Origin: Amphibacillus jilinensis Y1
GTDB lineage: Bacteria > Bacillota > Bacilli > Bacillales > Amphibacillaceae
Length of the DNA: 64,000 bases
Assembly: GCF_000306965.1 (NCBI RefSeq)
Contig: NZ_JH976434.1
Coordinates: 474,102 to 538,101, forward strand
Direction: 5' to 3'
Made by a program: the position numbers and the translations under genes. The notes under the pieces are model-generated. The model saw only the letters and a program-made list of their open reading frames with translations. It had not been told where the DNA came from and did not search any database. This document shows positions 1-64,000 of this stretch, one piece after another. Each line of letters begins with the position of its first letter. Position 1 is the first letter of the stretch.

Positions 1-2
1 AC

Positions 3-37
3 AAGCACTGCCACAATGTTAAAAAGCGGCAGTGCTT
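3..37 (-). terminator. Rho-independent terminator after pfkA
   Basis: A perfect 10-bp stem (AAGCACTGCC pairing with GGCAGTGCTT) closes a 15-nt loop just downstream of the phosphofructokinase stop codon. The T tract expected on the minus strand falls at the window edge and cannot be fully judged. Confidence 0.75.
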
Positions 38-41
38 AGTA

Positions 42-998
42 TCAAATGAGATCTTGAAAAACTTGATAGAGATGATCATTAATTTTATTTTCAGTCGCAA
101 AAATTTCGTCGAAGGTATGATAGGTAATTTTATTACTTTCAATACCAAGTGCTACGCCAACAATGTCTTGTTTAATTAAATCGATCACTTCATGCCCCAT
201 TCGGCTAGTGAAGACACGGTCGAAAACACTTGGTGTGCCTCCTCGTTGAATATGACCAAGTACGGTTGGACGTGTATCAAGCCCAGATAACGATTTAATT
301 TCCTTCGCGATATCTTCGGCTTTTCCTGCTCCCTCCGCTACAACTACTATGCTATGTGACTTTCCACGGTCAAACCCAGCTTTAAGGTCTGTTGCTATTT
401 TGTTTATATCTGCTTCAACTTCTGGAATGATAATCGCATCAACACCACTTGCAATGCCAGCTTGCAATGCTATATCACCACAGTTACGCCCCATCGCCTC
501 TATCACACTAACGCGTTCATGACTACTCATTGTGTCACGCAAGTTACCGATCGCATCTGTCACGACATTTAAAGTCGTATCAAAACCAATGGTATAGTCA
601 GTTAATGGGATATCATTATCTATAGTTCCTGGAAGACCATACGTTTTTATTCCTTGACGTTGTAATGCCTGTGCGCCTCGATAGCTACCATCTCCACCGA
701 TCACCACTACGTAATCAATACCCTTATTTTTTAAATGTTCTATTGCTTTAGCTTGTCCCTCTGGCGTTTTAAAAGCTTCTGATCGTGCGGATTGTAAAAA
801 GGTGCCTCCTCGATATAGAATATCACTAACCTCTTTTGAACCCAACTTAATAAAGTCATTGTCCATCAATCCTTTGAAACCTCTTCTTACTCCAAACATG
901 TCAAAGCCATTAGCTAAACCCGTGCGAACGACTGCGCGAATAGCGCTATTCATTCCTTGTGAATCGCCACCTGATGTTAATACTGCGATCTTCTTCAT
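42..998 (-). CDS. pfkA: ATP-dependent 6-phosphofructokinase
   Basis: Phosphorylates fructose 6-phosphate to fructose 1,6-bisphosphate, the committed glycolytic step; cytoplasmic tetramer in this family. About 318 residues, normal for bacterial PfkA. Visible signatures are the N-terminal GGDSQGMN nucleotide loop (usually GGDAPGMN), GGDGSYRGA, the catalytic PGTIDND motif, and VLGHIQRGG near the C terminus. An ATG at 998 is preferred over the in-frame GTG nine bases upstream because AGGAAGG lies eight bases before it. It appears monocistronic, with its own promoter and terminator. In many bacilli pfkA is followed by pyk; that cannot be checked because the window ends. The Ser-Gln in place of Ala-Pro in the first loop is unusual but should not abolish function. 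Confidence 0.95.
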   Translation of the reverse strand: MKKIAVLTSGGDSQGMNSAIRAVVRTGLANGFDMFGVRRGFKGLMDNDFIKLGSKEVSDILYRGGTFLQSARSEAFKTPEGQAKAIEHLKNKGIDYVVVIGGDGSYRGAQALQRQGIKTYGLPGTIDNDIPLTDYTIGFDTTLNVVTDAIGNLRDTMSSHERVSVIEAMGRNCGDIALQAGIASGVDAIIIPEVEADINKIATDLKAGFDRGKSHSIVVVAEGAGKAEDIAKEIKSLSGLDTRPTVLGHIQRGGTPSVFDRVFTSRMGHEVIDLIKQDIVGVALGIESNKITYHTFDEIFATENKINDHLYQVFQDLI

Positions 999-1046
999 TG
1001 CTATCACCTTCCTCTATTGTCTATCTTTCCACATTTCGGTTATTTA

Positions 1047-1055
1047 ATTATACCA
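1047..1055 (-). promoter_or_regulatory. Extended -10 promoter of pfkA
   Basis: On the minus strand TGGTATAAT gives a consensus -10 with the TG extension, about 50 bases before the pfkA start. No good -35 is visible at 16-18 bases, consistent with an extended -10 promoter. Confidence 0.5.
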
Positions 1056-1095
1056 TAACCAGGTGGACAGACATAAAAGAAAAGTAGATTCACCA

Positions 1096-1128
1096 ATAAA
1101 ACGAACCCTCAATTTGAAGCGTGTTTAT
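1096..1128 (+). repeat. Fragment of dispersed intergenic repeat (family 1)
   Basis: Carries only the left end signature AAAACGAACC followed by TCAATT and a GCGTGTTTA stretch. It looks like a short or decayed copy lying between pfkA and the SDR gene. Confidence 0.4.
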
Positions 1129-1147
1129 ATTTACATTATTACTTTTA

Positions 1148-2005
1148 TTATCCGTTGACAATCACACCACCATTGACGTGAATCACTTGCCCTGATACAT
1201 AACTTGCATCTTCACTTGCTAAGTAAACATAGGCAGGGGCCAGTTCATAAGGCTGACCAGGTCTTCCTAATGGATTATCCGAACCAAACTCACTCACCTT
1301 TTCTGCATCAAATGATGCTGGGATTAGCGGTGTCCATATTGGTCCTGGAGCAACGCCATTAACGCGGATTTTTTTCTCTATTAGCGATGAGGCTAATGAT
1401 CGTGTGAACGATGTAATTGCACCTTTTGTACTTGAATAGTCAATTAAACTTGGATTTCCAGCATATGCAGTGATTGATGTACTATTAATAATCGCACTCC
1501 CTTCATTTAAGTAAGGTAATGCTGCCCGTGTCATGTAAAAGTATGAAAAGATATTTGTTTTAAACGTCGTCTCTAGTTGTTGATCGCTAATAGCTAAGAA
1601 ATCTTCTTGTGGATACTGAACTGCTGCGTTGTTAACAAGAATATTCAAGTGACCAAAAGAGCTAATTGTTTGTTGAACCGCCTTTGTACAAAAACTTGAA
1701 TCCCCTACATCACCACTTATTAATAAACAGCGCTGCCCTTGTTCCTCAACCAGTGCCTTCGTCTGTTCCGCATCTTGATGCTCATCCAAATAAACGATCG
1801 CAATATCTGCACCTTCTTTGGCAAAATATAAGCTAACTGCCCTACCAATACCACTATCACCACCGGTAATCAAGGCTACTTTATCCTTTAATTTGTAACT
1901 TCCTTGGTATCGACTGTTGTCATATATCGGTAACGGATTCATATCGGCTTCTATACCTGGCTGTCTGTCTTGGTGCTGTGCAGGTTGAATTTTTTTCTTT
2001 TCCAT
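1148..2005 (-). CDS. SDR family oxidoreductase, general stress protein 39 type
   Basis: Short-chain dehydrogenase/reductase of the long-N-terminus group that includes B. subtilis YdaD (GSP39), YhdF and YhxC. 285 residues. The first 40 residues form the group-specific leader, followed by the Rossmann motif TGGDSGIG (about 48-55), NNAA, and the catalytic Ser with YSSTK (Tyr-x-x-x-Lys). The C terminus ends SGQVIHVNGG, typical of the family. Substrate unknown. GGAGTG lies eight bases before the ATG. A sigma-B-like promoter is present upstream, which fits a general stress gene. Confidence 0.9.
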   Translation of the reverse strand: MEKKKIQPAQHQDRQPGIEADMNPLPIYDNSRYQGSYKLKDKVALITGGDSGIGRAVSLYFAKEGADIAIVYLDEHQDAEQTKALVEEQGQRCLLISGDVGDSSFCTKAVQQTISSFGHLNILVNNAAVQYPQEDFLAISDQQLETTFKTNIFSYFYMTRAALPYLNEGSAIINSTSITAYAGNPSLIDYSSTKGAITSFTRSLASSLIEKKIRVNGVAPGPIWTPLIPASFDAEKVSEFGSDNPLGRPGQPYELAPAYVYLASEDASYVSGQVIHVNGGVIVNG

Positions 2006-2042
2006 TTGCTAATCACTCCTCATTTGTCTGTTTAACTACTGT

Positions 2043-2067
2043 TTACCCGATTTTATTAAAGTTATAC
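2043..2067 (-). promoter_or_regulatory. Sigma-B-like promoter of the SDR gene
   Basis: Minus strand reads GTATAA, 13 bases, GGGTAA, close to the Bacillus sigma-B consensus GTTTWW-N12-15-GGGWAW, about 40 bases before the start codon. Homologues of this SDR are sigma-B dependent in B. subtilis, which supports the assignment. Confidence 0.55.
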
Positions 2068-2202
2068 ATCTGTACAGCTCGTTGATTTACTAATAGCTAA
2101 AAATCAAATAAAAACACCTGATCTTGACCAAACATTAAATCTGTGAGAAGGGTATGAAAGCATGGTTGAAATAATAGGATTAAAATCATATTTTTCTTAA
2201 TA

Positions 2203-2285
2203 TAAAACGAATATTCAATGAGTGGGCGTTTGCAGCTGAATTGGTCGTTGAGTATCCCCGAAGATTAGTAAGGGTAATCTGTAGT
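2203..2285 (+). repeat. Diverged copy of family 1 repeat
   Basis: Begins AAAACGAATATTCAATGAG and contains TTGGTCGTTGAGT, matching the left half of the family consensus, then diverges. Together with the terminator at 2290-2326 and the SDR promoter it accounts for most of the gene-free stretch 2006-2386. Confidence 0.55.
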
Positions 2286-2289
2286 AAAA

Positions 2290-2326
2290 AGCCTTCAGTA
2301 AGGTTACTTTCCCACTACTGAAGGCT
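2290..2326 (-). terminator. Terminator of the ugp-like operon
   Basis: Perfect 11-bp stem AGCCTTCAGTA/TACTGAAGGCT, followed on the minus strand by a T run (TTTTTAC). It sits 60 bases after the glycerophosphodiesterase stop. Confidence 0.85.
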
Positions 2327-2386
2327 AATCATATAAATGTTTCTTGCTAAATGGATCGTTAATATCACCAAAACTAATGGGGAGAA

Positions 2387-3163
2387 TTACCCTTCACGCA
2401 TATAAGGTAAAGCTGTATTCTGAGCCCATCGTTTTTTTATCTCAAGTGCCCGGCTAGGAAAATCAGTAATAATACCATCAATTCCAAGCTTAAATAATAA
2501 CGTCAATGTTTCCTCATCATTAACCGTCCAAGCTCTCACGCGTGTTAAATCAAGCTGGTTTAAAAAATAACGATCCTTTAGTAATGAAGCTTCAATATGC
2601 AAATAAGTCATATTGTAGCTTAGATAATAATCCATAACCTGTGGTATCGGTTGGTGAATCAACCAAGCAATAGTAGCCTCAGGGTCGATTGCCTTTAGAC
2701 GCGTTAAGGTAGGTAAATGAAAAGAGGAGTAGGTGACTTCAATCCGATTCATGTAACCTTGAACACAATCAATTAGCTTTTGCTCAATACCATCATATTG
2801 ATTGAAAGCAGTTTTTAGTTCAATGTTTACTTTGATACGCTTTTGTACGACTAAATCTAATACCTCACTAAGTAATGGAATCCGCTCTAAATCCCAAGAA
2901 GGATCATAGTTAGTGTACGTTTGATAAATTGAAGAGAGTGTCATTTTTTTGAGTTCTGACCAGTTATAATGATTAACGAAACCTTGGGCATTAATGGTCC
3001 GCTCTAACGTTTCGTCATGTATCACAATAAGTTGATCATCTTTCGTTAAATGGACATCTAACTCCACCCCATCAACACCTTCATAAATGGCTTGGCGCAT
3101 ACTTAACATTGTGTTTTCAGGGTATAAACCTTTACTACCACGATGACCATATACATCTACCAT
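2387..3163 (-). CDS. ugpQ: Glycerophosphodiester phosphodiesterase
   Basis: Hydrolyses glycerophosphodiesters to sn-glycerol 3-phosphate and an alcohol. 258 residues with no signal peptide, so cytoplasmic. The GDPD TIM-barrel signature is at the N terminus: GHRGSKGLYPENT (catalytic HR and E), then GVELDVHLTKDDQLIVIHDETLER (metal-binding E-x-D and catalytic H), and NIELK later. Last gene of a ugp-like ABC operon, the same gene content as enterobacterial ugpBAECQ, so it probably acts on diesters brought in by the transporter. GGAGTG precedes the ATG by eight bases. Confidence 0.9.
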   Translation of the reverse strand: MVDVYGHRGSKGLYPENTMLSMRQAIYEGVDGVELDVHLTKDDQLIVIHDETLERTINAQGFVNHYNWSELKKMTLSSIYQTYTNYDPSWDLERIPLLSEVLDLVVQKRIKVNIELKTAFNQYDGIEQKLIDCVQGYMNRIEVTYSSFHLPTLTRLKAIDPEATIAWLIHQPIPQVMDYYLSYNMTYLHIEASLLKDRYFLNQLDLTRVRAWTVNDEETLTLLFKLGIDGIITDFPSRALEIKKRWAQNTALPYMREG

Positions 3164-3285
3164 TCGGCCTCACTCCTTCAGTCACTATTTTTCACCTTAT
3201 GCTTAGTGGCTAACAATTTTGGTGTTGTTCTTTTCCGTTTCTATGCTAACGCCTCAATTAATGAGTCAATGTTAAGCGCACCTTG

Positions 3286-4659
3286 TTATTCTCCTCTCGC
3301 ACGATTGGCTTGATCAATCGCACCATTTATTTGTTCAACCATTGTTTGATAAGCTTGATCAATGTCTCCATCATTATAAACGGTTTCCAGCGCAGTCTCT
3401 GTAATACGACGCGCCTCTGGAATCATGTCCATCAGTGCACCCTCAGTCGCAAATGACGAGGTAGTTGATTGAAGTTGATCCACTGTCACCTTTAATTGTG
3501 GCATAGCTTCATAAGCATCAAGAACAACTTGCTCTTGATAAGCAGCTGGGTTAATCGCAAAATAGCCAGTACCTACATGCCATTCAGCTTGTACTTCTGG
3601 TGTTTGCAAATATTTCATAAAATCCCACGCAGCCTGTTGTTCTTCTTCTGGTTGACCATTCATCATCCATAGGCTTGCTCCACCGATTACCACGCCATGA
3701 CGTTCTTTTTCCTCCGGGTAAGGTAAAAAGGCGACCCCTACTTCAAACGATGCTTCATCAACCACCTGACGCACATTGGCAGATGAGGCTATAAACATAG
3801 CGACATCTTCAGCAAAAAAGCCAGAAATCATATTATCACCATTTGTTCCGTAGTTTGCAAATGTTTCATCAGCCATCATTTGTTCAACCCATGCGAACAC
3901 TGATTTCCCCTCTTCTTCTGTAAAACCTACTTCAGTCGGTGTTTCAGAACGACCATTGTCATTATTCATAAGAAGCGCGCCTTGATTAGCAAGCAGTTGC
4001 TCGTACAGCCAACCATAAGCTTGAAGAGCAAAGCCTTTCATATCAGGATTATTTGCAACAATTTGTCGGCTCACTTCCTCTACCTCTTGATAAGTGGTCG
4101 GTGGTGAATCAGGATCTAGTCCAGCCGCTTCAAACGCGTCTTTATTGAAATACATCACAGGTGTGGACGAATTAAATGGCATAGAATAAAATTGATCGTC
4201 TACCCGGTAATAATTAATAATGTTTTCCTCTAAATGATTCATATCATAACCATCTTGATCAACAAACGTTTGGATCGGTTCAATTCCACCACTGTTAATC
4301 ATTGATTTTGTCCCAATTTCAAACACTTGCATCATCGTCGGCGCACTGTCAGTTCCAGCAATGCTATTAAACTTTGTCAGTGCTTCATCATAAGTACCTT
4401 GATATTCAGCCTTTACGAACACCTCGTCTTGGCTCTGATTATATTGGTCAACAATTTGATCTAATGCATCCTGTAAAGCACCACCCATCGCATGCCAAAA
4501 TACGACTTCAACAGGTGCTTCATCTCCACCTTCATCAGAGCTTTCTTCTGCCTTATTGGATGCGTCATCTTGCGCTTCAACCTCTTGATTTGTTTCATTC
4601 GTTTGGCAACCCACTAGAAATAACATTAATGCAAAGCATATCAACCATACCTTCTTCAT
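3286..4659 (-). CDS. ugpB: Glycerol 3-phosphate/glycerophosphodiester-binding lipoprotein of ABC transporter
   Basis: Extracellular solute-binding protein, 457 residues. A lipoprotein signal peptide with lipobox LVGC (Cys18) is followed by an acidic Glu/Asp-rich linker to about residue 50. The mature part begins VEVVFWHAMGG and contains YQGTYDEALTKFNS, a segment typical of UgpB rather than of maltose-binding proteins. It is followed by ugpQ and preceded by two permeases and a MalK-type ATPase on the same strand, so the substrate is inferred to be sn-glycerol 3-phosphate or glycerophosphodiesters. GGAGGG lies eight bases before the ATG. Confidence 0.88.
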   Translation of the reverse strand: MKKVWLICFALMLFLVGCQTNETNQEVEAQDDASNKAEESSDEGGDEAPVEVVFWHAMGGALQDALDQIVDQYNQSQDEVFVKAEYQGTYDEALTKFNSIAGTDSAPTMMQVFEIGTKSMINSGGIEPIQTFVDQDGYDMNHLEENIINYYRVDDQFYSMPFNSSTPVMYFNKDAFEAAGLDPDSPPTTYQEVEEVSRQIVANNPDMKGFALQAYGWLYEQLLANQGALLMNNDNGRSETPTEVGFTEEEGKSVFAWVEQMMADETFANYGTNGDNMISGFFAEDVAMFIASSANVRQVVDEASFEVGVAFLPYPEEKERHGVVIGGASLWMMNGQPEEEQQAAWDFMKYLQTPEVQAEWHVGTGYFAINPAAYQEQVVLDAYEAMPQLKVTVDQLQSTTSSFATEGALMDMIPEARRITETALETVYNDGDIDQAYQTMVEQINGAIDQANRARGE

Positions 4660-4715
4660 AAAAAGACCCTCCTTATTTTTTCTTATTTAATTGAATAAAG
4701 CATATACTTGATCAT

Positions 4716-5534
4716 TTATTTTAAAGCACCTTCTGTCAGACCTTGTTGCAACTTTTTCTGCCCGATAAATAGCAAAACTAAAGTTGGAATCACGACAATT
4801 ACAGCACCTGCCATAATTACGCCCCATTCATTTAATTGTTCTTGCGTTTGCAATTGCCTCAATCCAATTTGCACTGTTCGAAAGCGATCATCAGTTGTTG
4901 CTAAAAGTGGCCAAAGATACATATTCCATGATGTTAAAAAGCCATAAACACCCAGCGTAACTAGACTCGACTTTGCAACAGGTAAAACGACTGTTAAATA
5001 AAATTTAAAATCACCAATACCTGAAATTTCGCTAGCTTCCTTCAATTCTTTTGGGATCTGCTTAAAATGCTGTCTAAGTAAAAATGTGCCAAATGCCATG
5101 GCGAAGAATGGTACCGACAGACCTGGATAGCTGTCAATCCAATTTAGATCTCTAATGGTATGAAAGTTTGGAATGATTGATGCTTCAAATGGCACCATCA
5201 TCGTTGCTATAAAGATAAAAAAGATTAAATCGCGTCCCTTGAAATTAATGAAAACAAACGCATAAGCAGCCAAACTAGAGATGGCTAATTGACCGATCAT
5301 GATCAGCAAAGAGACGATTAAACTATTAAGTAAGTATTGCACTAATGGAAAACGCTGAAAGACTTGCACGTAATTATCGAATGTTAATGAACGTGGAATA
5401 ATTTGCCCAGTCATGATTTCTTGGTTCGACATGAAGCTCATCATGAACGCAATAAAAGTTGGTGCAAAAACGAGCAAAGCTGATAACGTTAGTAATGTAT
5501 AAAAAACGACTTTATGATGAAGGGGGACAGTCAT
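4716..5534 (-). CDS. ugpE: ABC transporter permease, UgpE/MalG type
   Basis: 272-residue inner-membrane permease of the carbohydrate CUT1 class with six predicted transmembrane segments. The cytoplasmic EAA loop is visible as KEASEISGIGDFKFYLTVVLP, the segment that docks on the ATPase. The start overlaps the stop of the preceding permease by four bases, implying translational coupling. Second permease of the glycerol-phosphate-type importer. Confidence 0.9.
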   Translation of the reverse strand: MTVPLHHKVVFYTLLTLSALLVFAPTFIAFMMSFMSNQEIMTGQIIPRSLTFDNYVQVFQRFPLVQYLLNSLIVSLLIMIGQLAISSLAAYAFVFINFKGRDLIFFIFIATMMVPFEASIIPNFHTIRDLNWIDSYPGLSVPFFAMAFGTFLLRQHFKQIPKELKEASEISGIGDFKFYLTVVLPVAKSSLVTLGVYGFLTSWNMYLWPLLATTDDRFRTVQIGLRQLQTQEQLNEWGVIMAGAVIVVIPTLVLLFIGQKKLQQGLTEGALK

Positions 5535-6469
5535 TGATAATGCACCTTCCTTTCACCTAATTTAAACTGAATAACAGTTAACACTAAGATGAGGACAAAC
5601 AAAATAATGGCTTGTGCACTAGCTGTTCCAAATTGATAATTCATAAATGCTTCTTGATAAATGGAATAAACCATTAAATAGGTTTCGTTTTGGGGACCAC
5701 CACGTGTTAACATATCAATTTGTCCAAACGTCTGAAAGGCATTAATAAAAGTAACGGTAATAACAAAGAACAAGGTTGGCGACAACATCGGTAAGGTAAT
5801 ACGTCTTAGTTGATACAAATAACCAGCCCCATCAATATCAGCACTTTCATAAAGATAGTGATCAATCGATTGAAGACCACCTAATAAAACCAGGAAGGTA
5901 AAACCAATATTCATCCAGATCGTTGAAATAGCAACAGATATTAAGGCCCATTCCGGATCGGTTAACCAGCCAATAGGTGCGGAACCGAAGGCATTTAACA
6001 ATTGATTGAGCCAGCCAATCGTTGGGTGAAACAGGAACAACCAAAACACCGAAGCGGCTGCTGTTGATATCCCCATCGTCGAAGCATACATCGTCCGAAA
6101 AAAACCAATACCTTTCAATTTCTCATTAGCTACAATCGCTAAAAATAAGCTAACCAATATGGCACCTGGCACCGTATATAGGACAAATAGAAATGTAGAT
6201 TGTAGGCTTTTCAAAAATATCGGTGATGAAAAAATATTTTGATAATTTTCCAATCCTACAAATACTGTTGGCATACCACTACTGTTCGTTAAAAATAAAC
6301 TCAAATAAATCGTACGTCCTAAAGGATAAAACAAAAACAGGCTGAACAATAATACTGAAGGCGCTAAAAAAGTAAATCCTTTAAACATTTTTATTCGTTT
6401 TTGTTTTTTAGTTATGCGTTCTAAGTCATTCGCTTCTAATTGTTTAATGGGGATCGCTAGTTGATTCAT
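5531..6469 (-). CDS. ugpA: ABC transporter permease, UgpA/MalF type
   Basis: 312-residue CUT1 permease. About 35 cytoplasmic residues precede the first transmembrane segment; the EAA loop reads YESADIDGAGYLYQLRRITLP. Its start overlaps the ATPase stop by four bases and its stop overlaps the next permease, so the three are tightly coupled. It pairs with UgpE to form the channel. Confidence 0.9.
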   Translation of the reverse strand: MNQLAIPIKQLEANDLERITKKQKRIKMFKGFTFLAPSVLLFSLFLFYPLGRTIYLSLFLTNSSGMPTVFVGLENYQNIFSSPIFLKSLQSTFLFVLYTVPGAILVSLFLAIVANEKLKGIGFFRTMYASTMGISTAAASVFWLFLFHPTIGWLNQLLNAFGSAPIGWLTDPEWALISVAISTIWMNIGFTFLVLLGGLQSIDHYLYESADIDGAGYLYQLRRITLPMLSPTLFFVITVTFINAFQTFGQIDMLTRGGPQNETYLMVYSIYQEAFMNYQFGTASAQAIILFVLILVLTVIQFKLGERKVHYQ

Positions 6470-7578
6470 AGCGCAACGACCTCCAAATGTTGATTCACTG
6501 TAGGTGCTTGAATGAGAGCGCCAGAATCACGATTGAAAAAGCTAAAATGTTTAATCGATAATGACAAAGGTACACGTTCGCCAACTCGTATTAACCATTG
6601 ACCAAGCCATTTAGCTGTCCACAATTCCCTTCCTACTTCAAATGTTAGTAGGGTTTCATTTCCTAAATGTTCAATATTTATTACTTCTAGCCACAGATCT
6701 GCTTCTTCTGGCTTTGCATAACTAAGGTGTTCTGGTCTAATCCCTACAATTAAATTCCCTCGCTGCATCACCTGTGGAATATCACTCATGTTCAATGAAA
6801 GTTGAAGGGTCTGTTCAATCATGAGTTGCTGGTCGCCAATCATTGCTTCTCCAAAATTCATCTTTGGCGAGCCAATGAATGACGCAACAAATAGATTAGC
6901 AGGCTGATTGTAGAGTTCAATTGGCTCTCCAATTTGTTGGATAGTCCCATCATTCATTACCATAATCCGATCGCCCATCGTCATCGCCTCAACTTGATCA
7001 TGCGTCACATATATCATAGTCAGTCCTAATTTTTTCTGAAGCCTACGAATTTCAACACGCATATGTGCTCTTAATTTGGCGTCTAAGTTAGACAGAGGCT
7101 CATCCATCAGACATAACGGCGCTTGACTAACGACAGACCTTGCCAGCGCTACCCGCTGTCGTTGACCGCCTGATAATTGCTTCGGTTTACGATCAAGCAA
7201 ATCGGTTAACCCCATCATCTCCACTGTCTCATAGAGCCTCCGTTCTTGTTCAGCTTTTTTCACCTTTTTAGCATGAAGACCGAAAAGAATATTTTGCTTA
7301 ACAGTCAAATGAGGATATAGGGCATAGTTTTGAAAAACCATTGATAAGTGGCGATCCTTCGGAGGCAAATGATTAACAATGTTACCATTGAGCCTCAATT
7401 CCCCACCTGTAATACTCTCCAGTCCAGCAATCATTCGTAACAAAGTGCTTTTCCCAGATCCTGATGGGCCAACCAAAACAAAAAATTCACCTTCTTCAAT
7501 GGTTAAATCAATATGTTCCAGTACACTAGTTGTTTTGTCATAAAATTTAGACACAGCTGTCAATTCAACTGGATGCAT
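6466..7578 (-). CDS. ugpC: ABC transporter ATP-binding protein, MalK/UgpC/MsmX type
   Basis: Energises sugar or glycerol-phosphate import. Walker A GPSGSGKST, Q-loop FQNYALYPH, signature LSGGQRQR, Walker B LCLMDEP, then a C-terminal TOBE/regulatory domain with GIRPEHL; about 370 residues as expected. The ATG at 7578 is chosen over one 42 bases upstream because AGGAGG lies nine bases before it. First gene of the ugp-like operon. It is the only carbohydrate-type ATPase in the window, whereas two other CUT1-like importers (31.0-34.6 kb and 58.5-61.7 kb) lack one. Members of this family such as MsmX serve several importers, so it could be shared. Confidence 0.92.
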   Translation of the reverse strand: MHPVELTAVSKFYDKTTSVLEHIDLTIEEGEFFVLVGPSGSGKSTLLRMIAGLESITGGELRLNGNIVNHLPPKDRHLSMVFQNYALYPHLTVKQNILFGLHAKKVKKAEQERRLYETVEMMGLTDLLDRKPKQLSGGQRQRVALARSVVSQAPLCLMDEPLSNLDAKLRAHMRVEIRRLQKKLGLTMIYVTHDQVEAMTMGDRIMVMNDGTIQQIGEPIELYNQPANLFVASFIGSPKMNFGEAMIGDQQLMIEQTLQLSLNMSDIPQVMQRGNLIVGIRPEHLSYAKPEEADLWLEVINIEHLGNETLLTFEVGRELWTAKWLGQWLIRVGERVPLSLSIKHFSFFNRDSGALIQAPTVNQHLEVVAL

Positions 7579-7728
7579 GCGGATAAACCTCCTCATAAAG
7601 ATTTCTGCGATTACATCCACAATGTATCACAAAAAATGCACCAATATGCTATTTTTACCAAATCATAACATTTATTTTACATGAGATATAATGTTTATTT
7701 ATATCGTTAATAATACAAATCTTAATCA

Positions 7729-7762
7729 AGCGGGTGTTTTACGGACGGTTATTTTAAAAAGT
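7729..7762 (+). repeat. Right-end fragment of family 1 repeat
   Basis: GCGGGTGTTTTACGGACGG plus TTATTTTA matches the right terminus of the dispersed repeat. The ISL3 remnant begins immediately afterwards, so the insertion may have cut this repeat. Confidence 0.45.
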
Positions 7763-7847
7763 GGTTCTCTGTCAAATGTGGTGGTGTAATGTTCACTCCA
7801 CCATTCATCTTTGTTAAAAGCTCTTTTCCCATAAAGTAGTGCTATTG

Positions 7848-8417
7848 CTAAGCCGCAGAGGGAAATATACTCGCTTTCCGCGGACGAGCGCCCAAGCCTC
7901 CTCGCAAAGACCGCTGTGGGGTCTCGGTCGCCCCTTTTCCGTAGGAGTCTCGCATATTTCCTCTGCTATGTGCTATTTCAAACGAGAGCCTTTTTAACTT
8001 CTGATGGTCAAATAATCGAAAGGGAAGGTTCGTTGTCATCCCTACCAAGCGAGCTGCACTACGAAAAGAATGGAAGACCGTGTATGCTAATGCTGTTGTT
8101 TTCAAAGCATTTGTCCAACGTTGATAATAATCCGCCATTTGTAATCGTTCATAAAAAGGACGGCTACAATTAGGACACAAATATCTTCGCTTTTTTAATG
8201 ATATCTTCACATCTTTATTAGAAAGGACTGGACCTTGAATCTCCTGTCTTCTATAACTATGCACTCGGTTTGTTTTCTCCTTACAGAAAGGACATTTTTG
8301 TTGTTTTTGCTTTGTATAGAGTTCCACAATCAAGCTCCTAGATTCTTCGGTTACACCCCATACGTCTACATGCTTGTCTTTAATTCCCAATAATTCTATG
8401 ATAAAATGACGTTGCAC
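7848..8417 (-). pseudogene. Truncated ISL3-family transposase, chimeric C terminus
   Basis: GTG start with GAGGGG seven bases upstream. Residues 1-145 are the N-terminal region of ISL3 transposases: CPFC...CPNC zinc finger (Cys42, Cys45, Cys81, Cys84 approximately), then a helical DNA-binding part. The DDE catalytic domain is missing. From about residue 151 the frame runs into a 112-bp intergenic repeat, which supplies an unrelated Arg/Gly-rich tail ending RPRKASIFPSAA. Not expected to transpose. Confidence 0.8.
7855..7966. repeat. 112-bp GC-rich palindromic element inside the transposase remnant
   Basis: Ends in imperfect inverted repeats GCAGAGGGAAATAT and ATATTTCCTCTGC. The core contains GCGGACGAGCGCC and GGAGTCTCGC, the hallmarks of the Bacillaceae intergenic element also seen at 19.3 kb and 52.5 kb. 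GTGCTATT occurs on both sides (about 7839-7846 and 7970-7977) and may be a target duplication. Confidence 0.6.
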
Positions 8418-8484
8418 TCATATCCCCTCTCTTTTCTATTGTCTCGACAACTTCAGGGTAACAAAGAGAGGGAGAAATAAAAAA

Positions 8485-8513
8485 GGCAACAGTATGAAAA
8501 CGCTACTGTTGCC
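8485..8513 (-). terminator. Terminator downstream of the GlmU-like gene
   Basis: Perfect 10-bp stem GGCAACAGTA/TACTGTTGCC with a 9-nt loop. On the minus strand a T run follows (CCTTTTTTATTT). It could end the SIS-GntR-GlmU-like operon about 215 bases away. Confidence 0.75.
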
Positions 8514-8559
8514 TTTACTTCTGCATGGTTGTGTCGCACGCGACCTCATACATTTAAAC

Positions 8560-8720
8560 GTTATTTCATTCCGATAAGCAATGGATTCGCTTTTCGCGGG
8601 GAGGGCTTCATGATCTACACAGTGTAAATCTAATTTTCGATTTATTATAAACCATTCGTTTAGATTCGCAGGTGAGATATGTTCCGCTTTACAGACTTTA
8701 TTGTACACCACCATCTCATT
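8560..8720 (+). repeat. Composite intergenic repeat (family 3)
   Basis: Shares two blocks with the region 52.54-52.83 kb: ATTCGCTTTTCGCGGGGA followed by GGCTTC, and ATCTACAYRGTGTAAATC with TAATTTTCG. Here the two blocks are fused, while at 52.5 kb they are about 200 bases apart. A 92-codon open frame across it is not considered a gene. Confidence 0.5.
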
Positions 8721-8726
8721 GCATGG

Positions 8727-10082
8727 TCACCAACCGTATTTTTTATTTCCCCACTCTTTTTCAATATGCTCTTCTTTTTTTATTAGCAGCGTTTCATGGG
8801 ATACATCTTTTTCAATATTTAACCCTGGATAAAGTGCACATTCACTTCCGACTTTCACTCCTGGAAAGAAAACATTGTTTACCCCTGTCCGCGTATAATC
8901 ACCAATAAATACTGCATTAGCATATTTATCTGAGTAACTTCTTCCATTTATTCTGTGTGTTTTACTTGTATCATTAAATCGCAAAATCCCACAAACACAT
9001 GCCGCCGCAACATCCACATATTGGCCAATCACTCCATACATTTCACTGTAATGGATGGCAGAAATACCTCTCATTGTCACACCTTCAATTTCAGCATTAT
9101 GTCCAATTCTGTTTTCATCACCAATCACCGTATTTGATTCAACTTTAGCATAGTCCTTAACATAAGAGTGATCCCCTATCAGTACTGGACCGTTTATGAT
9201 CGCACCAGTATCAATTTTCACGTTATTCCCTACAATCACATTCCCATTAATGGTAACATTTTTACCTATGAAAGAATGTTCACCTAAGGTAACATGTCCA
9301 TTTATCGTTGCTTCTTCAGAGATAAATGAATGATCCCCGATAGTTGTTTCTTGGAGTTCTTCAGCATATTTTTCAAGATAATCACTATTTACATGTAAAA
9401 TATCCCATGGAAACTGCAAATGGTGTACTTTATCTTGAGCAAATATAGCTTGAATCCTATTCCCTTCTTCCAAATAGTCATTCAATCCATTTTCTAAAAA
9501 TAATCGATTAGGAATCATTGAACCTGTTACACGATGGTTAAAACCATAATTAGCATATGCAATAGAGTCTAGAGCCCGTTTATCCAACTTGTAAGCTCCA
9601 GACACTTCAGCAGTCACATAATGGTCTCTTGCATGAGCTAAAAATTTAACAACCTGATTATTCTCTACTTGCGCGCCAATCATATCAATGCTTTCTTGTT
9701 TTTTATGCGTCAATAGAACACTTGAAGCCGCTTCAGACGCCATCAGAGAAGTTATATCATTCGATGTTATAAGATAATTACCCTTCTGGATAATGACCCC
9801 TTCTTCAAATGTTTCATTATTTGTTCTTAAAAAGCTGTCTAAACTTATACTGGATTCAATCTGTTGAATGTTTTTATATTTCTTCAACAAACGTCTTGTT
9901 TGATCTGCTTTATAGTTTAAAAATACATAAATATCCGATTCTGAGATACCGGATTCTAATAATTGCTCAATTTGCCAAAAAATCATTTCCTTATTTAAAA
10001 GGGGAAGACTATTTACTTGATAGTGTTTATCAAACGGAAACATTTTATCTTGCCGATCATTACATAGTAAAAAAGCTTTCAT
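8727..10082 (-). CDS. GlmU-like protein: degenerate nucleotidyltransferase domain plus left-handed beta-helix acyltransferase domain
   Basis: 451 residues. Residues 1-235 have the length and fold pattern of a sugar-1-phosphate nucleotidyltransferase, but the GxGTRM...PK signature loop is missing: the start reads LLCNDRQDKMFPFDKH, so NTP transfer is doubtful. Residues 247-330 are hexapeptide repeats (IGDHSF, LGEHSF, IGKNVT, VGNNVK, IGDHSY, IGDENR), forming a left-handed beta helix. Residues 365-425 (ILRFND...IGDYTRTGVN...PGVKVG) resemble the C-terminal acyltransferase part of archaeal GlmU-like enzymes such as ST0452. Third gene of an operon with a SIS protein and a GntR regulator. Amino-sugar acetylation is an inference only. 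GAGGGAG lies six bases before the ATG. Confidence 0.75.
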   Translation of the reverse strand: MKAFLLCNDRQDKMFPFDKHYQVNSLPLLNKEMIFWQIEQLLESGISESDIYVFLNYKADQTRRLLKKYKNIQQIESSISLDSFLRTNNETFEEGVIIQKGNYLITSNDITSLMASEAASSVLLTHKKQESIDMIGAQVENNQVVKFLAHARDHYVTAEVSGAYKLDKRALDSIAYANYGFNHRVTGSMIPNRLFLENGLNDYLEEGNRIQAIFAQDKVHHLQFPWDILHVNSDYLEKYAEELQETTIGDHSFISEEATINGHVTLGEHSFIGKNVTINGNVIVGNNVKIDTGAIINGPVLIGDHSYVKDYAKVESNTVIGDENRIGHNAEIEGVTMRGISAIHYSEMYGVIGQYVDVAAACVCGILRFNDTSKTHRINGRSYSDKYANAVFIGDYTRTGVNNVFFPGVKVGSECALYPGLNIEKDVSHETLLIKKEEHIEKEWGNKKYGW

Positions 10083-10109
10083 CTCTATCTCCCTCTCATC
10101 TTACTTTTT

Positions 10110-10159
10110 TTATCACAGATAACGTCCGTAAAGCACCCACTGATTGCAGGTTCGTTTTA
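10110..10159 (-). repeat. Short-form family 1 repeat inside the operon
   Basis: Minus strand begins AAAACGAACCTGCAATCAG and ends TTTACGGACG followed by TTATCTGTGATAA. It has both termini of the family but lacks the roughly 100-bp middle. It lies between the GntR and GlmU-like genes. Confidence 0.65.
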
Positions 10160-10209
10160 TGCTTCAGAAAGAAATTTAAGAGAAGAGCATTTAGAGAACG
10201 TTACGCCTT

Positions 10210-10920
10210 TTATTTATAAACTGTATGCACTAAGTAAAAACTTTCAGTTTGATAGAGTGCATAGCCTATATTAAATGGTTTTCCATTCTCTAAACAAGCA
10301 ATATTTTTTGTATCAATAAGCGGTGATCCTTCTTCAACATTTAAAAAGTCACCCATTCTAGAATTAGCTAAAGTTGCACTAATTTTTTGATCTACAAATT
10401 CATATTCAATACCTTGCTTACTTAGATGCTCGTATATAGATTTTTCACAAATTTCTATGTTTAGTTCCTTAACAATTTGAACATCAAAGTACTCTATCTC
10501 ATATGAAACAGCTACGTCGTCTGCATATCGAATTCTTTCTACTAACCACATCTCTTCTCCAACAGCAATTTTCATGTCTTTGGCTTGTGTTTCATTTGCC
10601 TTTACCTTTTCTAACTTTAATAACTTCGTTGAAGGCTTCATCCCTCGACTTCTAACTTCTGACGAAAAGCCAATTCCTGCTTTAAACCCAAAAAACTTAG
10701 GTAAAGGATTAACGAAAGTTCCTACCCCTTTTTTCTTGGAGAGTATTTTTTCATTAACAAGCTCTTCAATCCCACGTCTAACTGTAATTCTTGATACCGC
10801 AAGATGATCAGCTAATTCTGCTTCTGATTCAATCATTTGGTGAGGCTGATAAATGCCTGCTTTAATTTGACTCAAAATATAATTTCTTACTATTTCATAC
10901 TTCGTAACTTTACTTGTCAT
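10210..10920 (-). CDS. GntR/HutC-type transcriptional regulator with UTRA domain
   Basis: 236 residues. The N-terminal winged helix (about 1-70) includes ESEAELADHLAVSRITVRRGIEEL and the wing KKKGVGTFV. The C-terminal UTRA ligand domain (about 90-235) usually senses a sugar phosphate. It lies between the SIS gene (73 bases upstream) and the GlmU-like gene in one direction, so it is probably the local repressor. An interrupted inverted repeat ATAACTTGTTAT (10944-10955) lies just before its start and resembles half of the palindrome in front of the SIS gene, so autoregulation is likely. AAAGGA precedes the ATG. Confidence 0.9.
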   Translation of the reverse strand: MTSKVTKYEIVRNYILSQIKAGIYQPHQMIESEAELADHLAVSRITVRRGIEELVNEKILSKKKGVGTFVNPLPKFFGFKAGIGFSSEVRSRGMKPSTKLLKLEKVKANETQAKDMKIAVGEEMWLVERIRYADDVAVSYEIEYFDVQIVKELNIEICEKSIYEHLSKQGIEYEFVDQKISATLANSRMGDFLNVEEGSPLIDTKNIACLENGKPFNIGYALYQTESFYLVHTVYK

Positions 10921-10993
10921 AATAACGATCCTTTCTATCTGTCATAACTTGTTATTATTATAACACTAGAAAAGACAGAAAACTCACTTTGAC

Positions 10994-11737
10994 TTACTTC
11001 CAATATCCATAGTATTGATGAAACAATCTATCATTATACTCATCGGCTCCGTCTAAATTAGAACTCTTAAATACTGGAATATCTAACCCAGCGTCTCTTA
11101 AACGTGAAACGACTCCAATGATAATAGATTGTGCAATTCCTATTCCTGTAAAATCAGATGTTGGACCTAAATCAGCTTCCACACCTTCTATGTGGTAAGC
11201 AGCATCCCCTTTAGGTGCATGACTATCGATCGTAACATCTGCAATTTCATAAATATTTTTTCCTGACTTATGACGAGAAGATACGGATTGAGAATGCTCC
11301 ATAGAGGTTAACGCTATCACCTTTGCCCCTATCTTCTTCGCTTCTAGGCACATTTCAACGGGGATGTTATTTCTCCCTGAATTTGAAACAACCATCAGGG
11401 TATCTTTAGCTTCAACCTTATAAAGCGATAGCATATTTTTGGCGTAACCGTCTAACCGCTCCATATACGTACTTTTATTTGGCATTTGGTGGAGCATTAA
11501 TTCTGGTGGTAAGATACCTTTCACATAGGCAAGACCACCTGCCCTGATATAAATCTCTTCTGCTACCATATGCGAATGACCAGAACCAAACACATAAAAA
11601 CGACCATCATTTTTGCAGCTTTGGAAAATCAATTCTGATGCTTGATTGATCGACTCGCCTTCACTTTCTATCACTTTAGTCCATGTATCACCTAAATAAT
11701 TCAAAAACTGTGTAATATCTTGCTTAGAAGTTGTCAT
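10994..11737 (-). CDS. SIS domain protein, UPF0309 family (putative sugar-phosphate isomerase or binding protein)
   Basis: 247 residues. SIS (sugar isomerase) fold: FGSGHSHMVAEEIYIRAGG near residues 50-70, and the phosphate-binding loop VVSNSGRNN around 117-125. The C terminus has the family signature KSSNLDGADEYN. Paralogous to the SIS protein at 19502-20239, sharing RAGGL, SGRN, EAKK, SRH-SG and NLDG motifs. First gene of the SIS-GntR-GlmU-like operon, with a promoter and palindromic operator upstream. The substrate is unknown; a phosphorylated amino sugar is plausible from the neighbours. GGAGG lies eight bases before the ATG. Confidence 0.85.
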   Translation of the reverse strand: MTTSKQDITQFLNYLGDTWTKVIESEGESINQASELIFQSCKNDGRFYVFGSGHSHMVAEEIYIRAGGLAYVKGILPPELMLHQMPNKSTYMERLDGYAKNMLSLYKVEAKDTLMVVSNSGRNNIPVEMCLEAKKIGAKVIALTSMEHSQSVSSRHKSGKNIYEIADVTIDSHAPKGDAAYHIEGVEADLGPTSDFTGIGIAQSIIIGVVSRLRDAGLDIPVFKSSNLDGADEYNDRLFHQYYGYWK

Positions 11738-11769
11738 TGTTATGCCTCCATTTCAATTTATGAATACAT

Positions 11770-11797
11770 ATTATCACAACATGTTATAACATGTAAA
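11770..11797 (-). promoter_or_regulatory. Promoter and palindromic operator of the SIS-GntR-GlmU-like operon
   Basis: Minus strand TTTACA (11797-11792), 16 bases, GATAAT (11775-11770). The perfect 16-bp palindrome ACATGTTATAACATGT (11779-11794) fills the spacer and overlaps the -35, the expected place for a GntR repressor site. Confidence 0.65.
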
Positions 11798-11869
11798 GGT
11801 GTTTATGTATTATTTTATCTTTTTACCGGTTTCTCAGACTCATCATACTTTATAAAGAACGCATTCGGA

Positions 11870-12865
11870 TTATAAACTAAAGTAAATAATCACAGCCAAC
11901 AACACAATGATTACACTAACAAATACAAGGGCAATAGCCCGAGATGTATGCGCAGCTTGCACATCTTGCCAATTGATTGGTTTGATCCCTGTTAACCAAA
12001 ATACACTAATTGCCGATAACAAAATAGCATGAACATTGACCAATACAAGCAACAGGGGTGTCAATGCTATCCCCCATTCACCCGCTCCCAAACTCATTCC
12101 TAATACGACAGTAGGTGGTAGTAATGCAACCGACACCATCACCCCAACTAATGCTTCTGACACGCGCTTTACAAAAGATAAGGCACCTGCAGCTCCTGCT
12201 GCTAATGCCAAGATAATATCCATCATACCGACATCTGTACGTGCAAGAAACTCATCACTATTAATCGGAACATTAAAAAAGAAACCAAATGCAATCGCTA
12301 TTAATAGTGGGACAAATAAACCAATTAACGATGTTCCGGACGAACGTTGCATTAGCTTATAATCACCCAACAATGTTGAAAAAGCCAGTGAAATAAAAGG
12401 ACCAATTAACGGTGCAATTACCATTGCTCCAATAACAACTGCTGAACTATCTTTGACAATCCCAGCTGTAGCAACAACAGAAGATAAAACGAGCATCCAA
12501 CGGAAATTTATCGTGAAATGACTTGAAGCTTCGACCACATGGTAGAGTTCATGACGACTAGCCCTTGCCATTTCTGTTTCTGCCTTGACTTCCCTCTCCT
12601 CTACTTGATCTTCATCCATGTGAGGAAGGTATGTCGATACATTGAAAAGTAATGCCTGTATTTGATTGTCATCATTCGCTTTTGTCTCAAGAAAATCCAA
12701 AATCCCCTCAGCATACTGCTTTTCAATTAAGAGTTTAAATACTTGTTCTTGATCCGAAACACGATATTGCCACTGCGAAACGATTTGAAAAGCATCTAAC
12801 GCTGCTACAAAATGGGCAACTTTCTGATTCAATATGTATACTTCAATTAATTGCAATTCCACCAT
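11870..12865 (-). CDS. DUF389/TIGR00341 family membrane protein
   Basis: About 331 residues. A soluble N-terminal domain (1-110) is followed by 6-7 hydrophobic segments with the family motif KDSSAVVIGAMVIAPLIGP. Function in this family is not established. In-frame starts also exist at 12913 and 12919; the ATG at 12865 is chosen because MVELQLIEVYI matches the usual family N terminus and GGGGTGG lies just upstream. Monocistronic, divergent from the antiporter gene. Confidence 0.75.
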   Translation of the reverse strand: MVELQLIEVYILNQKVAHFVAALDAFQIVSQWQYRVSDQEQVFKLLIEKQYAEGILDFLETKANDDNQIQALLFNVSTYLPHMDEDQVEEREVKAETEMARASRHELYHVVEASSHFTINFRWMLVLSSVVATAGIVKDSSAVVIGAMVIAPLIGPFISLAFSTLLGDYKLMQRSSGTSLIGLFVPLLIAIAFGFFFNVPINSDEFLARTDVGMMDIILALAAGAAGALSFVKRVSEALVGVMVSVALLPPTVVLGMSLGAGEWGIALTPLLLVLVNVHAILLSAISVFWLTGIKPINWQDVQAAHTSRAIALVFVSVIIVLLAVIIYFSL

Positions 12866-13035
12866 TACCACCCCGTTTGAACCCTTGATTTTCAGATTTT
12901 TCACATTTACCATGAACAACCTTTTTCTTTACTTAGAGCATATCCCATTATTTTAATATTTATCAATTGACCGGATAAATTCATTTAAATAGACACAGAA
13001 TAAATTGATTGACTTTAATTGAAAGGATGACGTTA

Positions 13036-14427
13036 ATGGTTAATAATTGGACGGCTCTAATTCCCTTTCTACTCGTTATTCCAATTGCGATTTATACCCG
13101 GCAAGTATTACCCGGACTGATTGCGGGATTATTGGCAGGGTCTTTTCTTGTTGCTCCTCATCCTATCCAAGGCATGCAAGCAATGATTACTTATCTTGTC
13201 CAAGCACTAATCGATGAAAATAACATTAAAATCATTTTATTTCTATATGTCTTTTCTGGGATGATTGGGATGATCAAATTTACCGGGGGGATAAATGGGT
13301 TCGTTGTCAAGGCATCCGAGCGTATTTCAACGAAACGTGAAGCATTGATTTTAACTTATATATCGACCATTGGTACATTTAGTGCACCTACCTTTCGATT
13401 TGTTACAATTGCCCCCATTATGAAGGCACTTTTAAAAAAAGTTAACATGTCAACAAAAGAGTTAGGATTTGTGATTGAAACAACCGCTACACCAGTAATT
13501 GTTCTTATTCCAGTTGCTACAGCATTTGTCGGCTATATGGTATCTGTTATTCAAGTAGCCACTGAATCTAGTGGTATTGAAATCGATCCTTACCAACTTT
13601 TCATTCAAAGTATTCCATTCAATTTTTTTGCAATTGTCATTATACTGCTTGGTTTTTATTTAAGTTTCTTTCACCATAAAAAAATTCGATCAGAATCTCG
13701 TGACCATGTGAAAGGTGAAGTGCAGCAATGCCCTCAAGACATGGGGCCGATCCCTAGTAAACCATTGAATTTATTTGTCCCAATTATCCTTGTGATTAGT
13801 TTAACCATTTTTTTAACTTGGTGGGACGGGGCTAGTCAAGGGTATGGTATTTTTGAAGCTTTTATAAACGCTGACGTTTTAGAAGCAATGATCGTTGGCT
13901 TAATGATGACCTTTTTATTAACAACCTGTTTCTATTTAATTCAACGGTTTAAACTTGGGGATCTCGTTACCCATTTCATTGAAGGTGGAAATGAATTAAT
14001 GAACGTCATCGTATTGTTATCAATTGTATGGGGACTGTCTTCAGTAACGAGTGATTTAGGTTTTTCAGAATTTGTTACCTCATATACAGATTGGATTCCT
14101 GATTCGCTGATTGCTCCCCTTCTATTCATTTTTGGTGCAGCCATTTCCTATTTTATCGGTTCGGCTTGGGGGACATGGGGGATTCTTATGCCGCTTGGTA
14201 TCTCACTGGCCGCTTCTGCTGGTGTATCTTTGCCTTTAATTGTAGGTACCGTTTTTGCAAGTGGATCTTTTGGCGCTTTCGCCTCACCTTTAAGTGATGA
14301 TACCAATACACTTGCTAATATATTGGGCTTGACCGTTATGGACTATGCCAATTTTAAATTGCGGCCTGCTTTAATTGCCGCTTCCATAACAACAGGTCTT
14401 TATTTTATTTTTGGTCAGTTTTTTTAA
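13036..14427 (+). CDS. NhaC family Na+/H+ antiporter
   Basis: 463-residue polytopic membrane protein with about 11-12 hydrophobic segments, pfam Na_H_antiporter type. The conserved C-terminal region reads GTWGILMPLGI...SGSFGAFASPLSDDTN, typical of the NhaC/MleN group. It could exchange protons for sodium, or a carboxylate pair as in MleN. The ATG at 13036 follows AAAGGATG at suitable spacing; a TTG 27 bases upstream is less likely. Monocistronic. Confidence 0.85.
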   Translation: MVNNWTALIPFLLVIPIAIYTRQVLPGLIAGLLAGSFLVAPHPIQGMQAMITYLVQALIDENNIKIILFLYVFSGMIGMIKFTGGINGFVVKASERISTKREALILTYISTIGTFSAPTFRFVTIAPIMKALLKKVNMSTKELGFVIETTATPVIVLIPVATAFVGYMVSVIQVATESSGIEIDPYQLFIQSIPFNFFAIVIILLGFYLSFFHHKKIRSESRDHVKGEVQQCPQDMGPIPSKPLNLFVPIILVISLTIFLTWWDGASQGYGIFEAFINADVLEAMIVGLMMTFLLTTCFYLIQRFKLGDLVTHFIEGGNELMNVIVLLSIVWGLSSVTSDLGFSEFVTSYTDWIPDSLIAPLLFIFGAAISYFIGSAWGTWGILMPLGISLAASAGVSLPLIVGTVFASGSFGAFASPLSDDTNTLANILGLTVMDYANFKLRPALIAASITTGLYFIFGQFF

Positions 14428-14552
14428 AAGAAAGGAGCAAAGATAGGTGCTGTCTATCATTAATCCAAAATAAATGTCGAGCTTTTTTCAGATTTTTGAA
14501 GACTAATTTGAGTTTTCCTTGTTTCTCTGTAAGAAAAAAATCAAAAGCACAT

Positions 14553-14842
14553 CAATGAACCTTCAATAATTGGAGGGAGAGCTACAGGAGGCAGGTCATG
14601 CAGACGTGGCCGGTCTTAGTCTGTAATCCTTTTTAAGGACGTGGCGGTCTTAGTCTACGATCTTACCCACCAACTGAGGAACACAAGCTAACGTCTTCGC
14701 GTCCTGCGAAAACGCTTGTGTGACCAACATCCTGTTGCCCCGAGTGAATCAGGACATTAGCGTCCGTTCGCCTCAAATTAATTAGATTTACTTTACTCTC
14801 TATTTTGAGATGGGGGTTTTACGGACGTTTTTTATGATAAAC
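14553..14842 (+). repeat. Long composite family 1 repeat with inserted segment
   Basis: The left end (GAACCTTCAATAATTGG) and the right two thirds (GAATCAGGACATTAGCGTCC to TTTTACGGACG) match family 1. Between them are two near-identical 25-base units (about 14603-14628 and 14638-14662, GACGTGG..GGTCTTAGTCT) and a nested hairpin ACACAAGC...TTCGC...GCGAA...GCTTGTGT (14681-14721). The gene-free interval 14428-14925 contains nothing else recognisable. Confidence 0.6.
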
Positions 14843-14925
14843 GTGTTCCTTAAATGCATGGGATAGGCATATCAATTGATTTCTTTCATATACATAAGAT
14901 GGTGTGAATTGACGGAGGTGGAACC

Positions 14926-16017
14926 ATGGAGCAACTGATTTACTTTGCAGGTACACATACTGCCAAAGGTTATCGAGATTTATTAGCAAGTAATCTGGCT
15001 GGGATTGATTATATCTTTCTTATCGAAGGCGCAACCAAGCATGAACGCTCACATTGCATCCGGCATTTTTTCGAAAAGTGGCGAGCAAAAGGAGAACAAA
15101 TTGAATTATTATTAAATTGTCTCGATCGATCCTATTTTACTGGCGTCATTAATAGACGTAGACGCTGTGCAATCATTGATCGACGCGCATATCCGCACTA
15201 TACGCCTATTGCCGTTGGCTTAATTGAACATATTGTGGACTTAAGCGGTAAAGTTGATGAAAAATCATGTGCAAATGATCGAGCTGACATTCAACAATTA
15301 TACAGACAGCAGCAAGAAAAAGTGAACGCCGTTCATCAAAGTTTCGCTATTGGTTTAGATATTCATGATCAATTAGAGCAAATTTTCATTGATGCGATAG
15401 ACTTTCGTAAGGCTGACCATGTTACTCAACAATTAATCGGAAAACTATTTGATCACGAGATGAGTAATAAGGCGTCGCCTACCGTATACCATCGCTTCCT
15501 TGGCGCTTCAACAGCTACTGGTGTCGTCGATTATATCGATCAATTAACAGAACAAGTGAATAAGCGTTATTTAATTAAAGGGAGAGCAGGTTCAGGCAAG
15601 TCAACATTGTTGAAAAAAGTTGTAGCTGAAGCTGAGGAGCGACGGTTTACGGTAGAATGCTATCATTGTGGATTTGATCCTGATAGCTTGGATATGATTA
15701 TCATTCGCGAACTTAACACGGCTATCTTTGATAGTACAGCACCACATGAGTATCAACCCTCTCGACATGGTGATGAAATTATTGACCTTTACCAAACGAC
15801 AATTGCTCCTGGTACAGATGAAAAGTATCACGAACAAATCGCTAGTTTAACCGTACAATACAAATATCACATTCAAGATGGCATCAGAGGGTTGGCAGAC
15901 GTACTAGACATTGAAAATACAATAGAAAAAAAACTAAAAAAATGTTCAGACCAAGCGAACTTTAATCACCAGGTTGAAACGTTTATTAAACGCGTAGAAA
16001 CATGGGTTCATGAATGA
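14926..16017 (+). CDS. P-loop ATPase of the PRK06851-like group
   Basis: 363 residues. The architecture looks like a tandem duplication of P-loop domains. The second half has an intact Walker A, KGRAGSGKSTLLKK (about 218-231), while the equivalent place in the first half (LIEGATKHERSH, about 32-43) has lost the GxxxxGKS pattern. CYHCGFDPDSLDMIII follows the intact P-loop, as in the bacillar homologues I recall. Biological role unknown. GGAGGTGG lies five bases before the ATG. The final codons (ETWVHE, stop) are inside the stem of the downstream terminator. Confidence 0.7.
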   Translation: MEQLIYFAGTHTAKGYRDLLASNLAGIDYIFLIEGATKHERSHCIRHFFEKWRAKGEQIELLLNCLDRSYFTGVINRRRRCAIIDRRAYPHYTPIAVGLIEHIVDLSGKVDEKSCANDRADIQQLYRQQQEKVNAVHQSFAIGLDIHDQLEQIFIDAIDFRKADHVTQQLIGKLFDHEMSNKASPTVYHRFLGASTATGVVDYIDQLTEQVNKRYLIKGRAGSGKSTLLKKVVAEAEERRFTVECYHCGFDPDSLDMIIIRELNTAIFDSTAPHEYQPSRHGDEIIDLYQTTIAPGTDEKYHEQIASLTVQYKYHIQDGIRGLADVLDIENTIEKKLKKCSDQANFNHQVETFIKRVETWVHE

Positions 16018-16029
16018 ACCCATGTTTCT
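15996..16029. terminator. Bidirectional terminator shared by convergent genes
   Basis: A 16-bp perfect stem (AGAAACATGGGTTCAT and its complement) with a 2-base centre. The left arm lies inside the last codons of the plus-strand ATPase and the right arm ends at the stop codon of the minus-strand membrane protein gene. Confidence 0.75.
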
Positions 16030-16466
16030 TAAAAACTAATCTGCCACAGTGTTATTCCGGATAAAGCAGACAAAAAGATAAATAAACCAGGCAGAATAAA
16101 TGTCTTCCATTCTAGCTTCCTCGGTGTTTTACCGACAGGGAGCTTTACTTTTGTTAATATAGCTAGACTAGCCATAAAAATGTTTCCAACAAACAATTGA
16201 CTAATGCACATCAATATTAAAAGACGCCCCGCCTTACCATTACGAATTCGTTCTTCCTCTTTAATATAATAAAATAAATAGCCCCACCAGACACTAATCC
16301 CACTAATTAGCATCATCACAACAAAGATAGGCTCCTCTGCAAAAAGCACCGACAAAGTTGTTGTATTTAGTCGTGCTAATGAAAAAAGATAACCAAAGAA
16401 AAACACCGGTATTAGAAATGAAACAACAATGATCGCGACATACAATCGTCTTGCAAGTTTTGTCAT
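16029..16466 (-). CDS. Small membrane protein of unknown function
   Basis: About 145 residues with four hydrophobic segments (near 8-30, 45-65, 80-100 and 120-142 of this start) and a charged middle loop KEEERIRNGK. No family recognised. The ATG at 16466 has GAGGAG nine bases upstream; an upstream in-frame start at 16514 has no such site. Convergent with the ATPase gene; transcribed away from a family 1 repeat. Confidence 0.65.
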   Translation of the reverse strand: MTKLARRLYVAIIVVSFLIPVFFFGYLFSLARLNTTTLSVLFAEEPIFVVMMLISGISVWWGYLFYYIKEEERIRNGKAGRLLILMCISQLFVGNIFMASLAILTKVKLPVGKTPRKLEWKTFILPGLFIFLSALSGITLWQISF

Positions 16467-16498
16467 ATAACTTAACTCCTCGAATAAACATTTCCAAA

Positions 16499-16643
16499 TA
16501 AAACGAACCTTCAATCAGCGGTCACTTTCTTTCTTCCTCCACTAATGGGTCGTTGAATGAATCAGGACATTAGTAGCCATTAACGCCCGCCTATATAGCT
16601 GAACTCTACTCTCTCTTTTCTAGCGAGCGTTTGACCTATTATA
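16499..16643 (+). repeat. Full-length family 1 repeat
   Basis: One of the clearest copies: TAAAACGAACCTTCAATCAG at the left, GGTCGTTGAATGAATCAGGA in the middle, ACATTAGTAGCCATTAACG, then a GCGAGCGTTTGACC right end. Lies between the small membrane protein and lrgB. Confidence 0.7.
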
Positions 16644-16669
16644 AATATAGCTTAAAACCAGATAACAAT

Positions 16670-17356
16670 TTATAGTAATCCAACTAATAAGGGCAGCACT
16701 GATAAACCCAGTAATATAGTGATGATCCCAGCAAAGATCATCGCTAAGGTTGAGAATGTTGTTGCTTCTTCTCCATATTCAAGGGTACGATTAGTCCCTA
16801 CGGCATGAGCCCCCATCCCCAACGCTAACCCTTTAGCCATTGGTGATTTAATCTTTAACACCTTAAATACCATCGGACCAATAAGTGCACCAAAAATTCC
16901 AGTAATAATAACAAACACGATCGTTAGTGCAGGAATACCACCGATTTCTGCAGACACTTCCATAGCAAGTGGTGTTGTAATTGATCGAGGTAACAAACTA
17001 ATTAATAAATGATAATCCAAACCAAACAATAAACCTAATAAAAAAGTAGACAAGATGGCGACAGTCGATCCACTAATAACACCGAGTAATATAAGGGCTA
17101 CATATTTCCTTAAAACCTCCACATGTTTGTACACTGGAATAGCAAAAGCAATCGTTGCTGGCCCTAGCATATGGGTTAAAACAACTGCGCCTTCATCAAA
17201 TGTCTGTGGAGAGATGCCAATTAGACTTATCGTGATAATAATAAGGGCTGGCGTAAAAATTAATGGATGAAATAAGAGGATCGGGTAGCGCTTAGCTAAT
17301 TTTTTCGTTAACACATACAAACCACAAGTTAAGAGTGTGACCAATAAAATATTCAC
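16670..17356 (-). CDS. lrgB: LrgB/CidB/YohK family membrane protein
   Basis: 228 residues, about seven hydrophobic segments. LrgB signatures are visible: FHPLIFTPAL, LGPATIAFAIPVY, LLPRSITTPLAMEVSAEIGG and GMGAHAVGTNR. In staphylococci and bacilli LrgAB affects murein hydrolase activity, holin-like behaviour and pyruvate or three-carbon metabolite transport; which applies here is unknown. GTG start overlapping the lrgA stop by four bases, with GAGGTG upstream. Confidence 0.9.
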   Translation of the reverse strand: MNILLVTLLTCGLYVLTKKLAKRYPILLFHPLIFTPALIIITISLIGISPQTFDEGAVVLTHMLGPATIAFAIPVYKHVEVLRKYVALILLGVISGSTVAILSTFLLGLLFGLDYHLLISLLPRSITTPLAMEVSAEIGGIPALTIVFVIITGIFGALIGPMVFKVLKIKSPMAKGLALGMGAHAVGTNRTLEYGEEATTFSTLAMIFAGIITILLGLSVLPLLVGLL

Positions 17357-17712
17357 TGTTGCTTCACCTCAAATCGATCAACAATCAACCCGGTGATACC
17401 GACGACGATTATCGTACTTATTGCAATAACTAAAACAATAACTAATCCTTGAACACCTGCTAATTCATCATAATTAACAATACCAACTGCTGACGGAATA
17501 AAAAAAAGTAAGAGCTCAGCCATCAACCATCGTCCGCCTTGCTCAACCCATTCCAATTTAATCACATTAAAGAACAAGGCAGAAAACAACAACAAAAGCC
17601 CCACAATTGAAGTCGGTAATGGAATAGGCACTATCGCTTTTAATCCGATTGCCAAAAATAAAAAAATATGAATAATTGCTACTTGCACACTAATAATTCC
17701 TATCCTTCGCAT
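17353..17712 (-). CDS. lrgA: LrgA/CidA family holin-like protein
   Basis: 119 residues, four hydrophobic segments, with the family pattern IPLPTSIVGLLLLF...WLMAELLLFFIPSAVGI. Partner of LrgB and translationally coupled to it. The usual regulator pair LytS/LytR is not in the window. AAAGGAAAG lies before the ATG. Confidence 0.88.
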   Translation of the reverse strand: MRRIGIISVQVAIIHIFLFLAIGLKAIVPIPLPTSIVGLLLLFSALFFNVIKLEWVEQGGRWLMAELLLFFIPSAVGIVNYDELAGVQGLVIVLVIAISTIIVVGITGLIVDRFEVKQQ

Positions 17713-17814
17713 TTACTATCTTTCCTTTTTTTATCTATTTTCGTTCAAAATCGCCAATCTTCTCAAGGAATATGATACACTTTCTTTAAACAAATTGCCA
17801 TAGGGGGAGAGTAA

Positions 17815-18276
17815 ATGACTACACTTAAGCTTTTCCAAGTTGATAGCAAAGAGCGCCATGACTTCCTTGAACTTTTAATGTTAGCAGATGAAAGTAAAGA
17901 GATCGTCCTTTCATACATAGAGCAAGGTGAATTATTTAGTATTAAGAAAGCAGATTCTGTTGTCGGTGTCGTATTATTTACTTTTCTCAGCAATAATACG
18001 CTTGAATTAAAAAATATTGCCTTAAAAGAGGCTTACCGCAACAAAGGATTAGGCAAACAAATCATCAGTCAAGCTGAACACTATTATCGAGATATAGGCT
18101 ATGATCATATCATTGTGTGTACAGCTAATTCAAGCATCGCTAATATTGCCTTTTATCAAAAAATAGGGTTTCGATTGATTGATATAGAAAAGGACTTCTT
18201 CAATCAGTATCCAACCCCCATTTATGAATATGGAATTTTAGCACAAGATAAGTTAATTTTCAGTAAATCTATTTAA
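17815..18276 (+). CDS. GNAT family N-acetyltransferase
   Basis: 153 residues. The acetyl-CoA binding motif A is visible as LKNIALKEAYRNKGLGKQII (R/Q-x-x-G-x-G/A), and the C-terminal AFYQKIGFR motif B is present. Substrate unknown. GGGGAGAG lies five bases before the ATG. Followed at once by a long palindromic terminator, so monocistronic. Confidence 0.88.
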   Translation: MTTLKLFQVDSKERHDFLELLMLADESKEIVLSYIEQGELFSIKKADSVVGVVLFTFLSNNTLELKNIALKEAYRNKGLGKQIISQAEHYYRDIGYDHIIVCTANSSIANIAFYQKIGFRLIDIEKDFFNQYPTPIYEYGILAQDKLIFSKSI

Positions 18277-18294
18277 TCTATAGCTTCGTTTATA

Positions 18295-18336
18295 ATAAAA
18301 TCACTTTTATTTCCCGGGAAATAAAAGTGATTTTAT
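18295..18336 (+). terminator. 42-bp perfect palindrome, terminator of the acetyltransferase gene
   Basis: The 42 bases are exactly self-complementary, centred on CCCGGG, with A-rich left and T-rich right ends (ATAAAATCAC...GTGATTTTAT). It lies 19 bases after the stop codon. It works as a terminator on paper in both directions. Confidence 0.75.
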
Positions 18337-18474
18337 AACATCTTGCAGGAAACAAGATGGTTTTGTCGAATTTTAACTTTAGGAACTAAACGATCAACAT
18401 GCTCAGCATATACAACCCCATATATTTTTGGTAAAATTAGGACTGTACTGACTGGCGAAGAAGGGGGACACAAG

Positions 18475-19203
18475 GTGATTAATAAAAATTCTCCAATTCC
18501 AATTTATTATCAATTAGAAGAGATCATTAAGAAAAAAATACAATTAGAAGAGCTTCAACCTGGAGATGTATTGCCGTCTGAAAGAGAATATGCTGAGGCC
18601 TACAATATTAGTCGGATGACAGTGCGACAAGCGATTAACAATATGGTTAATGAAGGATTACTTTACCGACAAAAGGGCCGAGGAACTTTTATAGCAGATC
18701 AAAAATTCGAGCAAGATCTATCCGGATTAACAAGCTTCAGTGAAGATATGAAAAAACGCCATCATATGCCTTCTAATCAATTGATTAGTATTCAATTGAT
18801 CAACACCACACCTTTGATTAACAATAAACTTAACCTTGCTGCTGGTGATTTTATTTACGAAATAAAACGCTTACGTCTTGCAGATGATGAGCCAATTGCC
18901 CTTGAAACCATCTATACACCTAAAAAATTTGTTGGGGAAATTGATAAAGCGCAGGTAACTCAATCGTTCTATGACTATATCGAAAATCAACTTAAACTTA
19001 AAATTGTCCATGGCCTACAAACCATTGAAGCTGCTTTAGCTAATAAAGATGAGATAAAATATTTAAATATTAAAAAAGGAGACCCCATTCTTCTTATGCA
19101 AAGAACTTCTTATCTAACAGATCAAGAGGATACACCGATTGAATATGTAAAGAGTGCTTATCGTGCAGATAAATATAAATTTAATATGCACATGAAAAGA
19201 TAA
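18475..19203 (+). CDS. GntR/UTRA transcriptional regulator, NagR (YvoA)-like
   Basis: 242 residues, the same length as B. subtilis NagR. The winged helix (1-75) contains PSEREYAEAYNISRMTVRQAINNMVNEGLLYRQKGRGTFIA; the UTRA domain follows (90-240). NagR-type repressors respond to amino-sugar phosphates. The start is a GTG at 18475 with GGGGG seven bases upstream; the longer open frame beginning at 18343 has no homology or ribosome site. It faces the PTS operon convergently. Two dre-like sites over PTS promoters at 22.34 and 26.43 kb are the likely targets. The TAA stop is also the first bases of a family 1 repeat. Confidence 0.88.
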   Translation: MINKNSPIPIYYQLEEIIKKKIQLEELQPGDVLPSEREYAEAYNISRMTVRQAINNMVNEGLLYRQKGRGTFIADQKFEQDLSGLTSFSEDMKKRHHMPSNQLISIQLINTTPLINNKLNLAAGDFIYEIKRLRLADDEPIALETIYTPKKFVGEIDKAQVTQSFYDYIENQLKLKIVHGLQTIEAALANKDEIKYLNIKKGDPILLMQRTSYLTDQEDTPIEYVKSAYRADKYKFNMHMKR

Positions 19204-19252
19204 AACGAACCTTCAATCAGTGTGCGTTTTACGAGCGGTTAACTGTGATAAA
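19202..19252 (+). repeat. Short-form family 1 repeat
   Basis: AAAACGAACCTTCAATCAG joined directly to GTTTTACGAGCGG and TTAACTGTGATAA, both termini without the middle. Overlaps the regulator's stop codon. Confidence 0.65.
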
Positions 19253-19496
19253 GAGGGTGAGACATAACTAAATAATGAAATGGCGTATCCGAACATTCTG
19301 AACAAAGCGCAGGAAAAACACGTAGACTCCTGTGGGAATAGCACGGGCTGAGGATCCACTGTGTGAAGTGTATTTCTTCACACAGTTAGCCGAAGCCGTG
19401 CCCACGGAAAGCGAAGTGTTTTACCCAAGCGCTATATGTATCAGACATTAATGTTCGGATTTTTCTTATCTTGTTACTCTTTTGTCCCAGGCTCTT
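19251..19496. mobile_element. 246-bp MITE-like element with nested inverted repeats
   Basis: The ends are imperfect inverted repeats (AAGAGGGTGAGACA and, reversed, AAGAGCCTGGGACA). Inside is a perfect 11-bp pair ATCCGAACATT/AATGTTCGGAT. The core is a GC-rich palindrome with GACTCCTGTGGGAATAGCAC and CCGTGCCCACGGAAAGCG, the typical Bacillaceae repeat also found at 7.9 and 52.6 kb. No open frame. It fills the gap between the convergent GntR and SIS genes. Confidence 0.6.
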
Positions 19497-19501
19497 TACT
19501 G

Positions 19502-20239
19502 TTAAAATCGATAATGTATCGTATCTTTATATTGTTTAAATAGGGCTTTATTCAATTGATCTCCACCATCGAGATTAGCACTGTAGAATATAGGTGGCTC
19601 CTCATGACCTGCTTCAACTAACCGCTTAACTACTTCGGCAACAATCGTATTAGCGATCGTCGCCCCAATTACAGTAGAAGTTGGGGCGACCTTTTGATCT
19701 ATGCCTTCGATTTGTATCGTTGCATCGCCGATATCACCATGATTATCAATAATCACATCACAGTAATGGTACATATTTTCCCCACTCGGATGTCTTGATT
19801 CAACATTTTTAGAGTAAGATAGATTTGTAATCCCTATAATGTTTACACCTTTTTTCTTAGCTTCAATTGCCATTTCAATCGTGACAGGATTTCGCCCTGA
19901 AACAGAATGAAGAATCAGTACATCTCCTTTGGTAAATGGCGTTTTTTCTGCTAGTAACCTACCATAACCCACCATTCGCTCCATTTTACTTGTATGGGTA
20001 ATTGGCTCAGTATCTAGCATAACCTCGCGACCAAAGATTGGGTTAACATTAATAAGACCACCCGCTCTAAAATAGAGTTCTTGAGTTATAATACTTGCAT
20101 GACTTGCCCCAAAGGCAAAAATCGCTTGTTTTTTTAATGTAGCCTCTGTCATCATGACTACCGCTTGATTTATCTGCTCTTGTTGTTCGTACTCAACTTT
20201 ATTTAGAAGCGCACGAATCTTATCAAAGTAGGAAAACAT
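19502..20239 (-). CDS. SIS domain protein, UPF0309 family, PTS-linked
   Basis: 245 residues. SIS motifs: FGASHASIITQELYFRAGG near 40-58 and HSVSGRNPVTIEM near 110-122; C-terminal signature SANLDGGDQLNK. Paralogue of the protein at 10994-11737. Its start is one base after the IIC stop codon, so it is translated as part of the Ula-type PTS operon and probably acts on the phosphorylated sugar that the PTS delivers, for example as isomerase or deaminase-like enzyme. The exact reaction is not known. Confidence 0.85.
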   Translation of the reverse strand: MFSYFDKIRALLNKVEYEQQEQINQAVVMMTEATLKKQAIFAFGASHASIITQELYFRAGGLINVNPIFGREVMLDTEPITHTSKMERMVGYGRLLAEKTPFTKGDVLILHSVSGRNPVTIEMAIEAKKKGVNIIGITNLSYSKNVESRHPSGENMYHYCDVIIDNHGDIGDATIQIEGIDQKVAPTSTVIGATIANTIVAEVVKRLVEAGHEEPPIFYSANLDGGDQLNKALFKQYKDTIHYRF

Positions 20240-20240
20240 A

Positions 20241-21506
20241 TTATCCTAGCACTCCTGATATTAAATCAGCTAGCCATTTGGCAATGGGGCCAAATAATGA
20301 AAAATCATTTCCACCAAAGACGAGCATCCAATTTTGGATAGTAGAACTATAAATGATGACAGACACACCCATTAAGGCAACCATAGCAATAGAAGCAACA
20401 GCAGATCCAACAATAGCACCGCGCTGACCACCTTGGCCTTCACCAATCACCGCAGCCCCACCGCACTCAAAGAATGAGGTAACAACCAGTGGAATCAAAA
20501 TCACACCAAATAAATTAAATGCATTGGCAATAACGATCATCACCGTGGAAGTCAACATTGCTGCTATAAAACCAATGATGACAGCATTAGGCTTATAATT
20601 GAATATAATCGGAACATCTAATGCAGGTAGAGCACCAGGAATTAATTTTTCTGAAATCCCCTGAAAAGCTGGGATAATCTGATTAATTAACATCCGAACA
20701 CCATAAAGCATAATTAATAAACCAGCACCAAAGGTTAAACCTTGATTAAATGCTAAAAAGAATGGATTTTCACCTTCAACCACAATTGTGGGTTCAATAA
20801 ACCAAACAGCTATATACATAAGAAAAATAACAATACCACCCGTAATCGATATTTCTCTAAAAAATGATAATTGTTTAGGCACATTAATATCTTCTGTAGA
20901 GTTTTCTTTATTACCGACACGTTTTGCTACAAAACCAGATATTAAACTTAGTATTCCGGTAGGATGACCAATTAAGAAAGACTGATCTTCTGTAACTGCC
21001 CATACATAGTTCCGCATCAGCCATGGCATAAATGACCAGTATGAGGCTGATAAAACCGCACCAAAAACAATTAACACCACGCCACTAAGACCTGCTTCAA
21101 CGCCAGCAGCAACAAAGATAAAAGGGAACCACCACAACATATGACCTGTTAAGAAAATTGTTTTAACTTTTGTAAAACGCGCAATCAATAAGTGCAAGAT
21201 TAAACCTAAAAACATCGCTAATCCAACATCACCACCATACGAAGCAGTAAATGTTGCATCATTTAATGTTTCGCCTACAGAGATGTCACCAGCTACCACT
21301 TCTTGAAAAGCTGCATTAATGGGAGAAATTGTACCAACAATTAACCCAACACCAGCATCAAGAATAATCATACCAAATGCAGCAGAAAGTGAGCCTTTAA
21401 TGATATCAGCAATATTCTTTCGTTGAACAATTAAACCTATCATCGCAATTAAGCCCAATAGTATCGGGGGATTGCGTAATATGTGTTCTGTAAAAAAACT
21501 CATCAT
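20241..21506 (-). CDS. PTS sugar transporter subunit IIC, ascorbate (UlaA/SgaT) superfamily
   Basis: About 421 residues with 10-11 hydrophobic segments. N-terminal FFTEHILRNPPILLGLIAMIGLIVQRK, then GFMIILDAGVGL-like, GHMLWWFPF and FECGGAAVIGEGQGGQRGA are features of the UlaA/SgaT fold. An ATG at 21506 with GGAGGG nine bases upstream is preferred to a GTG at 21512 that would overlap the IIB stop. Genes for IIA, IIB and a SIS protein flank it in one operon. The substrate need not be ascorbate: the SIS gene and NagR-like site suggest an amino sugar or similar. Confidence 0.88.
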   Translation of the reverse strand: MMSFFTEHILRNPPILLGLIAMIGLIVQRKNIADIIKGSLSAAFGMIILDAGVGLIVGTISPINAAFQEVVAGDISVGETLNDATFTASYGGDVGLAMFLGLILHLLIARFTKVKTIFLTGHMLWWFPFIFVAAGVEAGLSGVVLIVFGAVLSASYWSFMPWLMRNYVWAVTEDQSFLIGHPTGILSLISGFVAKRVGNKENSTEDINVPKQLSFFREISITGGIVIFLMYIAVWFIEPTIVVEGENPFFLAFNQGLTFGAGLLIMLYGVRMLINQIIPAFQGISEKLIPGALPALDVPIIFNYKPNAVIIGFIAAMLTSTVMIVIANAFNLFGVILIPLVVTSFFECGGAAVIGEGQGGQRGAIVGSAVASIAMVALMGVSVIIYSSTIQNWMLVFGGNDFSLFGPIAKWLADLISGVLG

Positions 21507-21508
21507 TT

Positions 21509-21790
21509 TCACTTCCCTCCATTCTCTTGAAATTGATCAACTGCTTGTCCAACTTCTTCCTTATCCATATAACGTTTAATCGGAAACACCGGACAGTTCA
21601 CACTATCTTTTAATTCTTCACCGAGCTCGTGCGAAGTAAATATCGCAGCCGCATCGGTTCCTTTTGCCGAGCTAATATCTGTATTCTCTACCTCACAGTC
21701 GATACCTCTTTCCTTACACGCTTTTTCAATTGACATTTTCAATACCATCGAAGAACCAACACCAAAACCACAGACCGCTAAAAATTTCAT
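21509..21790 (-). CDS. PTS subunit IIB, ascorbate/lactose-type (SgaB-like)
   Basis: 93 residues. The phosphorylatable Cys is in LAVCGFGVGSSMVLKM (Cys7), the P-loop of IIB proteins of the Ula/Gat group. Transfers phosphate from IIA to the sugar at IIC. It lies between the IIA and IIC genes. Confidence 0.9.
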   Translation of the reverse strand: MKFLAVCGFGVGSSMVLKMSIEKACKERGIDCEVENTDISSAKGTDAAAIFTSHELGEELKDSVNCPVFPIKRYMDKEEVGQAVDQFQENGGK

Positions 21791-21840
21791 CTTTAATCCA
21801 CCCTTTCACTTCATGATAATATGTGAGCAATCTATCCTAT

Positions 21841-22269
21841 TCAAGATTGTAACACTTGATAAATCTGTTCCAAATCACCTGATATAAAGCGTTGATAGTT
21901 ATCTTCATCAGCTAAGATCCGAGAAATCTCGCGCAGGCTTTGCATATGGCTATCCGCATCTATTGCAGCCAATACGATAAATATATTCACTGGGTTTCCT
22001 TTCAGATCAACTGGCTGGTTGACTTTAAGTAATGACATAGCCAATTGATTAACCCCTTCACCTGCCTTTGCATGCGGTAAAGCAAAATAGTCCATTAACA
22101 CAATATAGGGGCCATTTTGATTAACACTAGCAATCATGTTCTTAACATAAACGTTTTCGATATAACCAGCCTCAAGTAAGGGTTTACTAGCGAACTCAAT
22201 GGCAGCTTCCCATGTTTCAATATGTTCAACTTGTTGCATATGCTCTTTAGGTAACACGTCTATTAACAT
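21841..22269 (-). CDS. PTS subunit IIA, fructose/mannitol type (EIIA_2)
   Basis: 142 residues, no other domains. The active-site His is in MDYFALPHAKAGEGV (about residue 74), the EIIA_2 signature. First gene of the IIA-IIB-IIC-SIS operon. GGAGGTG lies before the ATG. The promoter at 22315-22343 carries a dre-like operator. Confidence 0.9.
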   Translation of the reverse strand: MLIDVLPKEHMQQVEHIETWEAAIEFASKPLLEAGYIENVYVKNMIASVNQNGPYIVLMDYFALPHAKAGEGVNQLAMSLLKVNQPVDLKGNPVNIFIVLAAIDADSHMQSLREISRILADEDNYQRFISGDLEQIYQVLQS

Positions 22270-22314
22270 TTCCCATCACCTCCTTCAGCGCGTGAAAGCG
22301 TATACGATAACCAT

Positions 22315-22348
22315 AGTATAGCAATTAAATATATAGTTGTCTATACCA
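22315..22348 (-). promoter_or_regulatory. Promoter of the Ula-type PTS operon with dre-like GntR operator
   Basis: Minus strand TAGACA (22343-22338), 17 bases, TATACT (22320-22315). The operator TGGTATAGACAACT (22348-22335) covers the -35. The same word in the same position occurs at the nagE promoter, 26409-26442. It resembles the NagR/DasR dre site (TGGTCTAGACCA type). Confidence 0.7.
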
Positions 22349-22360
22349 GTTACTCTAAAA

Positions 22361-22505
22361 CAAAACGTCAATCAGTGAGGTTTTCATAATTCTAGCACTG
22401 ATTGGTAGCATAGTGAATCAGGACATTTGTGTCCATTATATCCCTCTTAAATGCTCTGCTCTCTATTCTGAGCATTAGTTTTTACGAATGGTTAGCTGTG
22501 ATAAA
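22361..22505 (+). repeat. Full-length family 1 repeat
   Basis: AAAACGTCAATCAGTGAGG at the left, GTGAATCAGGACATTTGTGTCC in the middle, TTTTTACGAATGGTTAGC and TGTGATAA at the right. With the two promoters at 22.3 and 22.57 kb it accounts for the gene-free stretch 22270-22668. Confidence 0.65.
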
Positions 22506-22557
22506 ATGAATAGCACTTATTATCATTATACTAGTTTATTTTAGATTGAACATACAA

Positions 22558-22587
22558 TTGTCATAAAATCTGACAAGTTTTTATAAT
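22558..22587 (+). promoter_or_regulatory. Promoter of the MGMT-like gene
   Basis: TTGTCA, 18 bases, TATAAT, about 80 bases before the GTG start. Confidence 0.5.
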
Positions 22588-22668
22588 GATCATATAATGT
22601 TAAAATGTAATATAGGCTGGACTCTAAAACGATAAGATTGTTAATTAATAGCTACGGAGGGATGAAAC

Positions 22669-22977
22669 GTGAATCCTTTTACAGAAAAAGTGGTTAAGCA
22701 AATTAAAGCGATTCCTAAGGGGAAAGTTAGAAGTTATAGTGAAATAGCAAGAGAAGCTGGGAATCCGCGTGGTGCAAGACAAGTCGCACGTATCCTCCAC
22801 TCTATGAGCGCCAAATACGATTTACCTTGGTATAGAGTAGTCAATGCTCAATACCATGTTTCACTGCCAGCAGGTGCTGCTCGTGATCAACAAATAAATT
22901 GCTTACGACAGGAAGGTATCGACGTTGATGACCAAGGGAGAATCGATTTGTCTCAGTTTAAAAGGAAAGCTGATTAA
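22669..22977 (+). CDS. MGMT family protein, alkyltransferase-like (ATL)
   Basis: 102 residues: only the C-terminal DNA-binding domain of O6-alkylguanine-DNA alkyltransferases, with the helix-turn-helix GNPRGARQVARIL. The active-site PCHRV is PWYRV here, with Trp54 replacing the acceptor Cys, so it cannot accept alkyl groups. ATL proteins of this kind bind alkylated bases and flag them for nucleotide excision repair. GTG start with GGAGGG seven bases upstream. Monocistronic. Confidence 0.88.
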   Translation: MNPFTEKVVKQIKAIPKGKVRSYSEIAREAGNPRGARQVARILHSMSAKYDLPWYRVVNAQYHVSLPAGAARDQQINCLRQEGIDVDDQGRIDLSQFKRKAD

Positions 22978-23021
22978 ATGAATAAATCGACTATCATTGT
23001 TTTAATGGACACAATGTTCCT

Positions 23022-23145
23022 ATAAAACAAACCTTCAATTCGTGTTGTTCGTTCACTATTTGTTAGTTGGACATTAACGTCCGTAAGCTCCCACCAAATA
23101 GATTACTTCTTCGGGCGAGAACTTTATAGACGGTTATCTGCAATA
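23022..23145 (+). repeat. Full-length family 1 repeat, diverged
   Basis: TAAAACAAACCTTCAATTCG, then TTGGACATTAACGTCCGTAA, CTCCCACCAAATAGATTAC, and ATAGACGGTTATCTG at the right end. Confidence 0.65.
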
Positions 23146-23212
23146 TACATGTTGTTATTATCATTGACTAAATCGCCTTAACAAAGCTGCTAGCTGCTTG
23201 TAATAAACATGT

Positions 23213-23854
23213 TTAAAGGAACACAATCTTAGTGCCATGAAACGTGTTAGTTCTGACTGCTTTTGCTACTTCCTGTAAATTAGCAACCGTTATTCCACCA
23301 CCGACCATTATGTCTAGTTTATCAGCGACATAATCAATATAGTGATTGATCTCATCCGCATTTTCAATAACCGTTTTATCCGACCGATTACCATGTAAAA
23401 GAATCCGATCAAAACCAAGTTCAATAAGCTTATCTAAAGTTTGGTGTTTTTTAGAAAGATCAACCTGGTCAAAGGCCATGTGAAAAGTGAAGTCAATGTT
23501 TGATATGCCGTCCATTAAATATTGACAAGCCTGAACATCTAATTGATGATCTGCTGTAAGACAGCCAAAGACAATACCTGTAACCCCTTGTTTGATCGCT
23601 TGAAGGATGTCGATCCTCATCGTGATTAACTCCTGCTCACTATAACAAAAATCCCCCCCGCGTGGACGAATCATAACAGACAATTCCACACCGGTTGATT
23701 GACAAAGCTTTGCCGCTTGATCAATGATTCCATAGCTAGGTGTGGTACCGCCTACAGCAAGATTGTCGCACAATTCGATACGATCAACTCCAGCTTTAAT
23801 TGCTTTTTCTAGATAGGTGTTATTCTCAGCGCAAAATTCTCGGATCATTTTCAT
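23213..23854 (-). CDS. cutC: CutC family protein
   Basis: About 213 residues, TIM-barrel CutC family. Signatures: DRIELCDNLAVGGTTPSYG and MIRPRGGDFCYS, FHMAFDQ, and LLHGN-SD. Known originally as a copper-homeostasis protein, but that role is poorly supported, and the setting here is sugar metabolism. The start at 23854 overlaps the stop of the DUF7916 gene by four bases, with no separate ribosome site, implying translational coupling. It was most likely recruited to a pathway fed by the NagE-type PTS. Confidence 0.85.
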   Translation of the reverse strand: MKMIREFCAENNTYLEKAIKAGVDRIELCDNLAVGGTTPSYGIIDQAAKLCQSTGVELSVMIRPRGGDFCYSEQELITMRIDILQAIKQGVTGIVFGCLTADHQLDVQACQYLMDGISNIDFTFHMAFDQVDLSKKHQTLDKLIELGFDRILLHGNRSDKTVIENADEINHYIDYVADKLDIMVGGGITVANLQEVAKAVRTNTFHGTKIVFL

Positions 23855-24771
23855 CGTTTTGGCGAACTGCACATGCGGGTATAAGTGTGACGTTTTCCAC
23901 GGATCGTAATGGAATATGTAGTAATATTTTCTGGTATAGCAAGACCAGTGAACCCCGCATCACCAATATGGTGAATATCTGCGCCAATCATTTTGTTTTG
24001 CAATGCAATTTGCTGTATCGTTTGTTCGCTTGCACCTTCTTGGCTCGTGCCAATTGTCAACATGGCTAAACTACCCAATTGATGGATTTTATTCACCCAT
24101 TGGTTAGCCATATCAATCGTTATTCCTGGAACAGTTCCAGGTGATGGAATTAAAATGACATCTGCACCGGCCTTAACAAACCGCTCAATTGTTTGATCGT
24201 CTATAATTGTTTTACCGGCTTCCTGGGACACCCCTGCTCCATGCATTTTACCTGCAATAATAAAAGCACGTGTGCCAATTAATTGACGTGTACGCTTGAT
24301 AGCATGTTCAATCTCTTTATTTGTCACACCCGTTTTAGGATTTCCTGTCAAACAAATAAAATCAATATCTATTGCTTGGAGTGCTTTTAACGTTCTTTCA
24401 CTAGCTGTTCTTCCCTCTGGAAGCTGATTCAGCTCTTCCGCTGCAACTGCATTGACATCAATCGGTTCAATGTTGACTCCTATTGGGCGACCGGTTAAAT
24501 CTTTAATATAATTTACTAGTTGAATCGCATTCCCTGCAAATGTTAGATCTTCAATGACTGGGTTAAACAAATCGAACATATTTAATAAAATCATATCTGC
24601 GCCAAACCGAGAAACGATTTCTTGATTAGTGATACCTGGGTATAATGGTGGTGCAGTACATACTGTTTCACTAATAAGTACACGCCCCTCACTCGCTTGA
24701 ATCGCTTGAATATAATCTTCACGTTGCATCTGCTTAAAATCTGAAGCAACACAATCTAATAAGCGTTTCAT
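23851..24771 (-). CDS. DUF7916 family protein (often misnamed HAD-like hydrolase)
   Basis: 306 residues. No HAD motifs (no DxDxT). The pattern fits a TIM barrel: GADMILLNMFDLFNP, GRPIGVNIEP, FICLTGNPKTGV and KAGADVILIPSPGTVPG, ending each predicted strand. I recognise it as the family now called DUF7916, which is commonly next to PTS permeases. Biochemical function unknown. It is separated from nagE by a strong terminator and followed by coupled cutC. AGGAGG lies before the ATG. Confidence 0.7.
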   Translation of the reverse strand: MKRLLDCVASDFKQMQREDYIQAIQASEGRVLISETVCTAPPLYPGITNQEIVSRFGADMILLNMFDLFNPVIEDLTFAGNAIQLVNYIKDLTGRPIGVNIEPIDVNAVAAEELNQLPEGRTASERTLKALQAIDIDFICLTGNPKTGVTNKEIEHAIKRTRQLIGTRAFIIAGKMHGAGVSQEAGKTIIDDQTIERFVKAGADVILIPSPGTVPGITIDMANQWVNKIHQLGSLAMLTIGTSQEGASEQTIQQIALQNKMIGADIHHIGDAGFTGLAIPENITTYSITIRGKRHTYTRMCSSPKR

Positions 24772-24878
24772 AAATAATTAAATACCTCCTTATTTTTTAA
24801 TGTTAATTTATCTTTAGAACTAAACGTTTTTCACTTCTTTACTATCATTCAACCTCTCTTAACTGATGGAAAAAGGAT

Positions 24879-24917
24879 AAAGATAAAACAGCAAGCAAGG
24901 CCTACTGTTTTATCTTT
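24879..24917 (-). terminator. Terminator between nagE and the DUF7916-cutC pair
   Basis: A 13-bp perfect stem AAAGATAAAACAG/CTGTTTTATCTTT, seven bases after the nagE stop. It may attenuate rather than block expression of the two downstream genes. Confidence 0.8.
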
Positions 24918-24924
24918 ACAATGC

Positions 24925-26373
24925 TTATTTGTGTAATTTATTGACCTCATTGGCTACGGATTCAACTTGTGTTCCTACAACAACTTGAATATTATGATCA
25001 TCAATGACATTAATACCGGGAATGCCCGTATTCTTTATCCGTTGTTGATCAACTACTGACGTGTCTTTCACTTCAAGGCGAAGACGCGTTACACAGTTAT
25101 CAATTGAAATCAGATTACTTTCTCCACCTAAACCTTGATAAATCTCTTGAGCCATTTGCGCATACTTATCATCTCCAGCGCTTTTAGTATCGGGTGACGC
25201 ATCCTCATCCCAATCCTCGTCGCCACGACCAGGCGTTTTTAGATTGAATTTCGTAATTAATACACGGAATATTACATAATAAATAACCGCAAATACTAAA
25301 CCTTGTACAATAAGCATATATGGATTGTTTGCTAAAGGCAATTGAGAACTTAAAAAAAAGTCAATAAATCCAGCACTAAAACCAAAACCGGCTGTCCAAT
25401 TAAACAATGCTGCTACCATGAGTGAAATACCACTTAACAGCGCATGAACGAAATATAGTAGCGGTGCTACAAACATAAATGAGAATTCAATCGGTTCTGT
25501 TACACCAGTTAGAAAAGCTGCAAATCCAGCCGCTAACAATAGAGCTGCAACTTGTTTCTTCTTCGTCTCTTTAGCCGTGTGGTACATGGCTAAACAAGCT
25601 GCTGGTAAACCAAACATCATGACAGGAAAGTAGCCGGCTTGATACATGCCTGTCACACCTAATTCACCTTGACCAGACCAAAAGTTACCAATGTCATTAA
25701 TTCCAACCATATCAAACCAGAATACCTGATTTAGCGCATGGTGGAGACCTGTCGGAATTAATAATCGATTAAAAAAGCCGTATAACCCTGCCCCAAACAC
25801 ACCTAGTTCGCTAAAAAATGTACCAAAACTCACCAATCCTTCATAGACAGCTGGCCAAATAAAAAACATAATAGCTGAAACAAATAGCATAGATAAAGCT
25901 GTCATGATCGGAACCGAGCGCTTACCACTAAAGAATGCAAGTGCATCAGGAAGCTTAGTTTTGCTAAAGCGATTATACATACTTGCCGCCACCAAGCCAG
26001 AAATCATCCCAATAAAGGCATTCTCAATACTTGCAAAGGCAGGTGAAACAGCATCAACTTCAATCCCTCTAAGCAATGATACAGAACTTGGAGAGAGTAA
26101 AGATGTAATCACAAGCCAGCCAACTAACCCACTTAATCCGGCTGAGCCATCTTTTTCTTTTGCCATTCCTAAAGCAACTCCGATAGCAAATAAAACCGCA
26201 ATATTGCCTAATATCGCATCACCTGCGGTTATTAAAAACGCAGCAACCACATTTTCTTCGCCCCATCCAGAATGATCCATTGAATAACCAATCCCTAAAA
26301 GTATGGCTGCTGCGGGCAAGACGGACACTGGCAACATTAGTGAGCGTCCAAGCCGTTGTAAATAACTTTTCAT
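24925..26373 (-). CDS. nagE: PTS N-acetylglucosamine-type transporter, fused IIC-IIB
   Basis: About 482 residues. IIC domain (1-375): glucose/GlcNAc permease features FNRLLIPTGLHHALN, and GVTEPIEFSFMFVAP containing the conserved Glu. IIB domain (about 400-482): phosphorylated Cys in IDNCVTRLRLEV. No IIA domain, so it needs a separate IIA of the glucose class, which is not in the window. The start at 26373 has GGGGG nine bases upstream; an ATG 15 bases upstream is possible. GlcNAc specificity is inferred from overall resemblance and from the NagR-like operator at its promoter. Confidence 0.85.
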   Translation of the reverse strand: MKSYLQRLGRSLMLPVSVLPAAAILLGIGYSMDHSGWGEENVVAAFLITAGDAILGNIAVLFAIGVALGMAKEKDGSAGLSGLVGWLVITSLLSPSSVSLLRGIEVDAVSPAFASIENAFIGMISGLVAASMYNRFSKTKLPDALAFFSGKRSVPIMTALSMLFVSAIMFFIWPAVYEGLVSFGTFFSELGVFGAGLYGFFNRLLIPTGLHHALNQVFWFDMVGINDIGNFWSGQGELGVTGMYQAGYFPVMMFGLPAACLAMYHTAKETKKKQVAALLLAAGFAAFLTGVTEPIEFSFMFVAPLLYFVHALLSGISLMVAALFNWTAGFGFSAGFIDFFLSSQLPLANNPYMLIVQGLVFAVIYYVIFRVLITKFNLKTPGRGDEDWDEDASPDTKSAGDDKYAQMAQEIYQGLGGESNLISIDNCVTRLRLEVKDTSVVDQQRIKNTGIPGINVIDDHNIQVVVGTQVESVANEVNKLHK

Positions 26374-26408
26374 TATAAAAACCCCCATCCCTAATTAAAC
26401 ACATAGAT

Positions 26409-26442
26409 AGATTAACAACTAAAGTTGTAGTTGTCTATACCG
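26409..26442 (-). promoter_or_regulatory. Promoter of nagE with dre-like GntR operator
   Basis: Minus strand TAGACA (26437-26432), 17 bases, TAATCT (26414-26409). The operator CGGTATAGACAACT covers the -35, as at 22335-22348. An inverted repeat ACAACT-AA-AGTTGT (26415-26428) lies in the spacer. A cre-like word AGAAAACGCTTTTCT at 26465-26479 lies upstream. Confidence 0.65.
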
Positions 26443-26534
26443 ATGTGAGATGATCTAACAATTAAGAAAACGCTTTTCTAATGAAGCGTTAACTTAGCTC
26501 ATGTTATTCAGTTGCGTTTTACCATGACAAAAAT

Positions 26535-26573
26535 AGAACTCTGACCCCATTCAAGTATAGGGATCAGAGCTCT
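26535..26573 (-). terminator. Terminator of the fructan operon
   Basis: Stem of about 13 bp (minus strand GAGCTCTGATCCC pairing with GGGGTCAGAGTTC, with wobble), followed by TATTTTTG. Lies 31 bases after the GH91 stop codon. Confidence 0.8.
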
Positions 26574-26603
26574 TTTAAAACAACTACACCTGATCCTCTA
26601 CGA

Positions 26604-27839
26604 CTAAGGGAGCGGTATATTTACATTGCTTTCTTCACCATCATTCTGAAACTCATTTTGATGGATACTGTCAGTCACAAGTGTACGACGCGATGGCTGC
26701 CGGACGATAATTTTCGATTCTGATAAATGAGCTACACCAATCGAATTGTTTGAGATGCGATTATTTTCTCCAGATTCTATAGTAATAGCGGCATAACCCT
26801 CTGGCAGAGCATCTGTATTGATTTGATTACCTTGTATAAACGTATTAGAGGCTACGATGTGTAGAAGTCCCCAATCTATACCTTTTTCTTCTGGGTGTGG
26901 CCGGAAGCTACTAACAGAGATCGTATTCCCACTTATTAAATTACCATAACCGGCTGCGCCTTCCTCATTTATCAATAACTCAATGATTCCTGTATAACGT
27001 GATGAAATCGTATTACTTGAAATCGTTCCGTATGTCGGATTATACAGCCGTATGTTACTTGCACCATCCGGATATATGTTGTTACCATTAATGGTAAACC
27101 ACTGTGGATTTTCCATTTCAATAGTTACGCCACTCGGTTGTGCACCTAAGGCGTTGTTAACAATACTTGCTTGTTGAGAAGCTCCATTTAAGAGGATCGA
27201 TGTATGGGTTTCTGCAATCCAAGAATTTCGTATCGATGGTGCATCTGCCCCATGCAGTTGTACACCAGTACCAACATGATTGATAACTAAATCATCTATT
27301 ACAACACGATCTGTATCTTGCACAGCCTGAATTCCTATACCATTATTTTCCTCACCGCGAATTTGGAAACTTCTGAAAGTGATTCCTGAAATACGTTGAC
27401 TACTTTCCTCATCTAAAATTTGAATAGCCGTTACTCCAGACTGAACAATCAACTTTGCTCCACCACCACCAGGTTGTGTCTTAGGATTGGAACCATCTAC
27501 ACCACTTCGCAAGCCACTATTATCGCCAACAATTGAAACATATGAGCGATCAATTTCTATTGGTGAATTAATATAAAAGTTACCGACAGGAATATAAATA
27601 GTACCTCCATTTTCACCCATATCGTTAATAATTTCGTTAAATACCTCCGCGTTATCAAAGCTCGGCTGATTAGGTTGCGCACCATAATCTAAAATATTGT
27701 AATAGCCTGCATTTTTCTCTAACCCTAAAATAGACAGCTTACTTTCAGAAAAAATCGGCAAGCTTACTGTAGCTATACCTACAACTAGACCTATTAACAA
27801 TAACAGGACGATACTTAATATCACAACGATTCTCTTCAC
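26604..27839 (-). CDS. GH91 family inulin fructotransferase-like protein, membrane-anchored
   Basis: 411 residues. An N-terminal transmembrane anchor (about 4-28, IVVILSIVLLLLIGLVVGIA) without a lipobox places the rest outside the cell. The remainder is a right-handed parallel beta helix following the pattern I recall of inulin fructotransferases: GGTIYIPVGNFYI, SYVSIVGDNSG, SGITFRSFQIRG, HGADAPSIRNSWIAE. The catalytic Asp and Glu reported for the Bacillus enzyme (D233, E244, from memory) have equivalents at D199 and E210, with the same spacing of 11. Expected reaction: cleavage of inulin to difructose anhydride, though some GH91 members hydrolyse the anhydride instead. GTG start at 27839 with AGGAGG six bases upstream. 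Last gene of the fructan operon. Confidence 0.8.
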   Translation of the reverse strand: MKRIVVILSIVLLLLIGLVVGIATVSLPIFSESKLSILGLEKNAGYYNILDYGAQPNQPSFDNAEVFNEIINDMGENGGTIYIPVGNFYINSPIEIDRSYVSIVGDNSGLRSGVDGSNPKTQPGGGGAKLIVQSGVTAIQILDEESSQRISGITFRSFQIRGEENNGIGIQAVQDTDRVVIDDLVINHVGTGVQLHGADAPSIRNSWIAETHTSILLNGASQQASIVNNALGAQPSGVTIEMENPQWFTINGNNIYPDGASNIRLYNPTYGTISSNTISSRYTGIIELLINEEGAAGYGNLISGNTISVSSFRPHPEEKGIDWGLLHIVASNTFIQGNQINTDALPEGYAAITIESGENNRISNNSIGVAHLSESKIIVRQPSRRTLVTDSIHQNEFQNDGEESNVNIPLP

Positions 27840-27989
27840 CTTATTCCTCCTCGCACAATATGTTTGCGCTTCCATTTCTACCTATTAATTTTTAGTCCCT
27901 TTCCTTTGAATGCCAACTTAATAATGCCATTATCTTTCACTGCTGGCGGATGCTTTCCGTTGGCGTGGATTGAGCTAAATCAGCATCAT

Positions 27990-28598
27990 TTAAAGGCGCT
28001 GATCACTTAGTAAATGACTTGATCCAATCCACATTATAACTAAAGCCATTGAACTCACACCTATTAGAAGAAACAATGAAAGAAATCTCAGATAAACAAT
28101 GATGAAAATTAATAAAATCAGTACTAAAGCTAGGGTGTGGAGTGGTCTTGATACCGCATAAATAAGTGCAAACTTCGGATACTGCCAAGTACGGTATTTA
28201 TAATGGACGAAGAGCGGAAAGACCGCACTCAAACTCAGCAAAATAACAAACAAGACGAAGATAAGTACACCACTCCCCAGCTGAACCCAAACCGACGAGG
28301 GGAGCGTGTGAAGTATTCGATAATAAAAATACAAACTGCTAAAACTTACACTGTAGATAAAACCAAGAAGATTAGCAGATAGAAATTCTTTTTTATAATT
28401 CTGCCAAAATATGCGCGGAAGTTTTTGATCATCTTTATTAATCACTATCTGCTTTAAGGCAGCAAATAACGCAACGATACTCGGGAAAAGCCCAAAGATA
28501 CCGATACCTATTAACAATCCAACCCAAAAAAGCATATTTAAGAGAAGGAGATGAAAACCTAGTGTACCTATCCGCATAAACCATGAATTTTGATACAT
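27990..28598 (-). CDS. DUF624/YesL family membrane protein
   Basis: 202 residues with five hydrophobic segments. YesL-type proteins are almost always next to CUT1 ABC importers and glycosidases, as here, but their role is not known. N terminus FMRIGTLGFHLLLLNMLFWVG and the loop GLFPSIVALFAALKQ are typical. GGAGGAG lies before the ATG. Between fructokinase and the GH91 gene. The 150 bases after it hold a decayed piece of the GC-rich Bacillaceae repeat (GCGGATGCTTTCCG, near 27945). Confidence 0.85.
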   Translation of the reverse strand: MYQNSWFMRIGTLGFHLLLLNMLFWVGLLIGIGIFGLFPSIVALFAALKQIVINKDDQKLPRIFWQNYKKEFLSANLLGFIYSVSFSSLYFYYRILHTLPSSVWVQLGSGVLIFVLFVILLSLSAVFPLFVHYKYRTWQYPKFALIYAVSRPLHTLALVLILLIFIIVYLRFLSLFLLIGVSSMALVIMWIGSSHLLSDQRL

Positions 28599-28615
28599 TT
28601 CTCCTCCCCCATTTC

Positions 28616-29578
28616 TTATTTGAGTAAATATTGGTTCACGTCATCGTATGTCGGGATACTATCTATCCCTCCCAATTTCGTGCAAACAAGTGCAGCAACA
28701 ACATTACTAAACATCACATAATCCACTAACAGCTCTTCATCCATCAACACATCAGAATATTTGGATTCTTTTGCAAGTCGACTCAGTAAAGCACCAATAA
28801 ACGCATCTCCAGCACCTGTAGAATCTATCGATTTAATATTTATACTTTTTACTATTCGATTAAAGCTTTGTGTAGATACATAGGTTCCTTTTGCACCAAG
28901 CGTAACCATAACGACCTCAACACCTAACTGGTGTATCACATCTACACCTCGGCTCAAATCTGATTGATTCGTAATTAAGGCTAATTCATCTTCACTTACC
29001 TTAACCAAGTTTGCCTTTTTACAGCACTGTGTTACCCATGTAATGAAAGCAGCTGTCTTACCTTGCCAGAGATCACCCCTATAATTGGGATCAAATGATA
29101 CAAATTTATTTCGGTTGTGCCCATGCTCCATTAACGCAAGATACGTTTTTCGAAATGGATCAGATAATAAAGCAGTGGCTGAACCAAAGTGTAATATATT
29201 GATTTCCTCTAATTGATCCTCAGCGATATCATCAAGGGTGTAATATTGGTCGGCACCTCTAGCAAAAGTAAAATCGCGTTCTCCTGTTGCGTCTAATGAC
29301 ACAAAGGCAAAAGTGGTGTGATGATCGGGATCTTTTTTGAGCATCTTAGTATGCACACCTTGTTCATGAAGCGTCGCTTCTAAAAAATGGCCAAATGCAT
29401 CATCACCTACTTTACCGCCAAAATATGCTTCCCCACCAAAAGCAGAAACGACTGAACAAACATTCGCCGGCGCGCCACCTGCCCGCTTAATAAAGTGGTT
29501 CCCTTCCATTAATTTTACATCTACATCTTGACAAAAAAAGTCGATTAGTAACTCACCAATGCAGGCTACTTTACTCAT
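28616..29578 (-). CDS. scrK: Fructokinase, PfkB family
   Basis: 320 residues. Ribokinase-fold sugar kinase: N-terminal GELLIDF, FIKRAGGAPANVC substrate motif, and the C-terminal anion hole and base DSTGAGDAFIGALL (Asp about 254). Phosphorylates fructose to fructose 6-phosphate for glycolysis. Coupled in the operon to the GH32 fructosidase, 24 bases upstream, which releases fructose. GGATGAGAG precedes the ATG. Confidence 0.9.
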   Translation of the reverse strand: MSKVACIGELLIDFFCQDVDVKLMEGNHFIKRAGGAPANVCSVVSAFGGEAYFGGKVGDDAFGHFLEATLHEQGVHTKMLKKDPDHHTTFAFVSLDATGERDFTFARGADQYYTLDDIAEDQLEEINILHFGSATALLSDPFRKTYLALMEHGHNRNKFVSFDPNYRGDLWQGKTAAFITWVTQCCKKANLVKVSEDELALITNQSDLSRGVDVIHQLGVEVVMVTLGAKGTYVSTQSFNRIVKSINIKSIDSTGAGDAFIGALLSRLAKESKYSDVLMDEELLVDYVMFSNVVAALVCTKLGGIDSIPTYDDVNQYLLK

Positions 29579-29601
29579 TCTCTCATCCTTTCCATCAAGG
29601 C

Positions 29602-31065
29602 TTATGCTTCATCACCTATTTTGATTCGACTACATTTACCTTCAATTAATTTTGCTTCTGAACTATCACTTGTAATGATGAGCTTATCAAATGCAGCATG
29701 CGGGTAAACCAAACTTGTCAATGCATATCTCCCATCATCATTAAAGATTTCTATAGAAGAATGATCGATAACCATCTGTAAGCGATCGTGTTTATTTGTT
29801 GCAACAGGTAATACTTGTTTAGCCGAAAACAACTCTGAAAACTCAACAATCCCTATACGACTACGATCTAATACGATAGCTTTTTTTAAATAGTCCAACT
29901 TTACAATAAGCTCCTCATCACGATCTGTTTGAAAGATAAAGTCTATTTCTTTGGCCCCTGCGGGATCGACGAGCACCTCGACCATGAATGGTACTCCTTC
30001 TAATGAAACTTGCAAATTATTTATTAGTTGATTTGGCTTGAACGGTATCGACTCATACATGTATTGCATGATTTCTTCAACTAGCACTTGTTTTAAAAGC
30101 ATTCCTTCGTTTGTTTCAATCAGTGATAGTTTACGAGGAAGTGTCATTTGTCCACGCCACTCCCCCGTGGGCACGTGATTCGCATAACGCCAATTACTCA
30201 TCCACCCCATATAAATACGTCGACCATCTACTTGAGGTATATCTGAGAAACTCACTCCGGCATAATTATCTTTTCCGTAATCTAACCACCTTACAAGGTC
30301 ATCTTGAGGTGTGAAAATTTCCCCATCAAAATCTCCAATAAAGTATTGCGTCTTTGAACCTTCTTGTTTATCAGGATTGTCTCCTACACTAACTAACATA
30401 ACCCATTTCGTTTTATTTGTACCTTCAATCTGGAGTTCAAACAAGTCGGGACATTCCCAAACAGCCTCTTGATAGCCCTTCCCTTCCCCAAATTCACTTT
30501 TAAATTGCCAATCAACCAAATTCCGGGATGTATAAATCATCACCGTTTGACCAGTCGCAAGAATCATGACCCAACGCTTAATCTTCTCATACCAAAAAAC
30601 TTTTGGATCTCGAAAATCGACTTTATCTGGGTGCTTTAATACCGGATTACCTGAATAGCTCACCCAACTTTTACCTTCATCTTTACTGTAAGCTAAGCTT
30701 TGATATTGTTTTGGTGGTCCGGAAGATTGCTCTAGGTGATGGGTAAAGATAGCTACCATACCAGGCTGATCGCCAAAGAAGCCTGATGTATTATTCCAAT
30801 CGATGACAATACTTCCCGAAAAAATCATACCTAATTCATCTGGGAAGAGCGCAATAGCCTGCTCTTCCCAGTGGATCATATCCTTACTAATCGCATGCCC
30901 CCAGTGCATTGGTCCCCATACACTAGCATTTGGATTATGTTGAAAAAACAAATGATACATGCCATTGAAAAAAACCATCCCATTTGGGTCATTCATCCAA
31001 TTTTTTTTTGGAGCAAAATGTATTTTGGGTCTAAATTGATTATTTGTCTGTAGCAAGCTAACCAT
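29602..31065 (-). CDS. Intracellular GH32 fructosidase (sucrose/fructan/levanase type)
   Basis: 487 residues without signal peptide. Five-bladed propeller with the three GH32 catalytic signatures: NWMNDPNG (nucleophile Asp26), FRDPKVFW (Asp153 transition-state stabiliser), ECPD (acid/base Glu204). The C-terminal beta-sandwich is present. Acts on imported fructo-oligosaccharides, sucrose or difructose anhydride; which one cannot be told. The ATG at 31065 abuts AGAGAGG, so a TTG nine bases later (31056) may be the true start. Followed by fructokinase. Confidence 0.9.
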   Translation of the reverse strand: MVSLLQTNNQFRPKIHFAPKKNWMNDPNGMVFFNGMYHLFFQHNPNASVWGPMHWGHAISKDMIHWEEQAIALFPDELGMIFSGSIVIDWNNTSGFFGDQPGMVAIFTHHLEQSSGPPKQYQSLAYSKDEGKSWVSYSGNPVLKHPDKVDFRDPKVFWYEKIKRWVMILATGQTVMIYTSRNLVDWQFKSEFGEGKGYQEAVWECPDLFELQIEGTNKTKWVMLVSVGDNPDKQEGSKTQYFIGDFDGEIFTPQDDLVRWLDYGKDNYAGVSFSDIPQVDGRRIYMGWMSNWRYANHVPTGEWRGQMTLPRKLSLIETNEGMLLKQVLVEEIMQYMYESIPFKPNQLINNLQVSLEGVPFMVEVLVDPAGAKEIDFIFQTDRDEELIVKLDYLKKAIVLDRSRIGIVEFSELFSAKQVLPVATNKHDRLQMVIDHSSIEIFNDDGRYALTSLVYPHAAFDKLIITSDSSEAKLIEGKCSRIKIGDEA

Positions 31066-31070
31066 CCTCT

Positions 31071-32663
31071 CTATTCATGTGAACGATCGTAACCGTCTTG
31101 TTTAATTTGCAACCATTCTTGGACACCAAGACGGTCTAATTCTTGTAAATACTCATCCCACTCTGCATCCGCATTCCCATTCGTGATCCATTCTGCCTTC
31201 TTCCGGTGAATATATGGGATTAAATCGGCTTCTATTGTTGATAATCGATCCAATTCATCATTATCAAAGAAAACATTTGGAAAAATATTATCTGCTTGCA
31301 TATAAGGAACCATTACTTCATCCATCAAATTAAGTCTCCATGCGGCATCATCAGGCATCGTTGTCACATCACCGTAGTATTTATCCAAGATAGCTAATGG
31401 TCCTCCTACAGATGTTTTTTCCCTTAACTCAACAGGTGCTGCCCCATCAAGTGGCAGATGCCTTAACATCTCATGTTCTTCATCATATTCAAAAATATTC
31501 TGCAATTCATCATCACCATATGTTCCCCAATTATTCTGAACAGATTGTAACGGGTCGTAGAGCTGGTCAATCCATTTTGCAGTTAGTTCTAAATTCTCAT
31601 TAGCACTCGTAATAACCATCCGCGAACGATCAAAGCCCATTCCATTTGTACGTGGTACATTAATCTGTCCATCAGGACCTTCAAGTGGATTCATTAAATC
31701 ATAATCATCGCCCATACCGGTAATGTTTCCTTTGTCCCACGTGAAGTATAGTCCATACCTCCCTTCTTGACCTTTTGCAACATATGTCGGCCAGTCATGT
31801 TCGAATGCTTCTATATCTATAAGTTGCTCATCATACAATTCATTCATGAAATGAATTGCATCTTTATAACCTTCTTGCATTGATGTAAGTAATACCTCAT
31901 GATTATTTGTAACGACTGTATGGTCCCAATTATCACCATAGCCAAATGCGCCGAATAGGAATCCTGGATCTTGACCACCGTCATTAATGATGAATGACAT
32001 CGGAATGGTTTGACCATCTCCTGCTGGATCATTATCTCTAAAGGCAATCAAAACTTCTTTTAATTCTTCAGTTGTCTGTGGCATATCTAGACCAAGTTCT
32101 TCAAGCCAATCTACATTAATCCATGGAAAGTTATCAACTGAATGTATACTGCCTCTGCCTTCTCCTAATTCTTCGATCCAAGGAAAAGCATAAATATTAC
32201 CGTCAGGTGCTGTCATCATTGCCTTATATTCTGGCGAGTGTTCAAGTATTGCTTGTAAATTTGGCATATGTTGATCAATCAAATCATTTAGCGGAATAAT
32301 AGCTCCGTCATTTGCATAATTTAATAATTCATAATCACTAAATGCTGCATTTTTAATGGCATCTGGCATTTCACCTGTAGCGAGAGCTAGGTTGCGGCGT
32401 TCATCAAATGTTTCACCAGTAAAGTTCAACCAGTCAATATGGACACCTGTCTCTTCCTCTAAACGTTGATAAATTAACTTCTCATTTGGATCATCTGGTG
32501 CCATTGGGGAGCTTGATGTCATGAATTTAAGGGTAACTGTTTCCTCTAAGGGGAAACTTATATTTTCGAGACCATAATCTTCAGAATGTGAAACTTCTTC
32601 CCCACCACACGCGGTTAACAGTAAAGCAACGATAACCATGAGTAAACTGAAATATTTTTTCAT
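31071..32663 (-). CDS. Extracellular solute-binding lipoprotein, LplA/YtcQ type
   Basis: About 530 residues, the large type used by LplABC-like polysaccharide-fragment importers. Lipobox LTAC (Cys19 of this start). It contains TLKFMTSSSPMAPDDPNEK and DWLNFTGETFDERRNLALATG, usual in the family. It binds the product of the extracellular fructan enzyme. The ATG at 32663 is preferred: AAGGAG lies eight bases before it, whereas the GTG at 32672 overlaps that site. Followed six bases later by the GH32 gene. Confidence 0.88.
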   Translation of the reverse strand: MKKYFSLLMVIVALLLTACGGEEVSHSEDYGLENISFPLEETVTLKFMTSSSPMAPDDPNEKLIYQRLEEETGVHIDWLNFTGETFDERRNLALATGEMPDAIKNAAFSDYELLNYANDGAIIPLNDLIDQHMPNLQAILEHSPEYKAMMTAPDGNIYAFPWIEELGEGRGSIHSVDNFPWINVDWLEELGLDMPQTTEELKEVLIAFRDNDPAGDGQTIPMSFIINDGGQDPGFLFGAFGYGDNWDHTVVTNNHEVLLTSMQEGYKDAIHFMNELYDEQLIDIEAFEHDWPTYVAKGQEGRYGLYFTWDKGNITGMGDDYDLMNPLEGPDGQINVPRTNGMGFDRSRMVITSANENLELTAKWIDQLYDPLQSVQNNWGTYGDDELQNIFEYDEEHEMLRHLPLDGAAPVELREKTSVGGPLAILDKYYGDVTTMPDDAAWRLNLMDEVMVPYMQADNIFPNVFFDNDELDRLSTIEADLIPYIHRKKAEWITNGNADAEWDEYLQELDRLGVQEWLQIKQDGYDRSHE

Positions 32664-32681
32664 TTTTGACACTCCTTTTTC

Positions 32682-33575
32682 TTATTTTAATGAGCCAACC
32701 ATAACCCCTTTTTCAAAGTACTTTTGAAAAAATGGATACATAACCATAAGCGGTAAGCTTGCTACCACAATGGATGAATATTTAATCATCTCTGCTGCAC
32801 GTTGCATTTCAGCACGTGCCAGCTGATCCGCAATCATACCTGGAGGCACTTCATTTTGCACCAGGATTTCACGTAATACGAGCTGCAGAGGATATAATGA
32901 ACGATCGTTCAAGTAAATCATCGCATCAAAATAAGCATTCCACTGCCCAATAAAAGCAAAGAGAGCGATTACAAAAATGATCGGCTTTGAAAGTGGTAAA
33001 ATAATGCTTAAAAATATCCGTAAATCTGATGCACCATCTATTTCTGCTGCTTCTTTCAGTTCCTTTGGTACCCCTTTAAAAAAAGTACGTGTTAAAATAA
33101 TGTTCCAAACCCCTACTGCCCCTGGTAAAATAATTGCCCAAGGTGTATTGATTAGACCTAAACTCCTCACAACGAGATAGGTAGGAATCATTCCACCATT
33201 AAAAAACATCGCAAACAGAAAGAATACGGTAATGATTTTCCCACCTACTAGCGTTTCAACAGATAAAGCATAGCCTGCTAGCACAGTGAATGAAACAGCG
33301 ATAAACGTGAAGCCAGATGCATATAGGACAGAGTTTAAAAAACCTCTTACAATCGAACCATCTTCAAAGATACGTCGATAACCGTCAAGCGTCCAATGGT
33401 CAGGGTTAAATGAGATCCCCTGATTCAGTAAAATGTTTGGCTTTAAGAAAGACCCTACAACGACATAAGCAATTGGGATTGTAACCGCTAATACAATCAA
33501 AACAAGTAGAATCTTATTAAGAAATAATATCATCCGATCAAAGCGTGAATTATTGATAAGCGTTTGCTTAGACAT
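32682..33575 (-). CDS. ABC permease, YtcP/LplC type
   Basis: 297 residues, six hydrophobic segments, EAA loop KEAAEIDGASDLRIFLSIILP, and the C terminus EKGVMVGSLKG-like (here ends MVGSLK). Pairs with the permease encoded just upstream. No ATPase gene in this operon. Confidence 0.9.
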   Translation of the reverse strand: MSKQTLINNSRFDRMILFLNKILLVLIVLAVTIPIAYVVVGSFLKPNILLNQGISFNPDHWTLDGYRRIFEDGSIVRGFLNSVLYASGFTFIAVSFTVLAGYALSVETLVGGKIITVFFLFAMFFNGGMIPTYLVVRSLGLINTPWAIILPGAVGVWNIILTRTFFKGVPKELKEAAEIDGASDLRIFLSIILPLSKPIIFVIALFAFIGQWNAYFDAMIYLNDRSLYPLQLVLREILVQNEVPPGMIADQLARAEMQRAAEMIKYSSIVVASLPLMVMYPFFQKYFEKGVMVGSLK

Positions 33576-33592
33576 GGCGTTACTTCCTTTCT

Positions 33593-34567
33593 TTAATAAA
33601 GCGTTTCACCATTGAGTTTTTTAATAACTCCATTAGCAATGACTAAAAGAATTAACCCAATGACCGTATTAAACAAGCCCACTGCCGCACCAAATGACCA
33701 GTCTCCAGATAATAAACCACGTTTATAAACATACGTATCAATAATTTCAGAGGCCGGAATGTTCATATCTGTTTGCAATAAATAGGCTTTTTCAAAACCT
33801 ACCCCCATAATGCCGCCGACCGCTAATATGAAGAGAACTGCCATAACTGGCTTGAGAACTTGGACGTCAATATGCCAAATACGTTGTAAAAGCGAAGCAC
33901 CATCAATGGTCGCCGCATCATGTAGTTGTGGATCTGCATTCGATAAGGCAGCTACATACACAATTGATGAAAACCCTGCTCCTTGCCAAATTCCAGAAAG
34001 AATGAATATGGTTCTAAAGTAGTCTGGATTAGACATAAATGCGATTGAATCACCTGTAGTTTGAGTAATCAACGCATTAATCGGTCCCGCTGGTGATAAG
34101 AAAATAAAAATCATTCCCGCAATAACGACCGTCGAGATAAAGTGTGGCGCATAAACAATCAATTGAATATTTTTCTTGATTTTTGCTCGTCTAACTTGAT
34201 TTAACATAAGTGCAAGTAGAACTGGGACAGGAAACCCAATAACTAAGCCATATACACTCAATTTTATGGTGTTTGAGAAGATTTGAAAAAAATTGGGTGA
34301 TGTGAGAAAGCTTCTAAAGTGTGACAAACCTACCCACTCACTTCCAAAGATGCCACGTGTGACACTAAAATCTTGAAAAGCAATTAGAACACCATACATT
34401 GGAATGTAGTTAAAGATAAAAACGAGTGTAACAGCTGGTAGCAAGAAAAGGTAAAGAATGTAATTTTTCTTCATGTATGCCCATTTTGATTCTTTTTTTG
34501 ATTTGTGATCGTATTTAATATCTTTCATTAGACCTTTATTGATCACATCTTCTGGTTGCTTCATCAT
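33593..34567 (-). CDS. ABC permease, LplB/YteP type
   Basis: 324 residues. About 35 cytoplasmic residues, then six hydrophobic segments; FNYIPMYGVLIAFQDF is the family N-terminal signature. The EAA loop reads DAATIDGASLLQRIWHIDVQVL. First gene of the fructan operon. AAGGAG lies before paired ATG codons at 34567 and 34564. Confidence 0.9.
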   Translation of the reverse strand: MMKQPEDVINKGLMKDIKYDHKSKKESKWAYMKKNYILYLFLLPAVTLVFIFNYIPMYGVLIAFQDFSVTRGIFGSEWVGLSHFRSFLTSPNFFQIFSNTIKLSVYGLVIGFPVPVLLALMLNQVRRAKIKKNIQLIVYAPHFISTVVIAGMIFIFLSPAGPINALITQTTGDSIAFMSNPDYFRTIFILSGIWQGAGFSSIVYVAALSNADPQLHDAATIDGASLLQRIWHIDVQVLKPVMAVLFILAVGGIMGVGFEKAYLLQTDMNIPASEIIDTYVYKRGLLSGDWSFGAAVGLFNTVIGLILLVIANGVIKKLNGETLY

Positions 34568-34594
34568 TTCAACTCCTTTTAGTCAAGTAAAAAA

Positions 34595-34617
34595 AGTATC
34601 CGCTTACAATTGTAAGC
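34595..34617 (-). promoter_or_regulatory. cre-like site and overlapping palindrome in the fructan leader
   Basis: Minus strand TGTAAGCGGATACT (34608-34595) differs from the CcpA cre consensus TGNAARCGNWWWCA only at the last base. It overlaps a perfect 16-bp palindrome GCTTACAATTGTAAGC (34602-34617). It lies downstream of the predicted transcription start, suggesting roadblock-type catabolite repression. Confidence 0.5.
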
Positions 34618-34621
34618 ATTT

Positions 34622-34645
34622 ATTATGTCAACCGGTTGACATAAT
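34622..34645. promoter_or_regulatory. Second LacI operator of the fructan operon
   Basis: A 24-bp perfect palindrome with core TGTCAACCGGTTGACA, identical in core to the operator at 34685-34718. The centres are 68 bp apart. It lies downstream of the predicted start of transcription. Confidence 0.8.
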
Positions 34646-34670
34646 GGTTAAAAATTGATTGCGCACGTTT

Positions 34671-34718
34671 ATTATAAGTGATGAAAATAAATATGTCAAC
34701 CGGTTGACATATTTATTT
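34671..34718 (-). promoter_or_regulatory. Sigma-A promoter and main LacI operator of the fructan operon
   Basis: Minus strand TTGACA (34699-34694), 17 bases, TATAAT (34676-34671): consensus in both boxes. The -35 lies inside a 34-bp perfect palindrome (34685-34718), core TGTCAACCGGTTGACA, so a bound repressor would block RNA polymerase. Confidence 0.85.
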
Positions 34719-34737
34719 AAAAAAAGCCGACAACCAT

Positions 34738-34890
34738 CAAATAAACCTTTAATCAGCGGGGGGTTTCACTCTTCTCCCACTGATTGATAGTTGCGTCAAT
34801 CAGGACATTACCGTCCGTTATTGCCGACCTCATATAGATGAGCTTTACTCTTTATTTGGCAGTACTTTTTACGAATAGTTATCCGTGATA
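34738..34890 (+). repeat. Full-length family 1 repeat
   Basis: AATAAACCTTTAATCAGCGG at the left, CTTCTCCCACTGATTG closing the first hairpin, TCAGGACATTACCGTCCGTTA, and TTTTTACGAATAGTTATCC with GTGATA at the right. Lies directly downstream of the LacI gene. The interval 34568-34899 otherwise holds only the operators and promoter. Confidence 0.7.
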
Positions 34891-34899
34891 CCGATTTCT

Positions 34900-35862
34900 T
34901 TACGTTGTTTTTCCTTGAATTAACTGAACAGGTAATGTGATATTGTCAACTGTAGGCTCTTCCACTTCGTTAATTTGATTCATTAAAAGATGCACTGCTT
35001 CCTCAGCCATGTCTTTAATAGGCTGTTTTATTGTTGTCAGCTCTGGTAACAACATGCGTGTCATATCTGCACCATCATAACCAATGACTTTCAGGTCTTC
35101 TGGTACATTCATGCCTCTCTTATTTGCTTCTCTAATCACACAAGCAGCAATTAAATCATCACTGGCAAAAACACCATCAATCTTTGGATTTTCATCAAAC
35201 ATTCGTGAAATGTAATCATCTACTGTTTCATAAGTTTTGTAGGGCATCTTTTTCCGTTTCATCGTTTCTTCATACGCATTTCGCCTTAAATTAGCCGGGG
35301 TTTCTAATGAAAGTTGGCCATTAATATGGAGAATATGCTTACAGCCACGATCAATAAGATGTTCCGTTGCCATCACACCACCGCGATAGTTATCACTTGA
35401 TACGATTGGAATGTGGCCAGCTAAATAACGGTCAACACCCACGATCGGCATTGTCGAACGCTGGTAAATATCAATCCCCCTATTATGTGCCCCAGCAATG
35501 ATGCCATCAACTTGATGGCGTTGTAGCATCTCCAGATAAGCACGTTCCTTATCCTCCCGTCCTCCACTATTACATAAAAGAACCTTATATCCCAATGCTT
35601 CACAAAAGTTTTCAAGGTGATAAATAAGTTGACCATAGAAGGGATTATTAGTCGTTGGGAAAATGACCCCCACAATGTATGTCTTTCTAATAAATAAAGA
35701 TCGTGCAATTTCATTCGGGTAATAATTCAATTCTTTCATTGCAACGTGAACTTTCTCCCTTGTTTTATCACCAATGTAACCCCGATTATTTAAAACGCGA
35801 GACACAGTGGTCAGTGATACACCTGCCCGTTTAGCGACATCTGCTAGCTTTGGTTTATCCAT
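34900..35862 (-). CDS. LacI family repressor of the fructan operon
   Basis: 320 residues. N-terminal helix-turn-helix KLADVAKRAGVSLTTVSRVLNN (5-26), hinge NEIARSL, then a periplasmic-binding-fold sensor domain. Located just upstream of the ABC-GH32-GH91 operon on the same strand. The two TGTCAACCGGTTGACA palindromes at that promoter have the central CpG typical of LacI sites and are the obvious targets. Probably induced by a fructo-oligosaccharide or related compound. A weak promoter TTGAGC-17-TAAATA lies within the adjacent repeat (about 35905-35935). Confidence 0.9.
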   Translation of the reverse strand: MDKPKLADVAKRAGVSLTTVSRVLNNRGYIGDKTREKVHVAMKELNYYPNEIARSLFIRKTYIVGVIFPTTNNPFYGQLIYHLENFCEALGYKVLLCNSGGREDKERAYLEMLQRHQVDGIIAGAHNRGIDIYQRSTMPIVGVDRYLAGHIPIVSSDNYRGGVMATEHLIDRGCKHILHINGQLSLETPANLRRNAYEETMKRKKMPYKTYETVDDYISRMFDENPKIDGVFASDDLIAACVIREANKRGMNVPEDLKVIGYDGADMTRMLLPELTTIKQPIKDMAEEAVHLLMNQINEVEEPTVDNITLPVQLIQGKTT

Positions 35863-35910
35863 TGCTCTCCCCTACTTCTCTTAAAATTGACTAAAATATA
35901 TTTAACGTCC

Positions 35911-35959
35911 ATAAAGCGAACGCTCAATTAGTAGCGTTTTATGGATGCTTATCTATGCC
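35911..35959 (+). repeat. Short-form family 1 repeat, diverged
   Basis: AAAGCGAACGCTCAATTAG joined to CGTTTTATGGATGCTTATC. It can fold as CATAAA-ACGCT/AGCGT-TTTATG and may end leader or antisense transcripts. Confidence 0.5.
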
Positions 35960-36147
35960 AAATATATTAAAATTCATTTAAGTATTGTGATTTACTTTAA
36001 TTTATCACGTTCAGGAAAGAAAGTAAAAAAATACTACAGTAGAGACATGTATCAAGTTTTCTCACAGTAATCTTCATACCCGTATTTCTGACACACTATT
36101 TTTGGGCATCTATATTCGATCTACACGTCATCGCTTGCTGACAGATT

Positions 36148-36185
36148 AGACGTAGACAGTTTCTAAAAGGATACTATCTACGTCT
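36148..36185. terminator. Hairpin terminator in a gene-poor stretch
   Basis: Stem AGACGTAGACAGT pairing with ACTATCTACGTCT (one mismatch), followed by TATTTG on the plus strand. It lies just downstream of a small minus-strand open frame (36206-36367). Confidence 0.5.
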
Positions 36186-36205
36186 TATTTGTCATTACAA
36201 ACACT

Positions 36206-36367
36206 TTAATAATTATCCGCTTGCCCTGAAATAGCTAGTGTAAAGCTTAATCGTGCTCCCATTGACGGACATGTGATCTGACGTAAAAGTTCGGCTATTC
36301 TTATCGTTTTTTCGCTTGTCGTTTGGTGTTCGTCGTCTACCGTTCCTTTTAAAATATCCTGGGTCAC
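36206..36367 (-). CDS. Possible 53-residue small protein
   Basis: A short open frame: GTG start with GGAAGGG five bases upstream, stop followed by the hairpin at 36148-36185. The product begins MTQDILKGTVDDEHQTTSEK and is moderately charged, then IRIAELLRQITCPSMGARLS. I do not recognise it. It overlaps another open frame (36213-36419) that has a less protein-like composition. It could equally be the tail of a decayed gene. The rest of the gene-free interval 35863-36801 holds two family 1 repeats and nothing else I can name. Confidence 0.3.
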   Translation of the reverse strand: MTQDILKGTVDDEHQTTSEKTIRIAELLRQITCPSMGARLSFTLAISGQADNY

Positions 36368-36621
36368 TTTTACCCTTCCTGCACCACACCACTACTCCAG
36401 TGTATGCCTTTATTCTCATGCGAACTGAGACGTTTCAGTGATTTTATTAGATCGCCCTAAGCTATGTGTAACTTCTACAGCATTATCTACATGCTATCTT
36501 ATCAAAAATACGTTCGCAATCGTTATGTATACCTTGAACGTCTTTAACTTATCTATATTCTTCTCCTGTACTTTCAAAGGGCTATCCCTATCGATAACGA
36601 ATACCCAAATCCCTATACTTA

Positions 36622-36756
36622 TATAAAATAAACCTTCATTCGCAATTAGGTTTCGTTCTATATCCAATTATCGGAATCTGAATGATCCCTGCCTAAATAG
36701 CTTTGTCCCATCCTCTAGTTTATCGCAGGCGATTTACAGGCGATTATCCATGATAC
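36622..36756 (+). repeat. Degenerate full-length family 1 repeat
   Basis: TAAAATAAACCTTCATTCGC at the left; the middle is barely recognisable; GATTTACAGGCGATTATCC and ATGATA at the right. Lies 45 bases from the end of the symporter gene. Confidence 0.5.
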
Positions 36757-36801
36757 ATCTATTAAGTAGGCCTGTTGTCATCATAAATATATACTTTTTT
36801 A

Positions 36802-37977
36802 TTAAGCTTTAGCTTTTTGCTTTTTGCTGACGAACGAATCTATAATAAGCGCAATCGCTCCATCACCTGTAATATTACATGCTGTTCCAAATCCATCTTG
36901 AGCCATATATAAGGCAATCATGAGCCCGATCTGAGCCTCTGTAAAACCTAGGATCGAAGAAAGTAAGCCTAAAGCGGCCATAACCGCTCCTCCTGGTACA
37001 CCTGGCGCAGCTACCATCGTCACACCTAATAATAGAATAAATGGTAAGAAATCCATAAATTGCGGTGTTTGGTTCCCTATAATTAACACAGCAATGGAAC
37101 ACGCAACCAATGTAATCGTGCTTCCCGCTAAATGAATGGTTGCTGAAAGCGGAATAACAAAATCCGCTGTTTCATCGCTCACTTGGTTACGTTTTGCGCT
37201 TCGATGTGTAACAGGTATTGTCGCTGCACTGCTCATTGTTCCAAGTGCCGTTAAATAGGCAGGAATCATATTTTTAATCGCTATAAAAGGATTGATACCT
37301 GTTCTTATTGCGGCAATGATGTATTGAATCAAAATATAACCCAAGTGCATTAAAATAATTAAAATGAAGACTTGTCCGAACACACCTAATATATGAAAAG
37401 CTTCACCTGACGCCGCCATGTCAGCAAAAATACCAGCAATATGCAACGGCAATAACGGAATAATGATCTTTTTAATTACTAAAACAATAATTTCTCGAAA
37501 CTCATTCATTCCTTGATAAAGCAATGTATAAGCTTTTTCGTGACGAATATAATTGATGCCCAGCCCAAAAATGAATGCCGTTACTAATGCTGTCATAACA
37601 CCCATTATCGCAGGAATCTCTAATTCTATAACCGGACTTAAACCTGCAGCCTCAGCACCTGCTACGGATCCTTCGGTTATAATGAACGGAATAATAAAAA
37701 CGGAGATAAAGAATGCTATAATTCCCGCTGTAATCGTGGAAGCATAAGCTAGACCCGCTGTACCTGCCAGTAAACGCCCCGCTTTTTTACCGAGATCCGC
37801 TATCCCAGGAACAATAAACGACACAATGATAAGTGGCACAATATAACCAAGAAACTCTCCAAAAATATGGGTGAATGTATAAAGGACATTTCCAATCCAC
37901 TCAGGAAATTGAAAACCAATTAACATACCTCCCAAAATCCCTATAACAAGACGTGGCAGTAAACCTATTTTTTTCAC
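36802..37977 (-). CDS. Dicarboxylate/amino acid:cation symporter (SDF family)
   Basis: 391 residues. Glutamate-transporter fold: serine-rich hairpin MSSAATIPVT, then PLSATIHLAGS, the second hairpin AAPGVPGGAVMAA, and QDGFGTACNITGDGAIALI near the end, corresponding to the substrate and sodium sites (NMDGT is replaced by IHLAGS). Imports an acidic amino acid or dicarboxylate with cations. The departure from NMDGT suggests an unusual substrate. Monocistronic. Upstream 37978-38318 is A+T rich and shows only a terminator for the neighbouring gene. Confidence 0.85.
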   Translation of the reverse strand: MKKIGLLPRLVIGILGGMLIGFQFPEWIGNVLYTFTHIFGEFLGYIVPLIIVSFIVPGIADLGKKAGRLLAGTAGLAYASTITAGIIAFFISVFIIPFIITEGSVAGAEAAGLSPVIELEIPAIMGVMTALVTAFIFGLGINYIRHEKAYTLLYQGMNEFREIIVLVIKKIIIPLLPLHIAGIFADMAASGEAFHILGVFGQVFILIILMHLGYILIQYIIAAIRTGINPFIAIKNMIPAYLTALGTMSSAATIPVTHRSAKRNQVSDETADFVIPLSATIHLAGSTITLVACSIAVLIIGNQTPQFMDFLPFILLLGVTMVAAPGVPGGAVMAALGLLSSILGFTEAQIGLMIALYMAQDGFGTACNITGDGAIALIIDSFVSKKQKAKA

Positions 37978-38281
37978 AATATCTCTCCTTAACTCTTTTT
38001 GATCAATTTTTTAAAACAAGTTCATCTTATCACAGATTATTCACACTCGATAGAATTTTTTGAAATTTTAATGAAGTTACACAGAAGGATAGATGGATAC
38101 ATGACTGCAAAAGATTGATTATATCTTATGATTTAACATTAAATTAATAAATATTCATACAAACTAATATCAAACCATCTACTTATTCCTTTAGTGCAAT
38201 TGATTCGCTGGCAATTTCAAAAAACCCTTAGCCGCGATGACATCCAGGTAATAAATGTAAAGACTCGATCAACGTACACAA

Positions 38282-38309
38282 AAAGGCTACTCCGCTCGGA
38301 ATAACCTTT
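38282..38309 (-). terminator. Terminator of the DUF1028 gene
   Basis: Minus strand AAGGTTATTCCG-AG-CGGAGTAGCCTT, 12 pairs including two wobbles, followed by TTTG. Ten bases after the stop codon. Confidence 0.75.
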
Positions 38310-38318
38310 ATTAGTCAA

Positions 38319-39161
38319 CTATTTTTCTTGTACAAGCTGTTCTAAAAATTCAACAACTTTACGATCAACATATCCCGGTTGTTGCACGCGCTCATCAAAA
38401 TTCTCAATGTATTGAAATTTCTGAAGCGCTGTGACAAGATCCGTTGAATCGCGAGTGTAATATCCTAATTTTTCAAGCTGTTCAATTAATTTCTGCTCAA
38501 GTTCACCTTCAATCTTCAATATATCATCGGGATCTGTCGGTTTAAAATACAAATAATGCAGATCCAACAAACGTTGCAATTCCGGAATTGGATCAATATG
38601 ATCGTCTACCCGTAAATCGATGTATCGATCAGTATCTCCATAGCCTGCTCCTTCTTTTACAATCAATAAGGCAGCAGATTGTTTGCCTCGACGATCACCA
38701 CCAGCCAAGTCTCCAGAACGAAGTGATTGCATCAATCGTGTCGCTAAATCACCTTTTGCTTTTAAAAAGGTACCATGCATCGCTTCAACAGTATACTCGT
38801 CAACAAGAATATTACCTTGAATGGCAAAGTTAGCACCTGCGACACCCCCGGCCCAATCATAACAGTTAGCGCCGGTATAGGTCATGCTATGTCCTACGCT
38901 ATCTACCATACCTACTTGGCGCCAATTACTATCTTTATCCTGATCGATAAGCGTTTGTAGCACTTCTTCAACGGTCTTCCCTTTTTCCAATAAAGCCAGT
39001 CCATCAATTCCATATTTCGGATTGCCTAATGCTTGTGATGCGACGGCTCCAACTCCTGCTTTAGCATATGGTACGACGCTTCCAACACCAAGAAATTTCG
39101 AAGCTACAGCAACCCCAAACTCCTTTGCGTCTGGATCATAACCAACAATAGAAAAAGTCAT
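38319..39161 (-). CDS. DUF1028 family protein with C-terminal peptidoglycan-binding-like domain
   Basis: 280 residues. Residues 1-205 are DUF1028, an Ntn-hydrolase-like fold with unknown substrate: MTFSIVGYD, FGVAVASKFLGVGSVVPYAKAGVGAVASQA, NPKYG and GGDRRGKQSAA. Residues 210-280 (DPDDILKIEGELEQ...LGYYTRDSTDLVTALQKF) resemble the peptidoglycan-binding-like domain often fused to it. The ATG at 39161 is chosen: AAAGG has proper spacing to it, and the family begins MTFSI. Lies 260 bases downstream of the MurNAc operon on the same strand but behind a strong terminator. Confidence 0.8.
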   Translation of the reverse strand: MTFSIVGYDPDAKEFGVAVASKFLGVGSVVPYAKAGVGAVASQALGNPKYGIDGLALLEKGKTVEEVLQTLIDQDKDSNWRQVGMVDSVGHSMTYTGANCYDWAGGVAGANFAIQGNILVDEYTVEAMHGTFLKAKGDLATRLMQSLRSGDLAGGDRRGKQSAALLIVKEGAGYGDTDRYIDLRVDDHIDPIPELQRLLDLHYLYFKPTDPDDILKIEGELEQKLIEQLEKLGYYTRDSTDLVTALQKFQYIENFDERVQQPGYVDRKVVEFLEQLVQEK

Positions 39162-39307
39162 AGCAATCATCCTTTATTTGAGTATCGTATGATATATTAA
39201 TCCAAGATAACACTAAATTTTCTAGAAGCATGTTTAATGAAATCGATATATTTTTAATACCCGTCTTTTAATATGCTTATCTAACCCTTACCACTTCTTT
39301 ATCGAAA

Positions 39308-39343
39308 ATAAACACATTCACAGAAGTAAGTGAATGTGTTTAT
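39308..39343 (-). terminator. Terminator of the MurNAc operon
   Basis: Perfect 14-bp stem ATAAACACATTCAC and complement with an 8-nt loop, then TTTTCG on the minus strand, 80 bases after the mupG stop. The remaining 39344-39423 is unremarkable. Confidence 0.8.
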
Positions 39344-39423
39344 CCCTTCTAGTTATACAAACAGTGTTATGACTATCTTTAACTTTCACGGATGTATGCT
39401 CTAAAACCATGACCCAGCAACCA

Positions 39424-40467
39424 TTAAAGTGAAACAAACTTAATGCGATCACCATTTTTTATACAGTTTAGTAACGGTTGATAAGCTTTATCTATTTCTC
39501 CAATTACATTAACGCGCTGATCTTGACGGTGATCCTCACGCATGATTTGTATTTCTCCAGAATAACGCTGATACTTTTCATTGTCCATTGTTATACAACC
39601 GCGTTTACGTTCAATGCAATTATTTGGTCGTTTCTTATCCCCTAAACTGGCATAACCTCTCGACTCTTGCAGGCGCATTAATCCTTTCGGAGAGTCTACA
39701 CGGATCGTATATACTTGTTGGTATAGATCATGATTTTCCTCTAAAAAAGTAACAGGTATCTGGATGACATCATGCTCAAGAAACGTTTGGATTAATGTTA
39801 ATTGTTGTTCTGACACCATGATATCCCCGACAAAAACAGATGTGACTCGATAATTTTTTATGAAATCAACAAACGCAACATACGGTGGCAAGCAACGGTG
39901 ATGTTCAAGCGTAGGCAAGCCTTCACCAATTGGGCCCCGTAATTGTTGATCACCAGGGATAAAGGCAATAACGTCTATATCCTGCTTGATGAGCGTTTGA
40001 TTAATAGTTTGAAACAAATTACGATCTAAGCCTGTTTCCGGTCTAGGGTAAAAATTGTGCATCGCAGACAAAGGCAATCGATTCTCTAATGCAGGCAGTG
40101 TTTGACCGTTAAGTGTTGATGCATTAAAAACAAGTGGGAAAAGCTTAGCGATTTCCTCAATTTCACTTTGATTAAAGCCATAATCTAATCGTAGTGCTGA
40201 AATGTGCATAGCTTGAGCAAAGCTAACCATATCCGAATAATTAAATAGCTCCAACGTTTTCGGTGAAACGTCAGCAATGATTTGAAATTGTCTGTCAGCA
40301 AGCCACTGACACATTTGCTGTGCTTTTACTTGATACGTTTGATCCACTTCTTCCATGATGTGAAAGGAAGTGAAGATAGCACTTCCACTTCCTGTTAATG
40401 GTTCAAGCATTGCTTTTTGTTGGTCAAAACTAGAGATATAAACCGAAAATCCTAGTGGTTTATGCAT
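39424..40467 (-). CDS. mupG: 6-phospho-N-acetylmuramidase (DUF871, GH170)
   Basis: 347 residues. MupG cleaves MurNAc-6-phosphate-GlcNAc in the cytoplasm. N-terminal barrel: LGFSVYISSFDQQK, FTSFHIMEE, ADVSPKTLELF, RLDYGF, NFYPRPETGL; C-terminal beta domain from about 245, with SRGYASLGD-like RGYAS and a final GDRIKFVSL. It follows murP with an 8-base overlap, so coupled. The murR-murQ-murP-mupG order points to recycling of the cell-wall disaccharide MurNAc-GlcNAc. Confidence 0.9.
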   Translation of the reverse strand: MHKPLGFSVYISSFDQQKAMLEPLTGSGSAIFTSFHIMEEVDQTYQVKAQQMCQWLADRQFQIIADVSPKTLELFNYSDMVSFAQAMHISALRLDYGFNQSEIEEIAKLFPLVFNASTLNGQTLPALENRLPLSAMHNFYPRPETGLDRNLFQTINQTLIKQDIDVIAFIPGDQQLRGPIGEGLPTLEHHRCLPPYVAFVDFIKNYRVTSVFVGDIMVSEQQLTLIQTFLEHDVIQIPVTFLEENHDLYQQVYTIRVDSPKGLMRLQESRGYASLGDKKRPNNCIERKRGCITMDNEKYQRYSGEIQIMREDHRQDQRVNVIGEIDKAYQPLLNCIKNGDRIKFVSL

Positions 40468-41884
40468 TAGCTACATCCTTACTTTTAATAAATAGACGTG
40501 TGATGACAAAACCGCCAATATATGAAATGAAAATACCGATAACAAAATGAATCATTTTATCCGCATGCATAAGTGGCACAGCAACTAATCCAGATGGTCC
40601 CCATGCATTGGCCATAACGTTGGTCATCATTACATATGCCCCACCAAATCCAGCTCCTAATCCGGCAGTGATAAAAGGCTTACCAAGTGGTAACGTGACA
40701 CCGTAAATAAGTGGCTCACCAATACCGAGGATTCCAGCTGGTAGAGCACCAGCAATAACTTGTCGTAATCGATCGTTCCCCGTCTTTTTACAAATTAAAT
40801 AGATCGCAACAGCTGCACCAACTTGACCGCCACCTGCCATAGCAAGGACTGGGAATAGTGAGACACCGCCTAAAGCTTCAAGTTGAATCGCATAGATAGG
40901 AATTAAACCATGATGTAAACCCAATAGTACCATTGGTAAAAAGATAGCGGCTAGTATATAACCAGAGATTACATTTACAATCGTATACTCAGAGCCAATA
41001 ATGACACTTAATCCGTTAACTAACCAGTCTGATAGTATACCTGAAACAGGCATAACCACGAAAACAAAAAGTAATGTTGTTATTAATAAGGTCAACACAG
41101 GGGTAACAATAAGGTCTAATACATCTGGTACACGTTTACGAATAGCTTTTTCAAGCTTAGCTAGAATAAACACACCAAAGATCACCCCGATAATTCCACC
41201 TTTACCAGTTTTTAAAATAGAATTTAGTGGCTCTTCCGGGTTAAATAAGCCAAATAATTGCGAAATATCATTGATAGGAGCAGCAATCGACATCGCACCG
41301 ACCATTCCACCAAGCGCCTCAGTTGCACCAAATCGTTTCGCTGCATTAATACCTGTAAAGATTGCAAAATAACCAAGAAATCCTGTACCAATAAGTGAGA
41401 ATAACAGGCGAATCGTTTCCCAAACTTGCCCATCTACTATTTCTTCACCTTGAAGCGTCCCAATTAAACTGCTAAAACCATTAAATATACCAGCAGCAAT
41501 AATAGCTGGAATCATTGGAATAAAAATACCTGAAATGGTTTCAAGGGCCGATTTCAATTTACTCTGCTTTTGGTTCTGTTTTATTGCTTGTTTGTTTTCT
41601 TGCCAGTCGTTTGTTCCAGAGGCATCTTGGGAAACATTATACTGTTCAATTAAAAGATCAGCTAGTTTTTTAGCTTTACCTGGTCCTACTACTATTTGAA
41701 GGGTTTCAGCTTTGACAACACCCATAATCTCGGCTTTTTCTTTAAGCTCGTCATGTTTAACTTTATTATCATCTTTTAAACGTATTCTCAAGCGTGTCAT
41801 ACAATTTGTTGCTGAGTGTATGTTGCTCTCTCCACCTACTAATTCAACAATTTCACGAATCAATTGTTCATTATTTTTAGCCAT
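40460..41884 (-). CDS. murP: PTS MurNAc-type transporter, fused IIB-IIC
   Basis: 474 residues. IIB domain (1-85) with phosphorylated Cys in SATNCMTRLRIRL; linker; IIC domain (110-474) with GLHHGLIPIYAIQ and GIGEPLIYGVTLPLGKPF. No IIA domain. Phosphorylates N-acetylmuramic acid or MurNAc-GlcNAc during uptake, inferred from murQ and mupG on both sides. The ATG at 41884 has GAGGTG seven bases upstream. Confidence 0.9.
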   Translation of the reverse strand: MAKNNEQLIREIVELVGGESNIHSATNCMTRLRIRLKDDNKVKHDELKEKAEIMGVVKAETLQIVVGPGKAKKLADLLIEQYNVSQDASGTNDWQENKQAIKQNQKQSKLKSALETISGIFIPMIPAIIAAGIFNGFSSLIGTLQGEEIVDGQVWETIRLLFSLIGTGFLGYFAIFTGINAAKRFGATEALGGMVGAMSIAAPINDISQLFGLFNPEEPLNSILKTGKGGIIGVIFGVFILAKLEKAIRKRVPDVLDLIVTPVLTLLITTLLFVFVVMPVSGILSDWLVNGLSVIIGSEYTIVNVISGYILAAIFLPMVLLGLHHGLIPIYAIQLEALGGVSLFPVLAMAGGGQVGAAVAIYLICKKTGNDRLRQVIAGALPAGILGIGEPLIYGVTLPLGKPFITAGLGAGFGGAYVMMTNVMANAWGPSGLVAVPLMHADKMIHFVIGIFISYIGGFVITRLFIKSKDVANA

Positions 41885-41904
41885 GTAAAGCACCTCTTCC
41901 TCAT

Positions 41905-42798
41905 TTATTGTAAAGTTTTCCGAATATGTCCCTTCGCTTGTGATAAGCTTGCTTTGGCTGCTTCCAAATCACAATTTAGCAAAATCATAGTAATCGCAAG
42001 CTTTACACTGCCTTCACTTTCTAATAGTTTGGCTTTGGCTAACGCTCGATCAACATCTGTTGCATTGATAATAATATTTTCTGCTCGTGTTTCAAGTTTT
42101 TTATTGGTGGGTTGCACATCTACCATTAGATTTTTATAAACCTTCCCAATCCCAACCATAGAAATCGTTGATAACATATTTAATACCATTTTTTGCACTG
42201 TTCCTGCTTTTAGCCTTGTTGAGCCCGATAAGACTTCTGGCCCTGGGGCAACTTCAATGGCGATCTTTGCAATCGCTCCAATTTCAGAATCTTGGCTACA
42301 AGCAACCGCAACGGTGCTTGCACCGATTTGGTTAGCATAAGCTAAAGCACCAACTACATAGGGTGTGCGACCACTCGCCGCAAGTCCGACCACCACATCG
42401 TGACTGGATAGACTAATTGCCTTTAAATCCGCTTCTCCCATTTCCTTATTATCTTCTGCACCTTCAACTGCTTCTGTGAACGCTTGCTCACCTCCCGCAA
42501 TTAAACCTACGACCATTTCCTTTGGCGTACCAAATGTGGGCGGGCATTCGGCAGCATCAAGCACACCTAAACGGCCACTTGTTCCCGCACCTAGATAGAT
42601 CAACCGCCCTCCATTTTCAAAAGCGGTAACAATCCTATTAACCGCTTGCTCAATTTGTGGTAGAACAGGTTTTATCGCAACGGCAACATTCATATCCTCT
42701 TGATTCATTACCGTTAGCGCTTCTAAATAGGACATTTGATCAAGATTCATCGTGTTTGGATTCTGTTGCTCGGTCGATATGTTATTTAAGTCAATCAT
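41905..42798 (-). CDS. murQ: N-acetylmuramic acid 6-phosphate etherase
   Basis: 297 residues. Splits MurNAc 6-phosphate to GlcNAc 6-phosphate and D-lactate. SIS domain with LIYLGAGTSGRLGVLDAAECPPTFG (catalytic Glu in AAECPPT), AEDNKEMGEADL, GLAASGRTPYVVGAL and SGSTRLKAGTAQK-like (here TRLKAGTVQKMVLNMLST). C-terminal helical part complete. It overlaps murR by eight bases. Confidence 0.95.
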   Translation of the reverse strand: MIDLNNISTEQQNPNTMNLDQMSYLEALTVMNQEDMNVAVAIKPVLPQIEQAVNRIVTAFENGGRLIYLGAGTSGRLGVLDAAECPPTFGTPKEMVVGLIAGGEQAFTEAVEGAEDNKEMGEADLKAISLSSHDVVVGLAASGRTPYVVGALAYANQIGASTVAVACSQDSEIGAIAKIAIEVAPGPEVLSGSTRLKAGTVQKMVLNMLSTISMVGIGKVYKNLMVDVQPTNKKLETRAENIIINATDVDRALAKAKLLESEGSVKLAITMILLNCDLEAAKASLSQAKGHIRKTLQ

Positions 42799-43645
42799 CC
42801 TGATCTGACTCCTTCCGTATTTGCGTTTTTTCTAATATTTCTATAGACTTCTCATATTGCATATTGACATAACATGTATACAAAATATCCACTAAGTTAA
42901 GCTGTGAAATACGAGAAGACATTGCCCCACTTCGAAAAGCATATTCATTGGCAGCAACAAATAAATTGTGATCCGCGATATCCATGATCGGTGCTTGCCC
43001 ATACTTTGTGATCGAAATAAGCTCAGCCTTATTGCGTTTTACAGTCTTAGCACATTCAATCATTTCTTGCGTTTGTCCAGAATATGAAATAACAATACCA
43101 AGATCATTTGGTGTCATATTCCGTGCCATTAATAATTGTGTATGCCAATCTTCACTCACATAAGCCATTTTATTAATTCGGGTAAATTTTAATTGAGCAT
43201 CTTTTGCTACAATTAATGATGCACCAATACCAAAAAGGACGAGTTTCTCACAATCATAGATCATCTCAACACAGTGCTTGATCACATCAAAATCAAGTAA
43301 ATTCGTTGTCTCTTCTAAGGACAAAATATTTTTATTCGTTACTTTGTTGACAATTTCATCAATATAATCCGCTTTGGTTACATCTGCGATTTCTTTCGCT
43401 TTGTAATGTTTGCGAACAGCTTGTTCATAAATCAGTGCCTTAGAAAATTCTTTATAACCAGAAAAACCATTATTTTTACATAAACGAATAATAGACGATG
43501 GTGAAGAATAAGTTTCTTCAGCTAGCTTGTAAATCGTCATTTTCGAAGCGTCATCCGGATGACTTAAAATATAATCGATAATGGCTTGTTCTGTTGTACT
43601 TGCGTGATCATAATATTCCCTTAATCGGATTGTTGCGATTTTCAT
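42791..43645 (-). CDS. murR: RpiR family regulator of MurNAc operon
   Basis: 284 residues. N-terminal helix-turn-helix of the RpiR type (about 1-75, KLAEETYSSPSSIIRLCKNNGFSGYKEF), then a SIS domain (about 125-250, LFGIGASLIVAKDAQLKFTRI, SYSGQTQEMIE) that would bind MurNAc 6-phosphate. First gene of the operon, just after a sigma-A promoter. Confidence 0.92.
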   Translation of the reverse strand: MKIATIRLREYYDHASTTEQAIIDYILSHPDDASKMTIYKLAEETYSSPSSIIRLCKNNGFSGYKEFSKALIYEQAVRKHYKAKEIADVTKADYIDEIVNKVTNKNILSLEETTNLLDFDVIKHCVEMIYDCEKLVLFGIGASLIVAKDAQLKFTRINKMAYVSEDWHTQLLMARNMTPNDLGIVISYSGQTQEMIECAKTVKRNKAELISITKYGQAPIMDIADHNLFVAANEYAFRSGAMSSRISQLNLVDILYTCYVNMQYEKSIEILEKTQIRKESDQDD

Positions 43646-43672
43646 ATGATCGCTCCTTCTTGATATAGTTTG

Positions 43673-43700
43673 ATCTTACCATCATAAAACTAAGTGTCAA
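43673..43700 (-). promoter_or_regulatory. Promoter of the MurNAc operon
   Basis: Minus strand TTGACA (43700-43695), 16 bases, TAAGAT (43678-43673), about 25 bases before the murR start codon region. Confidence 0.7.
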
Positions 43701-43733
43701 TAAAATAGCGGTTACATGAAACATTGTACCAAA

Positions 43734-43751
43734 TAGTGAACGTTTTCACTA
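43734..43751. promoter_or_regulatory. Inverted repeat TAGTGAA-CGTT-TTCACTA upstream of murR
   Basis: 7-bp perfect arms with a 4-base centre, 35 bases upstream of the murR -35. It partly fits a cre site (12 of 14 for TGAAAACGTTCACT) and might serve CcpA or MurR. Confidence 0.4.
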
Positions 43752-43946
43752 TAATACAAAGATTTTTCTGAAACTTTTCTAGCGTTTTTGTTAAATAACC
43801 TAACATATCATGCTGTTTTACTTATCACCTTAATTCTACATATTTGCGTATCGATGTTGGCTCTTATTTGCTTAATAGCTGATGTCTGCATCCCCTTTGT
43901 TTAATATTTTGAAGATTTGAGCGAATATCTTAATATATAAAATTCG

Positions 43947-43975
43947 TTGAAAGCGCTTTATACTATTCATATAAG
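43947..43975 (+). promoter_or_regulatory. Promoter and cre-like site of the galactanase gene
   Basis: TTGAAA, 17 bases, TATAAG. TGAAAGCGCTTTAT at 43948-43961 overlaps the -35 and matches 12 of 14 positions of cre. The gene-free stretch 43646-44041 holds this and the divergent murR promoter. Confidence 0.6.
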
Positions 43976-44020
43976 TAAATTAATTTAATTTATGTGATAA
44001 GTTTATTTAACTTAGAATAA

Positions 44021-47200
<3,180 letters not shown>

Positions 47201-47238
47201 CTGAACGATCATCATAGTATAGTGCAACGTAAATGAAT

Positions 47239-47292
47239 AATCCGAACTTGCTCAATTACCTCAGATGAGGTAATTGAGTTAAAGTTCGGATT
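47239..47292 (+). terminator. Double-stem terminator after the galactanase gene
   Basis: Outer stem AATCCGAACTT/AAGTTCGGATT (11 bp) and inner stem CTCAATTACCTC/GAGGTAATTGAG (12 bp), followed by TCTTTCTT. The outer word ATCCGAAC is also the inner repeat of the MITE-like element at 19.25-19.50 kb. Confidence 0.8.
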
Positions 47293-47406
47293 TCTTTCTT
47301 CGCCCACTGATGGTTCGTTGAGTAAAGCAAGACATTAGTGCCCGTTTATATAGATGAGCGCTCGTCTCTCTTTTGAAGCGGACGTTACGGACGGTTTTCG
47401 GTGATA
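47292..47406 (+). repeat. Family 1 repeat lacking its left end
   Basis: TTCGCCCACTGATGGTTCG, GACATTAGTGCCCGTTTATA, and GGACGTTACGGACGG with GGTGATAA. The left end is replaced by the terminator. Confidence 0.6.
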
Positions 47407-47481
47407 ACATGTTAGCTCGTCCGATGACTTTGAGACACATTACCTTAGTTTTATTATTGATCTTCCTTAGACCGCGATTCG

Positions 47482-48324
47482 TCAATTAGTAAAATAACGA
47501 AAAGGCTCTTCAGAATCAATAAAAGAAATCTCTAAATTAGGCAAGTGTTTTTTCATCCATGGGACAATATTTTTCATTCCAATTTCTTCACTTTTCTCAT
47601 GGCCAAGTATAATCATATTTTTGTTGATACCTAGCATACTAGCGTCTCTTATATAGGCACTTAAAGTCCATTCCGTAATATCTCCACATATTACCGTATC
47701 TAAATGATTCGCCTGTACGAGCTTCATTGGATTTCTTTCATCTCCTAAGCCCAGACTACTTCCTCCAAGTAATAGCCCAATCCGTTGGACCACGGCATCT
47801 TCAGCCCCGATATAGCGAATAACTTTCATGTTAAGCGCCTCTTTTAACTGTGCCAAAAGCGTCCTTACCTCTAGTTTGGGGATCTGATAGCAAGTCGCTG
47901 CCTGCTCTAATGGATTCAAACTTAAGGAGTTGCCTGCTAAATTATAATCGTGCCAACCGAGCGCTTGTTCAAACCCTTGATAGATTTGATCTTTCTTCGC
48001 TGAATGCATATAATCGTGAAATCGCCACACCACAATATTATGTTCTAACAATAAGTGTTCCTTTTTTTGATAAATAAAATCATCTTTAAGCCAGGAGGTG
48101 TCATCACGTCCATTATACCAAGTCGGCTCATGTGTAATAATCAAATTTGCTTTTTTGGCAATAGCATAATGAATAACATCTATCGTCGCCATAAATGTCG
48201 TCACTACAGCTGTCACTTCTTGATTAGGATTACCGACAATGACCTGATCATTCGTCTGCTTTTGATCAACATCTATCGCTCCTGTCTTCTCTTTTAAAAT
48301 ATCGATTACTTGTTTAATTTTCAT
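47482..48324 (-). CDS. Nif3-like dinuclear metal center protein
   Basis: About 280 residues. NIF3 family features: ANLIITHEPTWYNG (metal His), RFHDYMHS, VICGDITEW and ILGHEKSEEIGM with the paired C-terminal His/Glu. These proteins bind two metals and may be hydrolases of unknown specificity; a GTP cyclohydrolase label is often wrongly attached. Start uncertain: the ATG at 48324 gives the usual family N terminus, but GTG 48333 or ATG 48345 are in frame. Last gene of the LacI-PTS island on the same strand. Confidence 0.75.
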   Translation of the reverse strand: MKIKQVIDILKEKTGAIDVDQKQTNDQVIVGNPNQEVTAVVTTFMATIDVIHYAIAKKANLIITHEPTWYNGRDDTSWLKDDFIYQKKEHLLLEHNIVVWRFHDYMHSAKKDQIYQGFEQALGWHDYNLAGNSLSLNPLEQAATCYQIPKLEVRTLLAQLKEALNMKVIRYIGAEDAVVQRIGLLLGGSSLGLGDERNPMKLVQANHLDTVICGDITEWTLSAYIRDASMLGINKNMIILGHEKSEEIGMKNIVPWMKKHLPNLEISFIDSEEPFRYFTN

Positions 48325-48488
48325 TTTTATCACATTTCTTTCCATTATATTTTTGAGTTATCTAGCATTCTAGTACGACAACTTTCTACATGAAAGGAAA
48401 GGGATGATCACAAGCGAGCCATCAAACCCTTTCTCATATCTACCGTTTTCTTATTGAAACGCGTCATTCTAGTATAGTAAAAAAGTAA

Positions 48489-49913
48489 TTATTTGACCAT
48501 TTCTTTGTGAGCTGACTTTGAATCTCCATCTGCTGGGGTCAGGAAATAAGCAGCGATTGCTGCAACAACAAATGCAATAATACAGCCTATGATACCGTTG
48601 ATGAGATTTGCGGTTGAGTGACCAGTAAAAGCAAGTAAACTTAATAAATTAGTCAATGGGATAAGCGTAAAATGACCAGAATTAACAACACCTAAATAAA
48701 GTCCACCAACAAAACCACCAAGCATCAACCCTAACAAAGGTTTTTTATAGCGAATAGCAATCCCGTAAAGGCCAGGTTCACTTATCCCACCAACTATCAT
48801 TGAGATAAAGTAGCCCCATGCTAATGACTTCTCATTTTTATTCTTCAAGCGTAGGGCAGCCCCTAAACACATCCCTCCAACTGCAAAGCTAGCAGCAGCT
48901 AACCCGGGGGCAACAAAACTTTCACTGCCATTAACCATAAACGCTTGAATTAATGATGTGATTAAAATAATATGCATACCTGTAAGGACAAGCAGTTGGA
49001 AAGAAGCACCTATCAACGCAACACCAATAAATCCAACGACACCATCCATATTTAAAATAGCTTCACTAATAGCTGTTCCTAAAATAGCTCCAGCCGGACC
49101 TAATACACTTAATGCAATGGGTAGCATAACGACCATTGTTAAAGCAGGAGCAAAGATACTTTTTAACGCACCAGGAATATGTTTATTAAAGAAACGTTCA
49201 AGATAGGACATAATCCATACACTCATAATTATTGGTAACATCGTGTTAGCATAATTCTGAACAAGTGTAGGTATACCAAACACGCTAAAAGATTGGCCTT
49301 CTTCAGCTAATTGAACAAAAGTGGGATGAAGCATAATACTTCCTAATAGAATCCCCATTAAAGGAGAAGCCTTGAATTTCTTGGCGGATGTATAACCAAT
49401 TAACACTGGAAAGAAGTAAAATCCAGCATCTCCAACAAATGTTGCTAGTACATATATGTCACTGCCTTCAGCGATCCAGTTTAACATCGTTGGTCCAAAC
49501 ACTGCTGGAATCATTTTGAAAAAAGCTGCAATAATGATAACCGGTATGGCTGGTGTTAAACTTCCTGCTAGAGCATCTAATATGCCATTACCAATTGTTT
49601 TGAGTGTAACTGGTTTTTTGTCATTTTCACTACGTGTTGAGCCTGCATCTGCTTTTGCGAAATCACCTTGTTTACATACTTCTTGATAAAGACTCGCTAC
49701 GTCTTGTCCAATAATAATTTGAAGCTGTCCGCCTGCACGAGTAATCCCAATAACCCCTGGAATATTTTTTAGTTTTTCATCATTTGGAACGCTTTCATTT
49801 TTCAAATTTAAACGTAGGCGTGTGGCACAATGGGCAACATGTTCAATGTTTTCTTTCCCACCTACTTCTTCTAAAACTGCTTCAGCTATACTTTTATAAT
49901 TTTTTTTAGCCAT
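48489..49913 (-). CDS. PTS transporter, glucoside/sucrose-type fused IIB-IIC
   Basis: 474 residues. IIB (1-85) with phosphorylated Cys in HVAHCATRLRLNL; IIC (105-460) with GYTSAKKF, FQLLVLTGMHIILI and GGISEPGLYGIAIRYKKPL. IIA is absent. The sugar is not clear from sequence; a beta-glucoside or related disaccharide is likely. Preceded by a LacI regulator and an esterase that share an operator word with this promoter. AAGGAGG lies before the ATG. Confidence 0.85.
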   Translation of the reverse strand: MAKKNYKSIAEAVLEEVGGKENIEHVAHCATRLRLNLKNESVPNDEKLKNIPGVIGITRAGGQLQIIIGQDVASLYQEVCKQGDFAKADAGSTRSENDKKPVTLKTIGNGILDALAGSLTPAIPVIIIAAFFKMIPAVFGPTMLNWIAEGSDIYVLATFVGDAGFYFFPVLIGYTSAKKFKASPLMGILLGSIMLHPTFVQLAEEGQSFSVFGIPTLVQNYANTMLPIIMSVWIMSYLERFFNKHIPGALKSIFAPALTMVVMLPIALSVLGPAGAILGTAISEAILNMDGVVGFIGVALIGASFQLLVLTGMHIILITSLIQAFMVNGSESFVAPGLAAASFAVGGMCLGAALRLKNKNEKSLAWGYFISMIVGGISEPGLYGIAIRYKKPLLGLMLGGFVGGLYLGVVNSGHFTLIPLTNLLSLLAFTGHSTANLINGIIGCIIAFVVAAIAAYFLTPADGDSKSAHKEMVK

Positions 49914-49943
49914 TTTTCTTCCTCCTTAACACCGTTCTTTTAA

Positions 49944-49957
49944 TAGAACCGGTTCCA
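49944..49957 (-). promoter_or_regulatory. LacI-type operator before the PTS gene
   Basis: GAACCGGTTC (49946-49955) is a perfect 10-bp palindrome within TAGAACCGGTTCCA. The same GGAACCGGT half site occurs at the esterase promoter (52282-52301). A weak promoter TTACCG-17-TATTAA would place it in the spacer. Confidence 0.6.
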
Positions 49958-49965
49958 TTTTGCGG

Positions 49966-50112
49966 TAAAACGAATCCCGATCAGCGGAGAAGCGTTCTTC
50001 TCCTACTGATTGGTCGTTGAATGAATCAGAACATTAGCTTCCGTTATCTTCTGCCTAGATAAGCGCTACTCTCTATTTTGAGGTGGATGTTTACGGACCG
50101 TTACCTGTAATA
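49966..50112 (+). repeat. Full-length family 1 repeat
   Basis: Clear copy: TAAAACGAATCCCGATCAG, hairpin GATCAGCGGAGAAG / CTTCTCCTACTGATT, GAATGAATCAGAACATTAGC, and GTTTACGGACCGTTACC with TGTAATAA. The gene-free interval 49914-50231 holds this, the operator and no other signal. Confidence 0.7.
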
Positions 50113-50231
50113 AAGCAAGATGGCGTGTTGAAAGAAGGACACGCTCCTCCATCTCTCTCAACTTCTTCAACCATATGAAATCAACATTTAGCCTCATACA
50201 CGCAAGTGATCTCATCGTCTCCCTTTTAGGC

Positions 50232-51230
50232 TCAAAGTGTATTTAACCGTTTTACACTTTGCCGCTCAATTAACGCTAAATCGACCCCATCGCTAGACGG
50301 CAGTTTTTCTTCATTAATTAAGGCCAACATATCTTGTACAACTAACTTTGATAGATGACTATAATCAAATGCTACTGTCGTCAATGCTGGATAGACTACT
50401 TTAGAAAAATCGTAATTTCCAAAACCAATAATAGAGATGCGTTCTGGAATGTCTATCTTTTTTTCTTTTAAATATTGAATGATACCCATAGCAATACGAT
50501 CAGTTGCAGCAATCACAACACTTGGGTTAGCGTTCAGCACATGTTCACCTTGATCATAGCCTGCTTCAAACGTATAGCCTGTTTTGAAATAGTTGAAATC
50601 AAATGCTTTTCCCTGCTCTTTAAAGTATTGAATAACCCCTTTTTTTCTGCTGTAACCAACTTCTCGGTCGCCATCGCCAGGACCAAGATAGGCAATACGG
50701 GTATGGCCCATCTGTTCAATATATTGCCCGACGATATATCCTGCCTTAATATTATTGATTTTTTGATAATGGATGCAATCACTTTCTTGACCCACTAAAA
50801 TTACTGGAATATCAATACTTTGAATCGCATCTTTATGTTTCTCTGTTAATTGATCCGTACCTAGAATAATGCCATCAACACCTTGTTTGGCTAAAGTAAG
50901 GATGTTATCCACTTCTTGTTCAAGACTGTTACCGATCGTTTCAATCGTAATAATCGGATAATAGTTATGTTTTCTTAGGCGGTCATTTATTTCTTCAAGC
51001 ATTTTACCCACACTAACAGACTGGATACCCTTAAAGATAACACCAATCATCCCGGTTTTCTTTCTTTTTAGGCTGCTTGCGAATAAATTCGATTCATAAC
51101 CTGTATCTGCTATGACCTTAGCAATTTTTCGGGACGTCTCTTTACTAACGGATCCCCCGTTCAAATATCTTGATACGGTACTTTTAGCAACATTGCTCAT
51201 TTGTGCTATCTCTTTGATGGTGACTTTCAT
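50232..51230 (-). CDS. LacI family repressor of the esterase-PTS island
   Basis: 332 residues. Helix-turn-helix TIKEIAQMSNVAKSTVSRYLNGG (3-25); sensor domain with MIGVIFKGIQSVSVGKML and GVDGIILG. Similar to sugar-responsive MalR/ScrR repressors. The ATG at 51230 has AGGAGG nine bases upstream; an earlier in-frame start at 51266 has none. Lies between the esterase and PTS genes. The ACCGGTTCC words at 49.95 and 52.29 kb are its likely sites. Confidence 0.9.
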   Translation of the reverse strand: MKVTIKEIAQMSNVAKSTVSRYLNGGSVSKETSRKIAKVIADTGYESNLFASSLKRKKTGMIGVIFKGIQSVSVGKMLEEINDRLRKHNYYPIITIETIGNSLEQEVDNILTLAKQGVDGIILGTDQLTEKHKDAIQSIDIPVILVGQESDCIHYQKINNIKAGYIVGQYIEQMGHTRIAYLGPGDGDREVGYSRKKGVIQYFKEQGKAFDFNYFKTGYTFEAGYDQGEHVLNANPSVVIAATDRIAMGIIQYLKEKKIDIPERISIIGFGNYDFSKVVYPALTTVAFDYSHLSKLVVQDMLALINEEKLPSSDGVDLALIERQSVKRLNTL

Positions 51231-51335
51231 GAAAAAGTACCTCCTGTGAAAAGTATTAATGGTCAATCCGATTTTAAGCGCATTATATCATTAATAGTTT
51301 ACCACAGAACCGTATAAGATTATTTCATTTTTCTC

Positions 51336-52250
51336 TTATCGATTTGTATACTTTTTCAAAAAACTAATAATGACTTGGAGTACTTCATCACAATAAAAAA
51401 CACTTCCTCCATGATCAGCGTTATCAACACAAAAGAACTCTACTGTTTTATTTGCTTTTTTACAAGCTTCATGGAGCTGGACGCTTTGTTCAAATGGCAC
51501 AACCGTATCCTTATTTCCGTGGATAATGAGCAACGGGCTATTTTGCACATCTTCATGTAAATAATAACTGACCGATGCCTTAGCCGCATCATCCTTATGT
51601 TGACTTGGGATCTTTCCCCCAATCAATTGTGCCTCCGGACTCGTAGATAAGGTGTGATCAATTGCAGACGCCGCATCAGCAATAGTTACTAAATCAACAA
51701 CACCATATAAATCAATACAGCCTTTAATCGATGGCAATGGATGATTAGAGGCATCTAGTAATGCTTGATTCCATGTTGCCCAGGAAAGTAGAGCGGTATG
51801 ACCTCCACTTGAATCCCCTGAAAGAAAAACATTATCCATATCAATCATTAATTCTTCTGCATGTGCTTGCAAATATCGCATCGCCATTTTTGCGTCTTCA
51901 ACCTGACTAGGAAATTTCCCAAGGGGCAACGGTAAATATTCAACAATGGCAAGGATATAACCACTTGTAACCAAATCTTTTAAATCAAGAAGATGGCCAT
52001 CTAAATGTTGTTCAAGCCAAGCCGACCCCTGAACATGAAAAACAAGGGGATATTTGCGTTGCTCTTGAAAATAATCAGGATAAATCAATCGAATCTTTAA
52101 ATTTTTCCCGCTTTTTCTTTGATAGACAATATCTTCTCGTTCAATCCGCGCTCTGATATTTTTCATGTCTCCCTTAATGACTTTCATTCCATTTGATAAC
52201 GCTTTCGATTTAGGCATCGATGTGTAATCGTATTTTAAATCGAAATCCAT
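51336..52250 (-). CDS. Alpha/beta hydrolase, carbohydrate esterase-like (BD-FAE type)
   Basis: 304 residues without signal peptide. Oxyanion loop FHVQGSAW (in place of HGGG), nucleophile elbow LSGDSSGGH, acid in IIHGNKDTVVPF and His in DNADHGGSVF. Resembles the bifunctional acetylxylan/feruloyl esterase group. A cytoplasmic enzyme beside a PTS suggests removal of an acyl group from an imported sugar, but this is inference. First gene of its island. GGGAGG precedes the ATG. Confidence 0.8.
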   Translation of the reverse strand: MDFDLKYDYTSMPKSKALSNGMKVIKGDMKNIRARIEREDIVYQRKSGKNLKIRLIYPDYFQEQRKYPLVFHVQGSAWLEQHLDGHLLDLKDLVTSGYILAIVEYLPLPLGKFPSQVEDAKMAMRYLQAHAEELMIDMDNVFLSGDSSGGHTALLSWATWNQALLDASNHPLPSIKGCIDLYGVVDLVTIADAASAIDHTLSTSPEAQLIGGKIPSQHKDDAAKASVSYYLHEDVQNSPLLIIHGNKDTVVPFEQSVQLHEACKKANKTVEFFCVDNADHGGSVFYCDEVLQVIISFLKKYTNR

Positions 52251-52281
52251 TAAAGCGCCTCCCTTCTAACCTGTTAAAAAT

Positions 52282-52332
52282 AATTGGTACCGGTTCCAAT
52301 TCTATTTTATCTTTTCATTAGAAAAATGTCAA
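52282..52332 (-). promoter_or_regulatory. Promoter and LacI operator of the esterase gene
   Basis: Minus strand TTGACA (52332-52327), 17 bases, TAAAAT (52309-52304). The operator at 52282-52301 (palindrome with core GGAACCGGTACC, one mismatch pair) covers the predicted transcription start. Confidence 0.75.
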
Positions 52333-52539
52333 TCAAAAACTGAAATCGTTTTCTTATTATATTTTTTCAAATTGCTCACGGCTAAAATCATATCTTTTGT
52401 TCTTCATGCACACTGAAATAGTCATTCAACCTTGATCGTGTTCAATAGATGTGGTATTCAATAGGCTTGTTGACTTTAGTTCTGCATGGATATACCCGCA
52501 TGCCACCTAGTCATACGTTTAGCACGTTATGTCGTTCCG

Positions 52540-52830
52540 AAAGCAAGGAATTCGCTTTTCGCGGGGATGGCTTCAGCTAACTTGAGTCGCAAAGATCACG
52601 CCTCAAGTGGATCTTCAGCTCATCCTATTCCCGCAGAAGTCTCAACCCTTGCTTATCTCCACTTAGAGTGGCGATTTATACTGAATGTGTAAGCCCAACC
52701 GCACGAAATTTAGCAAAGAAGATGTGACACGACTAGCATAAGACATTTCTTATGCTGAGACGCCATTCCGCTGTCTTCATGATCTACATGGTGTAAATCT
52801 AATTTTCGTTTTTTATAAACTATGTTCACT
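52540..52830 (+). repeat. Composite Bacillaceae-type repeats (family 3)
   Basis: Holds ATTCGCTTTTCGCGGGGA with GGCTTCAGC, TTCCCGCAGAAGTCTCAACC, a hairpin AGCATAAG/CTTATGCT near 52735-52756, and ATCTACATGGTGTAAATC. The related block at 8.56-8.72 kb lacks the middle. Within 52251-53119 no gene is credible. Confidence 0.5.
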
Positions 52831-52932
52831 TCCCCCTGGCGTGGCTTGAGCTACTCCCACAGGAGCCTACACCTATCTCACCTGCTAAATCATCGTCTTC
52901 AAACCACTTCTTTGTTCTTTCACACGTATGAA

Positions 52933-52970
52933 AAAGGACAATTACTCGAGAAGTGAAGTAATTGCCCTTT
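52933..52970 (-). terminator. Terminator of the galactoside operon
   Basis: Stem AAAGGACAATTACT/AGTAATTGCCCTTT (one wobble), followed on the minus strand by TTTTTC. 150 bases after the lacZ stop, behind a family 1 repeat. Confidence 0.75.
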
Positions 52971-53119
52971 TATCATCCTGGATAACCGTCCATATAATAC
53001 CCGCCTCTAAAATTATAGAGATCGTCTAGTTTAGCGGGAAGCTACAAACGTTAATGTGCGGATTCACTCAACGATCAAGCAGTTGGAGAATAACATCCAC
53101 AGCTGATTGGAGCTTCGTT

Positions 53120-53122
<3 letters not shown>
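52971..53122 (-). repeat. Full-length family 1 repeat abutting the lacZ stop
   Basis: Minus-strand orientation. TATAAAACGAAGCTCCAATC at the left end includes the TAA stop codon of the beta-galactosidase. It continues with GTTGAGTGAATCCGCACATT, and ATGGACGGTTATCCAGGATG at the right. Confidence 0.7.
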
Positions 53123-56257
<3,135 letters not shown>

Positions 56258-58468
56258 TTATATTCGATTCAATTTAAATAAATGTGCTTGAAAATCATGA
56301 GTACCTGATCGATTAGTGTAGCGATCAATTTCAATTCCCACTTCCATTAATTGATCGCCGTAAACGTGTTGGTCTGTTCCAGCTAACTGGTAACAGGATT
56401 CAGGGTCCAAGTCGACCAATTGCACCCGTCTTAACACCGGATTCGGACGAGACAATATTTGATAGTAACCCACCAATAATTGTGACTTATCCTCCGATAA
56501 AATTTGCCAACTTACTTGATTACCGCCATCAACAAACGGACTGATTAGGCGACTGAATTGTCCAGTTTGAATGAAGGCCTGGTTTGCTTTATAAAAATGA
56601 ATCTGATTCGCAATTTGTTGTTTTTCTTGGTCTGATAATGTCGTTATATCTAATTCATAACCCAACATGCCAAAATAAGCGACCGCTGCTCGCACCTCTA
56701 AACTTGTTATCCGGCCTGTTTGATGATTGGGTACAGCAGAAACGTGGGCTCCCATCATCGAAAGCGGATAAACCATTGATGTCCCGTGTTGAATAAAGAG
56801 GCGTTCGACTGCATCCGTGTTATCACTGGTCCATGCTTGTGGTGCATAATAGAGCATCCCTGGATCAAACCGCGCCCCTCCACTTGCACACGACTCAAAT
56901 AATACATTAGGGAATGTCTCGATTAACCGATCGTATAAACGGTAGACGCCTAGAATATATCGGTGTGGCAACTCTTGTTGCTGATCAACCGGTAATTGAA
57001 AGGAGCCAATCTCAGTCATATACCGGTTCATATCCCATTTGACATAATCAATGGATGCCCCACTCAAAACATCAGCCATCACTTGGTACAAATAATCAAC
57101 GACATCATCCCTAGAAAAATCAAGCACGTATTGGTGACGACCATGTGACTTGACGCGATTCGGCACCTGAATAACCCAATCTGGATGTGCTTGATACAAA
57201 TCACTAATTGGTGACACCATCTCCGGTTCAAACCAAAGACCAAACTTCATCCCTAAATCATGGATTGATTGGGCTAACCCACTAATCCCTTGGGGCAACT
57301 TGCGCCTATTGACAAACCAATCGCCTAGTGAGGTTGTATCATCATCACGTTTACCAAACCACCCATCATCAAGGACAAATAATTCAACACCACACTGTTT
57401 GGCTGCTTTAGCCATTTCAATAATCTTTGCTTCTGTAAAATCAAAATACGTCCCCTCCCAGTTATTAATCAATACCGGTCGAAGGCGATCCCGCCACTGT
57501 CCTCTAGCTAATCGGTTGCGATAAAGACGATGATACGCTTGACTCATGCCATTAAAGCCTTGCGCCGAATAGATCATGACGACTTCCGGTGTTTGAAACT
57601 GTTCACCGGGTTTAAGTTGCCAATTAAAATCAAACGGATGAATCCCGATCATGACGCGAGCCTTATCGTAATGATCAACTTCAACTTGAGCAAGAAAGTT
57701 CCCACTATACACCAGGTTTAACCCAAACACCTCGCCATGATGTTCCGTTGCATCAGGTCGACTTAAGGCAATAAACGGATTATGTTGGGCGCTACTTGTA
57801 CCTCTCGTACTTGCAACACTTTGGATGCCGGCAGTTAACCTTCTTTTCTTCATATGCCTTTCTCTAGCCCATGAACCCGACAATTGATGCAGATCAAATT
57901 GGTGATCATTTAAATCGAAACTCGCGCTCATGACACGGTTTAATTGCAACGTCTGATCACCTTTATTGTGATAATGAGCTGAACGCGCAATCACAGCTGT
58001 TTCTTCAAATAGGGTATAACTCAATGTCAATTCTGTACCCATCTCTTGATCAAACAGGCGCACCTCAACCGTTGTCGCTTCATGATTATCTTCCACATAA
58101 GTTGCCGGAAGACCTGCCAACTTTCTTTTCCCCTTAAAGATAATATGATCGATATATTTAAAATCGGTGATACGACTCCCGTTCTCTTGAGTAATCTGAT
58201 GGGCAGGCTCCCTAAAATCAGTCGTTCCATAAGACGGGTACTCTTGCTTGATCAAATCAAGTGAAAAATGGTTGCTTTTACCCGTCACGAAGCACGTATT
58301 CGGTGTCTCTTCGACATAAAAAAGTTGGTTAAAATCATCTCTATCAATTAAACGTTTGCCAAAGTATAAATGACCTAACTGATTATTTTCTAGCACGTTA
58401 AAAATATAACTTACTTTATTTGACTGCAAATGAAAGACTTTCTGATCTTCATGAAAATAGATTGGCAA
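56258..58468 (-). CDS. Alpha-galactosidase (GH36)
   Basis: 736 residues, standard for tetrameric GH36 such as AgaA/RafA. N-terminal beta supersandwich, catalytic barrel (about 330-660) with nucleophile Asp479 in YVKWDMNR and acid/base Asp549 in WTSDNTDA; also LDDGWFGKRDDD and SCASGGARFDPG. No signal peptide. Releases alpha-galactose from imported raffinose-like or galactomannan-derived sugars. TTG start with AAGGGGGA about seven bases upstream; no ATG fits. Between the ABC permease and lacZ genes. Confidence 0.93.
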   Translation of the reverse strand: MPIYFHEDQKVFHLQSNKVSYIFNVLENNQLGHLYFGKRLIDRDDFNQLFYVEETPNTCFVTGKSNHFSLDLIKQEYPSYGTTDFREPAHQITQENGSRITDFKYIDHIIFKGKRKLAGLPATYVEDNHEATTVEVRLFDQEMGTELTLSYTLFEETAVIARSAHYHNKGDQTLQLNRVMSASFDLNDHQFDLHQLSGSWARERHMKKRRLTAGIQSVASTRGTSSAQHNPFIALSRPDATEHHGEVFGLNLVYSGNFLAQVEVDHYDKARVMIGIHPFDFNWQLKPGEQFQTPEVVMIYSAQGFNGMSQAYHRLYRNRLARGQWRDRLRPVLINNWEGTYFDFTEAKIIEMAKAAKQCGVELFVLDDGWFGKRDDDTTSLGDWFVNRRKLPQGISGLAQSIHDLGMKFGLWFEPEMVSPISDLYQAHPDWVIQVPNRVKSHGRHQYVLDFSRDDVVDYLYQVMADVLSGASIDYVKWDMNRYMTEIGSFQLPVDQQQELPHRYILGVYRLYDRLIETFPNVLFESCASGGARFDPGMLYYAPQAWTSDNTDAVERLFIQHGTSMVYPLSMMGAHVSAVPNHQTGRITSLEVRAAVAYFGMLGYELDITTLSDQEKQQIANQIHFYKANQAFIQTGQFSRLISPFVDGGNQVSWQILSEDKSQLLVGYYQILSRPNPVLRRVQLVDLDPESCYQLAGTDQHVYGDQLMEVGIEIDRYTNRSGTHDFQAHLFKLNRI

Positions 58469-58500
58469 AAAAACGTCCCCCTTATCAAAAATTCTATTGT

Positions 58501-59328
58501 TTAACCTTTAACAGATCCCATCATTCCTGCAACAAAATGTTTCTGCATAAAGAAGAAAACAAGTGCTGTTGGTAGAGTTGCAATGGTAATAGCCGACATG
58601 ATCATGCCATAATCCGGTGAATAACTTGAACCTAAATTAGAGATTAATAGTGGAATCGTTTGCTTATCTGGTGATTGTAAGACAACAAGTGGCCATAAAA
58701 AGTTGTTCCAGCTATTCATAAATGCAATAATAGCTGCAGCCGCATACGTCGTCTTCATTGTTGGCATATAAATCCGAAAGAAAATCCCAAGTTCCGTTAA
58801 TCCATCAATTCGCCCCGCCTCGATCAAATCTTTAGGGAACATTTTCGTGTTTTGTCTAAAGAAAAAGATAAAAAAGGCAGTTGTAATGGTTGGTAAGAAC
58901 GCGGCAGCTAAAGTATCTAAACCGATAAGTGGTGCTGTATGAGAGATCCGACCAAACAAACGATACAGCGGCACCATAATAGCAGCAAACGGTATCATCA
59001 TGGATAGTAATAAAACATTAAAAGCAATGTCTTTGCCACGACTCCGATACATCTCAAATCCGTAACCTGCTAATGAGGCAATCAGTAAAGTCAAAAAAGT
59101 TGATAATACAGCAATAATAGCTGAATTCGTTAAGGCAGTGACAATATTAACTTGGTCAAATAGGTTTGTTAAATTTTCAATTAAATGCGTGCCTGGCAAC
59201 TGTCTGCCTCTCGTGACATCAACAGATGCATTCGTGCTACTTACCACCATCCAAAAGAATGGATAAATTGAAATGATCGTAGCAATCGACAAAAACGTAT
59301 AGACCAACATGCGTTTAAACTTTTTCAT
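58501..59328 (-). CDS. ABC permease, MalG/GanQ type
   Basis: 275 residues, six hydrophobic segments. EAA loop IEAGRIDGLTELGIFFRIYMP. Start overlaps the preceding permease stop by four bases. With the next gene it forms the channel of a galacto-oligosaccharide importer. Confidence 0.9.
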   Translation of the reverse strand: MKKFKRMLVYTFLSIATIISIYPFFWMVVSSTNASVDVTRGRQLPGTHLIENLTNLFDQVNIVTALTNSAIIAVLSTFLTLLIASLAGYGFEMYRSRGKDIAFNVLLLSMMIPFAAIMVPLYRLFGRISHTAPLIGLDTLAAAFLPTITTAFFIFFFRQNTKMFPKDLIEAGRIDGLTELGIFFRIYMPTMKTTYAAAAIIAFMNSWNNFLWPLVVLQSPDKQTIPLLISNLGSSYSPDYGMIMSAITIATLPTALVFFFMQKHFVAGMMGSVKG

Positions 59329-60197
59329 TCTTTATCACCTGCCACTTTAAATTGGATTGCAGACAGTATCACAACGAGAATGACGATAACGTAAGACACA
59401 GTCGCTGCGTAACCAAAGTTCGGTGTATATTCAAACGACAAATTATAAATATACTGTGAAATCGTAATCGTTGCATTACCCGGTCCACCACCTGTTATAT
59501 TAACCACTTCATCAAACAATTGGAGTGTTCCTATTGTTGATGTAATGGTAGTAAACAAAATAATCGGTTTTAACATCGGTACTGTAATTTTAGTAAACTG
59601 TTGAAAGGTTGAAGCACCATCGATACGTGCCGCTTCATAAATGGAATGATCGATATTTTGTAAAGCAGATAAATAGAAAATCATATTATACCCCGTCCAT
59701 CGCCAGGTGATCGCCAATATAATAACAATTCTTGCCCAAAAGGAGTCCGTTAAGAAATTAATCGGTTCTGAAACAATAGATAGATTGATTAAAAACTGAT
59801 TAACGATACCATTACCGCTAAACATATATTTAAAAATAACGGAATACGCTACCAAGGATGTAACCGCGGGTAAAAAAATGGCGGTTCTGAAAAAACCACG
59901 GAACTTTAGCGTTGGATCATTTAACATGACAGAAAATACTAAAGCGAGAATAATCATAACAGGCACTTGTACGATTAAGTAAGTAAACGTATTTGTTAAT
60001 GCACTGATAAACGTTGGATCATCAAAGAGACGCATCCAATTATTTAATCCTGTATACTCTAAATTAGCTCCCATCCCTGATTGAAACGATAGTAAGAAGG
60101 CATCAATCATTGGATAGAAATAAAACAATGAAATACCAACAATAGAGATAAGTACAAATAACCAACCAATATTGTTCTTTTTTAACAACTTATTCAC
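59325..60197 (-). CDS. ABC permease, MalF/GanP type
   Basis: 290 residues, six hydrophobic segments. EAA loop YEAARIDGASTFQQFTKITVP. The GTG at 60197 has GGGGGTG about eight bases upstream; earlier in-frame starts at 60233 lack a site. 220 bases separate it from the binding-protein gene, and that gap is mostly one family 1 repeat. Confidence 0.9.
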   Translation of the reverse strand: MNKLLKKNNIGWLFVLISIVGISLFYFYPMIDAFLLSFQSGMGANLEYTGLNNWMRLFDDPTFISALTNTFTYLIVQVPVMIILALVFSVMLNDPTLKFRGFFRTAIFLPAVTSLVAYSVIFKYMFSGNGIVNQFLINLSIVSEPINFLTDSFWARIVIILAITWRWTGYNMIFYLSALQNIDHSIYEAARIDGASTFQQFTKITVPMLKPIILFTTITSTIGTLQLFDEVVNITGGGPGNATITISQYIYNLSFEYTPNFGYAATVSYVIVILVVILSAIQFKVAGDKE

Positions 60198-60270
60198 CTG
60201 CTTGCACCCCCATTTATAAAGATTAAACCACAAGTCACAACCAAACTTGTTTTCATTGTGCTTGTGGTTT

Positions 60271-60416
60271 AATAAAGCTACTCTTCAATCAGCGAGCGTC
60301 TTTGTGCTTCTCCCTCTGCTTGGTTTGTTTTGTGAATCAGGACATTAGCGTCCGTTAGCTCCCGCCTCTGCGCTCTGATTTAAGACGGGACTTTTACAGA
60401 CGGTTATCCGTGATAC
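60271..60416 (+). repeat. Full-length family 1 repeat between binding protein and permease genes
   Basis: CTCTTCAATCAGCGAGCGTC at the left, TGAATCAGGACATTAGCGTC in the middle, CTCCCGCCTC pairing with GACGGGAC, and CAGACGGTTATCCGTGATAC at the right. It ends two bases from the stop of the binding-protein gene. Confidence 0.75.
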
Positions 60417-60417
60417 G

Positions 60418-61734
60418 TTATCTTAATTGTGTCTCTGCTTGAGATTGTGCATCTTCCAACACGTCTGTTAGCTCTTTATCATTTAAATAGTTTTGTAATT
60501 CAACTGCTAAAATATCATCAATTGCATAAGTGTGCATGCCGTAATTGACAGCTGGAATCGCTTCCGTCCATTCAGAGAAATCAGCAACAATCGATTGACC
60601 ATCAAAGAATTCATGCCCTTCTTCAAAAGCCTCTCCTTGCATACCAGGTAAATAAGTTCCAATTGCACCAATTTCATTAATTAAGTCTTGATAGAACATT
60701 TCATTTGATCCAAATGTGTTAGCTAAGAATGTCGCAGCAGCTTCCTTACCATCTGAATTGAGTACATACCAGGAGCTTCCACCTAAGTTTGTTACATTTG
60801 TTGCCCCATCTACTTCTAGCTTAGGAAACGGTACAACTGCCCAATTACCGGATTGTGTTTCTTCTGCTGTTATACTCGGTGTAATCCAGTTGCCTGTTGG
60901 CACACTTGCCACATCACCATCATTGAACGCGCCAACAAATTGACTCCAATCTGATACCATGCTAACAATATTGGCTTCCATTAATTCACGATAAGCCTGC
61001 ACCGATGCTTCCAATGCTGGGTTATTAGCTAAATTTGGTGTTGAGCCATCTTCTTCAAAATACCACGAACCTGCTGATTGAATCATCATCCGAATTAAAC
61101 CTAAATCACTTGGGTCTTGGGTGAGCATATTATTTCCGGTCGCTTCTTTAATATCTACACCGATTTGAATATATTCAGCCCATGTAATGTCTTGAACATC
61201 ATCAACACTATAACCTGCTTCTTCTAAATAATCGGTTCGAATATACAAACCGGCTACACCTGTATCAAACGGTAAACCATACTGCTCACCATCTAAGCTT
61301 GTTGTTTCAATTTTATAGTCAGCAAATGCATCGACATCAATATAGTCAGTTAATGGATAAAATGCATCTGGATAAGCTTGTAAAAAGCTTTGTGCACGAT
61401 AATCTTCTATTAGGACAATATTTGGCATGCCTTGGGTCGTACCAGAACTTAAACTTGTATTTAAGCGTTGAACAATATCATCTTGAGCATTTTCTATAAT
61501 TTCTAATTCTAAATCAACCTCACCATCATAAGCTTGATCAGCTAATTCTAAAGCACGAATATTAAAATTCGGATCCCACGCCCAAGCAGTAATGGCCTCA
61601 CCTTCATCGTTTGTGGCACCTTCCGTCTCATCGCTAGCTTCCTGATCATCAACCGATTCCTCATCTCTATCCCCACAAGCTACCAATGCAACCATCACTA
61701 TGATTGTCAACATCATGAATACGACTTTCTTCAT
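60418..61734 (-). CDS. Extracellular sugar-binding lipoprotein, galacto-oligosaccharide importer
   Basis: 438 residues. Lipobox LVAC (Cys20), acidic linker to about residue 50, then a type-1 solute-binding fold (ITAWAWDPNFNIRALELA, GLPFDTGVAGLYIRTDYLEEAGY, PTGNWITPSI). CUT1 binding protein. The substrate is inferred from the adjoining GH36 and GH2 enzymes and the surface galactanase. A YesM/YesN pair lies just upstream. GGAGGG lies before the ATG. Confidence 0.87.
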   Translation of the reverse strand: MKKVVFMMLTIIVMVALVACGDRDEESVDDQEASDETEGATNDEGEAITAWAWDPNFNIRALELADQAYDGEVDLELEIIENAQDDIVQRLNTSLSSGTTQGMPNIVLIEDYRAQSFLQAYPDAFYPLTDYIDVDAFADYKIETTSLDGEQYGLPFDTGVAGLYIRTDYLEEAGYSVDDVQDITWAEYIQIGVDIKEATGNNMLTQDPSDLGLIRMMIQSAGSWYFEEDGSTPNLANNPALEASVQAYRELMEANIVSMVSDWSQFVGAFNDGDVASVPTGNWITPSITAEETQSGNWAVVPFPKLEVDGATNVTNLGGSSWYVLNSDGKEAAATFLANTFGSNEMFYQDLINEIGAIGTYLPGMQGEAFEEGHEFFDGQSIVADFSEWTEAIPAVNYGMHTYAIDDILAVELQNYLNDKELTDVLEDAQSQAETQLR

Positions 61735-61752
61735 CGTTAACCCTCCTTTTAT

Positions 61753-61766
61753 TGTAAGCGTTTACT
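61753..61766 (+). promoter_or_regulatory. cre site before the galactoside operon
   Basis: TGTAAGCGTTTACT matches 13 of 14 cre positions and lies between a -10-like TATACT (minus strand 61786-61781) and the start codon. CcpA binding here would block elongation. Confidence 0.65.
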
Positions 61767-61798
61767 TACGCTATAAATAAAGTATAACGCCAAGAAAA

Positions 61799-61820
61799 AA
61801 AGATCGTTAGTACGATCTTT
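61799..61820 (-). terminator. Terminator of the histidine kinase gene
   Basis: Perfect 9-bp stem AAAGATCGT/ACGATCTTT with a 4-base loop, followed by TTTTCTTGG on the minus strand. It separates the two-component genes from the galactoside operon. Confidence 0.85.
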
Positions 61821-61908
61821 AGAAAACAAATAGTCTTTTTTTTAGTAGAAACCTCCCTTACCACTTAATAGAATTGGACTTTCTTTAGAATTTGAACTAT
61901 CTTTAGAT

Positions 61909-63654
61909 TTATTTACTTTTTTCAATAACTGGTAACTTAATTGTTACCTTCGTGCCTTTTGTTAATTCGCTCGACACTTCAACACCATACTGATCGCCAT
62001 ACAACAGCTGAATCCGTTCATGAACATTTCGCATCCCAATTCCACTAAACAATTGACTTTTTTTCTTATATTTAGTAGGGAACTTATCTTTATTAATCAC
62101 CATTCCATCACCATCGTCCACCACTTCACCATATAAAAACTTTCCATGTCTGCGGATAAGAATTTGAATAAACCCATCTTTTTTCTTATTAAAAGCATGA
62201 AAGAAAGCATTTTCTATAAAAGGTTGGAGCACAAGCTTTGGTAACTGTAATGATAAACAATCGGGTCCAATAAAATAATTAACTTTAATCCGTTCACCAT
62301 AGCGCGCTTGATTAATCGTAGCATAGTTCTTCGTATTCTCTAGTTCTTGCTCAACCGTTATTGTTTCACTCACTTCTCCCAAAGTGCTTTGCAACAAGGT
62401 AATTAACGCATGAATCGTCGACATCGCATGTTCTGGATCACCTTGCATCACCATAAACTTAACCGTTGTCAGCGTATTGTAGAGGAAATGTGGATTAATT
62501 TGATGCTGTAATGATTCCAGCTCAGCATTTCTTTGCCTTTTCTGTGATTCAATAACAATGGCAACATAAGTCTCAAGCTCATCTAATGTATGATTGAATG
62601 CTTTAGCAATCTGTTTTGATTCGTAGCCACCTTCTTCAGCGACACGCTCACTAAAATTATACTTAGCTATTTTTGATATTTGCTTAACTAACCGTGTCAA
62701 TGATTTTGTTATTCGTCTTGTGACAAACCAAACCATACCAAGTGCGAATAAAATAATAATGACACTAATCAATAAAATCTCTCCCGTATTTATTAAACTA
62801 CGGACAACCAGTTGACGGTCAATTAGATTGACCAAATACATATCAAATCCCGGTAAATATTCAGTAAGTAGTAAATAATCGCGCGTCCTCCATTCCACTT
62901 CAGTATGCTCTTGGTCCGACAAATACGTCGACTCTGCTATATCTAACAAACCAGGATCTTCTGTCCCTACTAAACGAGTCTGACTACTTGAAACAATTTG
63001 ACCTGTTTGATCAATGAGGATCACGTCATTTCCTTCGCTCGTATAGCCTTGATAAAACTCTCTTAGCTGTGATTCCCTAATCGAAATATAAACCGTCCCA
63101 TAAATATAATCAGATAACCGCTCGGTAAGTGCTTTGGCAGCAACAATGACCCGATCATTTTCAATAACATCCGTTTCCATTGCATGATATGTTAATGCAT
63201 GAGGGGCATGTGCCTTTTCTGTTAGACTTAATGATTCAATATAAGACTTTGAAACTGGCCAATAAATATAATTCATATTATACAAATGCTGGTTTCTACC
63301 CGATACCACTAGGTTCGCATCGAACGTTTGTAGGTTGGTATAAATTCGCTCAAGCTCTTGATTGACTTGATAATACGATCCCGCTAAGGTAACAGAATCG
63401 TCCTCCTCTTCATTTAAAACCCGTTTAATGACGCCATTATTTTCAATTTGATTCACGGTTGTAGCAACCGTTGCACTAAAATGATTAAATTGTGAAGTAA
63501 TTTGTTGAATAATTTTAGAGTTTGTAATACTAAATGTTTCTAAAAACAAATTGGTTGAGACGCGAATCGTACTTAACGTAATCAACGTTGAGACGAGAAT
63601 AATACTAATTAAGGTGACACTAAACAGTTTAATAAATAAGCCGTTTTTTATCAT
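61909..63654 (-). CDS. Sensor histidine kinase, YesM type
   Basis: 581 residues. Transmembrane segment (about 7-30), extracellular sensor (30-290), second transmembrane segment (about 292-312), HAMP domain (315-365), His_kinase domain with the phosphorylated His389 in LQHQINPHFLYNTL, and HATPase with N box PLVLQPFIENAFFHAF-like and GIGMRNVHERIQLLYG. Such kinases control neighbouring CUT1 importers through an AraC-type regulator, here the gene just upstream. The ATG at 63654 has AAAGGA before it; in-frame codons further upstream overlap the regulator. Confidence 0.9.
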   Translation of the reverse strand: MIKNGLFIKLFSVTLISIILVSTLITLSTIRVSTNLFLETFSITNSKIIQQITSQFNHFSATVATTVNQIENNGVIKRVLNEEEDDSVTLAGSYYQVNQELERIYTNLQTFDANLVVSGRNQHLYNMNYIYWPVSKSYIESLSLTEKAHAPHALTYHAMETDVIENDRVIVAAKALTERLSDYIYGTVYISIRESQLREFYQGYTSEGNDVILIDQTGQIVSSSQTRLVGTEDPGLLDIAESTYLSDQEHTEVEWRTRDYLLLTEYLPGFDMYLVNLIDRQLVVRSLINTGEILLISVIIILFALGMVWFVTRRITKSLTRLVKQISKIAKYNFSERVAEEGGYESKQIAKAFNHTLDELETYVAIVIESQKRQRNAELESLQHQINPHFLYNTLTTVKFMVMQGDPEHAMSTIHALITLLQSTLGEVSETITVEQELENTKNYATINQARYGERIKVNYFIGPDCLSLQLPKLVLQPFIENAFFHAFNKKKDGFIQILIRRHGKFLYGEVVDDGDGMVINKDKFPTKYKKKSQLFSGIGMRNVHERIQLLYGDQYGVEVSSELTKGTKVTIKLPVIEKSK

Positions 63655-63683
63655 TATATCCTTTCCTTTTGCAATCATCCGTC

Positions 63684-64000
63684 TCATTTTAATGCATCTT
63701 TCCGATAACGACTTGGTGATTTATTGGTATTTTTCTTAAACACTTTGCAGAAATAACTATGGTCTGTATACCCCACCATTGCACCAACCTCTGCAATTGA
63801 AAGTTCTTGATTCGCCAACAATTCCTTTGCACGATCGACCCGCACTTTCGTTAAATAATCACTAAACCCCACATTATGATGTTGTCTAAAATAACTCGAT
63901 AAATAGGACGGATTAAAATGAAAATGATCAGCAAGTGATGTTAGACTTAATGATTCAGAATAATGTTCATCTATATAGGTTAATAGCTGATCAATACGCC
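63684..64000 (-). CDS. AraC-type response regulator, YesN-like, partial
   Basis: Only the C-terminal 105 residues are in the window; the gene continues past base 64000. They form both AraC helix-turn-helix motifs: LTSLADHFHFNPSYLSSYFR and SIAEVGAMVGYTDHSYFCKVF, ending KNTNKSPSRYRKDALK. Partner of the YesM kinase encoded 30 bases downstream; the likely target is the galactoside importer promoter near 61.78 kb, which has a -10 but a poor -35. An N-terminal receiver domain is expected but not visible here. Confidence 0.85.
   Translation of the reverse strand, partial: RIDQLLTYIDEHYSESLSLTSLADHFHFNPSYLSSYFRQHHNVGFSDYLTKVRVDRAKELLANQELSIAEVGAMVGYTDHSYFCKVFKKNTNKSPSRYRKDALK

Follow-up and report, generated by a model that had tools for sequence, protein, structure and literature searches.

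The SIS-GntR-GlmU-like gene trio of Amphibacillus jilinensis: conserved linkage, a local operator and loss of nucleotidyltransferase residues

Two-domain enzymes of the GlmU type include the bacterial GlmU (TIGR01173) and the archaeal GlmU (TIGR03992), the latter represented by ST0452 of Sulfurisphaera tokodaii, a bifunctional sugar-1-phosphate nucleotidyltransferase/acetyltransferase. GMPPA, a non-catalytic paralogue of GMPPB, provides a precedent for a dead nucleotidyltransferase and beta-helix domain kept as a sensor. In this eukaryotic protein the ligand is a nucleotide sugar, and the regulated partner is the paralogous nucleotidyltransferase.

Among SIS proteins of the UPF0309 family, NagS (SCO4393) is the GlcNAc-6-P dehydratase of Streptomyces, with 6P-chromogen I as its product. 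Its essential residues are His53, Arg64, Glu94 and Asp179, and Ser91 and Asn228 complete the catalytic set (PMC12680351). When NagS homologues from Clostridium, Paenibacillus and Acidothermus (25-36% identity) were assayed, none dehydrated GlcNAc-6-P (PMC12680351), thus the NagS residues alone do not fix the reaction. No paper on UPF0309 under that name was found in the literature, and none of the literature found reports a function for BH3325 (PDB 3cvj), a structural-genomics "putative phosphoheptose isomerase". The GntR/HutC regulators NagR/YvoA and DasR combine a wHTH with a UTRA domain, and in NagR the residues Arg211, Glu222, Ala224 and Ser226 line the sugar and acetyl side (PMC4333415).

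Gene trio, neighbours and operator

The window, i.e. the whole stretch of DNA analysed, comprises 64,000 nt of Amphibacillus jilinensis Y1 (GCF_000306965.1, NZ_JH976434.1 474,102-538,101). Three genes on its minus strand encode a NagS-like SIS-domain protein of the UPF0309/PRK02947 family (10994..11737, 247 aa), a NagR-like GntR/HutC repressor with a UTRA domain (10210..10920, 236 aa) and a GlmU-like protein (8727..10082, 451 aa). The first-pass annotation, made from the sequence alone, had described the three as transcribed together behind a promoter, and this arrangement holds, all ORFs being on the minus strand. No Rfam family was found in the trio region, and a literature search for a SIS-GntR-GlmU-like trio found nothing.

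Linkage of the three genes was confirmed in other genomes: SIS and GntR genes adjoin the GlmU-like gene in 13 of 13 loci (12 in the genome collection and one on an Enterococcus faecalis plasmid), within surroundings that otherwise differ. The hosts are scattered Gram-positive bacteria, among them Amphibacillus, Oceanobacillus, Virgibacillus, Shouchella, Clostridium and Enterococcus. Two gene orders occur (SIS-GntR-GlmU and SIS-GlmU-GntR), the linkage persists down to 43-53% protein identity, and a SIS gene adjoins the GlmU-like gene in five of seven distant relatives. Of 161 genomes from the taxonomic family of the window, 10 hold close relatives of the GlmU-like protein, the window's genome being one of them. 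Such a patchy distribution, together with the plasmid copy lying between transposase genes, shows horizontal transfer, and the three genes could then be adjacent by accident, their linkage reflecting the recent spread of one segment and not a shared function. Against this stand the persistence of linkage at such low identity, the two gene orders, the SIS linkage in distant relatives and an operator conserved with the gene set; this explanation is already disfavoured and is regarded as highly improbable.

In 6 of the 13 loci the trio has a ceramidase-like amidase gene, or what is left of one, directly beside it, and in two a YdjC-type gene is close by. At the window trio the ceramidase-like gene is absent, and none was detected genome-wide in a search run without a positive control. 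In Oceanobacillus oncorhynchi (locus L016, 5696-8245) the gene is split by a two-gene insertion resembling an IS21-type element. The E. faecalis plasmid (LR962301.1 10450-35805) carries the whole trio between near-identical transposase genes, as a mobile operon copy, with the ceramidase-like gene reduced to its end. Across the loci the trio has no constant transporter or kinase partner. The UgpC-type ABC transporter and GDPD genes downstream of the trio were rejected as parts of a module, since they adjoin it only in the window and in Amphibacillus cookii. In the window these genes span 2387-7620 and encode the UgpC-type ABC transporter, two permeases, a binding protein and a protein resembling glycerophosphodiester phosphodiesterase; their probable role is glycerophosphodiester uptake, and their order is conserved with A. 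cookii. Between them and the trio lies a truncated ISL3-type transposase (7848-8417, zinc-ribbon part only) that is missing from the A. cookii locus. The locus recorded under Roseburia sp. 1XD42-34 is syntenic with that of Virgibacillus chiguensis; this genome is probably misnamed.

The promoter (TTTACA-16-GATAAT with an extended -10; 11770..11797, minus strand) is overlapped by a perfect 16-bp palindrome, ACATGTTATAACATGT (11779..11794), the predicted operator of the GntR protein. The palindrome had been described as forming the promoter spacer; it is perfect and the promoter is present, but the spacer is covered only in part. The palindrome takes in the final 3 bases of the -35 and the first 13 of the spacer, so the earlier placement was off by three bases. 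A second, degenerate operator-like stretch, GTGTTATAATAATAACAAGTTATGAC, was read directly from the sequence in the SIS-GntR gap (10924..10993, minus strand). The 3.8 Mb genome holds a single exact copy of the 16-mer and one more site at 1 mismatch. Operator sites with 0-2 mismatches are found 42-59 bp upstream of the SIS gene in 11 of the 13 loci, a match level reached 0 times in 2000 shuffles per locus; the palindrome is above chance. The same promoter/operator layout recurs at the Amphibacillus, Oceanobacillus and Virgibacillus proomii loci, and V. proomii has an extra operator copy between the -35 and -10 of the promoter preceding its GlmU-like gene. No wider regulon emerged from the genome-wide operator search, the sole extra 1-mismatch site adjoining unrelated short genes and a transposase-like ORF. 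Conservation of the predicted operator in 11 of 13 loci, with near uniqueness in the genome, points to local regulation by a module that regulates itself.

SIS protein and regulator

The SIS protein passes NCBIfam model NF002805 with 301 bits (cut-off 135). It matches PDB 3cvj (BH3325) at E 2e-83 and 53% identity, and PDB 9eol (SCO4393/NagS) at E 2e-42 and 34% identity. NagS residues His53, Ser54, Arg64, Glu94, Ser119, Ser121, Asp179 and Asn228 are kept. According to the residue table Ser91, replaced by Thr, is the only change in the catalytic set, and Gly227 is replaced by Ser. S91T and G227S (NagS numbering) constitute the "NKSTYLER" subtype signature. Thr91/Ser227 is common to all SIS proteins linked to GlmU-like genes except that of locus L033, which retains Ser91; it is also present in BH3325 and in locus L076 and absent from SIS proteins linked to nagA/nagB. 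UPF0309 SIS proteins are common in Bacilli (56 of 350 genomes sampled). Ordinary relatives in Bacilli adjoin NagA, NagB, GntR/NagR and PTS genes (named by sequence recognition), which ties the family to amino-sugar phosphates.

A second SIS paralogue is present in the window (19502-20239, ~38-40% identical to the first), within a region (18343-26388) that also holds a GntR gene, PTS components, a CutC-like protein (23213-23872) and a protein at 23851-24771. A homologue of this last protein also adjoins the SIS-GlmU-like pair in locus L037.

The regulator has the wHTH and UTRA architecture of NagR-like GntR/HutC proteins (UTRA domain, E 5.5e-31; NagR/YvoA 2wv0, E 3e-29). As in NagR/YvoA and DasR, phosphate-binding residues are present: the NagR phosphate contacts Thr/Ser90, Arg133, Arg135, Ser165 and Tyr167 are kept, as is Glu145. 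Unlike those regulators, it is altered at the sugar and acetyl side. In every trio regulator Arg211 is replaced, Glu222 is Asn and Ala224 is Gly, and Ser226 is mostly Ala. It differs from them also in its predicted operator, whose core, GTTATAAC, is presumably not a NagR dre site, going by the dre-type consensus. The SIS protein and the regulator are unrelated, and alteration of the sugar side with retention of the phosphate side in both suggests that the two share a ligand, a sugar phosphate other than GlcNAc-6-P. Two observations are new here: S91T/G227S in a SIS protein with the NagS essential residues, and a changed sugar/acetyl side in a regulator with the phosphate clamp.

The pathway, earlier called unknown, can be narrowed, since the SIS protein falls within the NagS/UPF0309 family and the regulator is of the NagR family. 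An ordinary GlcNAc-6-P module, with a NagS-type dehydratase, NagR as regulator and a GlmU-like protein that recycles GlcN/GlcNAc phosphate, would account for these family assignments, for the kept NagS catalytic residues and for the Bacilli SIS relatives beside nagA/nagB/nagR. It would not account for the substrate-side substitutions found in both SIS and GntR proteins of every trio copy, nor for an operator core presumably unlike the dre site. The inactivity of distant NagS homologues (PMC12680351) also counts against such a module, which is considered improbable.

The two domains of the GlmU-like protein

The GlmU-like protein is similar in length and domain order to bacterial GlmU, an enzyme of cell-wall precursor synthesis, and scores below cut-off with both family models (47 bits against 367 for TIGR01173; 129 bits against 292 for the archaeal-type TIGR03992). 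It is a member of an unnamed family, its close relatives (43-92% identity) being few and scattered. That it is a spare GlmU was ruled out by a canonical GlmU elsewhere in the same genome (contig C12, 607 bits).

The N domain (residues ~1-240) is a predicted pseudo-nucleotidyltransferase. It had been noted earlier that GxGTR and the following Lys are missing; this is confirmed, and the second metal Asp is gone as well. In all 13 close members of the clade the GxGTR-type NTP loop is missing, as are the Lys after it and the second metal Asp (in DxDKPW), the first metal Asp being variable, and a check for a canonical NTP loop among the close homologues found none. A near-canonical GxGxK loop, the Lys, YGD and DxDKPW are retained in seven distant relatives, of which six fall at 29-37% identity in the residue alignment and the seventh is from locus L096. 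In a maximum-likelihood tree the loss of NTP loop, Lys and DxDKPW falls on one branch with support of 100/100, the outgroup branch being very long. Its polarity as a loss follows from the general rule that the NTP loop is ancestral in nucleotidyltransferases, and not from the tree root.

In close pairs the N domain has a dN/dS of 0.10-0.26, i.e. it is under purifying selection, which rules out decay and implies that the domain is retained and still does something. Purifying selection, and the existence of relatives with a GxGxK loop, would also be expected of an active nucleotidyltransferase with an unusual loop; with glycines, Lys and DxD aspartate all missing from 13 of 13 members, such activity is very hard to credit. 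His150 and Arg152 are invariant in 17 of 17 aligned sequences from both clades and presumably lie near the RmlA "EKP" sugar-phosphate position, to which they were aligned by eye. A role for this domain as scaffold or sensor is reasonable.

The C domain (residues ~245-435) terminates in an invariant YGW and contains four Hexapep stretches (Pfam Hexapep, E 5.8e-20). An AlphaFold model with mean pLDDT 75.9, low at residues ~344-382, replaced an earlier, poor model built from 12 close sequences (pLDDT 63). The predicted model and the Hexapep matches together give the two-domain fold, a Rossmann-like domain followed by a left-handed beta-helix. Its best PDB match is ST0452 (E 4e-17, TM 0.59-0.68), GlmU comes next, and GMPPA/GMPPB structures are also among the fold matches.

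Likeness to ST0452 extends from the two-domain architecture and the best sequence and fold match to the last-coil region (RTG-N-PGVK-G-YPG). Beyond the missing NTP loop, Lys and metal Asp, the GlmU-like protein differs from ST0452 at the acetyltransferase residues, which we take to be His308, Tyr311, Asn331, Lys337 and Lys340. By HMMER alignment His308 alone is kept, as His344, and the others become Glu347, Ile366, Thr372 and Thr375. The acyltransferase part had been described as looking intact, and this stands for the beta-helix fold but not for the acceptor site; replacement of four of the five ST0452 residues makes the earlier claim weaker than stated. The first-pass suggestion of a sugar-phosphate acetyltransferase that keeps its N domain as scaffold or sensor is partly supported: the retention it supposed fits purifying selection, but the acetyltransferase part is intact in fold only. 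Distant relatives whose nucleotidyltransferase site is intact largely share these replacements, and the C domain thus has its own conserved signature (HYxE...DIAA...RFxD...GDxxRTG...PGxKxG). It is the more conserved half, with a dN/dS of 0.06-0.13 in most pairs.

Our reading is that the C domain is an acyltransferase for a different acceptor; given the replaced ST0452 residues, it may not acetylate amino sugars at all. The main rival is a non-enzymatic role, in which both domains would bind a sugar phosphate or nucleotide sugar and, as allosteric sensor or scaffold, control the SIS protein. The lost nucleotidyltransferase residues, the largely replaced acceptor residues and the constant SIS partnership are in line with it. 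GMPPA, found with GMPPB among the fold matches, is a dead paralogue that inhibits GMPPB (PMC11228364); its partner is a paralogous nucleotidyltransferase, and no such partner is encoded at the trio. The greater conservation of the C domain, the invariant His344 and the ST0452-like last coil are as expected of an active site, and the same C-domain signature occurs in relatives with an intact nucleotidyltransferase site. A protein devoid of catalysis is therefore judged unlikely, though it carries real weight.

A possible amino-sugar phosphate module

The best explanation, put forward tentatively and at somewhat short of an even chance, is that the trio forms a module complete in itself that handles, and is induced by, a phosphorylated 2-amino(acyl)-sugar similar to GlcNAc-6-P but distinct from it. 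The NagR-like repressor would occupy the palindrome over the promoter and be released once the sugar phosphate binds the UTRA domain. The SIS protein would perform NagS/MurQ-type chemistry on the sugar 6-phosphate, i.e. ring opening followed by elimination or isomerisation at C2-C3. The GlmU-like protein would be a trimeric hexapeptide acyltransferase whose target is the amino group of this sugar or its product, and its nucleotidyltransferase domain, predicted to be unable to bind NTP-Mg, may have been kept for holding or sensing the sugar phosphate. The cytosolic ceramidase-like amidase, an operon member in several genomes, might remove or exchange the N-acyl group. From this a bolder and rather doubtful proposal can be drawn, namely an undescribed N-acylated sugar phosphate pathway. 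Its members would be the ceramidase-like amidase, a SIS lyase/isomerase of the NagS type and a hexapeptide acyltransferase bearing a sugar-phosphate-sensing pseudo-nucleotidyltransferase domain.

The only function found for UPF0309 is that of the Streptomyces enzyme, which those distant homologues that were assayed lack. The trio supplies an operon, an operator, two diagnostic residue sets and a partner enzyme, which open the question of substrate to direct test. In evolutionary terms, too, the case is a clean one, a bifunctional sugar enzyme in which one active site was lost once and the domain was kept. If true, the N-acylated sugar phosphate pathway would assign one branch of UPF0309 a function and would provide a bacterial counterpart, in a different pathway, to the eukaryotic dead-nucleotidyltransferase sensors.

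Follow-up and report, generated by a model that had tools for sequence, protein, structure and literature searches.

The locus examined here lies in a 64,000-nucleotide stretch of the Amphibacillus jilinensis Y1 genome (the window) and raises the question of whether a beta-helix protein encoded behind fructan uptake genes is a GH91 enzyme and, if it is, what it would release from fructan. The initial annotation had described it as a tethered inulin fructotransferase whose difructose anhydride (DFA) product would be imported and opened inside the cell. The features considered are collected in Table 1. The open reading frame of the GH91-like protein starts with GTG at 27839, preceded by AGGAGG, and its stop codon ends at 26604; an alternative upstream ATG at 27875 would give a protein of 423 aa. 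Residues 4–22 form a single strongly hydrophobic stretch (mean Kyte-Doolittle 3.4), and the protein contains no Cys and therefore no lipobox. Of the proposed tethering outside the cell, the membrane segment is present, and we infer the location at the cell surface. Between A. jilinensis and A. cookii the gene has a dN/dS of 0.124, similar to that of the GH32 gene (0.141), and is under purifying selection.

Table 1 Features of the GH91-like gene, its operon and the promoter region (positions in the window)
Feature	Position	Strand	Remarks
GH91-like beta-helix protein, membrane-anchored or secreted	26604..27839	-	411 aa; last in proposed operon
Hydrophobic segment, residues 4-22	27774..27830	-	signal anchor or signal peptide, without lipobox
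DUF624 membrane protein	27990..28598	-	PF04854 1.5e-17
PfkB-type kinase, most likely fructokinase	28616..29578	-	PF00294 5.8e-62
GH32 beta-fructosidase	29602..31065	-	PF00251 6.1e-98
FusA-type fructo-oligosaccharide binding lipoprotein	31071..32672	-	5g5y and identical chains 2.6e-201; 5g62 1.2e-201
ABC permease	32682..33575	-	PF00528
ABC permease	33593..34567	-	PF00528
Palindromic operator candidate TGTCAACCGGTTGACA, copy 2	34626..34641	.	downstream of -10
Promoter TTGACA-17-TATAAT	34671..34699	-	12/12 matches
Palindromic operator candidate TGTCAACCGGTTGACA, copy 1	34694..34709	.	overlaps -35
LacI-family regulator	34900..35862	-	PF00356 1.4e-21; Peripla_BP_3 1.3e-29

When the protein was compared with the PDB by phmmer (E up to 10), eight sequences were matched; the best six were all GH91 (3.6e-24 to 1.2e-19) and the next, a putative phage pectin lyase in seventh place, reached only 0.014, so the GH91 match is beyond chance. 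An hhalign comparison of its profile with eight canonical GH91 proteins, run without a control family, gave a probability of 99.8 (1.7e-30). Against PF18835 (Beta_helix_2, inulin fructotransferase repeat) the protein scored 14.3 bits, under the curated cut-off of 30. Five of six other GH91 proteins also fell under this cut-off (20.2–28.7 bits) and one exceeded it (38.3); the phage tail fibre P0001 had no PF18835 match up to E 0.1. NosD, Beta_helix and Pect-lyase domains of Pfam were above their cut-offs, and these generic models match canonical GH91 proteins as well. PHROGs returned a single weak match of unknown function for the GH91-like protein (5.2e-4) and a weak tail-spike match for the phage tail-fibre domain (1.3e-5).

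A structure predicted for the monomer from a 3-row alignment, with moderate confidence (mean pLDDT 66.3), is a right-handed parallel beta-helix. Among 351 Foldseek matches to this model, GH91 chains took the best 23 places (5.0e-9 to 9.3e-7; next 6.1e-5), the superposition being loose even on GH91 (TM 0.49–0.60 by query length, rmsd 11.8–13.6), and the top 12 VIA-align entries were GH91 (Z 31.2–32.2; next 26.6). The closest solved structures to the predicted beta-helix are therefore GH91, and no other beta-helix family came ahead of GH91 in phmmer against the PDB, Foldseek or VIA-align. Pectate lyase, GH28, NosD and a plain tail spike were rejected as identities, because GH91 leads in both the sequence and the fold searches. 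By sequence similarity, we assign the protein to GH91 ahead of other beta-helix families.

The catalytic pair of the initial annotation, D199 and E210 with a spacing of 11, was borne out by these comparisons. Both residues align with catalytic D233 and E244 of the Bacillus inulin fructotransferase 2inu (phmmer and MAFFT) and with the catalytic Asp and Glu of the eight canonical proteins (hhalign), and the 2inu positions R174, D233, E244 and Q256 are conserved in all 16 MAFFT rows. PMC4640833 reports that D207 and E218 mutants of the A. aurescens DFA-IIIase are inactive, and that DFA-IIIases and inulin fructotransferases strongly conserve eleven more active-site residues. Among these eleven positions, R174, Q256, P291 and F346 are retained in the GH91-like protein and F290 is replaced by Tyr (MAFFT). 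The contact positions I134, Y197, R292, Q313 and F315 of 2inu are substituted in the MAFFT alignment, and the S133 position is Val in that alignment and Ser in that of phmmer. The DFA-I former 8hsn, in a partial and possibly misaligned row with three gaps, retains only I134, R174 and Q256; because it keeps only three, we did not take the eleven-residue set as family-defining. The lid insertion of DFA-IIIases (with Cys387 in A. chlorophenolicus) is absent throughout the window clade, and a DFA-IIIase type was rejected for the GH91-like protein on this ground. By analogy with GH91, where the active site of the trimer lies at the subunit interface, the enzyme is probably a trimer.

Identity to four solved GH91 proteins is 25.5–31.3% (the 8hsn row being partial), and these four share 45–51% among themselves across activity classes. 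Judged by its sequence, the protein is no ordinary GH91 and belongs to a deep branch whose only members found are the A. jilinensis and A. cookii proteins and two phage tail fibres. The canonical subgroup that this clade joins is not resolved in the tree, which has long branches, open forks and a midpoint root. The closest relatives found are the C-terminal domains of the two tail fibres, one in the L. reuteri phage-plasmid NZ_CP102426.1 (50% identity over 370 query residues) and one on the IMG/VR contig IMGVR_UViG_2937151071_000001 (49% over 378 query residues), and both domains retain the catalytic pair. Unlike the window protein, they are fused behind tail-fibre and collagen-like parts in a phage neighbourhood, and the NZ_CP102426.1 tail fibre additionally carries a GDSL esterase.

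Genome searches covered 41, 397, 398 and 398 genomes (E limits 1e-3, 1e-10, 1e-8 and 1e-12) in overlapping samples, each including A. jilinensis, and matched 6, 6, 1 and 2 genomes, respectively. Window-type copies were found only in A. jilinensis and, in the 41-genome search, in A. cookii (G001); that search also gave three weak matches (9.0e-6 to 6.7e-4). The five other matches of the 397-genome search and the one of the 398-genome search at 1e-12 group with DFA-IIIases in the tree. A genome contig search of 88 stretches yielded seven relatives, of which only that of A. cookii is window-type and the other six are short N-terminal matches. Viral contigs gave no match to the single-protein query and the same one contig each time when two alignments served as queries; GenBank phages held no match to the GH91-like protein. 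The rarity of the window clade rests on these samples and on pattern scans. The position of its closest relatives on phage tail fibres suggests an enzyme type serving both feeding and infection. We advance only tentatively, giving it something under an even chance, the idea that the window-type proteins are fructan-cleaving beta-helices in a GH91 clade of their own, which phage and host have exchanged. They would form tail-fibre tips of Limosilactobacillus phage-plasmids that cut or bind host fructan exopolysaccharide as receptor, and the surface fructanase of the Amphibacillus operon.

On the minus strand, the genes run from LacI through two permeases, the binding lipoprotein, GH32, the PfkB kinase and DUF624 to the GH91-like gene, and the order is identical in A. 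cookii. From the first permease through DUF624, neighbouring genes are 5–23 bp apart; LacI is separated from the first permease by 332 bp, and DUF624 from the GH91-like gene by 150 bp. The last gap holds a promoter-like match (9/12, score at chance level), so the GH91-like gene may have its own promoter. The fructan operon described initially is supported; co-transcription across the 150 bp gap is presumed, as is fructan as the substrate of the enzyme. The importer, previously called LplA-type, can be classed more exactly as a FusA-type fructo-oligosaccharide importer, with its ligand assigned by likeness to FusA (5g5y), a known fructo-oligosaccharide binder according to PMC5287374. The GH32 protein has an exo-inulinase as its best solved match (8i12, 1.2e-111) and an N-terminus without a hydrophobic stretch, which agrees with its predicted cytoplasmic location, and the best NCBIfam model of the kinase is a fructokinase (NF006957, 218.5 bits, below the cut-off of 450). 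The operon resembles pneumococcal Fus import in its FusA-type binding protein and two permeases, and the pneumococcal locus presumably also has GH32 and LacI in its neighbourhood. The window operon differs in adding the GH91-like surface protein and DUF624.

Although no dedicated anhydride hydrolase had seemed obvious, the A. jilinensis genome encodes a canonical DFA-IIIase outside the window (G000:C10:29183-30523). It scores 718.8 bits to 5zks, has the lid and lid Cys, adjoins LacI and ABC importer genes, and would be cytoplasmic from the start of the protein. In the A. cookii genome, which retains the operon, a DFA-IIIase was looked for and not found. GH172 was rejected as an anhydride opener, as it had no match in A. 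jilinensis or A. cookii in a search of nine genomes, three of them positive (an earlier own-genome search had no positive control). Since the A. cookii operon exists without a DFA-IIIase or GH172 match, an obligatory DFA route is not established. On plasmids of Arthrobacter and Agrobacterium, two GH91 genes lie close to GH32 and ABC importer genes (partly by annotation, partly by ORF reading), which fits the three-stage DFA route described in PMC8605356.

Up to two mismatches, the LacI-type palindrome pair was found only at the operon promoter in both Amphibacillus genomes searched, and LacI would bind at both TGTCAACCGGTTGACA palindromes. The palindrome was not found at the DFA-IIIase locus, up to three mismatches, nor did a search by palindrome find a regulon common to the two loci. 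At 34602 lies a perfect inverted repeat, GCTTACAATTGTAAGC, which was discarded as an operator because the A. cookii copy differs by three mismatches. Together with the T-run behind it, this repeat, located in the leader, also has a terminator-like score.

We consider it probable that the locus is a LacI-controlled Fus-type fructo-oligosaccharide operon whose last gene encodes a divergent GH91 enzyme at the cell surface, where it trims inulin-type fructan to supply the Fus importer, GH32 and the kinase. The enzyme would remove terminal difructose units through D199/E210. The short oligosaccharides left over would enter through the Fus importer, as would any inulobiose released; GH32 would cleave them and the PfkB kinase would phosphorylate the fructose. 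DFA-III, were it the released unit, would be taken up and opened by way of the separate DFA-IIIase locus. The product may be a DFA or linear inulobiose. One form of this reading, to which we give somewhat less than an even chance, is a true DFA-forming inulin fructotransferase, with the cell living on DFA imported and opened by the DFA-IIIase. The window protein is like known inulin fructotransferases (2inu and 9j4i, DFA-III forming; 8hsn, DFA-I forming) in its catalytic pair, R174 and Q256 positions, predicted fold, lack of a lid and expected extracellular activity, and a DFA-IIIase deprived of its lid is reported to become an inulin fructotransferase (PMC11538131); the canonical DFA-IIIase, with importer genes of its own alongside, would complete the path. 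However, the window protein differs from these enzymes in its substrate-contact positions, its membrane segment and its operon with a FusA-type importer, A. cookii has the operon without a DFA-IIIase or GH172 match, and the palindrome is not common to both loci. Of the route initially proposed, the opening enzyme with importer genes exists in the genome, and the window enzyme is the candidate for DFA formation.

A hydrolytic GH91 releasing linear inulobiose or longer fructo-oligosaccharides for the Fus importer is possible but rather doubtful. GH32 would split such products, making an anhydride step unnecessary, so that the operon alone would suffice, in keeping with A. cookii, and the altered contacts could change the acceptor. 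A GH91 DFA-IIIase does release inulobiose besides DFA-III from GF3, GF4 and inulin, but hydrolysis is tied there to the lid (PMC11538131), which the window protein lacks, and nothing in its residues proves that water is the acceptor. DFA-IIIases (5zks; Blautia, Arthrobacter) share its fold, catalytic pair and neighbourhood of GH32 and ABC importer, some Blautia loci also holding a kinase (PMC11538131); the window protein differs from them in its N-terminal membrane segment and missing lid Cys, and in the separate canonical DFA-IIIase of its own genome. It is unlikely that the protein, after exchange with the tail fibre of a phage, leaves fructan uncleaved and either binds it, has a structural role as a beta-helix or acts on another glycan: its nearest relatives are tail-fibre domains and the fold is common to tail spikes and adhesins, but the four active-site residues are invariant in the 16 rows, GH91 ranks above tail spikes by both sequence and fold, and the gene sits in a fructan operon.

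By title, the literature on Amphibacillus and inulin held nothing on the window enzyme, and no report of GH91 depolymerases on phages was found in the titles and passages searched. PMC8605356 names three activities in GH91, and a deep branch with the catalytic core but altered contacts is a natural test of product choice between DFA-III, DFA-I and linear inulobiose. Should the tail-fibre copies prove active, phages would carry GH91 depolymerases, and these would be a convenient tool for studying fructan exopolysaccharide as a phage receptor.

The 411-residue beta-helix protein is a real, well-placed divergent member of the GH91 family. GH91 proteins were the top six of the eight sequences listed in a PDB sequence search (3.6e-24 to 1.2e-19), and the seventh stood at 0.014. 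With a predicted model of the protein (mean pLDDT 66.3, from a three-row alignment), the first 23 of 351 Foldseek matches were all GH91 chains, though the superposition is loose (TM 0.49-0.60 relative to query length), and the 12 best VIA-align matches were GH91 entries (Z 31.2-32.2; next entry 26.6). GH91 thus leads the sequence search and both fold searches, and no other beta-helix family matched better in them. In a Pfam scan, generic beta-helix models matched; the protein fell below the cut-off of the inulin-fructotransferase repeat model, which is also missed by five of the six further GH91 proteins in the scan. The initial annotation had described a GH91 pattern with catalytic acids D199 and E210, 11 residues apart, and this is borne out: the open reading frame is present, and both residues align with the GH91 catalytic pair in three kinds of alignment. 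Because its single strongly hydrophobic stretch spans residues 4-22 and it has no cysteine, the protein is predicted to be anchored or secreted, and not a lipoprotein.

Locations of the GH91-like gene, its surroundings and the compared loci
Feature	Location	Strand	Description
GH91-like gene	window 27839-26604	-	GTG start behind AGGAGG, 411 aa
Two identical 16-bp palindromes	window 34626-34709		around perfect sigma-70 promoter; starts 68 bp apart
Inverted repeat, then T-run	window 34601-34618	-	terminator-like, in operon leader
Promoter-like match in 150 bp gap	window 27916-27888		9/12
Terminator-like site	window 26490-26469		downstream of GH91-like gene
PTS IIBC gene	window 24925-26388	-	just downstream
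TOBE_2 match	window ~6535-6747		one of four in genome
DFA-IIIase locus	L009:9181-15387 (contig C10 of source genome)		LacI, binding protein, two permeases (read from ORFs), canonical DFA-IIIase
Arthrobacter and Agrobacterium plasmid loci	L036:2751-9395; L020:6592-9251		two closely spaced GH91 genes, ABC importer genes, GH32
GH91-like C-terminal domain, 1459 aa tail-fibre protein	L017:6749-11128		behind collagen-like parts and GDSL esterase
GH91-like C-terminal domain, 842 aa tail-fibre ORF	L021:8612-11140 (IMG/VR contig)		49%; behind collagen-like part
Transposase gene (annotated)	L037:8975-10105 (LN906635.1)		between endolysin and primase

For the DFA-III-forming enzyme 2inu, the accessible part of PMC4640833 names the catalytic pair and eleven other residues of the active site, and terms the eleven highly conserved across the enzymes aligned there. 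In a 16-row MAFFT alignment, 2inu R174, D233, E244 and Q256 are conserved in every row, and the window protein also keeps P291 and F346 and has Tyr for F290. It replaces I134 and R292 with Asp, Q313 with Ser, Y197 with Glu (within a shortened loop) and F315 with Arg (Tyr in the phage rows); the S133 position is Val by MAFFT and Ser by phmmer. 8hsn, which forms DFA-I and is represented by a partial row, also deviates at most of these positions, three being gaps. Judged from these alignments, the changed positions may be substrate or product determinants, not family markers. The window protein has no DFA-IIIase lid.

The binding protein of the operon belongs to the FusA type, matching 5g5y at 2.6e-201; the portion of PMC5287374 available describes 5g5y as FusA and 5g60 as its nystose complex. 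The operon GH32, one of two in the genome, lacks a hydrophobic N-terminus and is closest to exo-inulinase, and the second lies within an apparent sucrose PTS operon (read from ORFs). The TOBE_2 match in the window marks a putative multi-sugar ATPase that may serve this importer. Between the first permease and the DUF624 gene the intergenic gaps measure 5-23 bp, and 150 bp precede the GH91-like gene; in this last gap there is no minus-strand terminator-like site, and a promoter-like match in it is at chance level. Terminator-like sites total 8, against 6.6 expected. The PTS IIBC, on the same strand, passes the cut-off of model TIGR01998 (N-acetylglucosamine) and is apparently unrelated. The operon promoter matches at 12 of 12 positions, promoter-like hits overall numbering 31 against 35.1 by chance. 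One copy of the palindrome TGTCAACCGGTTGACA overlaps this promoter and the other follows it; A. cookii also has two in the same place, 66 bp apart, one carrying a mismatch. At up to three mismatches the window holds no site besides its own two copies (0.16 expected; 2 of 100 shuffles had two), and at up to two mismatches neither does the whole source genome; A. cookii at that limit has just its own two. Since a backward control pattern also matches, once per strand in the source genome and twice in A. cookii, it is the location of the palindromes, not their count, that is the argument.

The initial annotation saw no obvious dedicated anhydride hydrolase, and here it has to be corrected: contig C10 encodes a canonical 447 aa DFA-IIIase (718.8 bits to that of A. 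chlorophenolicus) with lid and Cys present. A genome of the same order carries the same DFA-IIIase gene set together with GH32 and kinase (read from ORFs), a set that Blautia clusters in the accessible text of PMC11538131 resemble. The A. cookii genome has no DFA-IIIase, and GH172 has no match in either Amphibacillus genome. The Arthrobacter and Agrobacterium plasmid loci are a comparator for a complete route.

The window enzyme most likely trims inulin at the cell surface, using the inverting chemistry of GH91; what remains would be handled by the Fus importer together with GH32 and the kinase. The released unit may be DFA-III, DFA-I or linear inulobiose, among which the sequence does not decide. 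We give a difructose anhydride slightly less than an even chance: loss of the lid reportedly makes an inulin fructotransferase out of a DFA-IIIase (PMC11538131, in the part available), whereas A. cookii is without a known opener. Linear inulobiose is a serious candidate too, at somewhat lower probability. Should DFA-III be released by surface trimming, the C10 DFA-IIIase would then open it. The pathway proposed in the initial annotation, in which extracellular inulin would become difructose anhydride that is imported and opened, is plausible.

In the MAFFT alignment the identity of the window protein is lowest to 9j4i (25.5%), followed by 2inu (26.1%) and 5zks (28.7%); the partial 8hsn row gives 31.3%. 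With its A. cookii counterpart and two phage proteins the window protein forms one group (support 100/100), separate from the 17 other rows, in a 21-row tree that fixes neither the root nor the attachment point of this clade. The GH91 tree of PMC11538131, as far as its text is available, includes proteins of Bacteroides ovatus that are uncharacterised and share 20-27% identity with a DFA-IIIase; outlying GH91 members are therefore accepted there. Against A. cookii, dN/dS is 0.124 for the GH91-like gene and 0.043-0.152 for the eight other genes compared.

A tblastn search of plasmids returned 85 records, the best a Limosilactobacillus reuteri record (128,846 bases, 50.3%), with the remaining records among the matches listed at 26-30%. 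We call this record (L017) a phage-plasmid because its phage genes include those for a tail tape measure, a holin, a LysM protein and a primase. On the second tail-fibre contig, IMGVR_UViG_2937151071_000001 (L021), eight of nine stretches, one of the nine being the tail-fibre front, match PHROGs, and the matched families include tail, endolysin, primase, polymerase and ligase ones; the nearest plasmid records of the contig are from L. reuteri. Strains of L. reuteri make inulin or levan exopolysaccharide. In the related plasmid of L. reuteri ATCC 53608, the transposase gene occupies the place of the tail-fibre gene in L017 and L021. Literature searches pairing inulin fructotransferase with phage gave, among others, PMC5314372 and PMC3718772, which offer structural comparisons in their accessible parts, and further searches gave nothing relevant by title. 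The phage link is a more surprising part of the case than the pathway idea.
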